Source: Pseudomonas sp. GM78
Lineage (GTDB): Bacteria > Pseudomonadota > Gammaproteobacteria > Pseudomonadales > Pseudomonadaceae
Reading direction: 5' to 3'
Assembly (NCBI RefSeq): GCF_000282475.1
Contig: NZ_AKJF01000088.1
Coordinates: 1-51,531 of the forward strand
DNA: 51,531 nucleotides
The position numbers and the translations under genes were made by a program. Positions 1 to 51,531 of this stretch are shown in pieces. The first letter of the stretch is position 1; each line of letters begins with the position of its first letter. The notes beneath the pieces are model-generated. The model saw nothing but the letters and a program-made list of their open reading frames with translations. It searched no databases and was not told the DNA's origin.

Positions 1-228
1 GCCGGCCTCTGGACCCGCGACATCAACCGCGCCTACCGCATGGGCCGCGCGATCAAGGCCGGTCGTGTGTGGACCAACTGCTACCACCTGTACCCGGCGC
101 ACGCCGCGTTCGGCGGGTACAAGAAGTCCGGCGTCGGCCGTGAAACCCACAAGATGATGCTCGACCACTATCAGCAGACCAAGAATTTGCTGGTGAGCTA
201 CGACATCAATCCGCTGGGTTTCTTCTAA
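1..228 (+). CDS. exaC: NAD-dependent aldehyde dehydrogenase, C-terminal end (partial)
   Basis: Only the last 75 or so residues are in the window; the reading frame is open from base 1. The visible part has the class I aldehyde dehydrogenase C-terminal pattern: a GRVWTN stretch, then [17 protein letters not shown], then a tail ending YDINPLGFF. Known for the family: cytosolic NAD-dependent oxidation of aldehydes to acids. In Pseudomonas, an ExaC-type acetaldehyde dehydrogenase is commonly encoded next to the ethanolamine genes, and here eat, eutB and eutC follow on the same strand. Inferred role: oxidation of the acetaldehyde released by ethanolamine ammonia-lyase. The catalytic Cys and Glu lie outside the window, so the exact subtype is not certain. 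Confidence 0.8.
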
Positions 229-270
229 AAGACCGGGGCAGCACGGGATTTCCGTGCCGCCCTTCCCACC

Positions 271-356
271 GCCATCGCGAGCAAGCTCGCTCCCACAGGT
301 TTTGTGGTGAGCGGGCCGATGCAAAACCCTGTGGGAGCGGGCTTGCCCGCGATGGC
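271..356. repeat. inverted REP pair (REPIN)
   Basis: One arm (271-298) reads GCCATCGCGAGCAAGCTCGC then TCCCACAG. The other (329-356) reads CTGTGGGAGCGGGCTTGCCC then GCGATGGC. The arms are inverted about a spacer of some 30 bases, which is the typical Pseudomonas REP doublet. It lies between the aldehyde dehydrogenase and eat, so it may protect or end the upstream transcript. Matching pairs occur at 39411-39499 and 41451-41513. Confidence 0.85.
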
Positions 357-394
357 GTCCGTAACGAAAACATAAAATCATCGCCCTGCCGCTC

Positions 395-410
395 CGGCAC
401 GGGCTTTGCG
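395..410 (+). promoter_or_regulatory. sigma-54 (RpoN) promoter for eat-eutBC
   Basis: The sequence CGGCACGGGCTTTGCG matches the -24/-12 consensus TGGCACG-N4-TTGC at all but the first position. GG at 396-397 and GC at 408-409 are separated by exactly 10 bases. A start site near 421 would give a leader of about 58 bases before the eat ATG at 479. RpoN control fits a nitrogen-source pathway, and an RpoN-dependent activator of ethanolamine catabolism has been described in P. aeruginosa. The activator gene is not in this window. Confidence 0.65.
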
Positions 411-478
411 TGCCCGCAGTTCACGCAAACGCAACACCCGAAAGTCCAACAAGATCAAAAAAAATACAGCGAGGACTT

Positions 479-1849
479 ATGACAACTACCACACAGCTCA
501 AACCCACACTCGGCACCTTGCATCTCTGGGGCATTGCCGTTGGCCTGGTGATCTCCGGCGAGTACTTCGGCTGGAGTTACGGCTGGGGCACCGCCGGAAC
601 CCTGGGGTTCCTCGTTACTGCCCTGATGGTGGCAACGATGTACACCTGTTTCATCTTCAGTTTCACCGAATTGACCACCGCGATTCCCCATGCCGGCGGG
701 CCGTTTGCCTATAGTCGGCGAGCCTTCGGTGAAAAAGGCGGGCTGATCGCCGGCATCGCCACCCTGATCGAATTTGTTTTCGCGCCCCCTGCCATCGCGA
801 TGGCCATCGGCGCCTATCTCAATGTGCAATACCCGGAACTGGACCCGAAAATCGCCGCGGTTGGCGCCTACTTCGTGTTCATGACCCTGAATATTCTCGG
901 CGTCAGCATCGCCGCCACCTTCGAACTGGTGGTCACCGTGCTGGCCGTCGCCGAACTGCTGGTGTTCATGGGCGTGGTCGCGCCAGGCTTCAGCTTCAGT
1001 AACTTCGTGGTCAATGGCTGGTCGGGTGCCAACGAATTCACCATGGGCTCGATTCCCGGCATTTTCGCCGCCATTCCCTTTGCGATCTGGTTCTTTCTCG
1101 CCATTGAAGGCGCGGCCATGGCCGCCGAGGAAGCCAAGGACCCGAAACGCACGATTCCCAGGGCATACGTGAGCGGCATCCTGACCCTGGTGTTCCTGGC
1201 CATCGGCACAATGGTGATGGCCGGTGGCGTCGGCGACTGGCGTCAACTGGCAAATATCAACGACCCACTGCCCCAGGCCATGAAAGCGGTGGTCGGCAAC
1301 AATTCGACCTGGATGCACATGCTGGTCTGGATCGGCCTGTTCGGCCTGGTGGCGAGTTTCCACGGGATCATTCTCGGCTACTCGCGGCAGTTCTTCGCCC
1401 TGGCCCGCGCCGGCTACCTGCCGCGCAGCCTGGCCAAGCTCTCGCGCTTCCAGACACCGCATCGGGCGATCCTGGCCGGTGGCGTGATCGGCATTGCGGC
1501 CATCTACAGCGACGGTCTGGTCAACCTGCAAGGCATGTCGCTGACGGCGGCAATGATCACCATGTCGGTATTCGGTGCCATCGTCATGTACATCATCAGT
1601 ATGCTGAGCCTGTTCAAACTGCGTAAGACCGAGCCGAACCTCGAACGCACCTTCCGCGCACCGGGCTATCCGGTCGTACCGGGGATTGCGCTGTTCCTGG
1701 CGGTGGTGTGCCTGGTGGCGATGGCGTGGTTCAACACCTTGATCGGCCTGATCTTCCTTGGCTTCATGGCCGCCGGTTACCTGTATTTCCAGCTGACCGC
1801 GCGGCAACGCTCCGAAGCACCGGCGGACGCTATGCTCGAAGGAGCTTGA
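479..1849 (+). CDS. eat: ethanolamine permease
   Basis: A 456-residue inner-membrane amino acid/polyamine/organocation transporter with about 12 hydrophobic segments. The N-terminal region has the first-helix pattern LWGIAVGLVISGEYFGWSYG, followed by PHAGGPFAYSRRAFG, both typical of the Eat ethanolamine transporters. It imports ethanolamine for the lyase encoded just downstream. I chose the ATG at 479 (MTTTTQLKPTLG) over upstream in-frame starts because a GAGG sits 5 bases before it and because conserved sequence begins there. It is first in an apparent eat-eutB-eutC operon behind a sigma-54 promoter. An extended in-frame start at 410 would begin upstream of the predicted transcription start and is unlikely. 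Confidence 0.92.
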   Translation: MTTTTQLKPTLGTLHLWGIAVGLVISGEYFGWSYGWGTAGTLGFLVTALMVATMYTCFIFSFTELTTAIPHAGGPFAYSRRAFGEKGGLIAGIATLIEFVFAPPAIAMAIGAYLNVQYPELDPKIAAVGAYFVFMTLNILGVSIAATFELVVTVLAVAELLVFMGVVAPGFSFSNFVVNGWSGANEFTMGSIPGIFAAIPFAIWFFLAIEGAAMAAEEAKDPKRTIPRAYVSGILTLVFLAIGTMVMAGGVGDWRQLANINDPLPQAMKAVVGNNSTWMHMLVWIGLFGLVASFHGIILGYSRQFFALARAGYLPRSLAKLSRFQTPHRAILAGGVIGIAAIYSDGLVNLQGMSLTAAMITMSVFGAIVMYIISMLSLFKLRKTEPNLERTFRAPGYPVVPGIALFLAVVCLVAMAWFNTLIGLIFLGFMAAGYLYFQLTARQRSEAPADAMLEGA

Positions 1850-1858
1850 GTTGCACCG

Positions 1859-1881
1859 GCGCCGGGCCTCCAGCCTGGCGC
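1859..1881 (+). promoter_or_regulatory. intercistronic hairpin between eat and eutB
   Basis: GCGCCGGGC and GCCTGGCGC form a 9-bp stem with one G-U pair and a 5-base loop. No T-run follows directly. It could stabilise the upstream message or lower read-through into eutB. The eutB start has its own strong Shine-Dalgarno, AGGAGG at 1931-1936. Confidence 0.35.
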
Positions 1882-1945
1882 TTGCCCTGTTTGGGGTCGA
1901 AAAACCCGCCCCAAGGTTCAATATTCAACCAGGAGGACACCGCCC

Positions 1946-3340
1946 ATGGCCGTATACGCCCATTCCGTCGGCGCCCAGACCTACCGCTTCGAAAACCTCA
2001 AGGAAGTGATGGCCAAGGCCACCCCGGCCCGCTCCGGGGACTACCTGGCCGGCGTCGCCGCCCTCAATGACGGCGAGCGCGTCGCGGCGCAGATGGTGTT
2101 GGCCGACATCCCCCTGAGCCACTTCCTGCAGGAAGTCCTGATCCCCTACGAGACCGATGAAGTCACACGCCTGATCATCGACACCCACGACAAACAGGCG
2201 TTCGCGGTGGTCAGCCATCTCACCGTCGGCGGTTTTCGCGACTGGCTGCTCAGCGACGCCGCTGACGAGCAGGTCCTGCGCGCCCTCGCCCCCGGCCTGA
2301 CACCGGAAATGGCGGCGGCCGTGTCGAAGATCATGCGCGTACAGGACCTGGTGCTGGTGGCACAGAAGATCCGCGTCGTCACGCAGTTTCGCGGGACCCT
2401 TGGCCTGCGCGGCCGCCTGTCCACCCGCCTGCAACCCAACCACCCCACTGACGAACCGGCCGGAATTGCCGCGAGCATCCTGGATGGCCTGCTGCACGGT
2501 AACGGCGATGCCATGATCGGCATCAACCCGGCCACCGACAGCATCGCCTCGATATGCGCCATGCTGGACATGCTCGATGCGATCATCCAGCGCTACGAAA
2601 TCCCGACCCAGGCCTGTGTGCTGACCCATGTCACCACCTCGATCGAAGCGGTCAATCGCGGCGTCCCCCTGGACCTGGTATTCCAGTCGATTGCCGGCAC
2701 CGAGGCAGCCAACGCCAGCTTCGGCATCAATCTGAACGTACTCAAGGAAGGTTACGACGCCGGCTTGAGCCTCAATCGCGGCACCCTCGGCAACAACCTG
2801 ATGTACTTCGAAACCGGTCAAGGCAGCGCACTTTCGGCCAATGCCCACCACGGTGTCGACCAGCAGACCTGCGAAACCCGGGCCTACGCCGTGGCGCGCC
2901 ATTTCAACCCATTCCTGGTGAACACCGTTGTCGGCTTCATCGGCCCCGAATACCTCTACAACGGCAAGCAGATCATCCGCGCCGGCCTCGAAGACCACTT
3001 CTGCGGCAAGCTGCTGGGCGTGCCGATGGGCTGCGATATCTGTTACACCAACCATGCCGAGGCCGACCAGGATGACATGGACACCCTGTTGACCCTGCTC
3101 GGGGTCGCCGGGATCAACTTCATCATGGGCATCCCCGGCTCCGATGACATCATGCTCAACTACCAGACCACGTCGTTCCACGATGCGCTTTACGCCCGGC
3201 AAACGCTGGGGCTCAAGCCTGCGCCGGAATTTGAACAATGGCTGGCGAAAATGGGCATTTTCACTCAGCCGGACGGCAAGGTCCTCTTCGGTAACAGCCT
3301 GCCGCCGGCCTTCCGCCAGGCCTTGGCGCAATTGGGATGA
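1946..3340 (+). CDS. eutB: ethanolamine ammonia-lyase, large (catalytic) subunit
   Basis: A 464-residue protein of full family length. EutB carries the active site of the adenosylcobalamin-dependent lyase that splits ethanolamine into acetaldehyde and ammonia. Recognisable blocks include the N-terminal [19 protein letters not shown], the central [20 protein letters not shown], the substrate-site region [17 protein letters not shown], and the C-terminal [23 protein letters not shown] lies about 10 bases before the ATG. The stop overlaps the eutC start (ATGA), which indicates translational coupling with the small subunit. No shell (microcompartment) genes or eutA reactivase are seen nearby, so the enzyme probably acts free in the cytosol. 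The cofactor links this locus to the btuB and btuF genes further along. Confidence 0.97.
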
Positions 3341-4173
3341 GTGTCGATATGGAAAAACCACCCTTTGATCCGCACAACCCCTGGCTGGAACTGCGACGCC
3401 TGACCCCCGCACGCATTGCCCTGGGCCGCACCGGCACCAGCCTGCCCACCCGCGCCCAGCTGGACTTTCAATTTGCCCACGCCCAGGCGCGAGACGCGGT
3501 GCACTTGCCGTTTGATCATGCCGCCCTCAGCGAGCAACTGGCCGAACGCGGTCGTGACAGCCTGTTGCTGCATAGCGCCGCGCCTGATCGCAACAGCTAC
3601 CTGCAGCGCCCCGATCTGGGGCGCAAGTTGAGTGTGGAGTCGGCAAAAAAACTGCGCCAATACGCCGCCGCCAATCCTGCCGGGGTCGATCTGGCAATCG
3701 TGGTCGCCGATGGTTTGTCTGCATTGGCCGTGCATCGCCATACATTGCCGTTCCTGGTGCGCTTTTCAGAGCAGAGTTCAGCCGACGGATGGTCAATGGC
3801 ACCTGTAATATTGGTGGAACAGGGCCGGGTTGCCGTAGCCGACGAGATCGGCGAACTGTTGGGCGCAAAGATGACCGTGATCCTCATCGGCGAACGCCCT
3901 GGCCTGAGCTCTCCAGACAGCCTGGGACTATATTTCACCTACAATCCAAAGGTCGGCCTGACCGACGCCTATCGCAATTGCATTTCGAATGTGCGCCTCG
4001 AAGGCCTGACTTACGGCATGGCGGCACACCGTTTGCTTTATTTGATGCGCGAGGCGTGCCGGCGACAGTTATCCGGAGTCAACCTGAAGGACGAAGCACA
4101 GGTGCAAACGCTGGAGTCAGACGCAGGTGCGGACATAAAAGGAAATTTCCTACTTGATTCGCCGCAAGCCTGA
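3337..4173 (+). CDS. eutC: ethanolamine ammonia-lyase, small subunit
   Basis: 278 residues, standard for EutC, which helps bind adenosylcobalamin at the EutB interface. Characteristic blocks: [20 protein letters not shown] near the N terminus, [20 protein letters not shown] in the middle and [17 protein letters not shown] near the C terminus. The ATG overlaps the eutB stop by four bases (ATGA), so the two subunits are co-translated. The C-terminal tail after residue 255 or so is less typical and may be lineage specific. No obvious strong terminator follows directly. Confidence 0.96.
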
Positions 4174-4289
4174 ACCGCTTCCGCATTGCGCTTTCTCACC
4201 TTTTTCAGGCAGGATCGACGAACGGCTGCCAGTGAGTCCCCTTTGCCGCCAAAGCACGTGAAGACAGCCACTTGAAGACGAGACCTACC

Positions 4290-4751
4290 ATGCGGATTAT
4301 TCAAGCGACCCTCGAACACCTGGACCTGCTCACCCCATTGTTCGTCAAATATCGCGAGTTTTATGGCTCCCTGGCATACCCGGACTCGTCCCGGGCGTTC
4401 CTCGAGAAACGCCTGCGTCGCAAGGAATCGGTGATCTACCTGGCCCTGTCCGACGACGACAGCAACAAACTGTTGGGCTTCTGTCAGCTGTACCCAAGCT
4501 TCTCTTCGCTTTCGCTTAAGCGCGTATGGATCCTCAATGACATCTACGTTGCCGAGGAGTCTCGCCGCCAGTTGGTGGCCGACAACCTGATCCGCACCGC
4601 GAAGAAAATGGCCAAGGAAACCAATGCCGTGCGCATGCGTGTGTCCACCAGCAGCAACAATGAAGTGGCGCAGAAAACCTATGAGTCCATCGGATTTAAG
4701 GAAGACACCGAGTTCAAGAACTACGTGTTGCCGATCAGCGACGAGTTATAA
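4290..4751 (+). CDS. GNAT family N-acetyltransferase
   Basis: 153 residues. It has the GNAT fold pattern: an N-terminal beta strand (MRIIQATLEHLDLL), a central strand with VWILNDIYVAEESRRQLVAD, which covers motif A and the acetyl-CoA pyrophosphate loop region in a variant form, and the C-terminal NEVAQKTYESIGF motif B. It transfers an acetyl group from acetyl-CoA to an amine; the substrate cannot be told from sequence. The ATG at 4290 is preferred over an in-frame TTG at 4272 because the family starts here and a purine-rich GAAGACGAGA precedes it. It is followed by a strong hairpin, so it is probably a single-gene unit. Confidence 0.85.
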   Translation: MRIIQATLEHLDLLTPLFVKYREFYGSLAYPDSSRAFLEKRLRRKESVIYLALSDDDSNKLLGFCQLYPSFSSLSLKRVWILNDIYVAEESRRQLVADNLIRTAKKMAKETNAVRMRVSTSSNNEVAQKTYESIGFKEDTEFKNYVLPISDEL

Positions 4752-4762
4752 GTTCACAAAAG

Positions 4763-4794
4763 ATCGCAGCCTTCGGCCGAAGGCTGCGATTTTG
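4763..4794 (+). terminator. Rho-independent terminator (REP-derived) after GNAT gene
   Basis: A perfect palindrome ATCGCAGCCTTCGG/CCGAAGGCTGCGAT (4763-4790) is followed by TTTT. The half-site matches the REP-like sequence at 51466-51485, so a mobile repeat seems to serve as the terminator. Confidence 0.7.
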
Positions 4795-4855
4795 TACTCA
4801 ATACATTCCGAAATTCCCTGCTACAAACCCCACGCGCTTTTCACTTCGCAGCCCG

Positions 4856-4861
4856 TATAAT
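4856..4861 (+). promoter_or_regulatory. -10 box for the dedA gene
   Basis: TATAAT lies about 100 bases before the dedA start. No clear -35 box is seen at the right spacing, so this is a weak call. Confidence 0.35.
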
Positions 4862-4962
4862 TCCCTTCTTTCCGGCTTGTAAGAAAACTACCTCCTGTCT
4901 GTAGTCTTACGCGAAGTCATCCGCAGGCCTGCCGAATCGGGCCGTTACCACAGGTGTCGTCA

Positions 4963-5619
4963 ATGGATTTCAACCCGCTCGATCTCGTCCTGCATCTCGA
5001 TGTCTACCTCGATTTGCTGGTCACCAACTACGGGCCATGGATCTACGCCATTCTGTTTCTGGTGATCTTCTGTGAAACCGGCCTGGTGGTCATGCCCTTC
5101 CTACCGGGCGATTCACTGCTGTTCATCGCTGGCGCCGTCGCGGCCGGTGGCGGCATGGACCCGGTGCTGCTGGGCGGTTTGCTGATGCTCGCGGCGATTC
5201 TCGGTGACAGCACCAACTACATCATCGGACGAACGGCGGGCGAACGATTGTTCAGCAACCCGAACTCGAAGATCTTCCGGCGCGACTACCTGCAGCAAAC
5301 CCACGACTTCTATGACAAACACGGCGGCAAAACCGTGACCCTGGCGCGTTTCCTGCCGATCATCCGTACCTTTGCCCCCTTCGTCGCGGGCGTCGCAAAA
5401 ATGCCTTACCCGCGTTTCTTCGCCTTCAGCGTGCTGGGCACGATTCTCTGGGTCGGTGGCCTGGTGACCCTGGGTTACTTCTTCGGCAACGTCCCCTTCA
5501 TCAAATCGAACCTGTCGCTGCTGGTGGTTGGTATTATCCTGCTGTCGCTGGTACCAATGATCATTGGCGTTGTGCGCAGCCGTCTTGGCGGTTCGAACTC
5601 CAAAACCGCCTCGCGCTGA
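4963..5619 (+). CDS. DedA family inner-membrane protein
   Basis: 218 residues with about five to six hydrophobic segments. The DedA signature is complete: FCETGLVVMPFLPGDSLLFI, GDSTNYIIGR in the second re-entrant region, and the conserved RFLPIIRTFAPFVAG arginine block. DedA proteins are inner-membrane proteins tied to undecaprenyl-phosphate or phospholipid flipping and proton-motive-force maintenance. The ATG at 4963 has ACAGG about 9 bases upstream; an in-frame GTG at 4954 is possible but worse placed. The mtfA gene begins three bases after the stop, so the two are co-transcribed. Confidence 0.93.
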   Translation: MDFNPLDLVLHLDVYLDLLVTNYGPWIYAILFLVIFCETGLVVMPFLPGDSLLFIAGAVAAGGGMDPVLLGGLLMLAAILGDSTNYIIGRTAGERLFSNPNSKIFRRDYLQQTHDFYDKHGGKTVTLARFLPIIRTFAPFVAGVAKMPYPRFFAFSVLGTILWVGGLVTLGYFFGNVPFIKSNLSLLVVGIILLSLVPMIIGVVRSRLGGSNSKTASR

Positions 5620-5622
5620 ACG

Positions 5623-6435
5623 ATGTGGTCCCTTGGCGCCTGGCGACGCCGGCGCATCCTGGCCAAGCACCCTATAGCCGACGACATGTGGCAGCGGGTG
5701 CGCCATCACCTGAGTTTCCTGGATGGCATCAGTGCCGCCGAAGACCAGTGGCTGCGCGAAGCCTGCGTACTGTTTCTGCAGGACAAGCACCTGACCGCCC
5801 TTCCCGGGGTTGAGCTGCATCAGGAACAACGCCTGCTGCTCGCCGCCCAGGCGCAACTGCCTTTACTGCATCTGGGTGACCTGAACTGGTATCAGGGCTT
5901 TCACGAAATCATTCTCTACCCCGACGACTTCCTCAGCCCCCAGCGCCATCGTGACGCCAGTGGAGTCGAGCACGAATGGGACGGCGAGCACAGCGGCGAA
6001 GCCTGGCAGCAAGGGCCAATCATCCTCGCCTGGCCAGGCGTCATGGCCAGCGGCGGCTGGGAAGGCTACAACCTGGTGATCCACGAACTGGCACACAAGC
6101 TCGACATGCTCAACGGTGACGCCAACGGCCTGCCCCCGCTGCACGCGGACATGCGGGTCAGCGACTGGGCCAGGGTCATGCAGCAAGCCTACGACGACCT
6201 CGACCGCCAACTGGACCGCAACCCGCACGCCGAGACTGCCATTGATCCGTATGCCGCGGAAAACCCGGCCGAGTTCTTCGCCGTCACCAGCGAATACTTC
6301 TTCAGTGCCCCGGATTTGCTGCACGAGGCTTATCCACAGGTCTACGGGCAACTCAAGCTGTTCTATCGCCAGGACCCACTGGCAAGGCTGCGGCAACTTC
6401 TGGCCGAAAACCCTGTCTATCAGGCACACGACTAA
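5623..6435 (+). CDS. mtfA: MtfA-type zinc-dependent peptidase (M90 family)
   Basis: 270 residues. The zinc-binding motif HELAHKLDMLNGDANG lies near residue 150, with a distal NPAEFFAVTSEYFF block that supplies the third ligand, as in MtfA (YeeI). In enterobacteria MtfA binds the Mlc repressor and has aminopeptidase activity; Pseudomonas lacks the classical Mlc/ptsG circuit, so the partner here is unknown. The start is three bases after the dedA stop. No signal peptide is seen, so it is cytosolic. The MWSLGAWRRRRIL start is usual for Pseudomonas members. Confidence 0.88.
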   Translation: MWSLGAWRRRRILAKHPIADDMWQRVRHHLSFLDGISAAEDQWLREACVLFLQDKHLTALPGVELHQEQRLLLAAQAQLPLLHLGDLNWYQGFHEIILYPDDFLSPQRHRDASGVEHEWDGEHSGEAWQQGPIILAWPGVMASGGWEGYNLVIHELAHKLDMLNGDANGLPPLHADMRVSDWARVMQQAYDDLDRQLDRNPHAETAIDPYAAENPAEFFAVTSEYFFSAPDLLHEAYPQVYGQLKLFYRQDPLARLRQLLAENPVYQAHD

Positions 6436-6480
6436 GGTCTACACGACTTCTGGTACGTGGCGTCGTCGTAGGAATATGCC

Positions 6481-6486
6481 TATAAT
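6481..6486 (+). promoter_or_regulatory. -10 box of the ppa promoter
   Basis: A consensus TATAAT lies 62 bases upstream of the ppa ATG, inside the gap between mtfA and ppa. The -35 element is poor (TGGCGT at the expected spacing). Confidence 0.5.
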
Positions 6487-6548
6487 CGCCGCCACTTTTT
6501 GGTCAATCCGGCCAAGTGTTTCTGGTCAACTAACGGGGGCAACGCCCA

Positions 6549-7076
6549 ATGAGCTACAGCAAGATTCCGGCTGGCAAAGACCTGCCGAACGACATCTACG
6601 TCGCGATCGAGATTCCGGCCAACCACGCGCCGATCAAATACGAAATCGACAAAGACAGCGATTGCCTGTTCGTTGACCGTTTCATGGCCACCCCGATGTT
6701 CTACCCGGCCAACTACGGTTACATCCCGAACACCCTGGCAGACGACGGTGACCCCCTCGACGTGCTGGTCGTGACCCCTTACCCGGTTGCTCCAGGTTCG
6801 GTGATCCGCGCGCGTCCAGTCGGCATCCTGAACATGACCGACGACGGCGGCGGCGATGCCAAAGTGATCGCGGTTCCACACGACAAGCTGTCCCAGCTGT
6901 ACGTCGACGTGAAGGAATACACCGACCTGCCAGCGCTGCTGATCCAGCAGATCGAGCACTTCTTCGCGAACTACAAAGATCTCGAAAAAGGCAAATGGGT
7001 GAAGATCGAAGGCTGGGCCGGCGCAGACGCCGCCCGCGACGCGATCACCAAGTCGGTTGCCGCCTATAAAGGCTAA
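6549..7076 (+). CDS. ppa: inorganic pyrophosphatase, soluble family I
   Basis: 175 residues, full length for the hexameric bacterial enzyme that hydrolyses pyrophosphate to two phosphates and pulls biosynthetic reactions forward. The active-site signature [10 protein letters not shown] and the flanking [25 protein letters not shown] and [17 protein letters not shown] blocks are all present with their acidic metal ligands. It has its own TATAAT box and a strong terminator just after the stop, so it is a stand-alone transcription unit. Confidence 0.98.
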
Positions 7077-7106
7077 GCGCAGCTGCAGGCCTTGAGCCTC
7101 CCGCTT

Positions 7107-7140
7107 CAAGAAAAACCCCGGTTATCCGGGGTTTTTCTTG
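7107..7140 (+). terminator. Rho-independent terminator after ppa
   Basis: CAAGAAAAACCCCGG and CCGGGGTTTTTCTTG form a long perfect stem with a TTAT loop and a U-rich 3' arm. It can act in both directions. Confidence 0.95.
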
Positions 7141-7166
7141 GGCGCCTGTAAAGCCGACTTAAACAA

Positions 7167-7207
7167 CATGTTTATTTCGCTGCATTCCCAGGTTTTCATG
7201 TTTATTT
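7167..7207 (+). promoter_or_regulatory. direct repeats CATGTTTATTT, candidate operator of the S24 repressor
   Basis: CATGTTTATTT occurs at 7167-7177 and again at 7197-7207, exactly 30 bp apart (about three helical turns, so on one DNA face). The region is AT-rich and lies about 100 bp before the repressor gene. Autoregulation is inferred from this position. Confidence 0.4.
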
Positions 7208-7304
7208 TTTACCCAACACGTCTCACATCCAGTCGTAAATTTCCCGCGAAATTTGAACGAGTCGTTTATTCAAAGCCCTGACCGGCGCCAGTAGACTCCC
7301 GTTC

Positions 7305-8051
7305 ATGAAAAAGAACACTAGCGGCCCACGGTTTAAAGCGCTCCTTGAAGCAGCGAACATCACGACAACAGGATTTGCCGAATTCCTGGATACGGCTCCG
7401 CAAAATGTACACAACTGGTACACCCGCGGTGTCCCCGCCCATTGCATGGAAGAAGTCGCGCGGAAACTCTCGGTCAACAGCGACTGGCTTAAAACCGGCG
7501 AAGGCTCGAAAGACGCCAGGCACCTGCGTCTCGTCGACGACACCGGCTACACCTTCGACGCCCAGGCGATCCGTGGCGTCTACACGGTCGTTGAGCCCAC
7601 CGACATCGAATTGCCCTTCTACAAGGAAGTGATCACGGCCCCCGGCTCCAACAAGACCCACGTCATCGAAGACCGTGAACAATGCCTGCGCCTGCCCCGC
7701 AGCCACCTCGACTCCCTGGAAATCAATCACACCGACGCCATCGCAGCCGCCATGATCGGCAACAGCATGGCCGAGAAAATCGATGACGGCTCCACCCTGG
7801 CAATCGATCGCGGACTGACCCAGATTATCGATGGCGAGATCTACGCGATCGAACATGACGGCATGCTGCGCATCAAATACCTGCACCGATTGCCGGGCAA
7901 CTCCCTGCGCTTGCGCAGCCATAACCGCGCGGATTACCCGGACGAAATCTTCAGGCCCGCACAAATCGAAGAACAGAACATCAGGGTACTGGGCTGGGTG
8001 TTCTGGTGGTCGACCCTGAACAAACGACGGCCACCGCTGCCGTTCTTGTAA
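7305..8051 (+). CDS. XRE-type HTH / S24 peptidase-fold repressor (LexA/CI-like)
   Basis: 248 residues. The N terminus (about 8-60) is a CI-like helix-turn-helix with GFAEFLDTAPQNVHNWYTRG as the recognition region. The C terminus is an S24/LexA peptidase fold with the catalytic Ser in MIGNSM (S154) and the catalytic Lys in LRIKYL (K191). Family knowledge: such repressors cleave themselves when RecA is activated by DNA damage; PrtR, which controls pyocins, is one in P. aeruginosa. No pyocin or tail genes and no prtN lie here, so the regulon is unknown. It stands alone between ppa and the island, and direct repeats upstream suggest autoregulation. It may be a relic of an older prophage or a host regulator. 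Confidence 0.85.
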   Translation: MKKNTSGPRFKALLEAANITTTGFAEFLDTAPQNVHNWYTRGVPAHCMEEVARKLSVNSDWLKTGEGSKDARHLRLVDDTGYTFDAQAIRGVYTVVEPTDIELPFYKEVITAPGSNKTHVIEDREQCLRLPRSHLDSLEINHTDAIAAAMIGNSMAEKIDDGSTLAIDRGLTQIIDGEIYAIEHDGMLRIKYLHRLPGNSLRLRSHNRADYPDEIFRPAQIEEQNIRVLGWVFWWSTLNKRRPPLPFL

Positions 8052-8121
8052 CACCCGGACACCCCATCTCACACACCAAGCTGGGAATTTCACAAAAAAA
8101 TCAGTATGCTGCGCCCCACAT

Positions 8122-8292
8122 TTGCGCATCGACCCGCCAAGCGGCCCTGATCGCACCGACAAGGCAGATGACTTTCTCGCCAAGTCCCACAGCCGGACGC
8201 AAGATCCGGGTGTACGTTTTGAAGGCTGGCGCGGTTTACCAAAAATGAACCAAGCCAGTCCCCGAGAAGCCGGCCACAAGCCGGCTTTTTAA
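8122..8292 (+). CDS. possible small ORF or small RNA ending in the att terminator
   Basis: An open frame from TTG 8122 to TAA 8290-8292 would encode 56 residues (LRIDPPSGPDRTD... ending GHKPAF). A TATGCT box at 8105-8110 could start a transcript that ends at the terminator at 8269-8290, so the same stretch could equally be a small RNA of about 170 bases. There is no good ribosome site at the TTG. The stop codon lies inside the 26-bp att repeat, so integration leaves this 3' end intact. I see no recognisable family. Confidence 0.25.
   Translation: MRIDPPSGPDRTDKADDFLAKSHSRTQDPGVRFEGWRGLPKMNQASPREAGHKPAF
8269..8290 (+). terminator. terminator within attL
   Basis: GCCGGC-CACAA-GCCGGC followed by TTTTT is a compact Rho-independent terminator for rightward transcription. 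It forms most of the att direct repeat. Confidence 0.8.
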
Positions 8293-8294
8293 TG
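8269..8294 (+). repeat. attL direct repeat
   Basis: A 26-bp sequence beginning GCCGGCCACAAGCCGGCTTT is identical to 24522-24547. Identity ends at 8268 (A versus T) and 8295 (C versus T), so 26 bp is the full exact repeat. Left of it is ordinary chromosome (ppa and the S24 repressor). Confidence 0.9.
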
Positions 8295-8336
8295 CCTGAA
8301 AGCCAAGTAGAATGGGGCTTTATACAAAACCCCGTC

Positions 8337-8360
8337 TTTGACCCACACTTTGACCCACAC
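8337..8360 (+). promoter_or_regulatory. integrase arm-type sites, left end
   Basis: Two back-to-back copies of TTTGACCCACAC. The same TGACCCACAC core recurs in the same orientation at 24386-24406 inside the right end. Paired short repeats just inside both att sites are what the N-terminal arm-binding domain of a P4-type integrase would bind. Confidence 0.65.
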
Positions 8361-8778
8361 CCAATCTATGGGTTGTTCGCTCCCATTCGACCCAAATGAT
8401 ATGTATCATCGAGTGCATAATTTCATCAGCTTGACCACAAATGCATTCGTATTGACCTCCTGCATTCATGCCTCTTGAGAGCAACACACGCCGTAGTAAC
8501 GATCGGTTGAATCCAAGCCTATATCTATCGTTCGCTGGGGTGCTGCTTACAACCCATTACAATACATCGCGCAGTAATACAGGCTAACCGCTCAGCAATG
8601 CTGGGCAGTTAGCTATCGACCTCCGCACTCTCGACGCACGCTACCAACCGATCATTCACTCTATGTGGGGGTGACAAGAATTTCGGCGGCAAGAACGTTA
8701 GGTGCTGCTGGCACCCACGAGATGACCAGTAAAAGTCCCACGAGTAATTCCCGGTCTCGACCCTCCCAATTCGAGGTT
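8361..8778. other. gene-less left end of the island
   Basis: No convincing ORF is seen in this stretch between the arm sites and the HEPN gene. It holds an imperfect inverted repeat at 8584-8612 (CTAACCGCTCAGCA / TGCTGGGCAGTTAG, two mismatches, one-base loop) but no T-run. The short frames present have no ribosome site or family resemblance. It may contain recombination sites or the 3' end of the minus-strand operon. Confidence 0.5.
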
Positions 8779-9570
8779 TCACCTCACGCAGCCAAGGAAC
8801 ATCATTACGATTCGATAGGCTGGTTCGTAACAGGCCAGGACTCTAGGGTCGGGGTCCACCTCTCCATGCAGGAGGGCATTTCGCATCGTATAGATTGTTT
8901 CTACTAATCCGGAAAGCAGCTCATCCGGGGGACATTGAAACTCCATTGTTCCGATTTGCAGACGCTCGGTTCCACCACGAAGGAGGTTGCGCATAGGGCG
9001 CGGATTGCAGCCGTCATAGAGCTGGCGAAGGGTCGTCTGCTGCGAACCAGATAAATTCGCGGTGAACTCAGGCAAGCCATAAACTGCATTCGGATCATAT
9101 TGCGCCTGGACGTGCTGGAGCTTTACGCTCTGGTTGCGAACCGAAACTACGGTGATCTGGATACTGCCGCCTGCAACCTTCTCTGCCTTGTATTCATGTC
9201 CGCTGCGCTCGATGCGTTCGCGGTTGAAATGCCTAGGTGTAATGCAGACGCTACGGAGCGAAATTTGCTCATTCACGCCTTTTCGAGTTACTTCGAAATG
9301 AATGCCATCCAGGCGGGTTTGCAAATCCGATATAGCGAGTTTTAGCGCCTGCGCTTCGGCGGTATCGTTTTCATTTCGTAGCAAGGCAAGAACGCCGCGA
9401 CGAACTGGGTTGGGTTGCCCTTTTATCCAGTCAAGCATGGCCCGCTCTTGCTGTTGGGCAGAGGCGTGACGGAACCAAGCATTGAAGGCAGCCCAAGCTT
9501 TGACGAAGGGGCCTATATAATCGATCTCGGCACGGCTCATCCAGTCAGCGGCGTGTGGAGGTAGGGCCAT
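8779..9570 (-). CDS. HEPN-domain protein (predicted RNase) coupled to the restriction genes
   Basis: 263 residues. No named family recognised with certainty. The C terminus reads ETIYTMRNALLHGEVDPD, containing R230-NALL-H235, the R-x4-H motif of HEPN RNases, followed by a helix. The N terminus (residues 14-35, AEIDYIGPFVKAWAAFNAWF) has the aromatic helix seen at the start of many HEPN proteins. The middle part is strand-rich and unassigned. The ATG overlaps the hsdS stop (TAATG), with GGAGG seven bases upstream inside hsdS, so it is made in step with HsdS. Inference: an RNA-targeting effector or toxin held by the restriction complex, by analogy with anticodon nucleases such as PrrC embedded in type I loci. 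A structural role cannot be excluded. Confidence 0.65.
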   Translation of the reverse strand: MALPPHAADWMSRAEIDYIGPFVKAWAAFNAWFRHASAQQQERAMLDWIKGQPNPVRRGVLALLRNENDTAEAQALKLAISDLQTRLDGIHFEVTRKGVNEQISLRSVCITPRHFNRERIERSGHEYKAEKVAGGSIQITVVSVRNQSVKLQHVQAQYDPNAVYGLPEFTANLSGSQQTTLRQLYDGCNPRPMRNLLRGGTERLQIGTMEFQCPPDELLSGLVETIYTMRNALLHGEVDPDPRVLACYEPAYRIVMMFLGCVR

Positions 9571-10961
9571 TAGATCGCCTCCACTGTTTGGTCGAGGTAA
9601 GCAATGGCAGCGGGCTCCCCTTCTTCAATCGCAATTTCGACAGCCCGTTTCGCCGCCTCCAACAGATTGGCCGCGTTGGCCTTTGCCGCCTTCGCCGCAA
9701 TCACGTCCTGCGTCACTTGATAGGCCACAGCATCCGGAATATGGGGCAGTGGCAGGTTGAAAATATCGGCGTCGGTAATCGCGGGATACATGCTAGCGCT
9801 GGCATAGAGGTCCAGCAGTTCGCAAATCACCGGCAGACGCAGATAGGTGAGTAAAACTTCGGGGGCAATCTCGCGCGGCTTCACTACAACGAAACCGGAT
9901 GAGCAGACAAACCCGTCCTGTTCTGGCGCAATCTGGGACGATAGACGGCGGATCGGACGAACGGAGGAAGTGATGATATCCCCGGACCGTACATGCCATG
10001 TGGCGCGACTAGGCGCGTCTACCGAAGCGAGGCGGGTACTAGTAGTTGCCCCCGCCCCGTCGAGGTCACTGATCTCGATATAGTCGAAGGTCTCGCAGGC
10101 ATCAGGTTTGAACTTCTCGCGCCGTGGATCGGCTACGTCCGCAACGGTGCGCCCATCCACTGCCAACAGGTCGAGCAATGCCTGAATTCGGGGGGCGAAG
10201 AACCGAGCGTCGAAGCGGCCGGACGCGAAGACATCCTTTGCGCTAGCGGTGTAGGCGAGCGGTTCGGGCGGCGTCCATTCAGCAAGGCCGAGGGCGGCAA
10301 GCAAAGCCTGCTCAGCAGCAACTAGTCGTTCTGAAGCGGCGAGTTGCAGCGAATGTGCGGCCCCGAACTTCTCAGCGATCCAATTCTGGATCTTAAAGTC
10401 AAGGAGTGGAACGGGGATTTCCTTGACCTCTTCAGGGTTTACATTGGTCTGGTTAATCGACTGTCGAGAACGTCGCTTCACATCGGCCGATCCAAACCGA
10501 GAGCTTAGGAATGCCACGAGCATTTCCGGAAGCAGCGTTTCTTTTTTCGTCTGGAAACGGACCAAGTAGGATGCAAATACCGGTGCATTTGCTCCGCCCC
10601 CAAGAAACAACCCGGTTCGCCCCACCCACTCATAAGAATTGGTGCGGTTAAACAAAACATCACCTGGCTCCAGACGAAACAGTCGGGCTTGTCGATCATC
10701 CAACTCAGCGCATTTATCTACGTCTAGGTCACAGAGCATGTTGTGGATTTCGTTCATCCGATAAATCGGAATGCCTATGCCGTCTTCGTTCATTTCAATA
10801 GAGACGCCGTATTGCGACAGCTTTAGATGCTCCCCAATTGGTTCATAGTTAAGAGCTGGGTTTCGATAAGGCTCCTTGGTCCAGAAATCACTGTCGATAC
10901 GCTGATCCTTGTTGTCGCGAACCAGTGCTAGCGAGGCAACTCTGACCTCAAGCCCCTTCAT
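9570..10961 (-). CDS. hsdS: type I-like specificity subunit, two target-recognition domains
   Basis: 463 residues with the classic HsdS layout: a first TRD (about 1-185) ending QSINQTNVNPEEVKEIPVPL, a conserved helical spacer (about 188-225, IAEKFGAAHSLQLAASERLV), a second TRD (about 235-410, with EISDLDGAGATTSTR and VRSGDIITSSVRP), and a final helix-rich stretch after NLPLPHIP. Each TRD reads one half of a bipartite DNA site for the partner methylase. The start overlaps the upstream stop (ATGA) and the end overlaps the HEPN gene (TAATG), so the three genes are translationally chained. The target sequence cannot be read from the protein by eye. Confidence 0.92.
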   Translation of the reverse strand: MKGLEVRVASLALVRDNKDQRIDSDFWTKEPYRNPALNYEPIGEHLKLSQYGVSIEMNEDGIGIPIYRMNEIHNMLCDLDVDKCAELDDRQARLFRLEPGDVLFNRTNSYEWVGRTGLFLGGGANAPVFASYLVRFQTKKETLLPEMLVAFLSSRFGSADVKRRSRQSINQTNVNPEEVKEIPVPLLDFKIQNWIAEKFGAAHSLQLAASERLVAAEQALLAALGLAEWTPPEPLAYTASAKDVFASGRFDARFFAPRIQALLDLLAVDGRTVADVADPRREKFKPDACETFDYIEISDLDGAGATTSTRLASVDAPSRATWHVRSGDIITSSVRPIRRLSSQIAPEQDGFVCSSGFVVVKPREIAPEVLLTYLRLPVICELLDLYASASMYPAITDADIFNLPLPHIPDAVAYQVTQDVIAAKAAKANAANLLEAAKRAVEIAIEEGEPAAIAYLDQTVEAI

Positions 10962-12994
10962 CGGATTGCTCCGGCGGTCTGGGCCGAAGGGCCGGTCGGA
11001 AAAAAACTGAAGCCCTCCTTGCGGGCGAATTCCTCGAAGGCTTCAGTAATCCCATCCTCGGTGAGCCCATCGTGGTTAAACAGGTCATGCGACACAACGA
11101 AATGGCCATGAGTGTCGCGCATGAATGTGCCGTCCGGGTTCTTGCGATAGACCTTACATCCCGAGTTATCGACGCTTTCCACCTGCTGCGTGGCGAAGAA
11201 AATGTCGTAGTCTTCGACCTTCGGGCAAAGCGGCCCCATCACCGGATCATCGTTCCATTTCTGTACGAACAGAACACTGGTCTTGGTGCCCGTATGCGGC
11301 TTGAAGGTATTCTGGTGCAGGCCCACCACGGCAAGAATGCGGCAGCGCTCCATGATGAACTCGCGCAGCTGCTGATCAGTCCCGTTGTTGAACCGCCCCT
11401 GAGGCAGCACAACCGCCATACGCCCGCCGGGCTTGATGAAGTCGAGGTTGCGCTCTATGAACAGCAGGTCACGGGCAACAGCGCGCTCCAGCTTGCCGTT
11501 CTTCTTGTGGGCCAATTCATAGGATGACAGCATGTCGGATTGTTTGATGTCACCGGCAAAGGGCGGGTTCGCCATCAGCACATCGAAGCCGAAGTTGCGG
11601 TAATCGCTTTGGCGCGGGTTCTCACGTAGCTTACGTAGCCGCCGCCAGCCGTCACCGTAGCTATCTTGCCAGTCGTCCTGTTTGACCGTCTCGTCCCATT
11701 TGGTCCAGTCGAGTGTGTTCAGGTGCAGAACGTTCGTTTCGCCATCGCCAGCGATAAGATTCAGACATCGCGCGACTCGGACGCTTTTCTCATCGAAATC
11801 AATGGCGAACACGTTATCGCGCACATAGTCAATGCACCGCGGTGGCTTGGCCTCCATAGTGAAGAGGTGGCTTTCCTCTCGCCCCATCGCCCGCATGATC
11901 TGGCGCCAAACGTGGAACATGCTGTGCACAGTGAACCCTGCCGAGCCGCAGGCCGTGTCGATCACTGTCTCGCCCTCTTTCGGGTTCATCATTTTGACGC
12001 ACATGTCGATCACCCAGCGAGGGGTGAAATACTGACCTTTCTCACCTTTTGACGATTTGGAGACCAGGTATTCAAATGCGTCGTCGATCACGTCCAGGTT
12101 AGAGTTGAACAACTTCCACTCTTCGAGAGACCCGACACAGACTTGCAGGTGATCGGGCGACAGACGGATGCGCTCATCCGAGAGGAAGACCCCCGGCCAT
12201 TTTTGTTTAGCATCATCGAACAAGTTCTGAATCGCGGTCTTGAGCTGGGCGGCGGTGTTCTGGTTGCGAAACCGCAGGGCACTGCCAAGCCGGTGCGAAG
12301 TCATCTCGTCATAGAGCTTCGTAAATATCAGCTTGAACACTTCCTCGAAGACGTCAACACCGGCATTGGCTAGCACCTCGTCTTCCATATCCTCGATCAG
12401 ATCGCGCAGGGACCGGGCAAACTTGCCTTCCTTCACCCGCTCATCTTCAAGGGCGATCAGGGTTTGAATCGTCCACGGCTGATCGACGACCTGTTCGATG
12501 GTCTGATCCGCGCGGGGAAGCTCATGGATCGACATGAAGTAATTGGGGTTCTTGCGATGCCAGACCTCGTCCAGAATGCCATCGCTCCACACTGCAAGGG
12601 GCGCACCGGTCGCATGGGTGTAGGAACGGAGCTGCTCCTTGCCGTCTTTAAACTTGGCCTGTTTCACTTCGACAATGATGTAAGGGACAGTCGGGCGGTC
12701 AGCGTCAAACACCACAATGTCAGCCCGCTTGGAACTGTCACGTCCGAATGTGATCGGGTATTCAACAGCAATACGGGACCTCGCGTAGCCTAGCTTGTTG
12801 ATCAGACGAGCTAGCCAGAGTTGGCGGGTACGTTCCTCGGCTTTGAGCTGCACCTCCTTGTCGCGAACGAGGCATCCCACATAAGGTATCAGCTTGCCAC
12901 GGTTCTCTCTCATGACCACGCGATCATCAAGTGCGCGGACCTCCTCTGCGGAAAACAGAACGAATTCGCTGAACTCAGCGGCAATTTTACTCAT
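10958..12994 (-). CDS. nuclease-methylase fusion: HsdR N-terminal domain plus N6-adenine DNA methylase (RM subunit)
   Basis: 678 residues. Residues 40-160 look like the HsdR N-terminal nuclease fold: E53/E54 in KAEERTRQLW, D92 in RADIVVFD, and E109-x-K111 in IIVEVKQAK form a PD-(D/E)XK set. Residues about 200-640 are a gamma-class N6-adenine methylase with GQYFTPRWVID (320-330), SAM motif I DTACGSAGF (346-354) and catalytic NPPF (476-479). No HsdR translocase gene is present on the island. Cutting and methylation may therefore sit in one chain paired with a separate HsdS, as in BcgI-like type IIB enzymes; that parallel is inferred from domain order and size. AAGGA precedes the ATG by about 11 bases. 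It is the first gene of a three-gene minus-strand operon. Confidence 0.85.
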   Translation of the reverse strand: MSKIAAEFSEFVLFSAEEVRALDDRVVMRENRGKLIPYVGCLVRDKEVQLKAEERTRQLWLARLINKLGYARSRIAVEYPITFGRDSSKRADIVVFDADRPTVPYIIVEVKQAKFKDGKEQLRSYTHATGAPLAVWSDGILDEVWHRKNPNYFMSIHELPRADQTIEQVVDQPWTIQTLIALEDERVKEGKFARSLRDLIEDMEDEVLANAGVDVFEEVFKLIFTKLYDEMTSHRLGSALRFRNQNTAAQLKTAIQNLFDDAKQKWPGVFLSDERIRLSPDHLQVCVGSLEEWKLFNSNLDVIDDAFEYLVSKSSKGEKGQYFTPRWVIDMCVKMMNPKEGETVIDTACGSAGFTVHSMFHVWRQIMRAMGREESHLFTMEAKPPRCIDYVRDNVFAIDFDEKSVRVARCLNLIAGDGETNVLHLNTLDWTKWDETVKQDDWQDSYGDGWRRLRKLRENPRQSDYRNFGFDVLMANPPFAGDIKQSDMLSSYELAHKKNGKLERAVARDLLFIERNLDFIKPGGRMAVVLPQGRFNNGTDQQLREFIMERCRILAVVGLHQNTFKPHTGTKTSVLFVQKWNDDPVMGPLCPKVEDYDIFFATQQVESVDNSGCKVYRKNPDGTFMRDTHGHFVVSHDLFNHDGLTEDGITEAFEEFARKEGFSFFPTGPSAQTAGAIR

Positions 12995-13429
12995 TGAATC
13001 TTATCCTTGGTTTTCTCGATGCTGGCAGGCTACTTAACGTGATGGCTTGATCTGAAGAATAACGCGCCGCCCGCTGTTTAACCGAAAGCTGTAATGGTTG
13101 GTGGGCCGACATACTACGCGAATGTCAACGTGGAGCGGGCGGCAGTCTTGCCACGCGCAGACAGATAGGGGACGGATTTATTTCCGTTTTCTTAATAGGT
13201 AGCGTCTGGCCACAGTGTGCGGAACGCCTTCAGGAACGCTTGCTATGATTTCTAAGGATCTCATCACAGGGATCACCCATGAGGTATTTATTCAAGGTGA
13301 GCATCGAAGCCGGGCTACCTTACCTCCCGAGAGCCTCAGCGACTAAAACGCGTCACTTTGGGCTACTAATATTGCGAACAGGACAGAGGCGGCTAACCGC
13401 CCTTCGCCACGAATTTGAAGGAACGACCG
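12995..13429. other. divergent intergenic region between the RM operon and the helicase gene
   Basis: 435 bases carry the promoters for both divergent units. On the plus strand an extended -10 (TGCTATGAT) lies at 13241-13249. A 54-codon frame at 13279-13443 is the only ORF candidate. No palindromic operator or control-protein gene is obvious. Confidence 0.5.
13241..13249 (+). promoter_or_regulatory. extended -10 promoter for the helicase gene
   Basis: TGCTATGAT matches the extended -10 pattern TGnTATAAT at all but one position. No good -35 is found 17 bases upstream, as is usual for extended -10 promoters. It would give a leader of about 170 bases before the helicase ATG. Confidence 0.45.
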
Positions 13430-13443
13430 ATGGTACTAATTGA
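13279..13443 (+). CDS. possible small leader ORF overlapping the helicase start
   Basis: An ATG frame of 54 residues (MRYLFKVSIEAGLPYLPRAS... ending TTDGTN). AGGGA precedes the ATG by about 8 bases. Its stop lies 11-13 bases inside the helicase frame, so translation of one could affect the other. No family is recognised; it may be only a chance frame in the leader. Confidence 0.25.
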   Translation: MRYLFKVSIEAGLPYLPRASATKTRHFGLLILRTGQRRLTALRHEFEGTTDGTN

Positions 13444-16400
13444 AGGCGCTCGCTCGCTCCCTACTCAGCACATTACCGTTCGCGTGCCATGGCACGACCA
13501 GCGTTGGAACGGCACGCTCTGTAAAGACCCTTGCGCCAACACCTCATGTATGGTCCTGCCACGGGTAGGTACCGGTAGAGATGATGTATTCGAACAGAAG
13601 TGCGCCGGACAATCACTGCAAGGCCTGACCGAAAGCGATCTACCGCCATGTGTCGACGAACATGGAACCTTCATGGCGGATTTTGGGCTTAGCAAACTTA
13701 AGACACACCCTTACCGCAACGTTGAAACACATATGCATTTCGCTGAGACGCCAGTCAGGCTAGATCCTTTCGCGGCTGCGGCAATTCCTTTTCGTTGGAT
13801 GCTGAAAAACAACGTCGAAGGCGTCAAGCGTGACATGTTGTCTGGCCTAGCTAAATCCCTTGCGCTTGGTTACAACCCCGCCAGGGAACCGTCCATGCCG
13901 GAGTCGATTCCCGATACCTGGATACAGGAAGGTACTAACCAGCAGATTATGCTGGATACTTTTTTCAGCGCCATTGAGCCACAGGAATCCTTGGTCTTTT
14001 TCTATGCCAAGCGCACACCGCTATCGGAATCGCCGCGCCGCGTCATCGTCGGCGTTGGACGGGTGACTGGTGTAGGCAAACCAGTCGAATACCACTACAC
14101 AGGCGGCAAGCGACGCGAGAATCAGATGTCGGGCTTCCTCTGGGAGCGGACGTTGACTCACTCCATCCGAATTGACGGCAAACGTAACCTCGATGGTTTC
14201 CTGCTGCCGTATCATGATCTGTTGGCGCAGGCCGAACAAAATGAGCACCTGGAGCTTGAGCGTTGCATCGCCTTCGCCCCGGACGAAGCTTTCGAGCAGT
14301 ACTCGTACGGCTCGGAGCTGCTTCACCATGACAACGCGATCGCCTCTCTGCTAGCCATAGAACACGCTCTGCTAGAGATCTCACGGGTCATGCCAGGACC
14401 TTGGGCGGAATACCGGTCCTGGGTCGATCGAGAGCTCAATAGAATCTGGAAGCTGCGCGGTTCCTTCCCAGGAATTGGCGCGGCTCTGTGCGCCTTCGGC
14501 GTTGAGCGAGGCAACCTCCTAGGCTGGCACTTAGCCGCCCAGTGTCAGGAAGGTGATACGCAGTCGGCGTGGGATCACTTTGAGACGGTCCTGAAGCATC
14601 CCGAAAGCTTACCGCGACATTTACAGAACACTGTTGGCCCAACTCTCGCGCGCAAATGGGAAGGACTGGACAGCGGCCGGAGGGCGCTGCTCATGCTGCT
14701 CAGCCGCTTCGAGCTCAGCACCGACCAGGCGCAGTTCTGGTACTCCGCCGAGATGCGTAAAGCTTCTGGCATCAAGGACTCAGACCAGGCCCTACGCGAA
14801 AACGCCTATTTACTGTTCGAATATTTACACGAGCACGCCCTCCCTTTTAACGTTGTCGATCGCGGGCTTTTCGGTGCACGTGACTTAGAAGGCCCCAACG
14901 CTCTCCCAGCTGAAAGTTGCTTATTCGAAGCGACAGATCCCCGACGCGTCCGAGCGCTGATAGTCGATCTGCTGGAGCAAGCAGCGATTGAGGAAGGCCA
15001 TACGATTCTCCCTGAAACTTGGACGATAGAGCGCATCCGCTCACGAGCTATCGAGCCAGTCTGTCCGGTGGATGCCGACCTCCTGCCTCTCTTCGACGAA
15101 GACCTGCTGCCATTCGTTGTACTAATCGAAGATGAGGGCAGAAGAAGCTATCAGCTCAAGCGCTACGAACAGACCCGAATCTGCATCGCCGACGAGGTGG
15201 AGTACCGCCATAAGAGTGCGAGCAAGACTGAAGAGTTTGATTGGGTTGATCTGGTCAATGAGGCAATTGGCAAGGGACAGGACAACCCAACAGCCGACAT
15301 TCAAGAGGAAGAGGCCCGGAAGGAGAAGGCAGCAGCACTTCAAATGCTCTACCAGCGCCGCATCAGCGTGCTACTGGGCGCTGCAGGCACTGGAAAGAGC
15401 ACCCTAATCAAGGCTCTGTGCCGCATTCCGGCAATCCAGGACAGTGGCGTCTTGTTACTCGCCCCAACCGGCAAAGCGCGGGTGCGACTGGAGCAAGCCA
15501 GCGGAATGCCCGGACAGGGCGAAACCATCGCCCAATTCCTGAATCGCTTCGATCGCTACGACGGTACCCAAGGCCGCTATTTCATGAACTCATATGGCCG
15601 CCGCGCAACAGGGTACAAAACCGTTGTGATCGACGAGGCATCCATGCTGACAGAAGATCAGCTAGCGGCAACTCTGGACGCCCTGCAGGGAGTCGATCGG
15701 TTGATACTCGTTGGCGATCCGAATCAGTTGCCTCCGATTGGCGCAGGCCGCCCCTTCGTCGACATTTGCCACTGGCTTCAACCGGAGCAAGTTGCCAGCT
15801 CTGGAGTTCGAGTCGTCGATGGCTATGCCGAGCTACTAGTCACGCGCCGCCAACAAACCGGTGAGGACCGCGACGACTTGGCCTTTGCCAATCTGTTCAA
15901 GGGCGAGGCACAGGATGCCGGCGCCGATGCGGCCTGGAACCAACTCACTACAGCCAATTCACCCAGAATGGGTGTCCTAACCTGGGAGTCGACCGAGCAT
16001 CTGGCTTCCCTGTTGCGCGAAGCGATGGCCCGGGAGCTGAAGTTCTCTTCACCTGATGACAGCCTCACTTTTGAGCAGAGCTACGGCGGTAGCCTGTACG
16101 AAGGCAAGGTGTTCTTCTGGCCTCGGATGCAGGAGCAAAGCAGCGGTGGCGCAGCAGAGAAAGCCGAGGACTGGCAGGTCCTGACGCCGCTGCGTACCTC
16201 GGCAGTTGGTTCGGATGCACTCAATCGACAACTACAGACCCATTACCGGACGTTTGCCTTGGCACTCAGCGGAAGCAGCGGTTGGCGCCGCATTCCGAGG
16301 CCTATGGGGCCGAGTCGGTTGCTGTGGGGTGACAAAGTCATCAATGTACAAAACAGGTCAGGCCGCACTTGCTATCCGAAGAATCCGGACTCCTATGTGG

Positions 16401-17236
16401 CCAACGGCGAGATAGGCGTGGCGACCGGTTACTTCCGGCGAAAGGACAACAAGTATCTTTTCGAACAGCTTCAGGTCGAAATGGCCACCCAACCCGGAGT
16501 GGAGTTCCATTACAAACCATTTGAATTTGGAGCCGATAGAACCGCGCCGCTCGAGTTGGCGTACGCTCTAACGGTGCATAAAACCCAAGGCAGCGAGTTT
16601 GGTACCACCTTCATCGTGATTCCAAAGCATTGCCGACTGCTAACACGGGAAATGCTCTATACGGCTCTGACCCGGCACAGGAATAAGGTGGTGCTGCTAA
16701 TCCAGGGCAAGCTGTCGGACCTTTTCTCCTACAGCCAAGATTCCGCCTCTGAGATTCGGCGGCGCATGACCAATCTATTCCAGACCTCCACCCCGGTGAC
16801 ATTGCAGGTGGATAATCGCACTGTCACTCTTGATGACAACCTGATCTATCGTACAGATCGCGACGAACTCGTCCGCTCGAAGAGTGAATGGATCATTGCC
16901 GATAAGCTTCATGCAGCCGGAGTTCGATACATCTATGAGTATCGGATGAAATTGGGCGGCACCGAGCGCTGGCCAGACTTCGTCATCAATGACGATCATC
17001 GCGGTCTGACTTGGTACTGGGAACACTTGGGCCGTATGGACAAGCCGGATTACCGCGCACGCTGGGAAATCAAGCGTAAGGCCTACGAAGCACAGGGAAT
17101 TGTTCCCATGGAGGAATACGTGCCTGGGCGATCGACAGGCATCCTGATCACCACCGAGGAGGATGGCCAAACGAGAGACCTGAGCGAGCAAATTACCGCA
17201 CGAATTTCGCTTATCCGTAACCCAGGTCTACTCTAA
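13430..17236 (+). CDS. giant RecD-like superfamily 1 helicase with C-terminal PD-(D/E)XK-like nuclease
   Basis: 1268 residues. The first 600 or so are unassigned, with no motif I can name. The helicase core follows: Walker A GAAGTGKST (650-658), Walker B VIDEAS with D735-E736, motif III GDPNQLPPIG, and the RecD-type C-terminal block ALTVHKTQGSEF plus LYTALTRHRNK. Residues 1140-1230 resemble restriction-fold nucleases attached to helicases: KSEWIIADKL, then PDF with D1183, then WYWEHLG with E1198, then a lysine-rich helix. The ATG at 13430 has GAAGGAA about seven bases before it and is preferred to a TTG at 13415. It is transcribed away from the RM operon. Inference: a DNA-unwinding and cutting effector of a defence system, alone or with the RM/HEPN genes. 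A fully conserved ExK lysine is not obvious. Confidence 0.85.
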   Translation: MVLIEGARSLPTQHITVRVPWHDQRWNGTLCKDPCANTSCMVLPRVGTGRDDVFEQKCAGQSLQGLTESDLPPCVDEHGTFMADFGLSKLKTHPYRNVETHMHFAETPVRLDPFAAAAIPFRWMLKNNVEGVKRDMLSGLAKSLALGYNPAREPSMPESIPDTWIQEGTNQQIMLDTFFSAIEPQESLVFFYAKRTPLSESPRRVIVGVGRVTGVGKPVEYHYTGGKRRENQMSGFLWERTLTHSIRIDGKRNLDGFLLPYHDLLAQAEQNEHLELERCIAFAPDEAFEQYSYGSELLHHDNAIASLLAIEHALLEISRVMPGPWAEYRSWVDRELNRIWKLRGSFPGIGAALCAFGVERGNLLGWHLAAQCQEGDTQSAWDHFETVLKHPESLPRHLQNTVGPTLARKWEGLDSGRRALLMLLSRFELSTDQAQFWYSAEMRKASGIKDSDQALRENAYLLFEYLHEHALPFNVVDRGLFGARDLEGPNALPAESCLFEATDPRRVRALIVDLLEQAAIEEGHTILPETWTIERIRSRAIEPVCPVDADLLPLFDEDLLPFVVLIEDEGRRSYQLKRYEQTRICIADEVEYRHKSASKTEEFDWVDLVNEAIGKGQDNPTADIQEEEARKEKAAALQMLYQRRISVLLGAAGTGKSTLIKALCRIPAIQDSGVLLLAPTGKARVRLEQASGMPGQGETIAQFLNRFDRYDGTQGRYFMNSYGRRATGYKTVVIDEASMLTEDQLAATLDALQGVDRLILVGDPNQLPPIGAGRPFVDICHWLQPEQVASSGVRVVDGYAELLVTRRQQTGEDRDDLAFANLFKGEAQDAGADAAWNQLTTANSPRMGVLTWESTEHLASLLREAMARELKFSSPDDSLTFEQSYGGSLYEGKVFFWPRMQEQSSGGAAEKAEDWQVLTPLRTSAVGSDALNRQLQTHYRTFALALSGSSGWRRIPRPMGPSRLLWGDKVINVQNRSGRTCYPKNPDSYVANGEIGVATGYFRRKDNKYLFEQLQVEMATQPGVEFHYKPFEFGADRTAPLELAYALTVHKTQGSEFGTTFIVIPKHCRLLTREMLYTALTRHRNKVVLLIQGKLSDLFSYSQDSASEIRRRMTNLFQTSTPVTLQVDNRTVTLDDNLIYRTDRDELVRSKSEWIIADKLHAAGVRYIYEYRMKLGGTERWPDFVINDDHRGLTWYWEHLGRMDKPDYRARWEIKRKAYEAQGIVPMEEYVPGRSTGILITTEEDGQTRDLSEQITARISLIRNPGLL

Positions 17237-17250
17237 GCATCAACGATGAG

Positions 17251-17277
17251 CTCGACTGTTAGCGAAAAGCAGTCGAG
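17251..17277 (+). terminator. hairpin after the helicase gene
   Basis: CTCGACTG (17251-17258) pairs perfectly with CAGTCGAG (17270-17277) around an 11-base loop, 14 bases after the helicase stop. There is no T-run, so it may be a weak or Rho-dependent end. Confidence 0.4.
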
Positions 17278-17291
17278 TTCGCAGCAGGTCT

Positions 17292-17540
17292 ATGGGAGCG
17301 AGAGTCCTGATATTTCCAAAAGACCTGTTCGAATCCGATGCGGCTCGTTCACTGCTGGATCAGCTACTCGACGACTCGGTCTTTATCACAGCAGCTCCAA
17401 GAGTTATCAATCTCTTCGTGACGACAGCTGAAAACAGTTCAAAAGTTCTGAATTCGAACCACTTCATGCTCCAGTCACTCCTCAACTGGAGCTTCATCAA
17501 TGTTCTTGTAAGTGCCCGGGACGGCGGTGCTCGGGCTTAG
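17292..17540 (+). CDS. possible small protein downstream of the helicase
   Basis: 82 residues (MGARVLIFPKDLFESDAARS...). AGG lies shortly before the ATG, and the frame starts 56 bases after the helicase stop. I recognise no family. The DNA inside it contains a perfect 8-bp hairpin (GCTCCAGT / ACTGGAGC, 17468-17492), and the last residues run into another GC-rich inverted repeat (17514-17536), which argues that the 3' part is non-coding. It could be a decayed fragment. Confidence 0.3.
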   Translation: MGARVLIFPKDLFESDAARSLLDQLLDDSVFITAAPRVINLFVTTAENSSKVLNSNHFMLQSLLNWSFINVLVSARDGGARA

Positions 17541-17548
17541 AGTTTCGC

Positions 17549-17761
17549 TCAGTCCAAGATCTCGCGACGAACCTTGTCCTGCTCGCGCAGCTCTTCGGCC
17601 AGATCTCGCAGCAGCGGCCTCATCCCCCCTGTCCATGCATTGCGCGATGCAGCCGCCTTACCCTCGGCGCTTCGCGGTCCGGTGCTTTGCTCCCAAGGTC
17701 GCCATTGCCGGATCAGCTCCGCCTGCCGCGCCCGTCGCTCGGGTGTCCATCCGTTTGCCAT
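17549..17761 (-). CDS. small island protein, overlapping the gene upstream
   Basis: 70 residues starting MANGWTPERRARQAELIRQW, with an RPWEQSTGPRSAEGKAAASRNAW stretch that I associate with small proteins on proteobacterial islands and prophages; function unknown. It is basic and may bind nucleic acid (inference). A perfect GGAGG lies six bases before the ATG at 17761, which is strong evidence for translation. It starts 104 bases inside the end of the gene upstream, in a different frame. Confidence 0.65.
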   Translation of the reverse strand: MANGWTPERRARQAELIRQWRPWEQSTGPRSAEGKAAASRNAWTGGMRPLLRDLAEELREQDKVRREILD

Positions 17762-18263
17762 GCTCAACCTCCAATAGTTCGTTCTGCATTTTTTTGGTTT
17801 TCCGCGTGCGCGCGGGCTTCTCTTGAATACCGTTGTTGACCTGGACCTGATTGCCGATGTTCGCCTGTTTCACGAAAGCGACCTGCTTGGGGATTTTGAG
17901 TTCGGTCAGGGTCTGTAAGGTAGCCCTGGCCTGGTTCTGGGCCTTTAGCGCGAGGCGCATGTAGGATTGCAGTCCATCCATGTGCTTGGCCCTCAGTGCC
18001 CGACTTGCGAGCTGCGCGAAAAGAACGTCCAGAGTGTGCGCCTGCGCCACCAGCATATTTTCTGCTCGAGTCATGTCGCCGTTGTTGATTGCAGCCGTCT
18101 GCCGCTTCAGCTCGAGGACAACATCGGTAACCGGCGACTCGCCGAGCAGGTTGCTACTAACAAGCAATGCCGCACTCAAGGTCTCCGGGGTCAGGCAATT
18201 GCGGGCGAAAGCCTGTTCCTCAGTTTCCTCCATGGTTAACTTCTCTTTCAGGGCACTGCTCAT
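17658..18263 (-). CDS. island-encoded hypothetical protein
   Basis: 201 residues, largely helical. A central stretch (about 25-110) includes LLVSSNLLGESPVTDVVLEL and a segment MRLALKAQNQARATLQTLTE, then a conserved-looking KQVAFVKQANIGNQVQVNNG. The C terminus is basic and low in structure. This type of protein is seen on Pseudomonas and other proteobacterial islands without a known function. The ATG overlaps the stop of the gene before it (ATGA), with GGAGG upstream. It is part of the replication-module operon. Confidence 0.7.
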   Translation of the reverse strand: MSSALKEKLTMEETEEQAFARNCLTPETLSAALLVSSNLLGESPVTDVVLELKRQTAAINNGDMTRAENMLVAQAHTLDVLFAQLASRALRAKHMDGLQSYMRLALKAQNQARATLQTLTELKIPKQVAFVKQANIGNQVQVNNGIQEKPARTRKTKKMQNELLEVEHGKRMDTRATGAAGGADPAMATLGAKHRTAKRRG

Positions 18264-18832
18264 TCGCTCACCTCCATAGGGGTATTGTTATACCGCTGAC
18301 GCAGATCAAAACCAGCCGCACAGTAACGGCTCGTTGCCGCATGGCAGGCGCGGCAGCCCATTAGGTGGTTGGTGTATGTCGCATCGGCCTCTCGCCATAC
18401 CTGTGACGCCGTAGCGGCGGTGTGGACGGTGTACTGTCGTGCAGGTTCCTCAGCGGCGTGGATCTCGGCCGGTTGCTCGACTCGCTGCGACCCGTTGATC
18501 CATGCTGGGCTGGCGCGGATCGTGTCAGCCACCAGAGTCGCGTCCGTACCGGCTAGCTCGGTAAGGTCGTGCGGCTCCAGATGACTGCCTTCCAGCAGTA
18601 CGGCAGGACGGGTGTCGAGCAGGCGCGCGACGCGGGCCAACCATGCGCGTGACGGCACCGGATCGTTGGCGGCTTTCAGTGCGGTGATGATCTCGACCTT
18701 GTGGGCAACCAGTTCGGCCAGCAGGTCGTCTGACGGCTGGCGATCAGCGCGCAATTGCAGGCAACCATTCTGCCCGATCGCCATCTCGACGCCGGCCTCA
18801 CCCGCACGTTGCATCAGCTCCGCGGCGTTCAA
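18260..18832 (-). CDS. hypothetical protein with TubC-like N terminus and C-terminal cysteine cluster
   Basis: 190 residues from a TTG at 18832, chosen because TTGA overlaps the previous stop and GGGAG lies about eight bases upstream; a GTG at 18862 would also fit the frame. Residues 1-55 (AAELMQRAGEAGVEMAIGQN... LLAELVAHKVEIITALKA) resemble the small helical TubC-type docking fold. The C terminus has CRACHAATSRYC, a possible zinc-binding cluster. The middle is unassigned. It overlaps both neighbours in the operon and may help the primase module assemble (inference). Confidence 0.6.
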   Translation of the reverse strand: MNAAELMQRAGEAGVEMAIGQNGCLQLRADRQPSDDLLAELVAHKVEIITALKAANDPVPSRAWLARVARLLDTRPAVLLEGSHLEPHDLTELAGTDATLVADTIRASPAWINGSQRVEQPAEIHAAEEPARQYTVHTAATASQVWREADATYTNHLMGCRACHAATSRYCAAGFDLRQRYNNTPMEVSE

Positions 18833-20514
18833 AGCATTAACTCCCACTTCTGCTCGCAGCACGCGCGCGCTGATGCAGGGGGTTGCGGATTCTGCGGACT
18901 CTGCGGAAGGACGAGCAACTGCTGGGGTACTGCGCGCGGAAGCACTGCGGAAATTTGCGGGAGCGCTTCAGATGCTGGACGAGTAGCGCAGGTAAACCGT
19001 GCAGTTTCCGCAATTTCTCGTAGTTCTTCCGCAATCGCAAAGCCGCGCAATTGCTGGGTTTCCGCAGAATCCGCAACTTCCGCAAGGGGATTGATCCTGA
19101 ATTGCTTACCGTCGCTGCTCAGCAGGTGCTGATGTTTCATCAAAACGGCCAGTACTTTGTCGCGCACCTTGGCCGAACGCACCGCAGCCGGTCCCGACTT
19201 GCCCAGATCATTGACGTGGAACTCTTGCCACGTGGCCGTGCGCTTGGGATCGCGCAACCAACTCATCAGCTCGACGGCAACCTTCTGTTCAGGATTAACC
19301 GGGGTCGCATCGGTGTAGCGCTGCCACTCAGAGAGGGAGTAACGCACCAACTTGCACGCGTAGCGCATGCAGTCACCATCAATCTGCTCAACGCCACCAA
19401 AGAGGCCAAACACCGCAGCCAAGCGCAACGCCTGCTCGGCGCCGCGGGCGGCGAACGGCTTCAGGCCAGCGAACTTTCCGAGCGGCCCACGCTCGCTCTC
19501 GATCTCGTTGCGGAAGTCTACCCATACCTGTTTAGCCTCTGCATTAGGCTCCAGAACAGGCGGGGTGACCTCGCCTGTTTCCGGGTCGATACGTTCCGGG
19601 GTGTCGGCGATTTCTTTACAGCGCGACCAGTACGCTTGCAGGCGTGGGTCTGTGTAGGCGCTGTGCTGCAGTGACTCGATGGTGATGAAGCAAGTGCCGG
19701 CCAGGCTAACCGGAGCAGCGAGCAGGAAGCGTGCTAGAAAGCCCTGCCCGACCAACAGCGGATCGCTCAGTGCCCCCGCCACGGCCACCGCTTGCGCCAT
19801 CAAGTGAATGCTCAGGCGGCGGTTGTAGGCCACGCCAGAGCCTTCAAGGTTGCCGCGCGAGCGGGTGCGCTCGAATTTCCCTGAGGAATAGACTGTCGTC
19901 AGGCCGCCGAGGGTCGCGGCCACGGTGTCAGCCTTAAGCGAGTGACCACCGAGCATTTGCCCACCTTCGTCCGTGTCCCAGCTTGCAGCCGACTTGCCCC
20001 GGATGAAGTCGCCAACCAGCGGCTCGAAAGTAGCATCGCTGTATTGGGTCCTCGGATCGGATGGCAGCGGGTGCACAGCCAGAAACTCATCACGTGCCTT
20101 GCCTTTCAGGCCGGCAGCAATTGCCTCAATCTCGGCGCAGGCTTGGCGGTGGTGGGCGCGTGCCTCTTTCTCCGCTTCGTCAATCGTCTTGAAAGCCAGT
20201 TCACGCGCGCTCGACTTGCCCTCCCCCGAATCGAAAAGCGACAGCATGAACAGCGAGCAGGGCGCTCCTTCCGGCTTGCCCTTGAAGTGCCAAGCGTTGA
20301 CACGCGTCTGCGCCAGGTGGGTGACTGCTCCGACAACGCACTGCCCGGCGATGGCGGCAGGTACCATTGCATGCTCGATAATCGCCTCGACTGCGCCGCG
20401 CATTTCGTAGGTCAGGGCGTCCAGGGGGTAGAGCGTGGGCGGCATGGCGTCCGGAAGCAGCGGTTTAGGCACCAAACCTGCCGGACTCTTAATCTCGGTC
20501 ATCAGCGCATTCAT
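18829..20514 (-). CDS. DUF3987 family protein (primase-associated, YfjI-like)
   Basis: 561 residues. It matches the DUF3987 proteins found beside toprim primases on phage-like islands. Visible blocks: an early PLDALTYEMRGAVEAI, a P-loop-like LFDSGEGKSSA (about 94-103), LVGDFIRGKSAASWDTDEGGQML, and RRLSIHLMAQ. It is likely an ATP-dependent helper of island replication in the cytosol; its exact activity is not established. The ATG at 20514 overlaps the primase stop (ATGA). The 3' third of the gene carries an unusual set of TGCGGA repeats, listed separately. Confidence 0.85.
   Translation of the reverse strand: MNALMTEIKSPAGLVPKPLLPDAMPPTLYPLDALTYEMRGAVEAIIEHAMVPAAIAGQCVVGAVTHLAQTRVNAWHFKGKPEGAPCSLFMLSLFDSGEGKSSARELAFKTIDEAEKEARAHHRQACAEIEAIAAGLKGKARDEFLAVHPLPSDPRTQYSDATFEPLVGDFIRGKSAASWDTDEGGQMLGGHSLKADTVAATLGGLTTVYSSGKFERTRSRGNLEGSGVAYNRRLSIHLMAQAVAVAGALSDPLLVGQGFLARFLLAAPVSLAGTCFITIESLQHSAYTDPRLQAYWSRCKEIADTPERIDPETGEVTPPVLEPNAEAKQVWVDFRNEIESERGPLGKFAGLKPFAARGAEQALRLAAVFGLFGGVEQIDGDCMRYACKLVRYSLSEWQRYTDATPVNPEQKVAVELMSWLRDPKRTATWQEFHVNDLGKSGPAAVRSAKVRDKVLAVLMKHQHLLSSDGKQFRINPLAEVADSAETQQLRGFAIAEELREIAETARFTCATRPASEALPQISAVLPRAVPQQLLVLPQSPQNPQPPASARACCEQKWELML
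18882..19084. repeat. inverted clusters of TGCGGA hexamers, candidate replication origin
   Basis: TGCGGA starts at 18884, 18893, 18902 and 18946. The reverse complement TCCGCA starts at 19007, 19028, 19061, 19070 and 19079. Three copies on each side have exact 9-bp spacing. A perfect 17-bp inverted repeat links 18882-18898 with 19061-19077. All of it lies in the 3' end of the DUF3987 gene, but the two arms are read in different frames and give different amino acids, so protein repetition does not explain it. Confidence 0.5.
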
Positions 20515-21581
20515 GCCCGCTCCTCCCGCCATACGGCCAAATCGTTGAAGTCGGAGAGATGCAGGGGCGCATCCTCCGGCCAGGCCGGTAGGACGTACCC
20601 GCAGTCAAGCATCGCAGCCGCATGGATGGTCGCCAGCTTGCCCGCGTTGGGCCTGCCCTCGGCTTCCTTTGCGCGGTCATCGTCGCCGCCGACAATCAGC
20701 ACAGCATTGGGGTAGTGGCGCTTCAACTCCAAGCCGGCCCGCAGCACATTGCCGGCGCTCATTGCAGCAGCGACCGGCTTGCCGGTCTGCTCGTGAAGCG
20801 TCGCGGCAGTGGCGATACCCTCGACTATGAACAGCTCGACGCCGGGCTCGATACGCCCGAACGGGCAGTAGCAGCCATTGATCCGGCCACCCGAAGGGAA
20901 ACGCTTGTTGCCGTCGGCCGCGATGCGTTGAAGATTCACCACTTTGCCGCGCCAGCAGATCGGAGCCAGCAGCACGTCGCCGAGCTGACGCAGGTGGTGG
21001 GGCTTGATGCGTTTGCGGGCCAGGTACGAATGATTGGGATCAGCCGGCCTGGCGAGCGCCCAATCGCGACGCGCACGGACGGCGGCGCGATCCCACCCGG
21101 CTTGCTGCTCTGCATTGGTCTGTTGTTGGCGCTGCTCGCGCCTGCGGGCGATGCGCTGACGCTCGACCTCCTCGGCGAGCAGGTCGCGCTTATGGTCGCC
21201 GCCGAACGGCAGCCCCAGTTGCCCGGCAATGATGCGGGCGGCCTCAGTCTGCCGGCAGCCGCGCAGGTAGGCCAGCAGCGACACAAGGTCGCCGCCTTTA
21301 TCGCCGCTGGCGAAGTCGTGCCAGGTGCCAGTATGCAAGTTGATGCTGAACGAGCCGGGCGTACGGTCACCGCGTACCGGGTTGGTCGGCCAGTACTCTT
21401 TGCCGATGCGCTTGCCATCCGGCAGCCAGTCAACCAGCAGATTGTCGGGATCGACCAAGGCAGCATTAGCGATGCGCTGAATCTCAATATGGACCGGCAT
21501 CAGTGCAAGCCCGCCAGCGAAGACTTTCTTCAGGCCGAACACTACCGGCCCGCGATTATTCGTGGGTTGTTGGGTAGGCAT
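20511..21581 (-). CDS. toprim-domain DNA primase of the island
   Basis: 356 residues. The N-terminal half (about 60-110) has the DnaG-like core RTPGSFSINLHTGTWHDFAS and GGDLVSLLAYL but no CHC2 zinc-finger cysteines. A charged Arg/Gln-rich linker spans about 130-160. The toprim fold follows with the catalytic Glu in ELFIVEGIATA (E254) and the acidic GGDDDR motif (D300-D302). It should lay primers for replication of the excised element. A GGGGG lies about eight bases before the ATG, which is three bases after the stop of the gene upstream. A later start at codon 28 (MPVHIEIQR) is also possible. Confidence 0.85.
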   Translation of the reverse strand: MPTQQPTNNRGPVVFGLKKVFAGGLALMPVHIEIQRIANAALVDPDNLLVDWLPDGKRIGKEYWPTNPVRGDRTPGSFSINLHTGTWHDFASGDKGGDLVSLLAYLRGCRQTEAARIIAGQLGLPFGGDHKRDLLAEEVERQRIARRREQRQQQTNAEQQAGWDRAAVRARRDWALARPADPNHSYLARKRIKPHHLRQLGDVLLAPICWRGKVVNLQRIAADGNKRFPSGGRINGCYCPFGRIEPGVELFIVEGIATAATLHEQTGKPVAAAMSAGNVLRAGLELKRHYPNAVLIVGGDDDRAKEAEGRPNAGKLATIHAAAMLDCGYVLPAWPEDAPLHLSDFNDLAVWREERA

Positions 21582-21584
21582 GGA

Positions 21585-21884
21585 TTACGCCCCCTGCGGG
21601 GTCAGGAAGTCACCGAACACCACGAGTTCGGACGGAATTTTGCTGCTGCAGGCATAGCCATCAAGCAGCGAGAGGATCTCGTCCAAGATGAAGCTCTCAT
21701 GATGTTCGAGACGGCGGTCGGTATTGGTCATCATCGCCCCCAAGACCAGCCAATACGGGGCGAACTGCATCATTGTAATCAGAAGGATGGAAACGGATTC
21801 ACAAAGGAGCAGGCGGTTGATCAAACTAACAATCTGGCCTTGGGTACGGCTGCTTTTCCGGCAAAGGAAGTGGTCGTTTTTCAT
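21585..21884 (-). CDS. small island protein of unknown function
   Basis: 99 residues from ATG 21884, which overlaps the stop of the alpA gene (TAATG) with GGGGGAG about ten bases upstream. It is hydrophobic in the middle (LLLCESVSILLITMMQFAPYW) and acidic at the end. I recognise no family. It is transcribed with the regulator and the primase. Confidence 0.6.
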   Translation of the reverse strand: MKNDHFLCRKSSRTQGQIVSLINRLLLCESVSILLITMMQFAPYWLVLGAMMTNTDRRLEHHESFILDEILSLLDGYACSSKIPSELVVFGDFLTPQGA

Positions 21885-22090
21885 TACCGGCACTCCCCCA
21901 ACTGCTCAGCAATCCACGCTTCGACCTCGAGAGAATCCCAGCCAACCGCATGGGCGCCAGCGATGCGGTGGGATTTCGGGAAGCGGCCAGCCTTCATCAA
22001 ATCGTAGATCGTGGTGCGCCCCAGACCGGTTTTAGTCTTCAGCGTCGTCATGCGCCAGATACAGCGGGGTTGTTGAACGATTGCAGCCAT
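21884..22090 (-). CDS. AlpA-family HTH regulator / excisionase-like protein
   Basis: 68 residues. MerR-like small winged helix with the AlpA pattern: RMTTLKTKTGLGRTTIYDLMKAGRFPKSHRI, then VGWDSLEVEAWIAEQL. Proteins of this family activate or direct excision of P4-like elements. It is the first gene of the replication operon and would be the switch between the integrated and excised state. Confidence 0.9.
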   Translation of the reverse strand: MAAIVQQPRCIWRMTTLKTKTGLGRTTIYDLMKAGRFPKSHRIAGAHAVGWDSLEVEAWIAEQLGECR

Positions 22091-22211
22091 CGTCGATTCC
22101 TTATGGATCTACCCGTTATTGGGCGGACGATGGCTATTCAATAAAATAGATCGAGGAGTTTGCAGTCCGGCCTGCGCGCATCCTGTTCAGTCTACGCGCA
22201 GACCGTAAACA

Positions 22212-23039
22212 TTAGCTTTTGGCGTTACGGTGCTCCCGAACCCAGTCGTAAAGGGTTCGCTCAGTAACCTCGTATTCTTTATGGTGATGTCGCGCAAAAG
22301 CCGCCATGCCACTGTAATTGGTGCCTCTGGCGTCCCACTCTGCCACGGCTGCTGCTTTTAGCTGGTTGGTAGGTTTGTGGCGGGCGCTGGCCGAGCGGCG
22401 CCCCCTCGCGCTTACAGCTTCCTTGGCTGCGGCAAGGCTTTCCCTATAGAGTTCGGCCGAAGTAAATGAAGAATGTACCAAGCCGTAGCACTCATCCATA
22501 TCCGGTGAATTGACACCCTTAGTAAAGAGGTAATCGTCGATATAAATAAGACCCATAGCCGAAAAAAGGGCTTCAAAGTCTGGAAAGTCGTCGGCTGAAA
22601 AGTGACCTGAAATCACGCCCGGGGTCACAAACTTCATGAGGACATTCAACAGCCAGCCGTAAGATCCGTCCTCTAGGGCTCGCGCCACGGTTGTTGTTAT
22701 TGGACCGTCAACCTCTTGGAGCCTCAATTGACCGACATCAATTGCGTGCTGGATATACGGCGCCCATCCCTTTTCATTCTCCCTTATATCCTCAACAATA
22801 TCCTTGAAATCCTGAGTTGTTGGCTGAGCTCCAAGTCTGCCTGCAACTATCACATAAGCATCGTGGCCAGCTTTCCAGAGAGGTGACAAAAAACCGCGTC
22901 TGTCCTGGTCCAAATGAAACCAATCAGCAGTTGGCGTACCATCTGCACGAAGGAATATTTTTTCTCGCACCCCCCTCTCGCCCTCTGCAAAGGTTAGGTA
23001 AGGGTCAAAGCCTACAAATACGAAGCTCATTTCATTCAT
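22212..23039 (-). CDS. unknown protein between integrase and alpA
   Basis: 275 residues, not recognised. The N terminus (MNEMSFVFVGFDPYLTFAEGER) looks soluble, with no signal peptide. The last 60 residues are basic and helical (KAAAVAEWDARGTNYSGMAAFARHHHKEYEVTERTLYDWVREHR) and resemble a helix-turn-helix, so DNA binding is possible. The start could also be the Met three codons later. Codon use and base composition are clearly more AT-rich than in its neighbours, suggesting a separate origin as cargo in the variable slot beside the integrase. Confidence 0.6.
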   Translation of the reverse strand: MNEMSFVFVGFDPYLTFAEGERGVREKIFLRADGTPTADWFHLDQDRRGFLSPLWKAGHDAYVIVAGRLGAQPTTQDFKDIVEDIRENEKGWAPYIQHAIDVGQLRLQEVDGPITTTVARALEDGSYGWLLNVLMKFVTPGVISGHFSADDFPDFEALFSAMGLIYIDDYLFTKGVNSPDMDECYGLVHSSFTSAELYRESLAAAKEAVSARGRRSASARHKPTNQLKAAAVAEWDARGTNYSGMAAFARHHHKEYEVTERTLYDWVREHRNAKS

Positions 23040-23123
23040 CCGGCACAAGCTCAAATTAGATGATCAGCAAAGTTGTTGAATTATCCATCTTTCATCCCGT
23101 CGGACTAGGCGGCCGTAACTCGG

Positions 23124-24368
23124 TCAGGCGCGCTTGAATTCGCCTTGAATGACGTTTGCCGCTGGCGGCGTGGTTATGAATTTCGCCCAATCGGCCATCA
23201 AGACACGGCGTTTCTCGATGAAATCGGATCGGGAGTACGCGGCCTCGGTTTGGTCGCGCTCGTCATGGGCTAGCGCCAGCTCGCAGACTTCGCGCGGATG
23301 TTGAGTGCATTCGTTTGCCCAGTCACGGAAGCTCGACCGGAAGCCGTGACGGGTCACGTCATCATGCCCTAGGCCGTGCAAGAGGTTGCGGATGGCATTG
23401 GCATGCATAACGCCAGTCTTACCTTGGCCAGGGAACAGGTACGAGCTGCCCTCGATCCGCGGCAGGGCTTCGAGCAGCTCGACAACCTCGGGAGCAAGGG
23501 GAATGTTGAAGGCCTGCTGCATTTTCATCCGCTCGGCAGGCAGCGCCCAAATACCCGCCTTCAAGTCAAACTCCGACCATTTTGCAAAGCGGACCATGAG
23601 CGCGCGCGCACCAGTGAGTATCAGCAGGCGAGCCGCCATAGCGGCGCGAGATTCGTCCATCGCCAGCTTAACCATAAGCGTCGGCACATCCTTCCACTTC
23701 ATCGCGGGGAAGTGCTGGCGCTGGCGGGCTTTCTTCTTTTCCACCTTGCTCAGCAGGCTGTCCAGATGCCCGCGCCAGCGGGCCGGATTGTCGCCTTCGC
23801 GCAGCTTGTGCGCCTTGGCGGCATCTAGGACCTGCTCGATTTGTCCACGCACCTCATCGGCGGTGCGGGTTTTGGTTGCCCAGATGGGGCGAAGTACTTT
23901 TAGGACCTGCTCGGTCTGAATCTCAGCAGCAGGCAACCTGCCGATGATGGGGAAGGCATAGAGCTCTAGTTTTCGTAACCAGCCTTTACGCCACTTTTCC
24001 GACCAGGCAGAACCATGAGCGCTCCGGTATTCGGTCGCAAGCGACTCAAAAGTCACACGACGCGTTTGCGCTTGCCGCTCTGCTTCACGCTTCGCTTCTC
24101 GCTCTTCATCGCGAGCCGCCAGAGGGTCACCGCCAGCAACCAAAATCTTGCGTTGATCAGCGGCGAGTTCGCGGGCCTTCGCAAGGGTTACGGTTGGAAA
24201 TGGGCCTAGCCCCATTTCCCGGCCTTTACCTTCAAGCTTGTAGCGGAAAATCCAACTGGAAACCCCGGCTTTGCTTATCTGGAAATACAGACCATCACCA
24301 TCGTTGGTCTTACCTGTACCTCCAGACCGGACAAGTGATTCGATTGCCTTAATTGTCAGCTTGCCCAT
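23124..24368 (-). CDS. int: P4-type tyrosine integrase
   Basis: 414 residues. The N-terminal arm-binding domain (1-90) has the DUF4102 pattern: DGDGLYFQISKAGVSSWIFRYKLEGKGREMGLGPFPTVTLAKARE. A SAM-like core-binding domain follows (about 105-200). The catalytic part has Arg in LTGAR, the HGFRSSFRDWA box, a second His in LALAHDERD, and the Tyr nucleophile in AAYSRSD. The residue normally Glu after the first catalytic Arg is changed (GARALMVRF), but all nucleophilic and basic residues are present. It is the last gene before the right att site, as expected for an element that integrates by its own enzyme. Confidence 0.95.
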   Translation of the reverse strand: MGKLTIKAIESLVRSGGTGKTNDGDGLYFQISKAGVSSWIFRYKLEGKGREMGLGPFPTVTLAKARELAADQRKILVAGGDPLAARDEEREAKREAERQAQTRRVTFESLATEYRSAHGSAWSEKWRKGWLRKLELYAFPIIGRLPAAEIQTEQVLKVLRPIWATKTRTADEVRGQIEQVLDAAKAHKLREGDNPARWRGHLDSLLSKVEKKKARQRQHFPAMKWKDVPTLMVKLAMDESRAAMAARLLILTGARALMVRFAKWSEFDLKAGIWALPAERMKMQQAFNIPLAPEVVELLEALPRIEGSSYLFPGQGKTGVMHANAIRNLLHGLGHDDVTRHGFRSSFRDWANECTQHPREVCELALAHDERDQTEAAYSRSDFIEKRRVLMADWAKFITTPPAANVIQGEFKRA

Positions 24369-24385
24369 ACAACCCCCTCAGTTCC

Positions 24386-24406
24386 GACCCACACCCTGAC
24401 CCACAC
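24386..24406 (+). promoter_or_regulatory. integrase arm-type sites, right end
   Basis: GACCCACAC (24386-24394) and TGACCCACAC (24397-24406) lie upstream of the integrase gene, in the same orientation as the copies at 8337-8360. They also sit in the likely int promoter region, so integrase may repress itself. Confidence 0.6.
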
Positions 24407-24521
24407 CTTGATCGCGGTTTCCAGCGATCAACGTCGGACGCTTACGAACTGATAGTAGGTTTAAAGCCTTGTAAAATCTAGCCTTTGAGGAAGAGTGCGA
24501 AAAGCTGCGGACGAAAGAAAT

Positions 24522-24547
24522 GCCGGCCACAAGCCGGCTTTTTAATG
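24522..24547 (+). repeat. attR direct repeat, also a terminator
   Basis: An exact copy of 8269-8294. The stem GCCGGC/GCCGGC is followed by TTTTT on the plus strand. On the minus strand it is preceded by magF and followed by ATTTCTTT, so it can also end the mag operon. Confidence 0.9.
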
Positions 24548-24576
24548 TCCGCAAGAACGTGATCCGACGATTCCCC

Positions 24577-25389
24577 TCACGGATAACTAAACGACTTAAC
24601 CAACGTCAACTCCCCCACCGCCCGCATCGGCACCAAAAAAGTCTCCATCTTCTCACTCGGCGTCCCCTCCTCCGTAATCACCGTCACCTGCGCCGTCGTC
24701 AGCGGTTGAACCGCATCCTCCTGCCCTTCCTCATCGCTGCGATACCCACCACCAAAGTAATTCACATACACCAGATACTGCCCCTTGATCGGCGCAGGCA
24801 TGGCGAAGATTTCCGGGCCGTAGCCGGTGGTGACGTCGACATCGAGGGCGGCGCCGTTTGGCACGGCGCGGTCGCCGTACCAGATGTGGGCGCCGTCGGG
24901 GGTGATCAGGTGCAGGTCGAGGTCGGTGCCGTCGCTGTCCCAGGCCAGCAGTACCCGCAGCTTGGCGGGTGTGGCTCCGACGCTGGTGTTGAGGAACTGG
25001 GTTCGGCGGCGCTGCTGGCCGTCAGGGCTGCGGACTTCGACGCTGTTGCTGCCGTTGGGGAATGAGAATGGCCGATCGAAGCCGCCTGCTGGATCGATTT
25101 TCAGGGGCATGCTGACGCCGTTGACGATCAGCCGGCCGGGTTCGGCGTTCTTCGGCGCTGCTTTGATCTGACCCGTGATGCGCGCGGTGTTGGCCTGCCC
25201 CGCCGGGGTGTTCACCGATGAAGCCGGGTAGTTGACGGTCTGGCGGAAGCTTTCCCCCTCGCCTTCAAGAGCGCCGGTTCGCCAGCCGCCAGAGGGGGTG
25301 TCGAGTTTGACACTGTCGGCAGCGGTTGCCGGTGATAGCACGGCGAGCGCGCAGAGCAGCAGCAAGACCTGTGGATAACGATCTGTCAT
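24577..25389 (-). CDS. magF: MagF, DUF2135 (YfaP-like) periplasmic protein
   Basis: 270 residues with a signal peptide (MTDRYPQVLLLLCALAVLSPATA). The DUF2135 part shows LAWDSDGTDLDLHLITPDGAHIWYGD and GPEIFAMPAPIKGQYLVYVNYFGGGY, a beta-rich domain with an acidic, possibly metal-binding DxDLDLH stretch. It is the last gene of the mag operon, three bases after the magE stop. In P. aeruginosa the six-gene mag cluster encodes a bacterial alpha-2-macroglobulin complex at the inner membrane/periplasm. It is a paralogue of magA at the other end of the operon. The island attR lies 30 bases beyond its stop. Confidence 0.88.
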   Translation of the reverse strand: MTDRYPQVLLLLCALAVLSPATAADSVKLDTPSGGWRTGALEGEGESFRQTVNYPASSVNTPAGQANTARITGQIKAAPKNAEPGRLIVNGVSMPLKIDPAGGFDRPFSFPNGSNSVEVRSPDGQQRRRTQFLNTSVGATPAKLRVLLAWDSDGTDLDLHLITPDGAHIWYGDRAVPNGAALDVDVTTGYGPEIFAMPAPIKGQYLVYVNYFGGGYRSDEEGQEDAVQPLTTAQVTVITEEGTPSEKMETFLVPMRAVGELTLVKSFSYP

Positions 25390-25392
25390 GGC

Positions 25393-27024
25393 CTATTCCA
25401 GCAAGAGGTGGCGGGCGAGCCCTTCGATGTAGGTTTCATCCTGGCCGTTGGGGTGCGCTTCGAAGGCCAGGTGCAGGTATTCGTGGGTCAGGTCGAGGCG
25501 GTCCTGCAGCGAGAGCACGCCACGCGCGTAGATGCGCTGGCGTTCGCGGTCGACGAAGGGGCGGCCGAAAGCCAGGCGGCATACGGCGAAGGTGCTGACT
25601 TCGTTGTAGCCGGCTTCGCTTTCAAGACGGGGTCGCCAGCCGCGGCGCTGCTTTTGCAGCCAGTCTTGCGCGGCGGGCAGCGCTTCGCAGGAGGCAACAG
25701 GATTGTCCCAGCGGCTGAGGCTGGCCCGTGGGTAGGCGTGAAGCAGGATGGCGTCGTAGCGCTGGCCGGCGTTGGCTTGTTCCACGGCTTGTTGCCAGGA
25801 CAATCTGTCGAGGCCTGGCTGGTTGGAATGGTAGGTCACGCTGCTGCCGGCAAGCACCAGGTCGCTGGTCCAGGCGGCGATGCTGCGTGCCTGCGCCGTG
25901 GCTGGGCGCGGGGCAACGCGTTGGCGCTGGCTGCTGTCGTCGATGCTCAGGCAATCACCGCGCCGGGTGGCGTTTTGCAGCAGGTAGGTGCGGATGGCCA
26001 CGGCCAGGGCTTTGGCGGCTTCAGCGGGTTCGGCACTGGCCTCACGCTGGAGCACACGGGCGACATATTCTTCGCGATCGAGGCGGGCGACGAGCCTGGG
26101 TGAAGGGCTGTCGTTGAGCAGAAACAGTTCGCCGTCACTGTGGATATCCAGACGGTTGCCATTGGCGAACTCGACACGGTAGTCGCCCTGCAACTGGCGG
26201 GACGACATGACAGGATCACCTGACACTACCCGCTGCAGTGGATAGCGGGAGAACAGATCGACCTCGACGCACTTCCCCGCCTCCGCCGGCCAGGATGTCG
26301 GCAGCACCGTCGCCAACGCCTGGGCGTAATCGCGCAGGACCCGCTGGCTGGTTCCGCGCCCTACCGCCCAGATCGGCGTGCCATCCGCCGTCCAACCGGC
26401 GAACCCACCCTGGCGCGACGCCGCATCCCGATCCCCCAGCCAGCTCCAGGTCTTTACCCGCAAGCGGCTGCCGAGCTCGCCCACGACGTTGCCATCCGCC
26501 GCGTTCAACAGCACATCCAGTAGCACGCGACGCGCCTGGTTCTGCGCCGGCATCCGCGCCAACATGCGCAACAATTCAACCACCGGAACCCGGGTGGCCG
26601 GCTGCAAGGAAGGCAAGTCCAGCAGCCACTCGGGTGCCTGTCGGGCCTGCCAATATTCGCGCCAGGCGCCTGGATCGAGCGTCAGGCGCGCCGGCTCGAA
26701 ATACAGCCCGCAGGATTTCACCAACGCCTGGTCCCGTTCGATCGTGCCACCGGCGGCGCAGCAATAGACTTCCTCTTTCGACTGCCCGCGGCAGCTATAC
26801 GCCGGCTCACGCGCCCCGGTGTCCACCAGCCAGCCGTACACGAACAGTTTCCAGACACTGCCCAAGGGTGCCTGCAGACTGTCGGATAACGGTTCGCGGG
26901 ATATCAGCTGCGTGCGGCTCAACGTCAGCAATTGGTCCTTGAACGCCAGCCGCAACGGTTCTTCCTGCGCGGTGGCCAGCGCGGGAATCAGACTCAGCAG
27001 CAACCAGACCCAAGGCCGACGCAT
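25393..27024 (-). CDS. magE: MagE, DUF2300 (YfaQ-like) periplasmic protein
   Basis: 543 residues with a signal peptide (cut near ALATAQ). The N-terminal third has SVWK (56-59), an S-x-x-K motif like that of penicillin-binding and beta-lactamase folds. The middle (about 330-410) resembles SpoIID (YVARVLQREASAEPAEAAKALAVAIRTY). The C-terminal end has H514-E-x-x-H518 (HEYLHLAFEAHPNGQDE), a zinc-protease-like site. All three suggest links to peptidoglycan, although activity is unproven. It lies between magD and magF with gaps of one and three bases. Confidence 0.85.
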   Translation of the reverse strand: MRRPWVWLLLSLIPALATAQEEPLRLAFKDQLLTLSRTQLISREPLSDSLQAPLGSVWKLFVYGWLVDTGAREPAYSCRGQSKEEVYCCAAGGTIERDQALVKSCGLYFEPARLTLDPGAWREYWQARQAPEWLLDLPSLQPATRVPVVELLRMLARMPAQNQARRVLLDVLLNAADGNVVGELGSRLRVKTWSWLGDRDAASRQGGFAGWTADGTPIWAVGRGTSQRVLRDYAQALATVLPTSWPAEAGKCVEVDLFSRYPLQRVVSGDPVMSSRQLQGDYRVEFANGNRLDIHSDGELFLLNDSPSPRLVARLDREEYVARVLQREASAEPAEAAKALAVAIRTYLLQNATRRGDCLSIDDSSQRQRVAPRPATAQARSIAAWTSDLVLAGSSVTYHSNQPGLDRLSWQQAVEQANAGQRYDAILLHAYPRASLSRWDNPVASCEALPAAQDWLQKQRRGWRPRLESEAGYNEVSTFAVCRLAFGRPFVDRERQRIYARGVLSLQDRLDLTHEYLHLAFEAHPNGQDETYIEGLARHLLLE

Positions 27025-27025
27025 A

Positions 27026-30000
27026 TCAGTGAACCGTCACCGAACCGAGCGCAGGTTTCTGCTCCTGAGCCTGATGCTGTGGCGCGTACACCTGGGTGAA
27101 GCGCGCGGGCGGCAGGCTGAACTGGCCTTTCTGCGAGAAGCGCACCAGGTGACGCAGACGCAGTTCACCGCTCAAGGCATCCACCGGCACCGCGTAGGCC
27201 ATTTGTCCCGGCTCGAAACGGGCCTTCTCCAGCGCTGTCGGTTCGGTTCCGGCCTTGCCCATGAGCTTGATGCCCCAGGTCGTGCGTTCGACATCCGCGC
27301 CCGGTGGCAACGGCACTTCAAGCAGGCCATAACGCAAGGGCCTGGCGGCTTTGCTGGTCAGGATCACTTCGTCGAGATAGAGGTTGTCGCTGGACAAGGG
27401 AGCACTGCCGACCGGCTGCAGTTTGAAGGTGAAGGCTTCATCGCCCGGCACCAGTCGCGACAGGCGACGGGTGATGGTCACCGGCAGCGGATCGACCGCT
27501 GGCTGCTGGCTCTGGAAGCTCAACGCGGCGCTCAGCGGACGCTCTTGTGCGCCGCTCAGGGACAACACGCCGGGTACCTGCGCGCCTTGCCATGTCCAAT
27601 AGACTTCACCCGTCGCGCCCTGATTCTGCTTCCAGCCATCTCCCGGTTTCAAGGCTACAGCCGGCGCGGCCTGTTCGATGCTGCGTTGCAACCAGGTCAG
27701 TGCCAACGCACGTTCCAGCGTGGATTGCTGTGGCAGTAAACGCAGCAACAACGCCTGCGCATACGCCTGATCGAACGGTTGCAGCGATGCATTCAGCGCT
27801 TCGGCAAAGGGCTCGGAACTGGTCGCCAGTCGCTGCTGTGCGTCAGCCAATTGCCGCTTGAATGCGGCCGGCAGAGCGACCTTCGATTGCCCGGCCAGTG
27901 AAGCACTCAATGTCCGCGCAGCGGCCAGGCCCAGCGCCGAGTCCGGATCAGCCATGACCAGGCTATCGCCAGCCACGTCCATGACGTTTTCGGCCCTGCC
28001 CTCACCAGCGCGCATCAGGTCTTCCATCAATCCGCTGAGCAACGTGTCGACCGGCAATTGCATCTGCTTGGCGAACGACAGAATCAGCGCCCGTTGCAAC
28101 AGCGGTGTGTTCTTCGCCTGTTTCGCGTACACCTCCAGCACCCGCTGCCAGTGCTCCGGCGGCAGGCTCAGCTCCAGCACCCGGCTGGCATGCCAGTCGG
28201 CGTAATAGGCGTAGGCGGTGAGAAACGCGTCCGGCTCGCCGTCCATGCCCCACCAGGTGAAGCTCGCCGAAGGGCCGGCCATTTGCACCAGGCGCAGGCG
28301 GCTGTTCTGCATGATCAGGCGCAGGCGATCGCGAACCTGCGGGTTCGACGACAAGGCTGGATAGGCGATGCTCAACGGCAGCAATTGACTGGCAGTTTGC
28401 TCGACCCCGCCGTACGGGTAACCCAGCAGATCATCGAGGGCAGAACGGAACAGCGCTTGCGGGCTGTCATCCAGGCGCAAGCGAATATCCGTTGCATCCG
28501 CCGGCAGGCTCAACGGCATGTCTGCACTGGTCACGTCCAGGCGTTGGCTTTGCGTGACTTGCCACCCTTCGCCGGTTGCATTGAGGTGTACTGCCAAGGC
28601 ATCGACGGTTTGGCCGTCCTGCGTTAGTTCCGCGCTCCAGTCGCCATTGACCAGCCCGAACGCCGGCAGCGGTATGTAGTTGATGCCGCTGTCGAGCGTG
28701 ACGGGAACCCGCTGTTCGCTGCCCGCGTAATGAATCACCAGCTCAGCCTTGACCTGGTTTTGCGCCTGGCTGAAAGCAAACACTCCGAGATCCGGTTTAT
28801 CGCCGGCGCGGAATCGGGTTGGCCCACTCCACTTCAGGTACAGCGGTTTCTCCGAGCGCACGAACTGCTTCTTCTGCCCGACCTGGCCGTCATCGGCGAT
28901 GGCCCGGGCGGTGATGCGCCAGCGGGTCAGCGAGTCCGGCATCTTGAAGGTGAAACGGGTCTTGCCGTTGGCGTCGGTCACAAGCTCCGGTTGCCAGGCG
29001 GCGGTGTCGACGTCTTCGCGACGCGGACGCTCCAGCACCTTCACGCCGCGCTCGCTGCGGTTGGCTTTGCCCGGCGCGCCAGGGCTGCCGGGCAACGCGA
29101 CGTCGTAGCTGATGAAAGAAAGGCTGGCGCTGGTGCGCACGTTGTTGCGCCGAGGATGGTAGAAGAACTGGTCGATGGTCGGCGCGATTTCCGGTTGCAA
29201 GGCGTAGACCATTTCGTCGACCACACTGACCGTCAGATGCGCCGGGATCGGCTTGCCGGCGAACTGCGTGGTCAGGTCCACCGACACGGTGTCGCCGGGT
29301 CGGTATGTCTCTTTGTCTGTGGCGATGGCCACGTCGATCTGCGGCGTGATCACCTTGATGCCGGCGTTCTGGAAACTGTACTGGCCACCCTTGGTGTACA
29401 GCACCGAGAACGTCAGGTTCGGCGCGAAGCTGTCCTGCACCGCAATGAGCGCGCGGTATTGGGTGTCGCTGAGTTTTTCCACCTTCAGCCAGTCGCCACC
29501 CTTGGACAGCAGCGCCGTGGCCTCGACCTTGTCGCGCTCCAGCGACAGCAGCGCATCGCTGATCGGCTCAGGGAAGGTGATCAGCGCCAGAGCTTCATCG
29601 CCGGCCTTGTACTCGGGTTTGTCGAGGACGATTTCCACGGTTCCGGGTACCGCCTTGACGCCTTCGCCGGTGACCGAATGCCCCGTGGCGCCGAGCGTTC
29701 GACCATGGTCATCCTTGAGCGTCAGGTTGTAGGTCCCCGGGCGCTCGAAGGCCAGGGTGAAACCCTTATCCGTTGTCGCGAGCTTGCTTTCGCCAGTGCT
29801 TTGATCCTCCAGGCGAACCCAGCCATAGCTGCTGGGCGTGACCGCCTCAGCCTGCTCGCTTTCATTGACGTAGCTGAACGCAACCTTGTCGCCCACCGCA
29901 CTGAAGCGCTGCGGAGCACTCAAGCGAAAATTCGCCGCTCCGCGGTCGATGAGGATTTCCTTGGTGGTCTTGACCCGAAACGCCGCGCCATCGCTGGCGA

Positions 30001-31582
30001 ACACGGTGAGCATGTAGCGGCTTGGTTTTTCGGCGGCCGGCAAATCGAGAACGGCATTGCCCTTGGCGTCGGTGGTCAGTTCGGTGCTGGTCAGTTCCAC
30101 CGGGAATTGCCCGAGGTATTGCAGTTCGTTGTCGACCATCGACAGTTGCTGGGCGCGCAGGCTCAAGGTCAGCCTGGCGTTGGCCACCGGTTTGCCGTCC
30201 GGATAGAGCAGCACCAGGTTGCCCTTGACCGGTTCGCCAGCGCGGTAATCCTGCTTGGCCAGGTTCAGGGAAATCTCGAAGTGCGGCTTGATGTATTCGG
30301 CCACGCGGAAGGCGCTGCTGTAGGCTTGATCCTTGTAGTTGAAACGCAACTCATAACCACCGGCCACCGCATTGTCGGGCAACTGGAAACGGCCTTGGGT
30401 GCCGGCCTTGGAATCGAGCTTCAAATCGAGGGCTTGCAGTGCCGTACCGGTCGCATCCAGCACGGTCACGTTAACGTCGGCTGCGGATGGCTGCACTGAA
30501 TCCCGGGCATTCTTGAACTCGCGCCCGACGATTTTCAGCGACACCCAATCCCCCGGCCGGTAGAGCGGGCGGTCGGTGAAGGCAAAGAGTTTGGTGTCGT
30601 AGATTTCGCTGTCGTAGTAGAAGTTCTCCGAGACGAAAACGCCGCCCTCTTCGTCCTCGCCAATCACGAACGAGCGCTCGGGACTGACGTGTTTCAGGCG
30701 CAGCAAACCATCGGCATCGGTCGCGCCGCTGCTCATCACGCCCAGGCCATCGGTCCACAGCACATTGACCTTGGGTACCGAACTGCCCTCGTGTTTGCGC
30801 GCAGCCCACACCAGCAACTCATCCCCGGCAATCTTGCTCACCGCCACGGTGTTGGAGACGAAGACCATGGTGGTCGCGCGGTACTTGCCGATCAGCGCTT
30901 CCACCAGGTACAGCCCCGGTTTCAAGTTGCCCAACGGGATATAGACGTTGCCCGGCGCAACACTGACGAACTCACTGGAAGACCCGGCGAGATTCACCCC
31001 TTCAGGCGGCTGGATCGGTTTGGCTTGCCACAGCGGATAACGGAATTGGCTGACCACCGGCAGGCCCGGAATCAGGGCGAATTGCGGCTGCGCGTCGTAG
31101 GGGGTTGGCGCAGCCATGGCGCTACCCATCTTCAGTTCCGGTACTTGCTCGGTAACTTGTTTACGCGACTCGTAGGAAAACGCCCGCTGCATCACCCGAC
31201 GGGATTTTCGGTACCAGTTGTCCCACAGGTAGGCGAGCGTATTCGACAGGCCCTCGCCCTTGAACTGGCCGTCACTGACGACCCGGTGCAGGTTCTTCTG
31301 GCGCTTGAGGAAGTCCAGCGGTTTGTCGATGCGATACACCCGAATGTCGGCGCCGCCGTAGGGTTCCATGCGCAAGCGACGGTAGTCGCGGCCCGGCGCT
31401 TCAAGGCGGACCATCGCCTGTTCGTCGCTGGCGAAACTGCTGTCGGCCAGCAGGAAAAAACTTTCACCGGCCACCGGCGTGTAGCCGCTGGGCTCGACGG
31501 TGTCGTCGGCGTTGACCGTCGAAAATGGCAGCAGCAAAGCCAACAACAGAGGCAGAAAACGCAGCATGCGGGCACCCGTCAT
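27026..31582 (-). CDS. magD: MagD, bacterial alpha-2-macroglobulin homologue lacking the thioester
   Basis: 1518 residues. Signal peptide ([20 protein letters not shown]...), then tandem macroglobulin-like beta domains and the alpha-2-macroglobulin family block with [21 protein letters not shown]. The thioester site CxEQ of YfhM-type proteins is here YGGVEQ: Gly1059 replaces Cys, with E1061 and Q1062 kept, so no covalent trap can form, as known for the YfaS/MagD branch. It likely acts in the periplasm as a protease-binding guard together with the other Mag proteins. The ATG at 31582 overlaps the magC stop (ATGA) and begins a proper signal peptide; an upstream in-frame start at 31660 would spoil it. 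Confidence 0.93.
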
Positions 31583-32217
31583 TGAGAGAGAAAATTCAGT
31601 CGATAAACGCCGATGAAGTTGGGGTTGGCTGCATCGGGTATCCATCGGGTGTCCTTCCATGTCATGAGTTGTTGCAGGCTTGCCGAGCGCATGCCGTTGT
31701 CGGTGGGGCTGGTGGTGCCGGTGTGATAGGCGATGTAGCGGCCCATCCAGATCATCAGGTGCTGGTCGTCGCCCTGGTCGAAAAACATCAGGTCACCGGG
31801 ACGCGCCTGTGCGACATCGCGGCCAACCAGCTGGCTGTTGAACTGGATCAGCTTGATCGCGTTGACGTAGGGTCCGACCTTGCCACCCCCCTGTTGCCAT
31901 TGCTGGGCCAGGCCGCGCTGGGCCGCACTCAATTGCAGCTCCGGCGGCAGGTAGCGGTTGGACAGGCCATTGCTGCGCAGCCATTTGTCGTCATGGACTT
32001 TCAGCGCTTCGTTGGCGGCAAAACGCACCAGCCCCGCGCAGTCCTGCTGATACCAGCGCGGGCTTGGGCCCCGGCTCAGTTGCTCCTGGGCGATGCGCAC
32101 GAACCAGGCGCGGAATACCTGGGATTGCTGCGGATCGAGCGCCGGTGTTTCGATCGCCCGGGCGCCCGCGCTCAACAGCAAAGCGAGCACGCCGAGGCTG
32201 CGGATCAATATGTTCAC
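31579..32217 (-). CDS. magC: MagC, DUF1175 (YfaT-like) protein with NlpC/P60-type motif
   Basis: 212 residues from a GTG at 32217. The start was chosen because GTGA overlaps the magB stop, GGAAAG lies just upstream, and a clean signal peptide follows ([19 protein letters not shown]). Residues 58-66 ([10 protein letters not shown]60) and 140-160 ([21 protein letters not shown]153) match the Cys and His boxes of NlpC/P60 peptidases, with a later IAYHTG. It may cut or bind peptidoglycan or mature MagD in the periplasm (inference). An ATG at 32229 is the alternative start. Confidence 0.8.
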
Positions 32218-33926
32218 AGGGCTTTCCATTGCAGCGGCAGCCATTGCCAGTGGCCATCGGGCTCGCTGCCCTCGGGCAGGGTCAGGGCGTACTTGCCGTA
32301 TCCGCCGAGCTTGCGCAGCTTGGGAATCAGGTAGGTTTGCGCCGCGTTGTAGAACACCGGTTCCATGTCTTGCGGCAGGCTGTCGAGGGTTTCGCGCTGC
32401 ATCAGTTGCGCCATGGCGTCCGGGCCGAAGTACACCGGCATCAGCAGGTCCTTGGGCACCACGTCGGCCATCGGCGGGAAGCGTTTGTCGAGGGTGCCAA
32501 GGGCCTTGTCCAGCAGCTTGTCATCGAGGGAAAACAGCAGCGTCGAACCGTGGCGCGCCAGGCTGACGTTCATGAATGCCTTGCCGGTGATCGCATCGGG
32601 ATTCTCGGCATCCTTGGCCGCATAGGGACCGAAACTGGAGCTGACCTGACGCTGCCATTGCCGGTTGTCGCCAAGCTGCTTCTCGACCACCGGGAACGCG
32701 TGCTCCTCGACCTTGCTTTCATAAGCGCCGACCATCGAACCGAACAACTTGCCCAGTTCGCCATCGAGGCTGGCGCTGTCTTCATCCTTGAGGCTGGCCA
32801 CCAGCAATGGCGTGTACAGCCGCGAATCGGCGTACCAGCACAGGCCCGCCGCGCCGGCCATGTGCTCGGTCAACGCCTGGGCCGCGGCCTCATCAGCACC
32901 GAGCTTGAGCAGCAGCGGCTTCTGTTGCTCGGCGGCCAGCGGCAGGGCCACGCACGCGCTGGCGCCCATGGGCATGGCTTGCCAGATCGGTTTGAAATCG
33001 AAGTCCGGCTGGTCGTCCAGTTCATCCATGGCCAGGAAGCTGTGCCAGCCCTTGTCATCCATGTCGAAGCGCAGCCCGGCGAAATTCGGGATGAAGCGCT
33101 GGTACCCCATCGCCAGCACGCTGGCATTTACCGATAGCCGCTGTTTCACCTCTGGCGCGCGTGGTTGCAGGCCAAAGGCTTCGGGGAACAGTTTGTCACC
33201 GTTGAGCAGCGCGGCGATGGCTTGGGTCGAGACGCTGCCCGATTCCTGCGTCGCCCCGCTTTGCGGATCGTAGAGTTTGACCGGATTGGACAGCACCACC
33301 AGTTTGTCGCCATGGGAGGCAAACAGCAGCGCCTTGCTGGCGTTGTAGGTGAGTTGATAAAGCGCCACGTCGTCGTTGCCGACTTTGACGTCTGCGAGCT
33401 TGCTCAACTGCGAATCATCCAGCGCCACCCTGGCCAGCGGCTCCAGCACCTTGGCCAGGCCACCGCGATCCATCACCAGCAGAAAATCCTTGAGCCGGCC
33501 ATCCGCTCCGCGCCATAACGCAACGTCCGCCGGTTGATCGAACAGTTGCTCGATCAGCGTGTCCTGCAACTTCAGGTCGTGCTCGTAAATGATCCGCCGC
33601 AGGCTGCCGATCAGCCCGAGGCGGTCGGCGTGGGTTTCGTAATAGAAGACGAAATCTTCGGTCAGGGTTTCCTTGAGGAACGGCACCGCCAGCAGGTCCT
33701 TGGGCAACTGGCTCAGGGAGTGGGTCTCGAGCAAACCATCGGGGCGGCTCATGCCGAGTTTTTCCGCCGCCAGTTGCGGTGCCGGGGCTTTGCTTTTCTG
33801 CATCAGCCAGCCCATGCCGGCGGCCACGCCCACGACCAGGCACAGCCCGGCCACAATTACCGGCCAACGACGGGACGGCTTGGGGCTCGGCGTTTCGGTG
33901 GCCGAAGGAACAGTGTTATCGCTCAT
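32214..33926 (-). CDS. magB: MagB, DUF2138 (YfaA-like) membrane-anchored protein
   Basis: 570 residues. A short cytoplasmic tail with basic residues (KPSRRWP) is followed by one membrane helix ([20 protein letters not shown], about 29-48), then a large periplasmic domain. This layout fits an inner-membrane anchor for the alpha-2-macroglobulin complex, the role proposed for its P. aeruginosa counterpart. No catalytic motif is seen. It sits between magA and magC, and its stop overlaps the magC GTG. Confidence 0.85.
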
Positions 33927-33962
33927 TTCACAAAACCCGAATTCATCCGTGGAGCGGGATGC

Positions 33963-34751
33963 TTAATAGTTGAAAGTCTTGACCAGCAGCAGGTCACCGA
34001 TTGCGCGCAGGGGCACGATGAAGGTTTCGCGTTTTTCGTCGACAGTGTTTTCGTTCAGCACCAGGTTGATCTGCGAGGTGATGACCTCGTTCTGGTTGCT
34101 GGTCTCATCGAAGTTATAGCCGCCGCTACCGAAGTTGCCCCAATAGTTGACGTAAACCAGATAGGTGCCGTGCAGCGGCGCGGTCATGGTGAACATTTCC
34201 GGGCCAGGGCCGTCGACGCCGTCCGGGTCCAGGCCGCCGCCATTGCTCATCGCCGGCCGGGCCCAGAATGCGTGCTGGCCGTCGGGTGTCACGATGTGCA
34301 AATCGAGTTCGGCTTTCGGATCGTCCCAGCCCAGCACCACGCGAATCCGCGCCGGGGTGCGCAGGTTGTTGGCTTCATAGAACTGCACGCGCTTGAGCGA
34401 CTGGCCCTCGGTACTGCGCACTTCCACGCTGTTGGAACCGGCGCCGAACGCATAGGGCCGGGCAAAACGACCCTGGTCGTCGGTGTACAGGTTCAGAGGA
34501 TTTCCGTTGACCGCCAACGTGTGGGGCCCACGTTGCGTGCCGATGGCCTTGAGCTGGCCCTGGATCATCGTGCGGTTGCGCTGCACACCGCGGTCGATGG
34601 GCGGCGTGGGATAGGCGACTTGCGGGTTTTCCGTGCGGTCCAGCAAACCGTTGAAGCGCCAGCCGCCCACCGGGTCCGACAACTCGGCACTTGGCGCGGC
34701 CAGGGCGGGCGCACAGACCCACCCGATCAGCAGCAAAAGAAATGAGCGCAT
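33963..34751 (-). CDS. magA: MagA, DUF2135 (YfaP-like) periplasmic protein
   Basis: 262 residues with a signal peptide (MRSFLLLLIGWVCAPALA). The DUF2135 domain has VVLGWDDPKAELDLHIVTPD and GPEMFTMTAPLHGTYLVYVN, the same pattern as MagF. The ATG at 34751 follows a strong AGGAGG and is better than an in-frame start seven codons earlier. It is the first gene of the mag operon. A possible minus-strand promoter (TATGAT at 34958-34963, TTCGGC 17 bases further up) lies inside the palindromes upstream of the fic gene, so the two units could share control. Confidence 0.87.
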   Translation of the reverse strand: MRSFLLLLIGWVCAPALAAPSAELSDPVGGWRFNGLLDRTENPQVAYPTPPIDRGVQRNRTMIQGQLKAIGTQRGPHTLAVNGNPLNLYTDDQGRFARPYAFGAGSNSVEVRSTEGQSLKRVQFYEANNLRTPARIRVVLGWDDPKAELDLHIVTPDGQHAFWARPAMSNGGGLDPDGVDGPGPEMFTMTAPLHGTYLVYVNYWGNFGSGGYNFDETSNQNEVITSQINLVLNENTVDEKRETFIVPLRAIGDLLLVKTFNY

Positions 34752-34943
34752 GTGACGCCTCCTGCCATGCATGACGAAACCTTGCGCCTGATCCTCGGCG
34801 CGTTACAGATGCGGATACTGCGTTTCGTCTGAAAGACCCATGACTTTCGGGTCGTAGATGGCGCGAAGGTTAGACGCTCAGTTAGCGCCTAACAATCAGA
34901 TCTGTCTGAAAATGCGGTGGGAATCACGTACGCGGCTGGACGA

Positions 34944-35006
34944 TGAGCCGAATAACGATCATATTCGGCTCATAACATGAGCCGAATAGCCTCTCTAATC
35001 GGCTCA
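34944..35006. promoter_or_regulatory. two tandem palindromic operators between magA and fic
   Basis: Palindrome 1 (34944-34972): TGAGCCGAATA, 7-base spacer, TATTCGGCTCA, perfect. Palindrome 2 (34978-35006): TGAGCCGAATA, 7-base spacer, TAATCGGCTCA, one mismatch. Their centres are 34 bp apart. The second ends 22 bases before the fic ATG, where bound protein would block transcription or translation start. The most likely binder is the winged helix at the end of the Fic protein itself. Confidence 0.75.
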
Positions 35007-35028
35007 CACCTCCAAGAGTAGCGAGTTC

Positions 35029-36174
35029 ATGGCACCTTTCTGGATCTGGCAACAGCCCGATTGGCCGAATTTTTCCTGGAATGCCGAGCAATTGGCGCCG
35101 TTGCTGCGCGAATGCGTCCAGGCACAAGGTCAATTGATGGGCATGGCCAGTTCCGTGGGTGCCTCGCTCAGTGCGCAGAGCGAACTGGATGCGTTGTTGC
35201 AAAATATCGTCACCTCATCCGCAATTGAAGGTGAGCAGCTGAATGTCGGCTCGGTGCGATCTTCATTGGCGCGACGGCTGGGACTGGAGCAGCTTGAAGG
35301 CAATCATGTCAGCCAACGCAGCGAAGGCCTGGCGCAATTGATGCTCGATGCCACACAGCATTTCGCCGAACCCCTGACACTGGAACGATTGCTGGATTGG
35401 CATGCGTGGTTGTTTCCTGATCAGGACACCGCCCTCGCCGCCCGGAGCATGCGTGTCGGTGCATTGCGTGGTGATGATCCGATGCAAGTAGTGTCCGGCC
35501 GCCTCGACAGGCCGACCGTTCACTTCGAAGCCCCCCCGCGCCATGGCCTTGAGCGCCAGGTCGACAGTTTCCTCAGCTGGTTTGAAAGCAGCCGGAACCA
35601 GGCGGGACTCGACCCGTTACTGCGGGCCGGGGTCGCGCATTTCTGGTTCGTCACGCTTCACCCTTTTGATGACGGTAATGGCCGACTGACTCGAACCATC
35701 ACCGACCTTGCATTGGCACAGGGCGAGGCTCAGGCGATTCGCTTCTACGCCATGTCAGCGAGCATTCTGGAAGATCGGTCTGGCTATTACCGCGTGTTGG
35801 AAAACAGCCAGAAAGCCACCCTCGACATCACCGAATGGCTGGCGTGGTTTCTCCATACCTTGTTGCGCAGCTTGCAGCAGGCCATGACGCGGATCGAGTC
35901 GGTGCTGGGCAAGGCCCGCTTCTGGCAGGCACACCGGCAATCCGGGCTGTCGGCCGAGCAGACCAAGGTGCTCAATCGCTTGCTCGATGGTGGAGAGCGT
36001 GGATTCGAAGGCGGGATCAGCGCCGCGCAATATCAAACGGTGGCGAAAGTATCCAAAGCCACCGCGACCCGTCATTTGGCTGAAATGCTGGAAAAGGGCT
36101 GCCTGCAGCGCCTGCCCGGCGGCGGGCGCAGCACCCGGTATCGGATCAGACACCCCGATGACGCGCTCACCTGA
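35029..36174 (+). CDS. Fic-domain protein with N-terminal inhibitory helix and C-terminal winged helix
   Basis: 381 residues. DUF4172-like N terminus (FWIWQQPDWPNFSW), then the inhibitory-helix motif S63-SAI-E67-G68 of class II Fic proteins, the Fic core motif HPFDDGNGRLTR (211-222) with catalytic His211, and a C-terminal winged helix (about 310-375, AAQYQTVAKVSKATATRHLAEMLEKGCLQ). Fic enzymes usually transfer AMP from ATP to hydroxyl side chains of target proteins; the intact inhibitory Glu implies a low resting activity. The target is unknown. Two tandem palindromes directly upstream suggest that it represses its own gene through the winged helix. It stands alone, with no antitoxin gene beside it. 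Confidence 0.92.
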   Translation: MAPFWIWQQPDWPNFSWNAEQLAPLLRECVQAQGQLMGMASSVGASLSAQSELDALLQNIVTSSAIEGEQLNVGSVRSSLARRLGLEQLEGNHVSQRSEGLAQLMLDATQHFAEPLTLERLLDWHAWLFPDQDTALAARSMRVGALRGDDPMQVVSGRLDRPTVHFEAPPRHGLERQVDSFLSWFESSRNQAGLDPLLRAGVAHFWFVTLHPFDDGNGRLTRTITDLALAQGEAQAIRFYAMSASILEDRSGYYRVLENSQKATLDITEWLAWFLHTLLRSLQQAMTRIESVLGKARFWQAHRQSGLSAEQTKVLNRLLDGGERGFEGGISAAQYQTVAKVSKATATRHLAEMLEKGCLQRLPGGGRSTRYRIRHPDDALT

Positions 36175-36208
36175 ACCCCGAATCCATGGTTCCGAACACC
36201 CCGCTCAT

Positions 36209-36237
36209 TTGCCCATAAACCCCCTATCTGCTAGTGT
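36209..36237 (+). promoter_or_regulatory. sigma-70 promoter of xseB-ispA
   Basis: TTGCCC (36209-36214), a 17-base spacer, then TAGTGT (36232-36237). The start site would fall about 25-30 bases before the xseB ATG. Confidence 0.55.
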
Positions 36238-36271
36238 CGCGCCGGTTTAACGTCAACCGGAAATCGCCGCC

Positions 36272-36514
36272 ATGGCCCGCAAAAAAGCTGCACTGGATTT
36301 CGAACAGTCCCTCGCTGACCTGCAAACGCTGGTAGAGCGTCTGGAGAATGGCGAATTATCGCTGGAAGACTCGCTGGCCGCTTTCGAGCAAGGCATCGGC
36401 CTGACCCGCGATTGCCAGGCGGCGCTGGCCCAGGCCGAGCAAAAGGTTCAGGTGCTGCTCGAGCGTGATGGCGAGTTGGCCGAGGAACCCTTCGACGCGG
36501 ATCAACCAGAATGA
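36272..36514 (+). CDS. xseB: exodeoxyribonuclease VII small subunit
   Basis: 80 residues, the usual size. The pattern [20 protein letters not shown] followed by [15 protein letters not shown] is diagnostic. It binds the large subunit XseA (encoded elsewhere) to form the single-strand-specific exonuclease. Its stop overlaps the ispA start (ATGA), the conserved xseB-ispA-dxs order of gammaproteobacteria. Confidence 0.97.
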
Positions 36515-37398
36515 TTGCAGCGTATTCGGCGACCAGCCAGGCCCGTGTCAACGCCGCCATGGAAACCCTGTTTGTCGCGCCTGGCCCTGAGCTGGCGCGG
36601 CTGTACGAAGCCATGCGCTACAGCGTGATGAATGGCGGCAAACGCGTGCGCCCACTGCTGGCCTACGCCGCCTGCGAAGCGCTGGGCGGCAAGGCGGAGC
36701 AAGCTAACGGCGCGGCCTGTGCGGTAGAGCTGATCCACGCCTATTCGCTGGTACACGACGATTTGCCGGCCATGGACGATGACGATCTGCGTCGCGGCCA
36801 GCCGACGACACACAAGAAATTCGATGAAGCCTGCGCGATCCTCGCTGGCGATGGCTTGCAGAGCCTGGCGTTCAGTGCCCTGCTTGACCCACGCCTGAGC
36901 GATGCCGACGCAGAGATCCGCCTGCAAATGGTCAGTGCGCTGGCACTGGCGGCAGGCCCGGCGGGCATGGTCGGCGGTCAAGCGATCGATCTCGGCTCGG
37001 TCGGCCTGAAGCTCGACCAGAAAGCCCTCGAATACATGCACCGGCACAAGACCGGCGCGCTGATCGAAGTCAGCGTCAAGCTTGGCGCCCTGTCCAGCGG
37101 TCGCGCCGAGAAGGACGAACTCAAGTCCCTGCAGACTTATGCACAGGCCATCGGCCTGGCCTTCCAGGTCCAGGACGACATTCTCGACGTCGAAAGCGAT
37201 ACCGAAACCCTCGGCAAACGCCAGGGCGCCGACATTGCCCGCGACAAGCCAACCTACCCGGCCCTGCTTGGCCTCGATGCCGCCAAGGCCTACGCCCTGG
37301 AGCTGCGCGATCAGGCGCTGCATGCGCTGCGACCGTTTGACGCGGCTGCCGAGCCACTTCGCGAACTGGCCCGCTATATCGTCGAGCGACGCAGCTGA
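36511..37398 (+). CDS. ispA: farnesyl diphosphate synthase
   Basis: 295 residues, full length. First aspartate-rich motif in [17 protein letters not shown] and second in [19 protein letters not shown] near the N terminus binds isopentenyl diphosphate. It makes C15 farnesyl diphosphate from IPP and DMAPP for undecaprenyl phosphate, quinones and haem O. Translationally coupled to xseB; dxs follows after 91 bases. Confidence 0.97.
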
Positions 37399-37489
37399 CG
37401 GCGTATCCGCCAAAAAAGACCAACGCGTGGGCAGGGACCGATGCATCAGGTAAACTGCCGCATCTTTTATACCTATAACGATTCGCCTG

Positions 37490-39388
37490 ATGCCCACGAC
37501 GTTTCATGAGATTCCCCGCAAGCGCCCGACCACGCCCCTGCTCGACCGCGCGAACACGCCGGACGGCCTGCGCCGGTTAGGCGAAGCCGAGCTGGAAACC
37601 CTGGCCGATGAGTTGCGCCTGGAATTGCTCTACACGGTCGGTCAGACCGGTGGGCATTTCGGTGCAGGTCTGGGCGTCATCGAGCTGACCATCGCGCTGC
37701 ATTACGTCTTCGACACCCCGGACGACCGGCTGGTGTGGGACGTGGGTCATCAGGCTTATCCGCACAAGATCCTCACCGGTCGTCGCGAGCGCATGGGCAC
37801 GCTGCGCCAGAAGGACGGCGTTGCCGCCTTCCCGCGCCGTTCCGAGAGCGAGTACGACACCTTTGGCGTCGGCCACTCCAGCACGTCGATCAGCGCAGCC
37901 CTGGGCATGGCCATTGCCGCCCGCCTGCAGAACAGCGATCGCAAGGCGATTGCCGTGATCGGCGACGGCGCACTGACGGCCGGCATGGCGTTCGAAGCGC
38001 TGAACCATGCGCCGGAAGTGGACGCCAACATGCTGGTGATCCTCAACGACAACGACATGTCGATCTCGCGCAACGTCGGCGGCTTGTCGAACTACCTGGC
38101 GAAGATCCTTTCCAGCCGCACCTACGCGAGCATGCGCGAGGGCAGCAAGAAAGTCCTGTCGCGCCTGCCCGGCGCCTGGGAAATCGCCCGTCGCACCGAA
38201 GAATACGCAAAAGGCATGCTGGTACCCGGCACGCTGTTCGAAGAGCTGGGCTGGAACTATATCGGCCCGATCGATGGCCACGACCTGCCGACCCTGATCG
38301 CCACCCTGCGCAACATGCGCGATCTCAAGGGCCCGCAGTTCCTGCACATCGTCACCAAGAAAGGCAAAGGCTTCGCCCCGGCGGAAGTCGACCCGATCGG
38401 TTACCACGCCATCACCAAGCTCGAACCCCTGGACGCCCCCGCCGCTGCGCCGAAAAAAGCCAGCGGGCCGAAGTACTCCGGCGTGTTCGGTGAATGGCTG
38501 TGCGACATGGCGGCTGCCGACCCGCGCCTGGTCGGGATCACCCCGGCGATGAAGGAAGGCTCGGACCTGGTGGCCTTCAGCGAGCGTTTCCCGCTGCGCT
38601 ACTTCGACGTGGCGATTGCCGAGCAACACGCCGTGACCCTGGCGGCCGGCATGGCCTGCGAAGGCGCGAAGCCGGTGGTGGCGATCTATTCGACCTTCCT
38701 GCAACGCGGCTACGACCAGTTGGTGCATGACGTCGCGGTGCAAAACCTCGACGTGCTGTTCGCCATCGATCGCGCCGGCCTGGTCGGCGAAGACGGTCCA
38801 ACCCACGCGGGCAGCTTCGACCTGTCGTTCCTGCGTTGCATCCCAGGCATGCTGGTGATGACCCCGAGCGACGAAAACGAACTGCGCAAGATGCTCACCA
38901 CCGGCCATCTGTACGAAGGCCCGGCAGCCGTGCGCTATCCGCGCGGTAACGGCCCGAATGCGACCATCGAAAAAGACCTCGAACCGATCGAAATCGGCAA
39001 GGGCGTGGTTCGCCGCCAGGGCAGCAAGGTCGCCCTGCTGGTGTTCGGCGTGCAACTGGCCGAGGCGCTGAAAGTCGCCGAGACACTGGATGCGACCGTG
39101 GTCGACATGCGTTTCGTCAAACCGCTGGATGAAGCACTGGTTCGCGAGATTGCTGCCAGCCATGACCTGCTGGTGACCGTCGAAGAAAACGCCATCATGG
39201 GCGGTGCCGGCGGTGCGGTCAGCGAATTCCTCGCCCGTGAGAACATCCTCAAGTCGGTGCTGCACCTGGGCTTGCCGGACATTTACGTCGAACACGCCAA
39301 GCCTGCGCAGATGCTGGCAGAGTGTGGCCTGGATGAAGCCGGGATCGAGGCTTCGATTCGCGAACGCCTGCAACTGCTCAACATCTAA
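37490..39388 (+). CDS. dxs: 1-deoxy-D-xylulose-5-phosphate synthase
   Basis: 632 residues. The thiamine diphosphate motif [19 protein letters not shown], the H-containing GGHFGAGLG and [15 protein letters not shown] boxes, the catalytic Glu region [14 protein letters not shown] and the C-terminal transketolase domain ([14 protein letters not shown]) are all intact. It condenses pyruvate with glyceraldehyde 3-phosphate, the first step of the MEP isoprenoid pathway, and so supplies ispA. The cofactor depends on thiL in this same window. Followed by a REP pair. Confidence 0.98.
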
Positions 39389-39410
39389 ACACCAGACACA
39401 TGCAAAACCC

Positions 39411-39499
39411 TGTGGGAGCGAGCCTGCTCGCGATAGCGGTCTGACAGTCACCAATTCCTTGACTGACACACCCTCATCGCGAGCAGGCTCGCTCCCACA
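39411..39499. repeat. inverted REP pair between dxs and btuB
   Basis: TGTGGGAGCGAGCCTGCTCG then CGATA (39411-39435), and its inverted partner ATCGCGAGCAGGCTCGCTCC then CACA (39476-39499). It fills most of the 148-base gap between dxs and the btuB start and may separate the two messages. Confidence 0.88.
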
Positions 39500-39536
39500 G
39501 TTGCAAGCGTCACACCAGACCTTCCATGGACTTCCC

Positions 39537-41420
39537 TTGAAACTCTCCCCCCTCGCCCTGACGCTGACCCTGCTGCCAGCCGGCCCGCTGCTGGCCGACA
39601 CCTTCGAACGCGACCAGGCCCTGAAGCTGCCCGACGTGTTGATCAGCGCCAACCGCCAGGTCGAGGCGCGCAACGACAGCAGCGCCGCCAACACGGTGTT
39701 CACCCGCGAAGACATCGACCGGTTGCAACCCAACAGCGTCACTGATCTGCTGCGCCGTGTACCGGGGGTGCAGGTGGCACAAACCGGCGGACGCGGCAGC
39801 CTGCCGGGGATTTACATTCGCGGCACGCAGTCTGCCCAGAGCCTGGTGCTGGTGGACGGCCAACGGATCGGCAACGCGTCCTCCGGTGACAGCAACCTGC
39901 AACACATCAGCATCGACCAGGTCGAGCGCGTGGAAGTGCTGCGCGGCTCCCGTTCGGTGATCTACGGCAGCGATGCGATTGGCGGGGTGATCCAGATCTT
40001 CACCCGGCGTGGCAGCGAACCCGGCCTGCAACCCCGGCTGCATATGGGTTTTGGCAGCAACCAGACCTGGGAGCGCAACCTTGGCGTGTCCGGCGGCGAT
40101 GAGCAGACCCGCTTCAACCTTGGCGCCAGCCTGGACGAAACCGCCGGGATCGATCGCACCCATGAGTCGTATCCCAGCGACGGCGATCACGACGCGTACC
40201 GCAACAAATCCCTTAGCCTGAGCCTGAGTCACGCCCTCACCGACGACGTCGAGATCGGCGCCAACCTGCTGGATAACCGTGGCAAAAGCGAATTCGACAA
40301 TCCGTTCGGCCGCTTCGACCTGAACACCTTCGAGTCTGTCCAACAGCAGCCCTACAACGAATTCGATGTGAGCAGTGTCAGCAGCTACGTCGACGCACAG
40401 GTCAACGACCTGTGGAAAACCCGCGTTGAATTCGGCCACAGCGAAAACCGCGAGAAGACGTTCGACAAGCTCAGCGATGAGCGCAGCGTGTTCAACACCT
40501 ACCGCGACTCGGTGAACTGGCAGAACGACCTGACGCTCAACGAGCGCAACAGCCTGATCCTCGGCGGCGACTGGTACGAAGACGGGGTCAACAGCAGCAC
40601 ACCGTTCGACGAGGACAGTCGCTGGAACCGCGCGGCCTTTATCCAGCATCGCTACCAGGCCGACAGCTTCTCCACCGAACTGGGCCTGCGCCGCGACCAG
40701 AACCAGCAGTTCGGCGGCCAGAACAGCTGGAGCGGCACCTTCACCCTGCCGCTGAACCCGGACAACGATGTGCTGCTGACCTACAGCGAAGGTTTCCGGG
40801 CACCGACCTTCAACGACCTGTACTACCCGGACTTCAGCAACCCTGACCTGAAACCCGAGACCTCGAAGAGCTATGAACTGCAATGGCGCAGCCAATTGAC
40901 CGAGAGCAGTCGCCTGGAGGCCTCGCTGTACCGCACGGACCTCGAAGACGCGATCATCTTCGGCAGCAATTCACGGCCGGAGAACGTGGCTTCGGCCCGC
41001 ATCAACGGTTTTGAAGCGGCGTTGAAACAGGAATTGTTCGGCTGGCAGAGCAACCTCGGCGTAGCGATTATCGACCCGCGGGACCGCGACACGGGGCATA
41101 CCCTGGCCCGTCGTGCACGCCGTACATTGAGCTGGGACCTGGATCGACAGTTCGACCGCCTGGGCCTGGGCGCCAGCTGGCAAGCGGTGAGCAGCAGCTA
41201 TGACGACTTGAACAACCAACAGCCATTGGCTGGTTATGGGTTGCTGGGATTGCGCAGCAGTTGGGCACTCAACCCTGAGGTCAGCCTGGAGCTGAAGGTC
41301 GATAACCTGCTGGACAAGGGATACAGCCGGGCGTTGTACAGCCATGAAGGCAGCCAGTATGGGTATCGCGAAGAAGGTCGGGCGTGGATGTTTGGGGTGA
41401 CCTGGACCCCTGAGCTCTGA
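39537..41420 (+). CDS. btuB: TonB-dependent vitamin B12 receptor (BtuB-type)
   Basis: 627 residues from a TTG at 39537. The start was chosen because it opens a signal peptide (MKLSPLALTLTLLPAGPLLA); other in-frame starts upstream run through the REP pair and dxs. The plug domain (about 30-150) has DVLISANRQ as a TonB-box region, VTDLLRRVPGVQV, RGTQSAQSLVLVDGQRI and VEVLRGSRSVIYGSDAIGGVI. A 22-strand barrel follows, with EGFRAPTFNDLYYPDFSNPDLKPETS and a C-terminal aromatic-ended strand (MFGVTWTPEL, ending in Leu). It imports cobalamin across the outer membrane; btuF lies convergent to it. No cobalamin riboswitch is visible in the short gap upstream. Confidence 0.9.
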   Translation: MKLSPLALTLTLLPAGPLLADTFERDQALKLPDVLISANRQVEARNDSSAANTVFTREDIDRLQPNSVTDLLRRVPGVQVAQTGGRGSLPGIYIRGTQSAQSLVLVDGQRIGNASSGDSNLQHISIDQVERVEVLRGSRSVIYGSDAIGGVIQIFTRRGSEPGLQPRLHMGFGSNQTWERNLGVSGGDEQTRFNLGASLDETAGIDRTHESYPSDGDHDAYRNKSLSLSLSHALTDDVEIGANLLDNRGKSEFDNPFGRFDLNTFESVQQQPYNEFDVSSVSSYVDAQVNDLWKTRVEFGHSENREKTFDKLSDERSVFNTYRDSVNWQNDLTLNERNSLILGGDWYEDGVNSSTPFDEDSRWNRAAFIQHRYQADSFSTELGLRRDQNQQFGGQNSWSGTFTLPLNPDNDVLLTYSEGFRAPTFNDLYYPDFSNPDLKPETSKSYELQWRSQLTESSRLEASLYRTDLEDAIIFGSNSRPENVASARINGFEAALKQELFGWQSNLGVAIIDPRDRDTGHTLARRARRTLSWDLDRQFDRLGLGASWQAVSSSYDDLNNQQPLAGYGLLGLRSSWALNPEVSLELKVDNLLDKGYSRALYSHEGSQYGYREEGRAWMFGVTWTPEL

Positions 41421-41450
41421 CCAAGAACTCCGGTGTTTGGGCCGGCCTCT

Positions 41451-41513
41451 TCGCGAGCAAGCCCGCTCCCACAGGGTCAGCGTGATTCCTGTGGGAGCGG
41501 GCTTGCCCGCGAT
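41451..41513. repeat. inverted REP pair between btuB and btuF
   Basis: TCGCGAGCAAGCCCGCTCCC then ACAG (41451-41474), and CCTGTGGGAGCGGGCTTGCC then CGCGAT (41488-41513). It separates two convergent genes and probably acts as a two-way terminator. Confidence 0.88.
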
Positions 41514-41528
41514 GAATACACCTCGGTC

Positions 41529-42329
41529 TCAACGATCAGGCGCGATCAATCGGCACAACTTGGCCGTCGCCTCGATCATCTGCCCGCTCGGCCGCTCCAA
41601 CCCCTTGTCAGTCACCAGCCGCAACTGCCCCTGCCGGACCGCCGCCACGTGCGGCCACGCCTTCCATGCATCCAGCTGCGCCTGATCGCCGGCCAGAATC
41701 ACCTCGGGATTACGCTGCAACACCGCCTCCACGCTGACCTGCGGTGCCGGCAGCGCCAGATCGGCAAACACGTTTTGCGCCCCGCAGACGTCAAGCGCAG
41801 CGCTGATGATCTGCCCACCGCCCACGGTATAGAGCGGCCGATCCCAGACCTGATAGAACACCCGCAACGGCTGGTCGCGCCGGTAACGCTTGCGCAGCTC
41901 AGCCAGCCGCTGACGCAAACCGCCGGCCAACGCAACCCCACGCTCAGGCCGACCAAGCTGCACGGCGATCGCCTCGATCTGCGCGGTGAGCTGTTGGAAA
42001 TCATGGGGTTCGGCGACGTAAGTCGGAATATTCAAGCGCTTGAGTTGCTCACGCTGGGCCGGCCCGACACTGCCGGGCCAGAGCAGCAGCAAATCAGGCT
42101 GGAGGCTGAGCAAGCGCTCCATCTCCAGTTGACCGTAGCGGCCCACGGAGGGCAAGTCCTTGAGTTCGGCGGGACGCTCGCCGGCATCCAGCACGCCGAC
42201 CAGCAAGTCGGCCGAACCCAGTTCGACGACCATTTCAGTGAGGGACGGGGCAAGGCTGACAACCCGCTCCACCGCCCCGATCGAGCCGCTGGTGGCCAGC
42301 AGCAACAGCGCCAGCCAAGCGAGACGCAT
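41529..42329 (-). CDS. btuF: periplasmic cobalamin-binding protein (BtuF-type)
   Basis: 266 residues with a signal peptide ([18 protein letters not shown]) and the TroA/BtuF fold: RVVSLAPSLTEMVVELGSAD, LPSVGRYGQLEMERLLSLQPDLLLL and YTVGGGQIISAALDVCGAQN. It carries B12 or cobinamide to the BtuCD permease, whose genes are not in the window. The ATG overlaps the stop of the membrane protein gene before it (TGATG). It is the last gene of the run descending from ribA. Confidence 0.88.
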   Translation of the reverse strand: MRLAWLALLLLATSGSIGAVERVVSLAPSLTEMVVELGSADLLVGVLDAGERPAELKDLPSVGRYGQLEMERLLSLQPDLLLLWPGSVGPAQREQLKRLNIPTYVAEPHDFQQLTAQIEAIAVQLGRPERGVALAGGLRQRLAELRKRYRRDQPLRVFYQVWDRPLYTVGGGQIISAALDVCGAQNVFADLALPAPQVSVEAVLQRNPEVILAGDQAQLDAWKAWPHVAAVRQGQLRLVTDKGLERPSGQMIEATAKLCRLIAPDR

Positions 42330-42748
42330 CAACCGAGCTGACGCGGAATACGGTAGAGGTAGAACAGCACCGCGGTCGACAGCGCCAGCAGCATCAGCGG
42401 CACTGCTTCGAGGCCGACGAACACCGCCAATGCACCGATCCACGCTGGCAGGCCAGCCGCGAGGAACGCTGTGCGCCGCTTGGCCGCCAGGTGGATCCAT
42501 GCGCCAGGTTCTTCAGGGGTATCGAGGGCTTTCTGGGTGGCGATCAATGCATGTTTGTAGCCGCCAAAAAACTTCAGGCTGACAAACATCGAGGCCACAC
42601 CGGCGATGAACAACGGCATCGCCAGCACCGGCAGGATGGCTTCACCCTGGCCGAACACCGCGTTGATCACGAACAGCGGCAACAAGGCCAACGCCAGGTA
42701 TTGCCACCAGTTGACGGACAGTCGCCGCCGTACCTGACCGCGGGTCAC
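42329..42748 (-). CDS. small integral membrane protein of unknown function
   Basis: 139 residues from a GTG that overlaps the ribA stop (GTGA). Four hydrophobic segments (starting [63 protein letters not shown]) indicate an inner-membrane protein. It lies between ribA and btuF with overlaps on both sides, so it is co-translated with them. A link to B12 or flavin handling is only an inference from position. The longer frame to 42967 runs antisense-free but overlaps ribA and is not credible. Confidence 0.75.
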
Positions 42749-43362
42749 GCCCGGTCTACCTCGCCCTGATGTTCGTTGCCCATCATGTGGTCGAGTTTGC
42801 TGGCCTTGGTCGCCAGGTAGAGTTTGTTGTGCGGGTTGTGGCCAGTGTGCAGCGGCACGCGCTCGGCGACCGCGATGCCCATGTCGGTCAAGGCTTTGAC
42901 CTTGCGTGGGTTGTTGGTCATCAGGCGCAGGGATTTCACCCCCAGGTGCTCCAGCATCGGCAGGCACATGGCGTAATCACGCTGGTCGGCGGCAAAGCCC
43001 AGGCGCTCGTTGGCTTCAACGGTGTCGGCACCGCCGTCCTGAAGCTCATAGGCGCGGATTTTGTTCAGCAGGCCAATGCCACGGCCTTCCTGACGCAAAT
43101 ACAGCAAGACGCCCCGACCTTCACGGGCGATGGCCTGCAGAGCGGCCTCAAGTTGCGAGCCGCAGTCGCAACGCTGGCTGAACAAGGCATCGCCCGTCAG
43201 GCATTCGGAGTGCAACCGACCGAGTACCGGGGCACCGTCGGCGATCTCACCCAGGCTCAGCACGACGTGCTCGCGACCGGTGGCCTCATCGAGAAAGCCG
43301 TGCATGATGAATTGCGCAAAAGGCGTTGGCAGCTTGGAAGCGGCGACAAAAACGACAGGCAC
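42745..43362 (-). CDS. ribA: GTP cyclohydrolase II
   Basis: 205 residues. The zinc site [20 protein letters not shown] has all three cysteines (C54, C65, C67), followed by [12 protein letters not shown] and LMTNNPRKV. It opens GTP to the first pyrimidine intermediate of riboflavin. This is the active copy; the matching half of the ribBA product in this window has lost the zinc cysteines. Confidence 0.97.
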
Positions 43363-43471
43363 CGGTGTGCTCCTGATCTAAAAGTCTGAAGATTCGCAGG
43401 CCGGCATTGTAACAGCAGGTTCCAACCGACGCTTAGGCTGAATTATCGGCCATAACTATCAAAAAGTCTGA

Positions 43472-44227
43472 TTACTGGCCTGTTAGTTGCTCATTCTCAT
43501 CGAATGGGTAGGGTTGCTTCCAGCGTTCGAAGATCGGCCTGAGCTCACCGCTTTTCACCAATTGCGCCATGCGCTGGTCGAACAACGCCATCAGGCTGCG
43601 GGCCGCCGGGGTCTTGGCAAAGCACAGGTACAGCGGTAATTCGGCGATATGGGTGCGGCGGAACTGCGAAGGATCCTTGGCCCGACTGAGCACCCAATCG
43701 ACTTCGGTCAGCGCGTCGATGTAGAAGTCGGCGCGGTTCTGCGTCAGCATCGAAACGATGCCGGTCCGCCTTAACACTTCGTTGTAGCGGCGAATATTGG
43801 GCAGATAATCCTGATAGTCGTAGCCACGTACCCACGCCAGGCGGTAATTGCCCAGGGTTTGCGGGGTCGGTTGCGGACTGCTGGCCAGGCCCAGGGCATA
43901 GATATGATCGGTATCGAAGTTCCAGCGCGGATACAGCACATCGCTGGATTCTTCATGGTAGGAGCCGACACAGGCATCGACTTCACCCCGCTCGGCCAGC
44001 CCCATCGAGCGCACATAGGGTTCGCTGCGGATGTCCAGCTTGACCCCCGCCGGCTCGAAGACCTTGCGCAATACGTCCCAACCCAGGCCGTGGCCGTCGG
44101 CAGCGGTATAGTCTTCCCAGTCTTCGCTGGCCAGATGAATCACCGTCGGCGCGGTGGTTGCCTCCTCCGCCTGGGCGAATACACCGAACACCGCGAACAC
44201 CATCGCTACCAACCAGCGTCGAGCCAT
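43472..44227 (-). CDS. periplasmic solute-binding protein, amino-acid-binding type
   Basis: 251 residues with a signal peptide (ARRWLVAMVFAVFGVFAQAEE). SBP_bac_3 fold: LGWDVLRKVFEPAGVKLDIR, PYVRSMGLAERGEVDACVG, and a C-terminal SGELRPIFERWKQP. There are no permease genes beside it, so it may be an orphan sensor or binding protein rather than part of a transporter here. The ATG at 44227 follows AGGG and gives a proper signal peptide. Ligand unknown. Confidence 0.82.
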   Translation of the reverse strand: MARRWLVAMVFAVFGVFAQAEEATTAPTVIHLASEDWEDYTAADGHGLGWDVLRKVFEPAGVKLDIRSEPYVRSMGLAERGEVDACVGSYHEESSDVLYPRWNFDTDHIYALGLASSPQPTPQTLGNYRLAWVRGYDYQDYLPNIRRYNEVLRRTGIVSMLTQNRADFYIDALTEVDWVLSRAKDPSQFRRTHIAELPLYLCFAKTPAARSLMALFDQRMAQLVKSGELRPIFERWKQPYPFDENEQLTGQ

Positions 44228-44250
44228 CCCTAGTTCTCCCAATTAATCCC

Positions 44251-44754
44251 TCAGGCGAAAATCCATACCAGCCCCTGCATCGCCAACCACGCAAACACCC
44301 CGGCCAACACATCATCGAGCATGATGCCGACGCCTCCATGCACATGCCGGTCAACCCAGTGAATCGGCCACGGCTTGAGGATATCGAAGAAGCGGAACAT
44401 CAGGAATCCCGCCAGCAGCCACTGCCAACCTTCCGGCACCAGCCACAGGGTGATCCACATGCCGACCATCTCGTCCCAGACGATGCCTTCGTGGTCGTGC
44501 ACCCGCAAATCATCGGCCACCTTGCCGCACAGCCAGAAGCCGAACAGCATGGTGATGCCCAGCATCAACCAGTAACCCCAGTCGGGCAACATCTGCCATA
44601 ACGGGATAAAGGGTAGCGCAACCAGCGACCCCCAGGTGCCCGGAGCCTTTGGCAAGGTGCCCGAGCCAAAGCCAAACGCGAGGAAATGCCAGGGATTGCG
44701 CCAGACCGAAGGCGGTACGAACTCCGCCGGAACCTGTTTGGGGTGATCTGTCAC
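44251..44754 (-). CDS. pgpA: phosphatidylglycerophosphatase A
   Basis: 167 residues from a GTG that overlaps the thiL stop (GTGA). The family signature GFGSGTLPKAPGTWGSLVALP and the DEMVGMWITLW and RFFDILKPWPI blocks are intact, with three to four membrane segments. It dephosphorylates phosphatidylglycerophosphate to phosphatidylglycerol at the inner membrane. The thiL-pgpA pairing is standard in gammaproteobacteria. Confidence 0.95.
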   Translation of the reverse strand: MTDHPKQVPAEFVPPSVWRNPWHFLAFGFGSGTLPKAPGTWGSLVALPFIPLWQMLPDWGYWLMLGITMLFGFWLCGKVADDLRVHDHEGIVWDEMVGMWITLWLVPEGWQWLLAGFLMFRFFDILKPWPIHWVDRHVHGGVGIMLDDVLAGVFAWLAMQGLVWIFA

Positions 44755-45716
44755 GGTGTCTCCCGAAAATGTTGATAGCCCCGGGTATGCGGGGTGATGT
44801 CCTTGCCTTCGGCGTCCAGCAGCGTCACGCCCTGCCCCGTTACCACCCGCCCAATCACATGGATCGGCCAGCCGTCGGCCAGCAACAGTGGTAACTCGAC
44901 GGACGGTAGGGTGAAGGCCAGGACGTAATCGTCGCCGCCGCTCAGGGCCGCTACCTGTGCGTCCTCTCGACCGAGAAAATCGACCAGGCTCTGCGACAGC
45001 GGCAAACGATCCCGTTCGACTTCGATTCCGACCTTCGAGGCCAGCGCGATATGCCCGCAATCAGCGAGCAGGCCATCGGAGATATCCATGGCCGACGTGG
45101 CCTTGCCACGCAGCGCCTGGCCCAAGCCGAGCTGCGGTTGCGGCGACCAGTAATGCGCCAACAGCGGTTCGGCAATGTACGCCTGGGCCGTGCGCTGGCC
45201 GAGCACCAACGGCAAGGCACCGGCGGCATTGCCCAGGTCGCCGCCCACACACAGCAGATCACCCGGTTGCGCACCGCTGCGGGTCAGCGCCAGACCGCCC
45301 GGCACGCGCCCGAACACGGTCATGGTCAGGCTCAGCGGCCCACGGGTGGTGTCGCCACCCACCAACGCCACGCCGCAGCTTTGCGCCATCTGGTTCAAAC
45401 CACGGGCATAGGCCTGCAACCAATCGGCAGTCACCGTCGGCAAGGTCAGGGCAAGGGTAAAGGCAACGGGGGTGGCGCCCATGGCAGCCAGGTCGCTGAC
45501 GGCCACGGCCAGCGAACGCTGGCCGAGCAGAAACGGATCGCAGGGGTCGGCGAAATGCACACCGGCCACCAGGGTGTCGGTGGAAATCGCCAACTGCTCC
45601 CCGGGAGGAACAGCCAGCAAGGCGCAGTCATCGCCAATCCCGAGGGCAACGCCTTCGCCGCCCTGCGCACAAGGCGCGGCGGCGAAGAAATTGCGGATCA
45701 GCTCAAACTCGCCCAT
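44751..45716 (-). CDS. thiL: thiamine-monophosphate kinase
   Basis: 321 residues. AIR-synthase-like fold with GEFELIRNFFA at the start, GIGDDCALLAVPPGEQLAISTDTLVAGVHF, then AVSDLAAMGATPVAFTLALTLP and a later MDISDGLLADCGHIA. It phosphorylates thiamine monophosphate to the active diphosphate used by Dxs and others. It follows nusB after 18 bases. Confidence 0.97.
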   Translation of the reverse strand: MGEFELIRNFFAAAPCAQGGEGVALGIGDDCALLAVPPGEQLAISTDTLVAGVHFADPCDPFLLGQRSLAVAVSDLAAMGATPVAFTLALTLPTVTADWLQAYARGLNQMAQSCGVALVGGDTTRGPLSLTMTVFGRVPGGLALTRSGAQPGDLLCVGGDLGNAAGALPLVLGQRTAQAYIAEPLLAHYWSPQPQLGLGQALRGKATSAMDISDGLLADCGHIALASKVGIEVERDRLPLSQSLVDFLGREDAQVAALSGGDDYVLAFTLPSVELPLLLADGWPIHVIGRVVTGQGVTLLDAEGKDITPHTRGYQHFRETP

Positions 45717-45734
45717 CGCTGAATCAAGCGCCGA

Positions 45735-46235
45735 TCAGCGCTTGAACGCCTTGACTTCAGCTTCACGCAGACGCGGGGCCAGCTTGTCGAGCACGCCGTT
45801 GACGAACTTGTGGCCATCGGTGGAACCGAAGACCTTGGCCAGTTCGATCCCTTCGTTGATCACAACGCGGTACGGTACGTCGACACGCTTGAGCAGTTCC
45901 CAGGTGGACAGGCGCAGAACCGCCAGTTCAACCGGGTCCAGCTCTTCGATGGTCAAGTCCAGGCAAGGCTTGAGCGCGGTGTCGATTTCGGTCTTGAACT
46001 GCGGAACCCCGTGCAGGATTTCGCGGAAGTACGCACCATCGACATCGGTGAAATCGTTATCGACCCGGAACTGCGCTTCGATCTCGTTCAGCGACTGCTT
46101 GGCCATGTGCCATTGGTACAGCGCCTGAGTCGCGAGCTGACGGGCTTCGCGACGCTTGACGCTTTTCGATGGCTTGCCAGCATCCGCAGGTTTTGGATCG
46201 CGCGGGTTGAAACGATCGCTTTCGTCGCTAATCAC
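45735..46235 (-). CDS. nusB: transcription antitermination factor NusB
   Basis: 166 residues. All-helical NusB fold: [48 protein letters not shown] and [18 protein letters not shown]. It binds boxA RNA with NusE (S10) to stop early termination in rRNA operons. The start overlaps the ribH stop by four bases. The N-terminal 25 residues are charged and variable. Confidence 0.97.
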
Positions 46236-46708
46236 TTGGCCTCCAACTGCGCCAGCAGGCTGACCATTTCCAGAGCGGACAGGGCAGCTTCGGCACCTTT
46301 GTTCCCGGCCTTGGTGCCGGAACGTTCAATGGCTTGCTCGATGGAATCAACGGTCAGGACGCCGAAAGCGACCGGCACACCGAACTCCATGGACACCTGG
46401 GCCAGGCCCTTGGTGCACTCGCCAGCCACGTATTCGAAGTGCGGAGTACCGCCACGAATGACCGCGCCCAAGGCGATGATTGCCGCGAACTCGCCCTTCT
46501 GAGCGACTTTTTGCGCAACCAGCGGGATTTCGAAGGCGCCAGGGGCACGGATGATGGTGATGTCGCTTTCGCTCACGCCATGGCGAACCAGGGCATCAAC
46601 AGCACCGCTGACCAGGCTTTCAACGACGAAACTGTTGAAACGGCCTACTACCAGAGCATAGCGGCCTTTAGGGGCGATGAAGGTACCTTCGATGGTCTTC
46701 AGGGTCAT
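46232..46708 (-). CDS. ribH: 6,7-dimethyl-8-ribityllumazine synthase
   Basis: 158 residues. Conserved [56 protein letters not shown] and the late [20 protein letters not shown]. It forms the icosahedral or pentameric lumazine synthase that supplies the riboflavin synthase encoded upstream. Coupled to nusB (ATGA overlap). Confidence 0.97.
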
Positions 46709-46730
46709 TCGATAGATCTCTTAAAGAGCC

Positions 46731-46753
46731 GGGACGCGTCTCGTACGCGTCCC
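46731..46753 (-). promoter_or_regulatory. intercistronic hairpin between ribBA and ribH
   Basis: GGGACGCGT (46731-46739) pairs perfectly with ACGCGTCCC (46745-46753) around a 5-base loop. No T-run follows on the minus strand, so it is more likely a processing or stability element than a terminator. Confidence 0.4.
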
Positions 46754-46799
46754 TCGGTGATTTATTTGCCGCGAATTCAAGTCCGGAAACGACCGGTCA

Positions 46800-47891
46800 T
46801 TATTCGGAGGGCACGTATTCTACAACTTCCAGATCGAAACCGGATATCGCATTAAATTTCATCGGTGCCGACATCAGGCGCATTTTGCGTACGCCGAGGT
46901 CACGCAGGATCTGCGAACCGGCACCCACGGTGCTGTAGGTGGTCGGCTTTTTCACCGCCAGGTGGTCGGCGGTTTCGCGAATGTGCGCCAGCAATACATC
47001 GCCATCCAGTGGGTGGCCGAGCAACAGCACCACGCCACTGCCGGCCTCGGCAACCGCGGACATGGCGGCGCGCAGGCTCCAGCGGCCCGGTTGCTTGACC
47101 ATCAGCAGGTCGCGCAGCGGGTCCATGTTGTGCACCCGAACCAGGGTCGGTTCTTCGGCGCAGACAGTGCCCAGGGTCAGGGCCATGTGCACGTCGCCTT
47201 CCACGGAATCACGATAGGTCACCAGGTTGAATTGGCCCAGTTCGCTGTCCAGAGGCTGCTCGGCAATCCGCTGAACGGTACGTTCGTGGATCATCCGGTA
47301 GTGGATCAGGTCGGCGATGGTGCCGATCTTGATGTTGTGTTCAGCGGCGAAAGCTTCCAGCTCGGCGCGACGGGACATGGTGCCGTCGTCGTTCATCACT
47401 TCGCAGATCACCCCGCTCGGCTCGAAACCGGCCATGCGCGCCAGGTCGCACGCGGCTTCGGTGTGGCCGGCGCGGGCCAGGGTGCCGCCGGCCTGGGCCA
47501 TCAGCGGGAAGATGTGGCCGGGGCTGACGATGTCTTCAGCCTTGGCATCACGGGCGGCTGCCGCTTGCACGGTGCGCGCGCGGTCGGCGGCAGAGATACC
47601 GGTGGTGACGCCGGTGGCCGCTTCGATCGATACGGTGAACTTGGTGCCGAAACCGGAACCGTTGCGCGGGGCCATCAGCGGCAGCTTGAGCAGTTCGCAG
47701 CGCTCGCGGCTCATCGGCATGCAGATCAGGCCACGGGCATGCTTGGCCATGAAGTTGATGTGTTCGGCCTGGCAGCACTCGGCGGCCATGATCAGGTCGC
47801 CTTCGTTCTCGCGGTCTTCGTCATCCATGAGGATGACCATCTTGCCTTGGCGGATGTCTTCAACCAGTTCTTCGATGCTATTGAGCGCCAC
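46800..47891 (-). CDS. ribBA: 3,4-dihydroxy-2-butanone 4-phosphate synthase with degenerate cyclohydrolase domain
   Basis: 363 residues. The N-terminal half is an intact RibB: DDEDRENEGDLIMAAE, the RCELLKLP and GTKFTVSIEA region, and HTEAACDLARMAG. The C-terminal half (about 205-363) has the GTP cyclohydrolase II fold, but the zinc cysteine site is replaced by VHNMDPLRDLL, so it should not open GTP. A true ribA lies at 42745. Family knowledge: this kind of inactive RibA half is common in Pseudomonas RibBA proteins. Confidence 0.95.
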   Translation of the reverse strand: MALNSIEELVEDIRQGKMVILMDDEDRENEGDLIMAAECCQAEHINFMAKHARGLICMPMSRERCELLKLPLMAPRNGSGFGTKFTVSIEAATGVTTGISAADRARTVQAAAARDAKAEDIVSPGHIFPLMAQAGGTLARAGHTEAACDLARMAGFEPSGVICEVMNDDGTMSRRAELEAFAAEHNIKIGTIADLIHYRMIHERTVQRIAEQPLDSELGQFNLVTYRDSVEGDVHMALTLGTVCAEEPTLVRVHNMDPLRDLLMVKQPGRWSLRAAMSAVAEAGSGVVLLLGHPLDGDVLLAHIRETADHLAVKKPTTYSTVGAGSQILRDLGVRKMRLMSAPMKFNAISGFDLEVVEYVPSE

Positions 47892-47922
47892 AAGGCACCC
47901 CCATTCTTTTAGAAATTGAGTT

Positions 47923-48588
47923 TCAGGATTTGAGGTAGCCGTTGGCGGCCAGAAAGCTTTCGGTAATGGTGCTGCCGGCAGTTGGCTCAGCGGCCTTGTC
48001 GCCCAACAGCAGGCGCTCCAGATAACGCGCCAGCAAGTCCACTTCCAGGTTCACCCGGCGGCCTGGCTGGTACGACGCCATGATGGTTTCGCTCAGGGTG
48101 TGCGGAATGATGGTCAGCAGGAACTCGGCGCCATCGACTGCGTTCACGGTCAGGCTGGTGCCGTCGACGGTGATCGAGCCTTTATGGGCGATGTACTTGG
48201 CCAGTTCTTTTGGCGCGCGGATGCGGAACTCCACGGCACGGGCGTTTTCGGTGCGGGCAACCACTTCGCCCACGCCATCCACATGGCCACTGACCAGGTG
48301 CCCGCCGAGGCGAGTAGTCGGGGTCAGGGCTTTTTCCAGGTTGACCGGGCTGCCGCTTTTGAGGTCATTCATGGCGGTGCAGTCGAGGGTTTCGCGACTG
48401 ACGTCAGCCGCAAAGCCATTGCCCGGCAGTTCAACAGCGGTCAGGCACACGCCGTTGACCGCAATGCTGTCGCCCAGTTTGACGTCGCTCAGGTCGAGCT
48501 TGCCGGTTTCGACGTGGACCCGCACATCCCCGCCTTTAGGGGTCAATGCACGAATACTGCCGATGGATTCGATGATGCCGGTGAACAT
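47923..48588 (-). CDS. ribE: riboflavin synthase, alpha chain
   Basis: 221 residues with the two tandem lumazine-binding repeats: the first from MFTGIIESIGSIRAL to GHLVSGHVDGVGEV, the second with KGSITVDGTSLTVNAVDG. It disproportionates two lumazines into riboflavin. Between ribD and ribBA in the rib operon, with short gaps. Confidence 0.97.
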   Translation of the reverse strand: MFTGIIESIGSIRALTPKGGDVRVHVETGKLDLSDVKLGDSIAVNGVCLTAVELPGNGFAADVSRETLDCTAMNDLKSGSPVNLEKALTPTTRLGGHLVSGHVDGVGEVVARTENARAVEFRIRAPKELAKYIAHKGSITVDGTSLTVNAVDGAEFLLTIIPHTLSETIMASYQPGRRVNLEVDLLARYLERLLLGDKAAEPTAGSTITESFLAANGYLKS

Positions 48589-48635
48589 GGGGTTCTCCTC
48601 GAGAACAGAGCCAGCGCTATAGCGATGGCCGGAAA

Positions 48636-49769
48636 TTATACGCTCGCTGCCGGTGAAGGAATGGCAGTGACTCGCCAGTCATCGCCCACCGCGCGAATTT
48701 CGGTGATTTTGAGCTCGGGTGCATCTTTCATTTGCGCGAGCGGCCAGTCCAGCAGCGGCCGTGCCAAAGAGCCCAAAAACTTGCCGGCAATGAAAATCTG
48801 GAACTCATCCACCAAACCGAGTTGAGCGAAAGCACCGGCCAGTCGTGGACCGGCCTCCACCAACAGCTCGTTGACGCCACGGTTGGCGAGCTCGACCAGT
48901 AGCTGACGCAGATCGACCTGACCGTCGTAGCCGGGCACGATCAAGCATTCCGGGCCATTGGCGTATTGCTCTTCCACCGCCACACAGGTGGCGACCAGCG
49001 CCGGGCCGGCCTTGAAGAAAGGGGCATCCAGCGGCACCCGCAGACGCCCGTCGACCAGTACGCGCAGTGGCGGACGGCTCATCACCAAAGCGGTTTGCTC
49101 GGCATCCAGGCCCAGCTCATCGGCACGTACGGTCAAGCGGGCGTTATCCGCCAGCACGGTGTCGGCACCGGTCAGCACCACGCTGGCCTGGGCACGCAGG
49201 CGTTGCACCGCCGAACGCGCCGCGGGCCCGGTGATCCATTGGCTTTCGCCGCTTTCCATCGCCGTGCGACCGTCCAGGCTCATGGCCAACTTGACCCGCA
49301 CGAACGGCAAGCCATGTTCCATGCGCTTGAGGAATCCCTGATTGAGCTTGCGCGCTTCACCCTCCAGCACACCACTTTCGGTGGCGATGCCGGCCTGGGC
49401 CAGGCGTTGCAGGCCACGACCGGCCACTTCCGGGTTCGGGTCCTGCATCGCTGCCACGACCCGTGCCACGCCGGCGTTGACCAGCGCATCGGCGCACGGT
49501 GGCGTGCGACCGTGGTGACTGCAAGGTTCGAGGGTCACGTAGGCGGTGGCGCCACGGGCCAGCTCACCGGCGGCGCGCAACGCGTGGACTTCGGCGTGGG
49601 GCTCACCGGCGCGTTCGTGCCAGCCTTCGCCGACGATCTGCCCGTCGCGCACGATCACGCAACCGACCCGCGGGTTGGGGTGAGTCGTGTAATGCCCTTT
49701 GCGCGCCAGCTCCAGCGCGCGGGCCATGTAATGGGCGTCGAGGATGGCTAGCTCTGCTGGCGTGGTCAT
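48636..49769 (-). CDS. ribD: bifunctional riboflavin deaminase-reductase
   Basis: 377 residues. N-terminal deaminase with HAEVHAL and [16 protein letters not shown] zinc ligands; C-terminal reductase (from about 150) with [23 protein letters not shown] and a late [19 protein letters not shown]. It carries out two steps between the RibA product and the ribityl pyrimidine. The start overlaps the nrdR stop (ATGA). Confidence 0.97.
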
Positions 49770-50230
49770 TCTTTCACCGGTTCCCTGGCCAGGCGATCGA
49801 TCTCTTCGCGGAACTCATTGAGGTCCTGGAAGCGGCGATACACCGAGGCGAAGCGGATGTAGGCGACTTCGTCGAGCTTCTGCAGCTCGGCCATCACCAG
49901 CTCACCGACCACGAGGGACTTGACCTCGCGTTCGCCGGTGGCGCGCAGTTTGTGTTTGATGTGCACCAGCGACGACTCGAGGCGCTCGACACTCACCGGG
50001 CGCTTTTCCAGCGCACGCTGCATGCCGGCGCGGAGTTTTTCTTCGTCGAACGGCTGGCGACTGCCGTCGGTTTTGATCAGGCGCGGCAACACCAGTTCAG
50101 CGGTTTCAAACGTCGTGAAACGTTCGCCGCAGGCCAGGCATTCACGCCGGCGGCGCACCTGTTCGCCCTCGGCGACCAGACGCGAGTCGATGACCTTGGT
50201 GTCGTTGGCACCGCAGAAGGGACAGTGCAT
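49766..50230 (-). CDS. nrdR: transcriptional repressor NrdR
   Basis: 154 residues. N-terminal zinc ribbon with CPFC and CLAC, then the ATP-cone domain ([18 protein letters not shown]). It represses ribonucleotide reductase genes when dATP is high. The ATG at 50230 gives the invariant [10 protein letters not shown] start; the longer frame upstream is spurious. There is no strong ribosome site. It leads the nrdR-ribD-ribE-ribBA-ribH-nusB-thiL-pgpA run. Confidence 0.97.
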
Positions 50231-50357
50231 GGTGGCAGGCAACAAAAAAAGGGAGGGCCATGGTAGCGCATCCGGGTGGCAAGACAAGCCATAGGGTTTG
50301 CGGTATACAGACGGGATGATCACATGATCCATGGATTTCACCCTTCCGGAGCTGCCA

Positions 50358-50816
50358 ATGCCGTTACGACCGCTCGTTTTGCTCAGCCTTTTCAGCCTGT
50401 TGGTGGCTTGCAGCAGCGATGCCCCCCAGCCGCCAACGCCAGGCCCGGCGCCGCAGCAGGCGCAGAAGAAAGCCCGGGAATCGGCCAACCTCGGCCCGTT
50501 GCCAGCCTATCAACGGGAATTGAGCGGTACCCTGCAAGGCGTGCCGGACGGCGCCGAAGTCGAGCTGGCGCTGCTGGTGATCGACGAGAAGGACCGCCCG
50601 CAACAATTGCTCGCCAGTTCCAACCTGATCGGCACCAACCAGGTATTGCCGTTTCATCTGCGTTTCAATCCAGACGCGTTCCCGGCGGGCGCCCGGGTTG
50701 AACTGCGCGGCCGCGCCAGCCAGTCGGGTCAACTGATCCTGCACCTGCCATCACAGCGGATCTATCAGCCGACCACCCAGGTGCTGGGCCAGCTGCAATT
50801 CGTCAAAGCCCCATGA
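50358..50816 (+). CDS. YbaY family lipoprotein
   Basis: 152 residues. Lipoprotein signal with lipobox LLVAC ([18 protein letters not shown]), a Pro/Gln-rich linker, then a beta-rich YbaY/YscW-like domain ([20 protein letters not shown]... [18 protein letters not shown]). It is likely tethered to the outer membrane; function unknown. CGGAG lies seven to eight bases before the ATG. The stop overlaps the next gene (ATGA). It is divergent from nrdR. Confidence 0.85.
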
Positions 50817-51466
50817 AGACGCCGCTGGACCTGCAACAGGCGTTGGGGGAATTGCTCGGAGATGCGCGACTGGTCGCTTGTGAGTTGCCTGAGACGGATC
50901 TGAAGCTGTGGCTGATCGATGGCGACAACATGGACCGCGCCTTCAGCCCGGAAGAGACCCGGCGCATCCTGCATGAACCGCCGTACTGGAGTTTCTGCTG
51001 GGCCAGCGGCCTGGCCGTGGCCCGTTACCTGGCGCAGAACCGGCATTGGGTCAAAGGCAAGCGGGTGCTGGATTTCGGTGCCGGCTCCGGGGTCGCGGGG
51101 ATTGCCGCGGTCAAGGCCGGGGCGCTGGAAGTGGTGGCCTGCGACCTCGACCCGCTGGCGATTGCCGCCTGTCGGGCGAATGCCGAACTCAATGACGTAC
51201 AGCTCACCTACTCGACGGATTTTTTCGCCGAAGACGATCGCTTTGACCTGATCCTGGTGGCGGATGTGCTGTACGACCGGGCGAACCTGCCGCTGCTCGA
51301 TGAGTTTCTCAGTCGTGGTCGGGAAGCCTTGGTGGCGGATTCGCGGGTGCGGGATTTCCAGCATCCGTTGTATCAGCGCATCGAAATGCTGGAGGCCATG
51401 ACCTTGCCGGATCTGTGTGAGCCCGAAGAGTTTCGGCACGTGAGCCTTTACCACGCAAGCCGTTAA
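50813..51466 (+). CDS. class I SAM-dependent methyltransferase (ETFB-lysine/PrmA-like)
   Basis: 217 residues. SAM motif I DFGAGSGVAGIAA near residue 83, acidic motif II CDLDPLAIAACRANAELN, then DLILVADVLYD as the post-I catalytic strand. The family includes protein-lysine methyltransferases acting on ETF beta or ribosomal L11; the substrate here is not known. Overlaps the lipoprotein gene by four bases, so both are coupled. Confidence 0.85.
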   Translation: MKTPLDLQQALGELLGDARLVACELPETDLKLWLIDGDNMDRAFSPEETRRILHEPPYWSFCWASGLAVARYLAQNRHWVKGKRVLDFGAGSGVAGIAAVKAGALEVVACDLDPLAIAACRANAELNDVQLTYSTDFFAEDDRFDLILVADVLYDRANLPLLDEFLSRGREALVADSRVRDFQHPLYQRIEMLEAMTLPDLCEPEEFRHVSLYHASR

Positions 51467-51467
51467 A

Positions 51468-51531
51468 AGATCGCAGCCTTCGGCAGCTCCTACATTGACC
51501 GCGTGCAAACCCGATCCTGTAGGAGCTGCCG
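51468..51531. repeat. REP pair cut by the window end
   Basis: AGATCGCAGCCTTCGG followed by CGGCAGCTCCTACA (51481-51494), with the inverted TGTAGGAGCTGCCG at 51518-51531. This is a second REP family in this genome, distinct from the GTGGGAGC type, and it shares its outer half with the terminator at 4763-4790. Confidence 0.75.

Follow-up and report, generated by a model that had tools for sequence, protein, structure and literature searches.

Genes and features of the locus

The window, that is the whole stretch of 51,531 nucleotides from Pseudomonas sp. GM78 that was analysed, carries the features listed below; an ORF check confirmed the four ORFs under study at these coordinates.

8269..8294, plus strand: left attachment repeat, 26 nt, terminator-like, with an exact copy at 24522
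8779..9570, minus strand: predicted HEPN-like effector, 263 aa, with the R-x4-H motif RNALLH (R230, H235)
9570..10961, minus strand: S subunit, 463 aa, two target-recognition halves (PADLOC Specificity_I; PDB S subunits 5ybb/3okg)
10958..12994, minus strand: RM protein, 678 aa, nuclease-methylase, an N-terminal PD-(D/E)xK domain (HSDR_N_2) fused to an N6-adenine methylase (Pfam)
12994-8779, minus strand: RM-S-HEPN block of three coupled ORFs
13430..17236, plus strand: PDC-S68 helicase, 1268 aa, RecD-like SF1 core and PD-(D/E)xK-like C-terminus (PADLOC PDLC05065)
18829-20532, minus strand: element backbone, DUF3987 protein (Pfam)
20511-21581, minus strand: element backbone, Toprim/zinc-ribbon primase-like protein (Pfam)
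23124..24368, minus strand: tyrosine integrase (Arm-DNA-bind_3, Phage_int_M, Phage_integrase; Pfam)
24522..24547, plus strand: right attachment repeat, exact copy of 8269-8294

The four ORFs make up two modules, RM-S-HEPN and the helicase. Along the minus strand the genes follow in the order RM, S, HEPN, with a 4-nt overlap between RM and S and a 1-nt overlap between S and HEPN, which bears out the tight coupling of nuclease-methylase fusion, HsdS and R-x4-H protein claimed in the first-pass annotation. The helicase gene adjoins this block on the same element and is transcribed divergently from it. The integrated island postulated there was also recovered: the attachment repeats at 8269 and 24522 delimit an element of approximately 16.3 kb, with RM-S-HEPN and the helicase as cargo and the integrase gene adjoining the right repeat. 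The repeat was single-copy in the stretches examined from three relatives (G1505, G1508 and G1514), and in G1512 a 65%-identical integrase lay between two copies of it. The primase-like backbone protein scored 25 bits against NCBIfam dnaG, below the cut-off of 283.6.

Both domains of RM were recognised by Pfam (HSDR_N_2, 8.4e-27; N6_Mtase, 6.6e-32), which detected no helicase domain in it. Its motifs are intact, residues D92, E109, K111 and Q121 together with N476-PPF-479 being invariant in 10 aligned sequences, and the nearest solved structure by profile was RM.BsaXI (8w0p), in the methylase region only. Type I specificity models (PADLOC Specificity_I) matched in both halves of S. The claimed lack of HsdR held within the unit common to the window and its relatives, as judged by DNA comparison; all that corresponds to HsdR is its N-terminal nuclease domain, located inside RM.

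The R-x4-H motif reported earlier for the 263-aa protein proved to be invariant at R230 and H235 in 30 aligned sequences, in agreement with the R-x4-6-H criterion of the HEPN superfamily. Residues W10, D17, F22, K24, W26, F29, N30 and W32 in its N-terminal part were also strongly conserved in the alignment. A confident AlphaFold2 model (pLDDT 90.4) placed R230 on the helix 215-234 and H235 just past the helix end, the N- and C-parts being helical with strands between residues 93 and 155. Single-sequence hhalign comparisons with AbiJ-like and HepT proteins gave no match. The profile search of each protein proposed in the first-pass annotation succeeded for RM, S and the helicase; no Pfam, NCBIfam or PADLOC model matched the 263-aa protein at E 0.1, so annotation by these libraries would find the restriction enzyme and miss the effector.

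Conservation of RM-S-HEPN and its relation to the helicase

Sequence comparison identifies RM-S-HEPN as a conserved mobile unit. Among 26 HEPN loci from other genomes, which by record title are mostly proteobacterial, besides one from a cyanobacterium and one from an acidobacterium, the gene immediately preceding HEPN was S in 25, and a complete or partial RM was found in 23; the three loci without RM were L022 (RM on a separate contig), L035 and L041. In 17 of the 25 loci with S upstream the S/HEPN overlap was exactly 1 nt when longest-ORF starts were used. A HEPN profile built with the two most divergent rows omitted gave 52 matches when run on 199 sequences with 5181 ORFs, and every weak match lay after S. 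The unit was found on a plasmid as well as on integrated elements.

Seven close relatives were compared with the window at the DNA level. In four of them (L004, L015, L016 and L018) the homology began and ended approximately where RM starts and HEPN stops, and was interrupted within S; in L017 it was cut by the contig end, and in L033 and L034 it stopped inside HEPN, past the first ~62 codons. L016 and L004 have ~770 nt more in common upstream of RM, so the unit may extend farther upstream than the comparison with the window indicates.

The HEPN family was also met elsewhere. Four short viral contigs (L010, L011, L012 and L013) carried HEPN, and neither RM nor S was matched in the contig DNA examined, hence HEPN may act without the RM of this unit; terminase and portal genes beside it were called by eye, with no profile. 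A search of phage records with HEPN gave none at E 1e-5. On Klebsiella plasmids HEPN was present as remnants, comprising only residues 131-263 in 38 among the 40 matches listed of 466.

The neighbouring ORF, starting at ATG 13430 or possibly at TTG 13415, matched the PADLOC candidate PDC-S68 (PDLC05065) with 1502 bits, residues 11-1260 aligning to positions 4-1216 of the 1221-position profile. Its description as a 1268-residue RecD-like helicase with a nuclease-like C-terminus agrees with a TIGR01448 score of 202 bits (below the cut-off of 500) and with the pattern E1153/P1182-D-F1184/E1198-H, invariant in eight aligned homologues, model matches to this C-terminal region being weak only (HEAT_CxxC_PDDEXK, E = 0.0026).

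The first-pass annotation had joined all four genes into one undescribed defence system. Of this proposal the RM-S-HEPN operon stood, and the helicase as its fourth component was abandoned, as the outcome that the first-pass annotation had itself named as refuting, homologues of helicase and RM operon almost never being neighbours, was observed: the helicase was detected in 0/26 HEPN loci (tblastn, E 1e-8; flanks of 10 kb complete on either side in 12/26, the others ending at contig ends). Long helicase matches occurred in 5/398 genomes of the phylum, the window's own included, and the four other genomes had neither HEPN nor RM. Among eight plasmid loci with at least 80% cover of the helicase, the four examined lacked RM, S and HEPN, and none of the seven relatives of the RM unit had helicase DNA in common with the window. 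The recognisable defence neighbours of the helicase elsewhere were different each time (five neighbourhoods), and a scan of viral contigs with it gave no match. It is highly improbable that the helicase-nuclease is the motor of one four-gene system with RM-S-HEPN. Such a system would fit the divergent, adjacent genes on one element in the window, and a full-length helicase in 2/27 HEPN genomes or records against 5/398 is a mild excess between differently drawn sets, but in both genomes the helicase lay on a contig other than that of HEPN. The neighbourhood surveys and the comparison with the seven relatives led to the rejection of the four-gene system, and the helicase is most likely a separate defence candidate travelling as a passenger on the element.

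Martelella (G404) was considered as a case of adjacency and rejected, since RM, HEPN and the helicase are spread over three contigs, which break off at short repeats. A 36-nt exact match, probably an insertion-sequence end, is common to the end of the helicase contig and the RM contig's terminus on the S side; with such repeats shared between contig ends, there is a small chance that the genes nevertheless lie near each other there.

Exchange of the gene after S and possible modes of action

Loci were tallied if their RM was at least ~50% identical, a separate S gene was matched and the gene after it could be read; 18 RM-anchored loci qualified. The gene after S belonged to the HEPN family of the window in nine of them, one a broken remnant. 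Two loci had another HEPN-type gene (AbiJ/Abi_C; HEPN-MNT, i.e., NTase_sub_bind-Polbeta), and Fic, TIR and DUF3800 were found once each, the TIR in a locus with a broken RM frame (L141). An unassigned gene followed S in two loci and no gene in two others, so that 4/18 were without a recognisable effector at this place. Left out were L036, whose genome G418 was chosen as the cyanobacterial search centre for having HEPN; L173 (S by eye only, then a 202-aa unassigned ORF) and L180 (no S match); loci at contig ends (G104, L133, L169, L171, L181, L185); those with RM below about 50% (L115, L123-L125, L139, L140, L142, L145-L147, L186-L188); fused cyanobacterial genes; and G124. Behind some of the fused RM-S genes of Cyanobacteria there were toxin-antitoxin pairs, HepT pairs included; the labels PIN, Uma2 and lone nucleotidyltransferase in this phylum were called by eye, with no profile. 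The list of putative plug-in killers comprises the HEPN family of the window, AbiJ, HEPN-MNT, SoFic, ThsB1-type TIR and DUF3800.

The exchange is argued mainly from pairwise cases because the 17 label changes on the tree were counted without a shuffle control and some of them concern rows on long branches or rows labelled "none" or "unknown". Loci L118 (DUF3800) and L119 (HEPN-MNT) have RM DNA 85% identical and unrelated third genes; in L032 and L040 RM is 95% and HEPN 33% identical. The RM core is conserved, and the exchangeable parts are S, which sets what is recognised, and the third gene, which would set how the cell answers; divergent HEPN alleles or quite different toxins take this third place in relatives. 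We tentatively entertain the possibility that the BcgI-like RM-S core is a guard of general use, with a slot beside the S gene into which unrelated killers are plugged in exchange for one another. If so, a single restriction enzyme could be equipped with various suicide programmes, and recoding could affect the specificity, through S, as well as the response, through the third gene.

PrrC is the best-known RM-linked suicide effector. With modest confidence, and by analogy, we read RM-S-HEPN as a BcgI/BsaXI-like restriction-modification system with a PrrC-like guarded suicide effector. RM and S would form one complex, responsible for both methylation and cleavage at a bipartite site; the toxic product of the third gene would be silenced by this complex or depend on it. 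A phage that resists or disables restriction would cause the effector, here a predicted HEPN RNase, to be released or switched on; RNA would then be cut and the infected cell arrested, as by PrrC for EcoprrI. A small enzyme of two subunits with a third gene that alternates between RNases, TIR, Fic and others would be a convenient, compact system in which to study how a toxin is held back or set off by a restriction complex, and whether one core can control unrelated effectors.

Alternatively, the complex might actively switch HEPN on at unmodified foreign DNA, as a sensor with its effector, rather than release it upon the failure of restriction. This would resemble CRISPR-associated HEPN proteins, and the TIR or AbiJ-like third genes of relatives speak for it, these families being signalled effectors elsewhere. 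We nevertheless hold this unlikely, as the nuclease motif of the RM core is itself intact, so that recognition of DNA is already followed by cutting, and as the known precedent, PrrC, acts by release from inhibition according to excerpts of PMC3710099 and PMC3874165. The occurrence of the unit both on integrated elements and on a plasmid, along with the toxin-antitoxin pairs of the cyanobacterial loci, would suit a HEPN toxin that serves chiefly for addiction or stabilisation, with RM-S as the antitoxin, so that the unit retains itself and the element; this is rather improbable given that the HEPN gene of the window showed no recognisable antitoxin gene next to it and that HEPN remnants persist on Klebsiella plasmids. 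Even more doubtful is a structural or assembly accessory of RM-S that keeps R-x4-H for folding or RNA binding: the strong N-terminal conservation besides R230/H235 and the end of the L033/L034 homology after ~62 codons, as if at an interface, speak for it, but unrelated known toxin families occupy the same place in relatives and the 263-aa family occurs without RM in the viral contig DNA examined.

Comparison with known systems

The first-pass annotation matched the locus to no named system, and this holds for the systems tested here. RM and S scored against MAD2 and MAD5 of MADS; membership was rejected, as the scores were far below the NCBIfam cut-offs, 314 bits against 720 for MAD2 and 79 against 400 for MAD5. 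The other NCBIfam MADS models matched none of the eight window proteins scanned, and the PADLOC mad8 match of the helicase was weak (21 bits, ATPase-level). From PDC-S68 the helicase, matching at full length, showed no difference; no publication naming it was located among PMC texts under open licences.

In type I systems HsdR brings a translocase motor, which the window unit lacks. EcoprrI/PrrC resembles it in joining an RM operon to a HEPN-type RNase gene and, as proposed here, in the guarded suicide logic (excerpts of PMC3710099 and PMC3874165). PrrC, however, has an ABC-ATPase domain, for which the 263-aa protein gave no match, and is encoded within a full type IC hsdMSR operon. The linkage of HEPN with RM as such was already described in 2013, when 16 or more clades of HEPN proteins were connected with RM systems; the excerpts of that work (Anantharaman et al. 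2013, PMC3710099) name no BcgI-like RM whose third gene is exchangeable. No paper joining type IIB, restriction-modification and HEPN was found among the PMC texts under open licences.

A close likeness, drawn with excerpts of PMC3874165, is to the BcgI/BsaXI-like type IIB (type IIG) enzymes: in the window, too, nuclease and N6-methylase are combined in one polypeptide, S is separate with two target-recognition halves, and there is no HsdR. The 2RM:1S complex of BcgI-like enzymes, which cleaves DNA to either side of its bipartite site, may have a counterpart in the window enzyme; the latter differs from them by the additional gene coupled to it, be it HEPN or a different toxin.

Organization and conservation of the RM-S-HEPN operon

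The four open reading frames described in the first-pass annotation were all found in the window:

12994-10958, minus strand: RM, nuclease-methylase fusion, 678 aa; first gene of the operon
10961-9570, minus strand: S, specificity subunit, 463 aa; second gene of the operon
9570-8779, minus strand: HEPN gene, 263 aa, motif RNALLH; third gene of the operon
ATG 13430 to 17236: RecD-like helicase

The tight coupling ascribed to the operon was confirmed: the overlap is 4 nt between RM and S and 1 nt between S and the third gene. RM joins an HsdR-type N-terminal nuclease to an N6-methylase (Pfam), and its nuclease residues D92, E109 and K111 and methylase motif NPPF were invariant in 10 aligned sequences. 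RM.BsaXI was the nearest solved relative by profile (123 bits, profile positions 210-594). S contains two target-recognition halves (PADLOC).

The third protein had no match at E 0.1 in Pfam, NCBIfam or PADLOC, and its profile comparison with two single HEPN-type sequences gave no match. Among 30 sequences, with identity down to 24%, R230 and H235 were invariant, as were W10, D17, F22, K24, W26, F29, N30 and W32. A confident AlphaFold2 model (pLDDT 90.4, pTM 0.81) placed R230 on helix 215-234 and H235 directly after it, with strands between residues 93 and 155. The protein is probably a member of the HEPN group, and we treat it as a putative one.

The HEPN-anchored scan of genome contigs (one genome per species, 84,980 species) returned 26 loci, of which 25 had S directly upstream of HEPN and 23 had a complete or partial RM ahead of S. 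The exceptions were L022, where the contig end cuts S and RM lies on another contig; L035, with a stop within the HEPN range and no RM match; and L041, with neither S nor RM. The RM match of L026 was limited to a 64-residue stretch, and in L028 a single ORF comprised RM and S. When the window was compared with L004, L015, L016 and L018, the outer limits of DNA homology lay approximately at the RM start and not more than 7 bases from the HEPN stop, and within S some stretches were dissimilar; about 770 nt upstream of RM were also common to L016 and L004. The operon was also present on one Klebsiella plasmid and two E. coli chromosomal elements, where HEPN precedes a pair of DUF262 genes (L004 11302-14531; L014 14709-17938). 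Mrr-type (type IV restriction) genes follow HEPN in L022 (1444-2337), L117 (4230-5207; PADLOC PDC-S02) and L122 (4802-5770) (Pfam Mrr_cat).

HEPN may also travel alone, since homologues were found in four short viral contigs (L010 to L013) whose DNA, as far as covered, matched neither RM nor S. In three of them the homologue lies beside ORFs that by eye are terminase- or portal-like (L010 2003-2824, L011 836-1714, L013 5604-6278), and it is possibly a phage-borne exclusion gene. Among the plasmid matches listed (of 466 records), 38 of 40, the Klebsiella matches H43-H80, cover only HEPN residues 131-263; cover of at least 80% was seen in 1 of the 466 records. These partial matches are widespread remnants (two records examined).

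The helicase and the integrated element

Along its full length the helicase matched PDC-S68, a candidate in the PADLOC set (1502 bits). Alignment of eight homologues revealed common SF1 helicase motifs and, at the C-terminus, invariant E1153, P1182-D-F1184 and E1198-H, a pattern that in sequence resembles a PD-(D/E)xK nuclease.

The proposal that the helicase is a fourth partner of the operon was not borne out: it was absent from all 26 HEPN-anchored loci in the DNA covered. Some helicase match occurred in 15 of 27 HEPN genomes or records, of which two were full length, both on other contigs, and 13 RecD-domain-sized. A scan of 398 genomes of the phylum gave some match in 260, nearly all RecD-domain-sized, and a long match in only five including the window's own (four full length, genome G187 partial); the other four had neither a HEPN homologue nor an RM homologue at E 1e-10. 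Five of 10 helicase neighbourhoods contained a recognisable defence-type neighbour, a different one each time: a DrmD-like helicase (G265), PglZ (G404), PDC-M26A with a weak M26B (G418), a weak TmtA match (Sphingomonas plasmid) and an annotated NACHT protein (Rhizobium phaseoli plasmid). The remaining five showed no such neighbour or fell outside profiling (L008, without annotation). The helicase resembles a defence-island gene that has no constant partner.

An exact 26-nt repeat occurs at 8269 and at 24522, the latter adjoined by a tyrosine integrase gene (23124-24368, Pfam). The joined-flank query matched 13 of 19 genomes, own included. In G1514 about 0.7 kb separates the flanks and the repeat is present once; G1505 and G1508 have a single repeat in the stretch fetched, and their flanks are separated by other DNA (9 and 13.5 kb). 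G1512 has two repeat copies, one of them mismatched, on either side of 17 kb of DNA; this DNA encodes an integrase of 65% identity and, integrase aside, gave no match to the 11 proteins of the window's element. The repeats, the integrase and the layout in relatives therefore indicate that the operon and the helicase most likely share one integrative element of about 16.3 kb. The att site looks like an integration hotspot: other DNA of 9 to 46 kb separates the flanks in G1505, G1508, G1513 and G1509 (L193, L194, L197, L198). Near the right flank of G1508 lies a homologue (L194 1261-1846, 70-81% identity) of element ORF 17658-18263, with no match there to the remaining 10 proteins of the element. 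Beyond the element's right end, 24577-34772 encodes DUF2135, DUF2300/SpoIID, alpha-2-macroglobulin and DUF2138 proteins.

Exchange of the gene after S

RM-anchored surveys covered 398, 385, 369 and 386 genomes, of which 15, 5, 5 and 14 matched at the cut-offs applied (own or centre genome included; surveys partly overlapping), two overlapping sets of viral contigs (5 and 15 loci), plasmids (contexts from 3 of 10) and phages (9 records, contexts outside the count). Eighteen loci combined an RM at least about 50% identical, an S identified by sequence match and a next gene that could be read. The window's HEPN family filled the third place in nine (L116, L117, L122, L143, L134, L136, L179, L004 and the broken remnant L174) and other HEPN-type genes in two (L183, Abi_C/AbiJ, 270 bits; L119, NTase_sub_bind-Polbeta). 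Single loci carried Fic (L138; SoFic, 369 bits), a TIR protein (L141, where the adjacent RM frame is broken; ThsB1, 415 bits) and DUF3800 (L118); the third gene was unassigned in two (L121, L175), and nothing stood in line after S in two (L137, L172). A HEPN profile built without L134 and L136 recovered both among 5181 ORFs, plus L122, L143, L179 and L174, all directly after S. Downstream of the TIR gene of L141 (9808-10767) no ThsA-like gene was seen by eye in the ORFs read. In the viral contig L175 (10400-11632) the gene after S encodes a GNAT protein whose N-terminal region, which has an RNTITH motif, is unassigned.

At the sequence level, third-gene exchange is visible among close relatives. 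L118 and L119, sisters in the RM tree, have 85% identical RM DNA, and similarity stops near the S 3' end, followed by unrelated third genes. RM of L032 and L040 is 95% identical and HEPN 33%; homology of the window with L033 and L034 stops inside HEPN, about 62 codons in. Over the 26 loci RM and HEPN identities correlate (r = 0.71, Mantel 0.0005; RM versus S, 0.51), hence the partners are mostly inherited together.

Fused RM-S frames made up 9 of 14 matches of the cyanobacterial search. Ten fused cases, PCC 7002 among them, were readable: nucleotidyltransferase-HepT pairs (Pfam) followed in three (L166, with one ORF between, L168, L170), a nucleotidyltransferase-like ORF at the contig end in one (L162, by eye), PIN-like genes in three (L161, L164, L167, by eye), an annotated RelE gene in one (L114) and other ORFs in two. 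Toxin-antitoxin genes are numerous in such genomes, so these neighbours are weaker evidence.

Comparison with known systems

The anatomy of RM-S-HEPN fits a PrrC-like arrangement built on a BcgI-like enzyme. RM-S would modify and cut DNA, with a predicted suicide effector coupled to S. Anantharaman et al. 2013 (PMC3710099) tied at least 16 HEPN clades to RM systems, whose subunits they proposed to hold HEPN back for as long as restriction-modification is not neutralised; according to a 2026 paper (PMC12839542), BREX and BREX-related loci carry backup HEPN and other effectors; and in PARIS, an abortive system, the trigger is an anti-restriction protein (PMC9122126). This kind of arrangement is therefore already known. 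Within the searches made here, two features appear new: this HEPN family, which has no profile model, and a third gene that changes within one RM clade.
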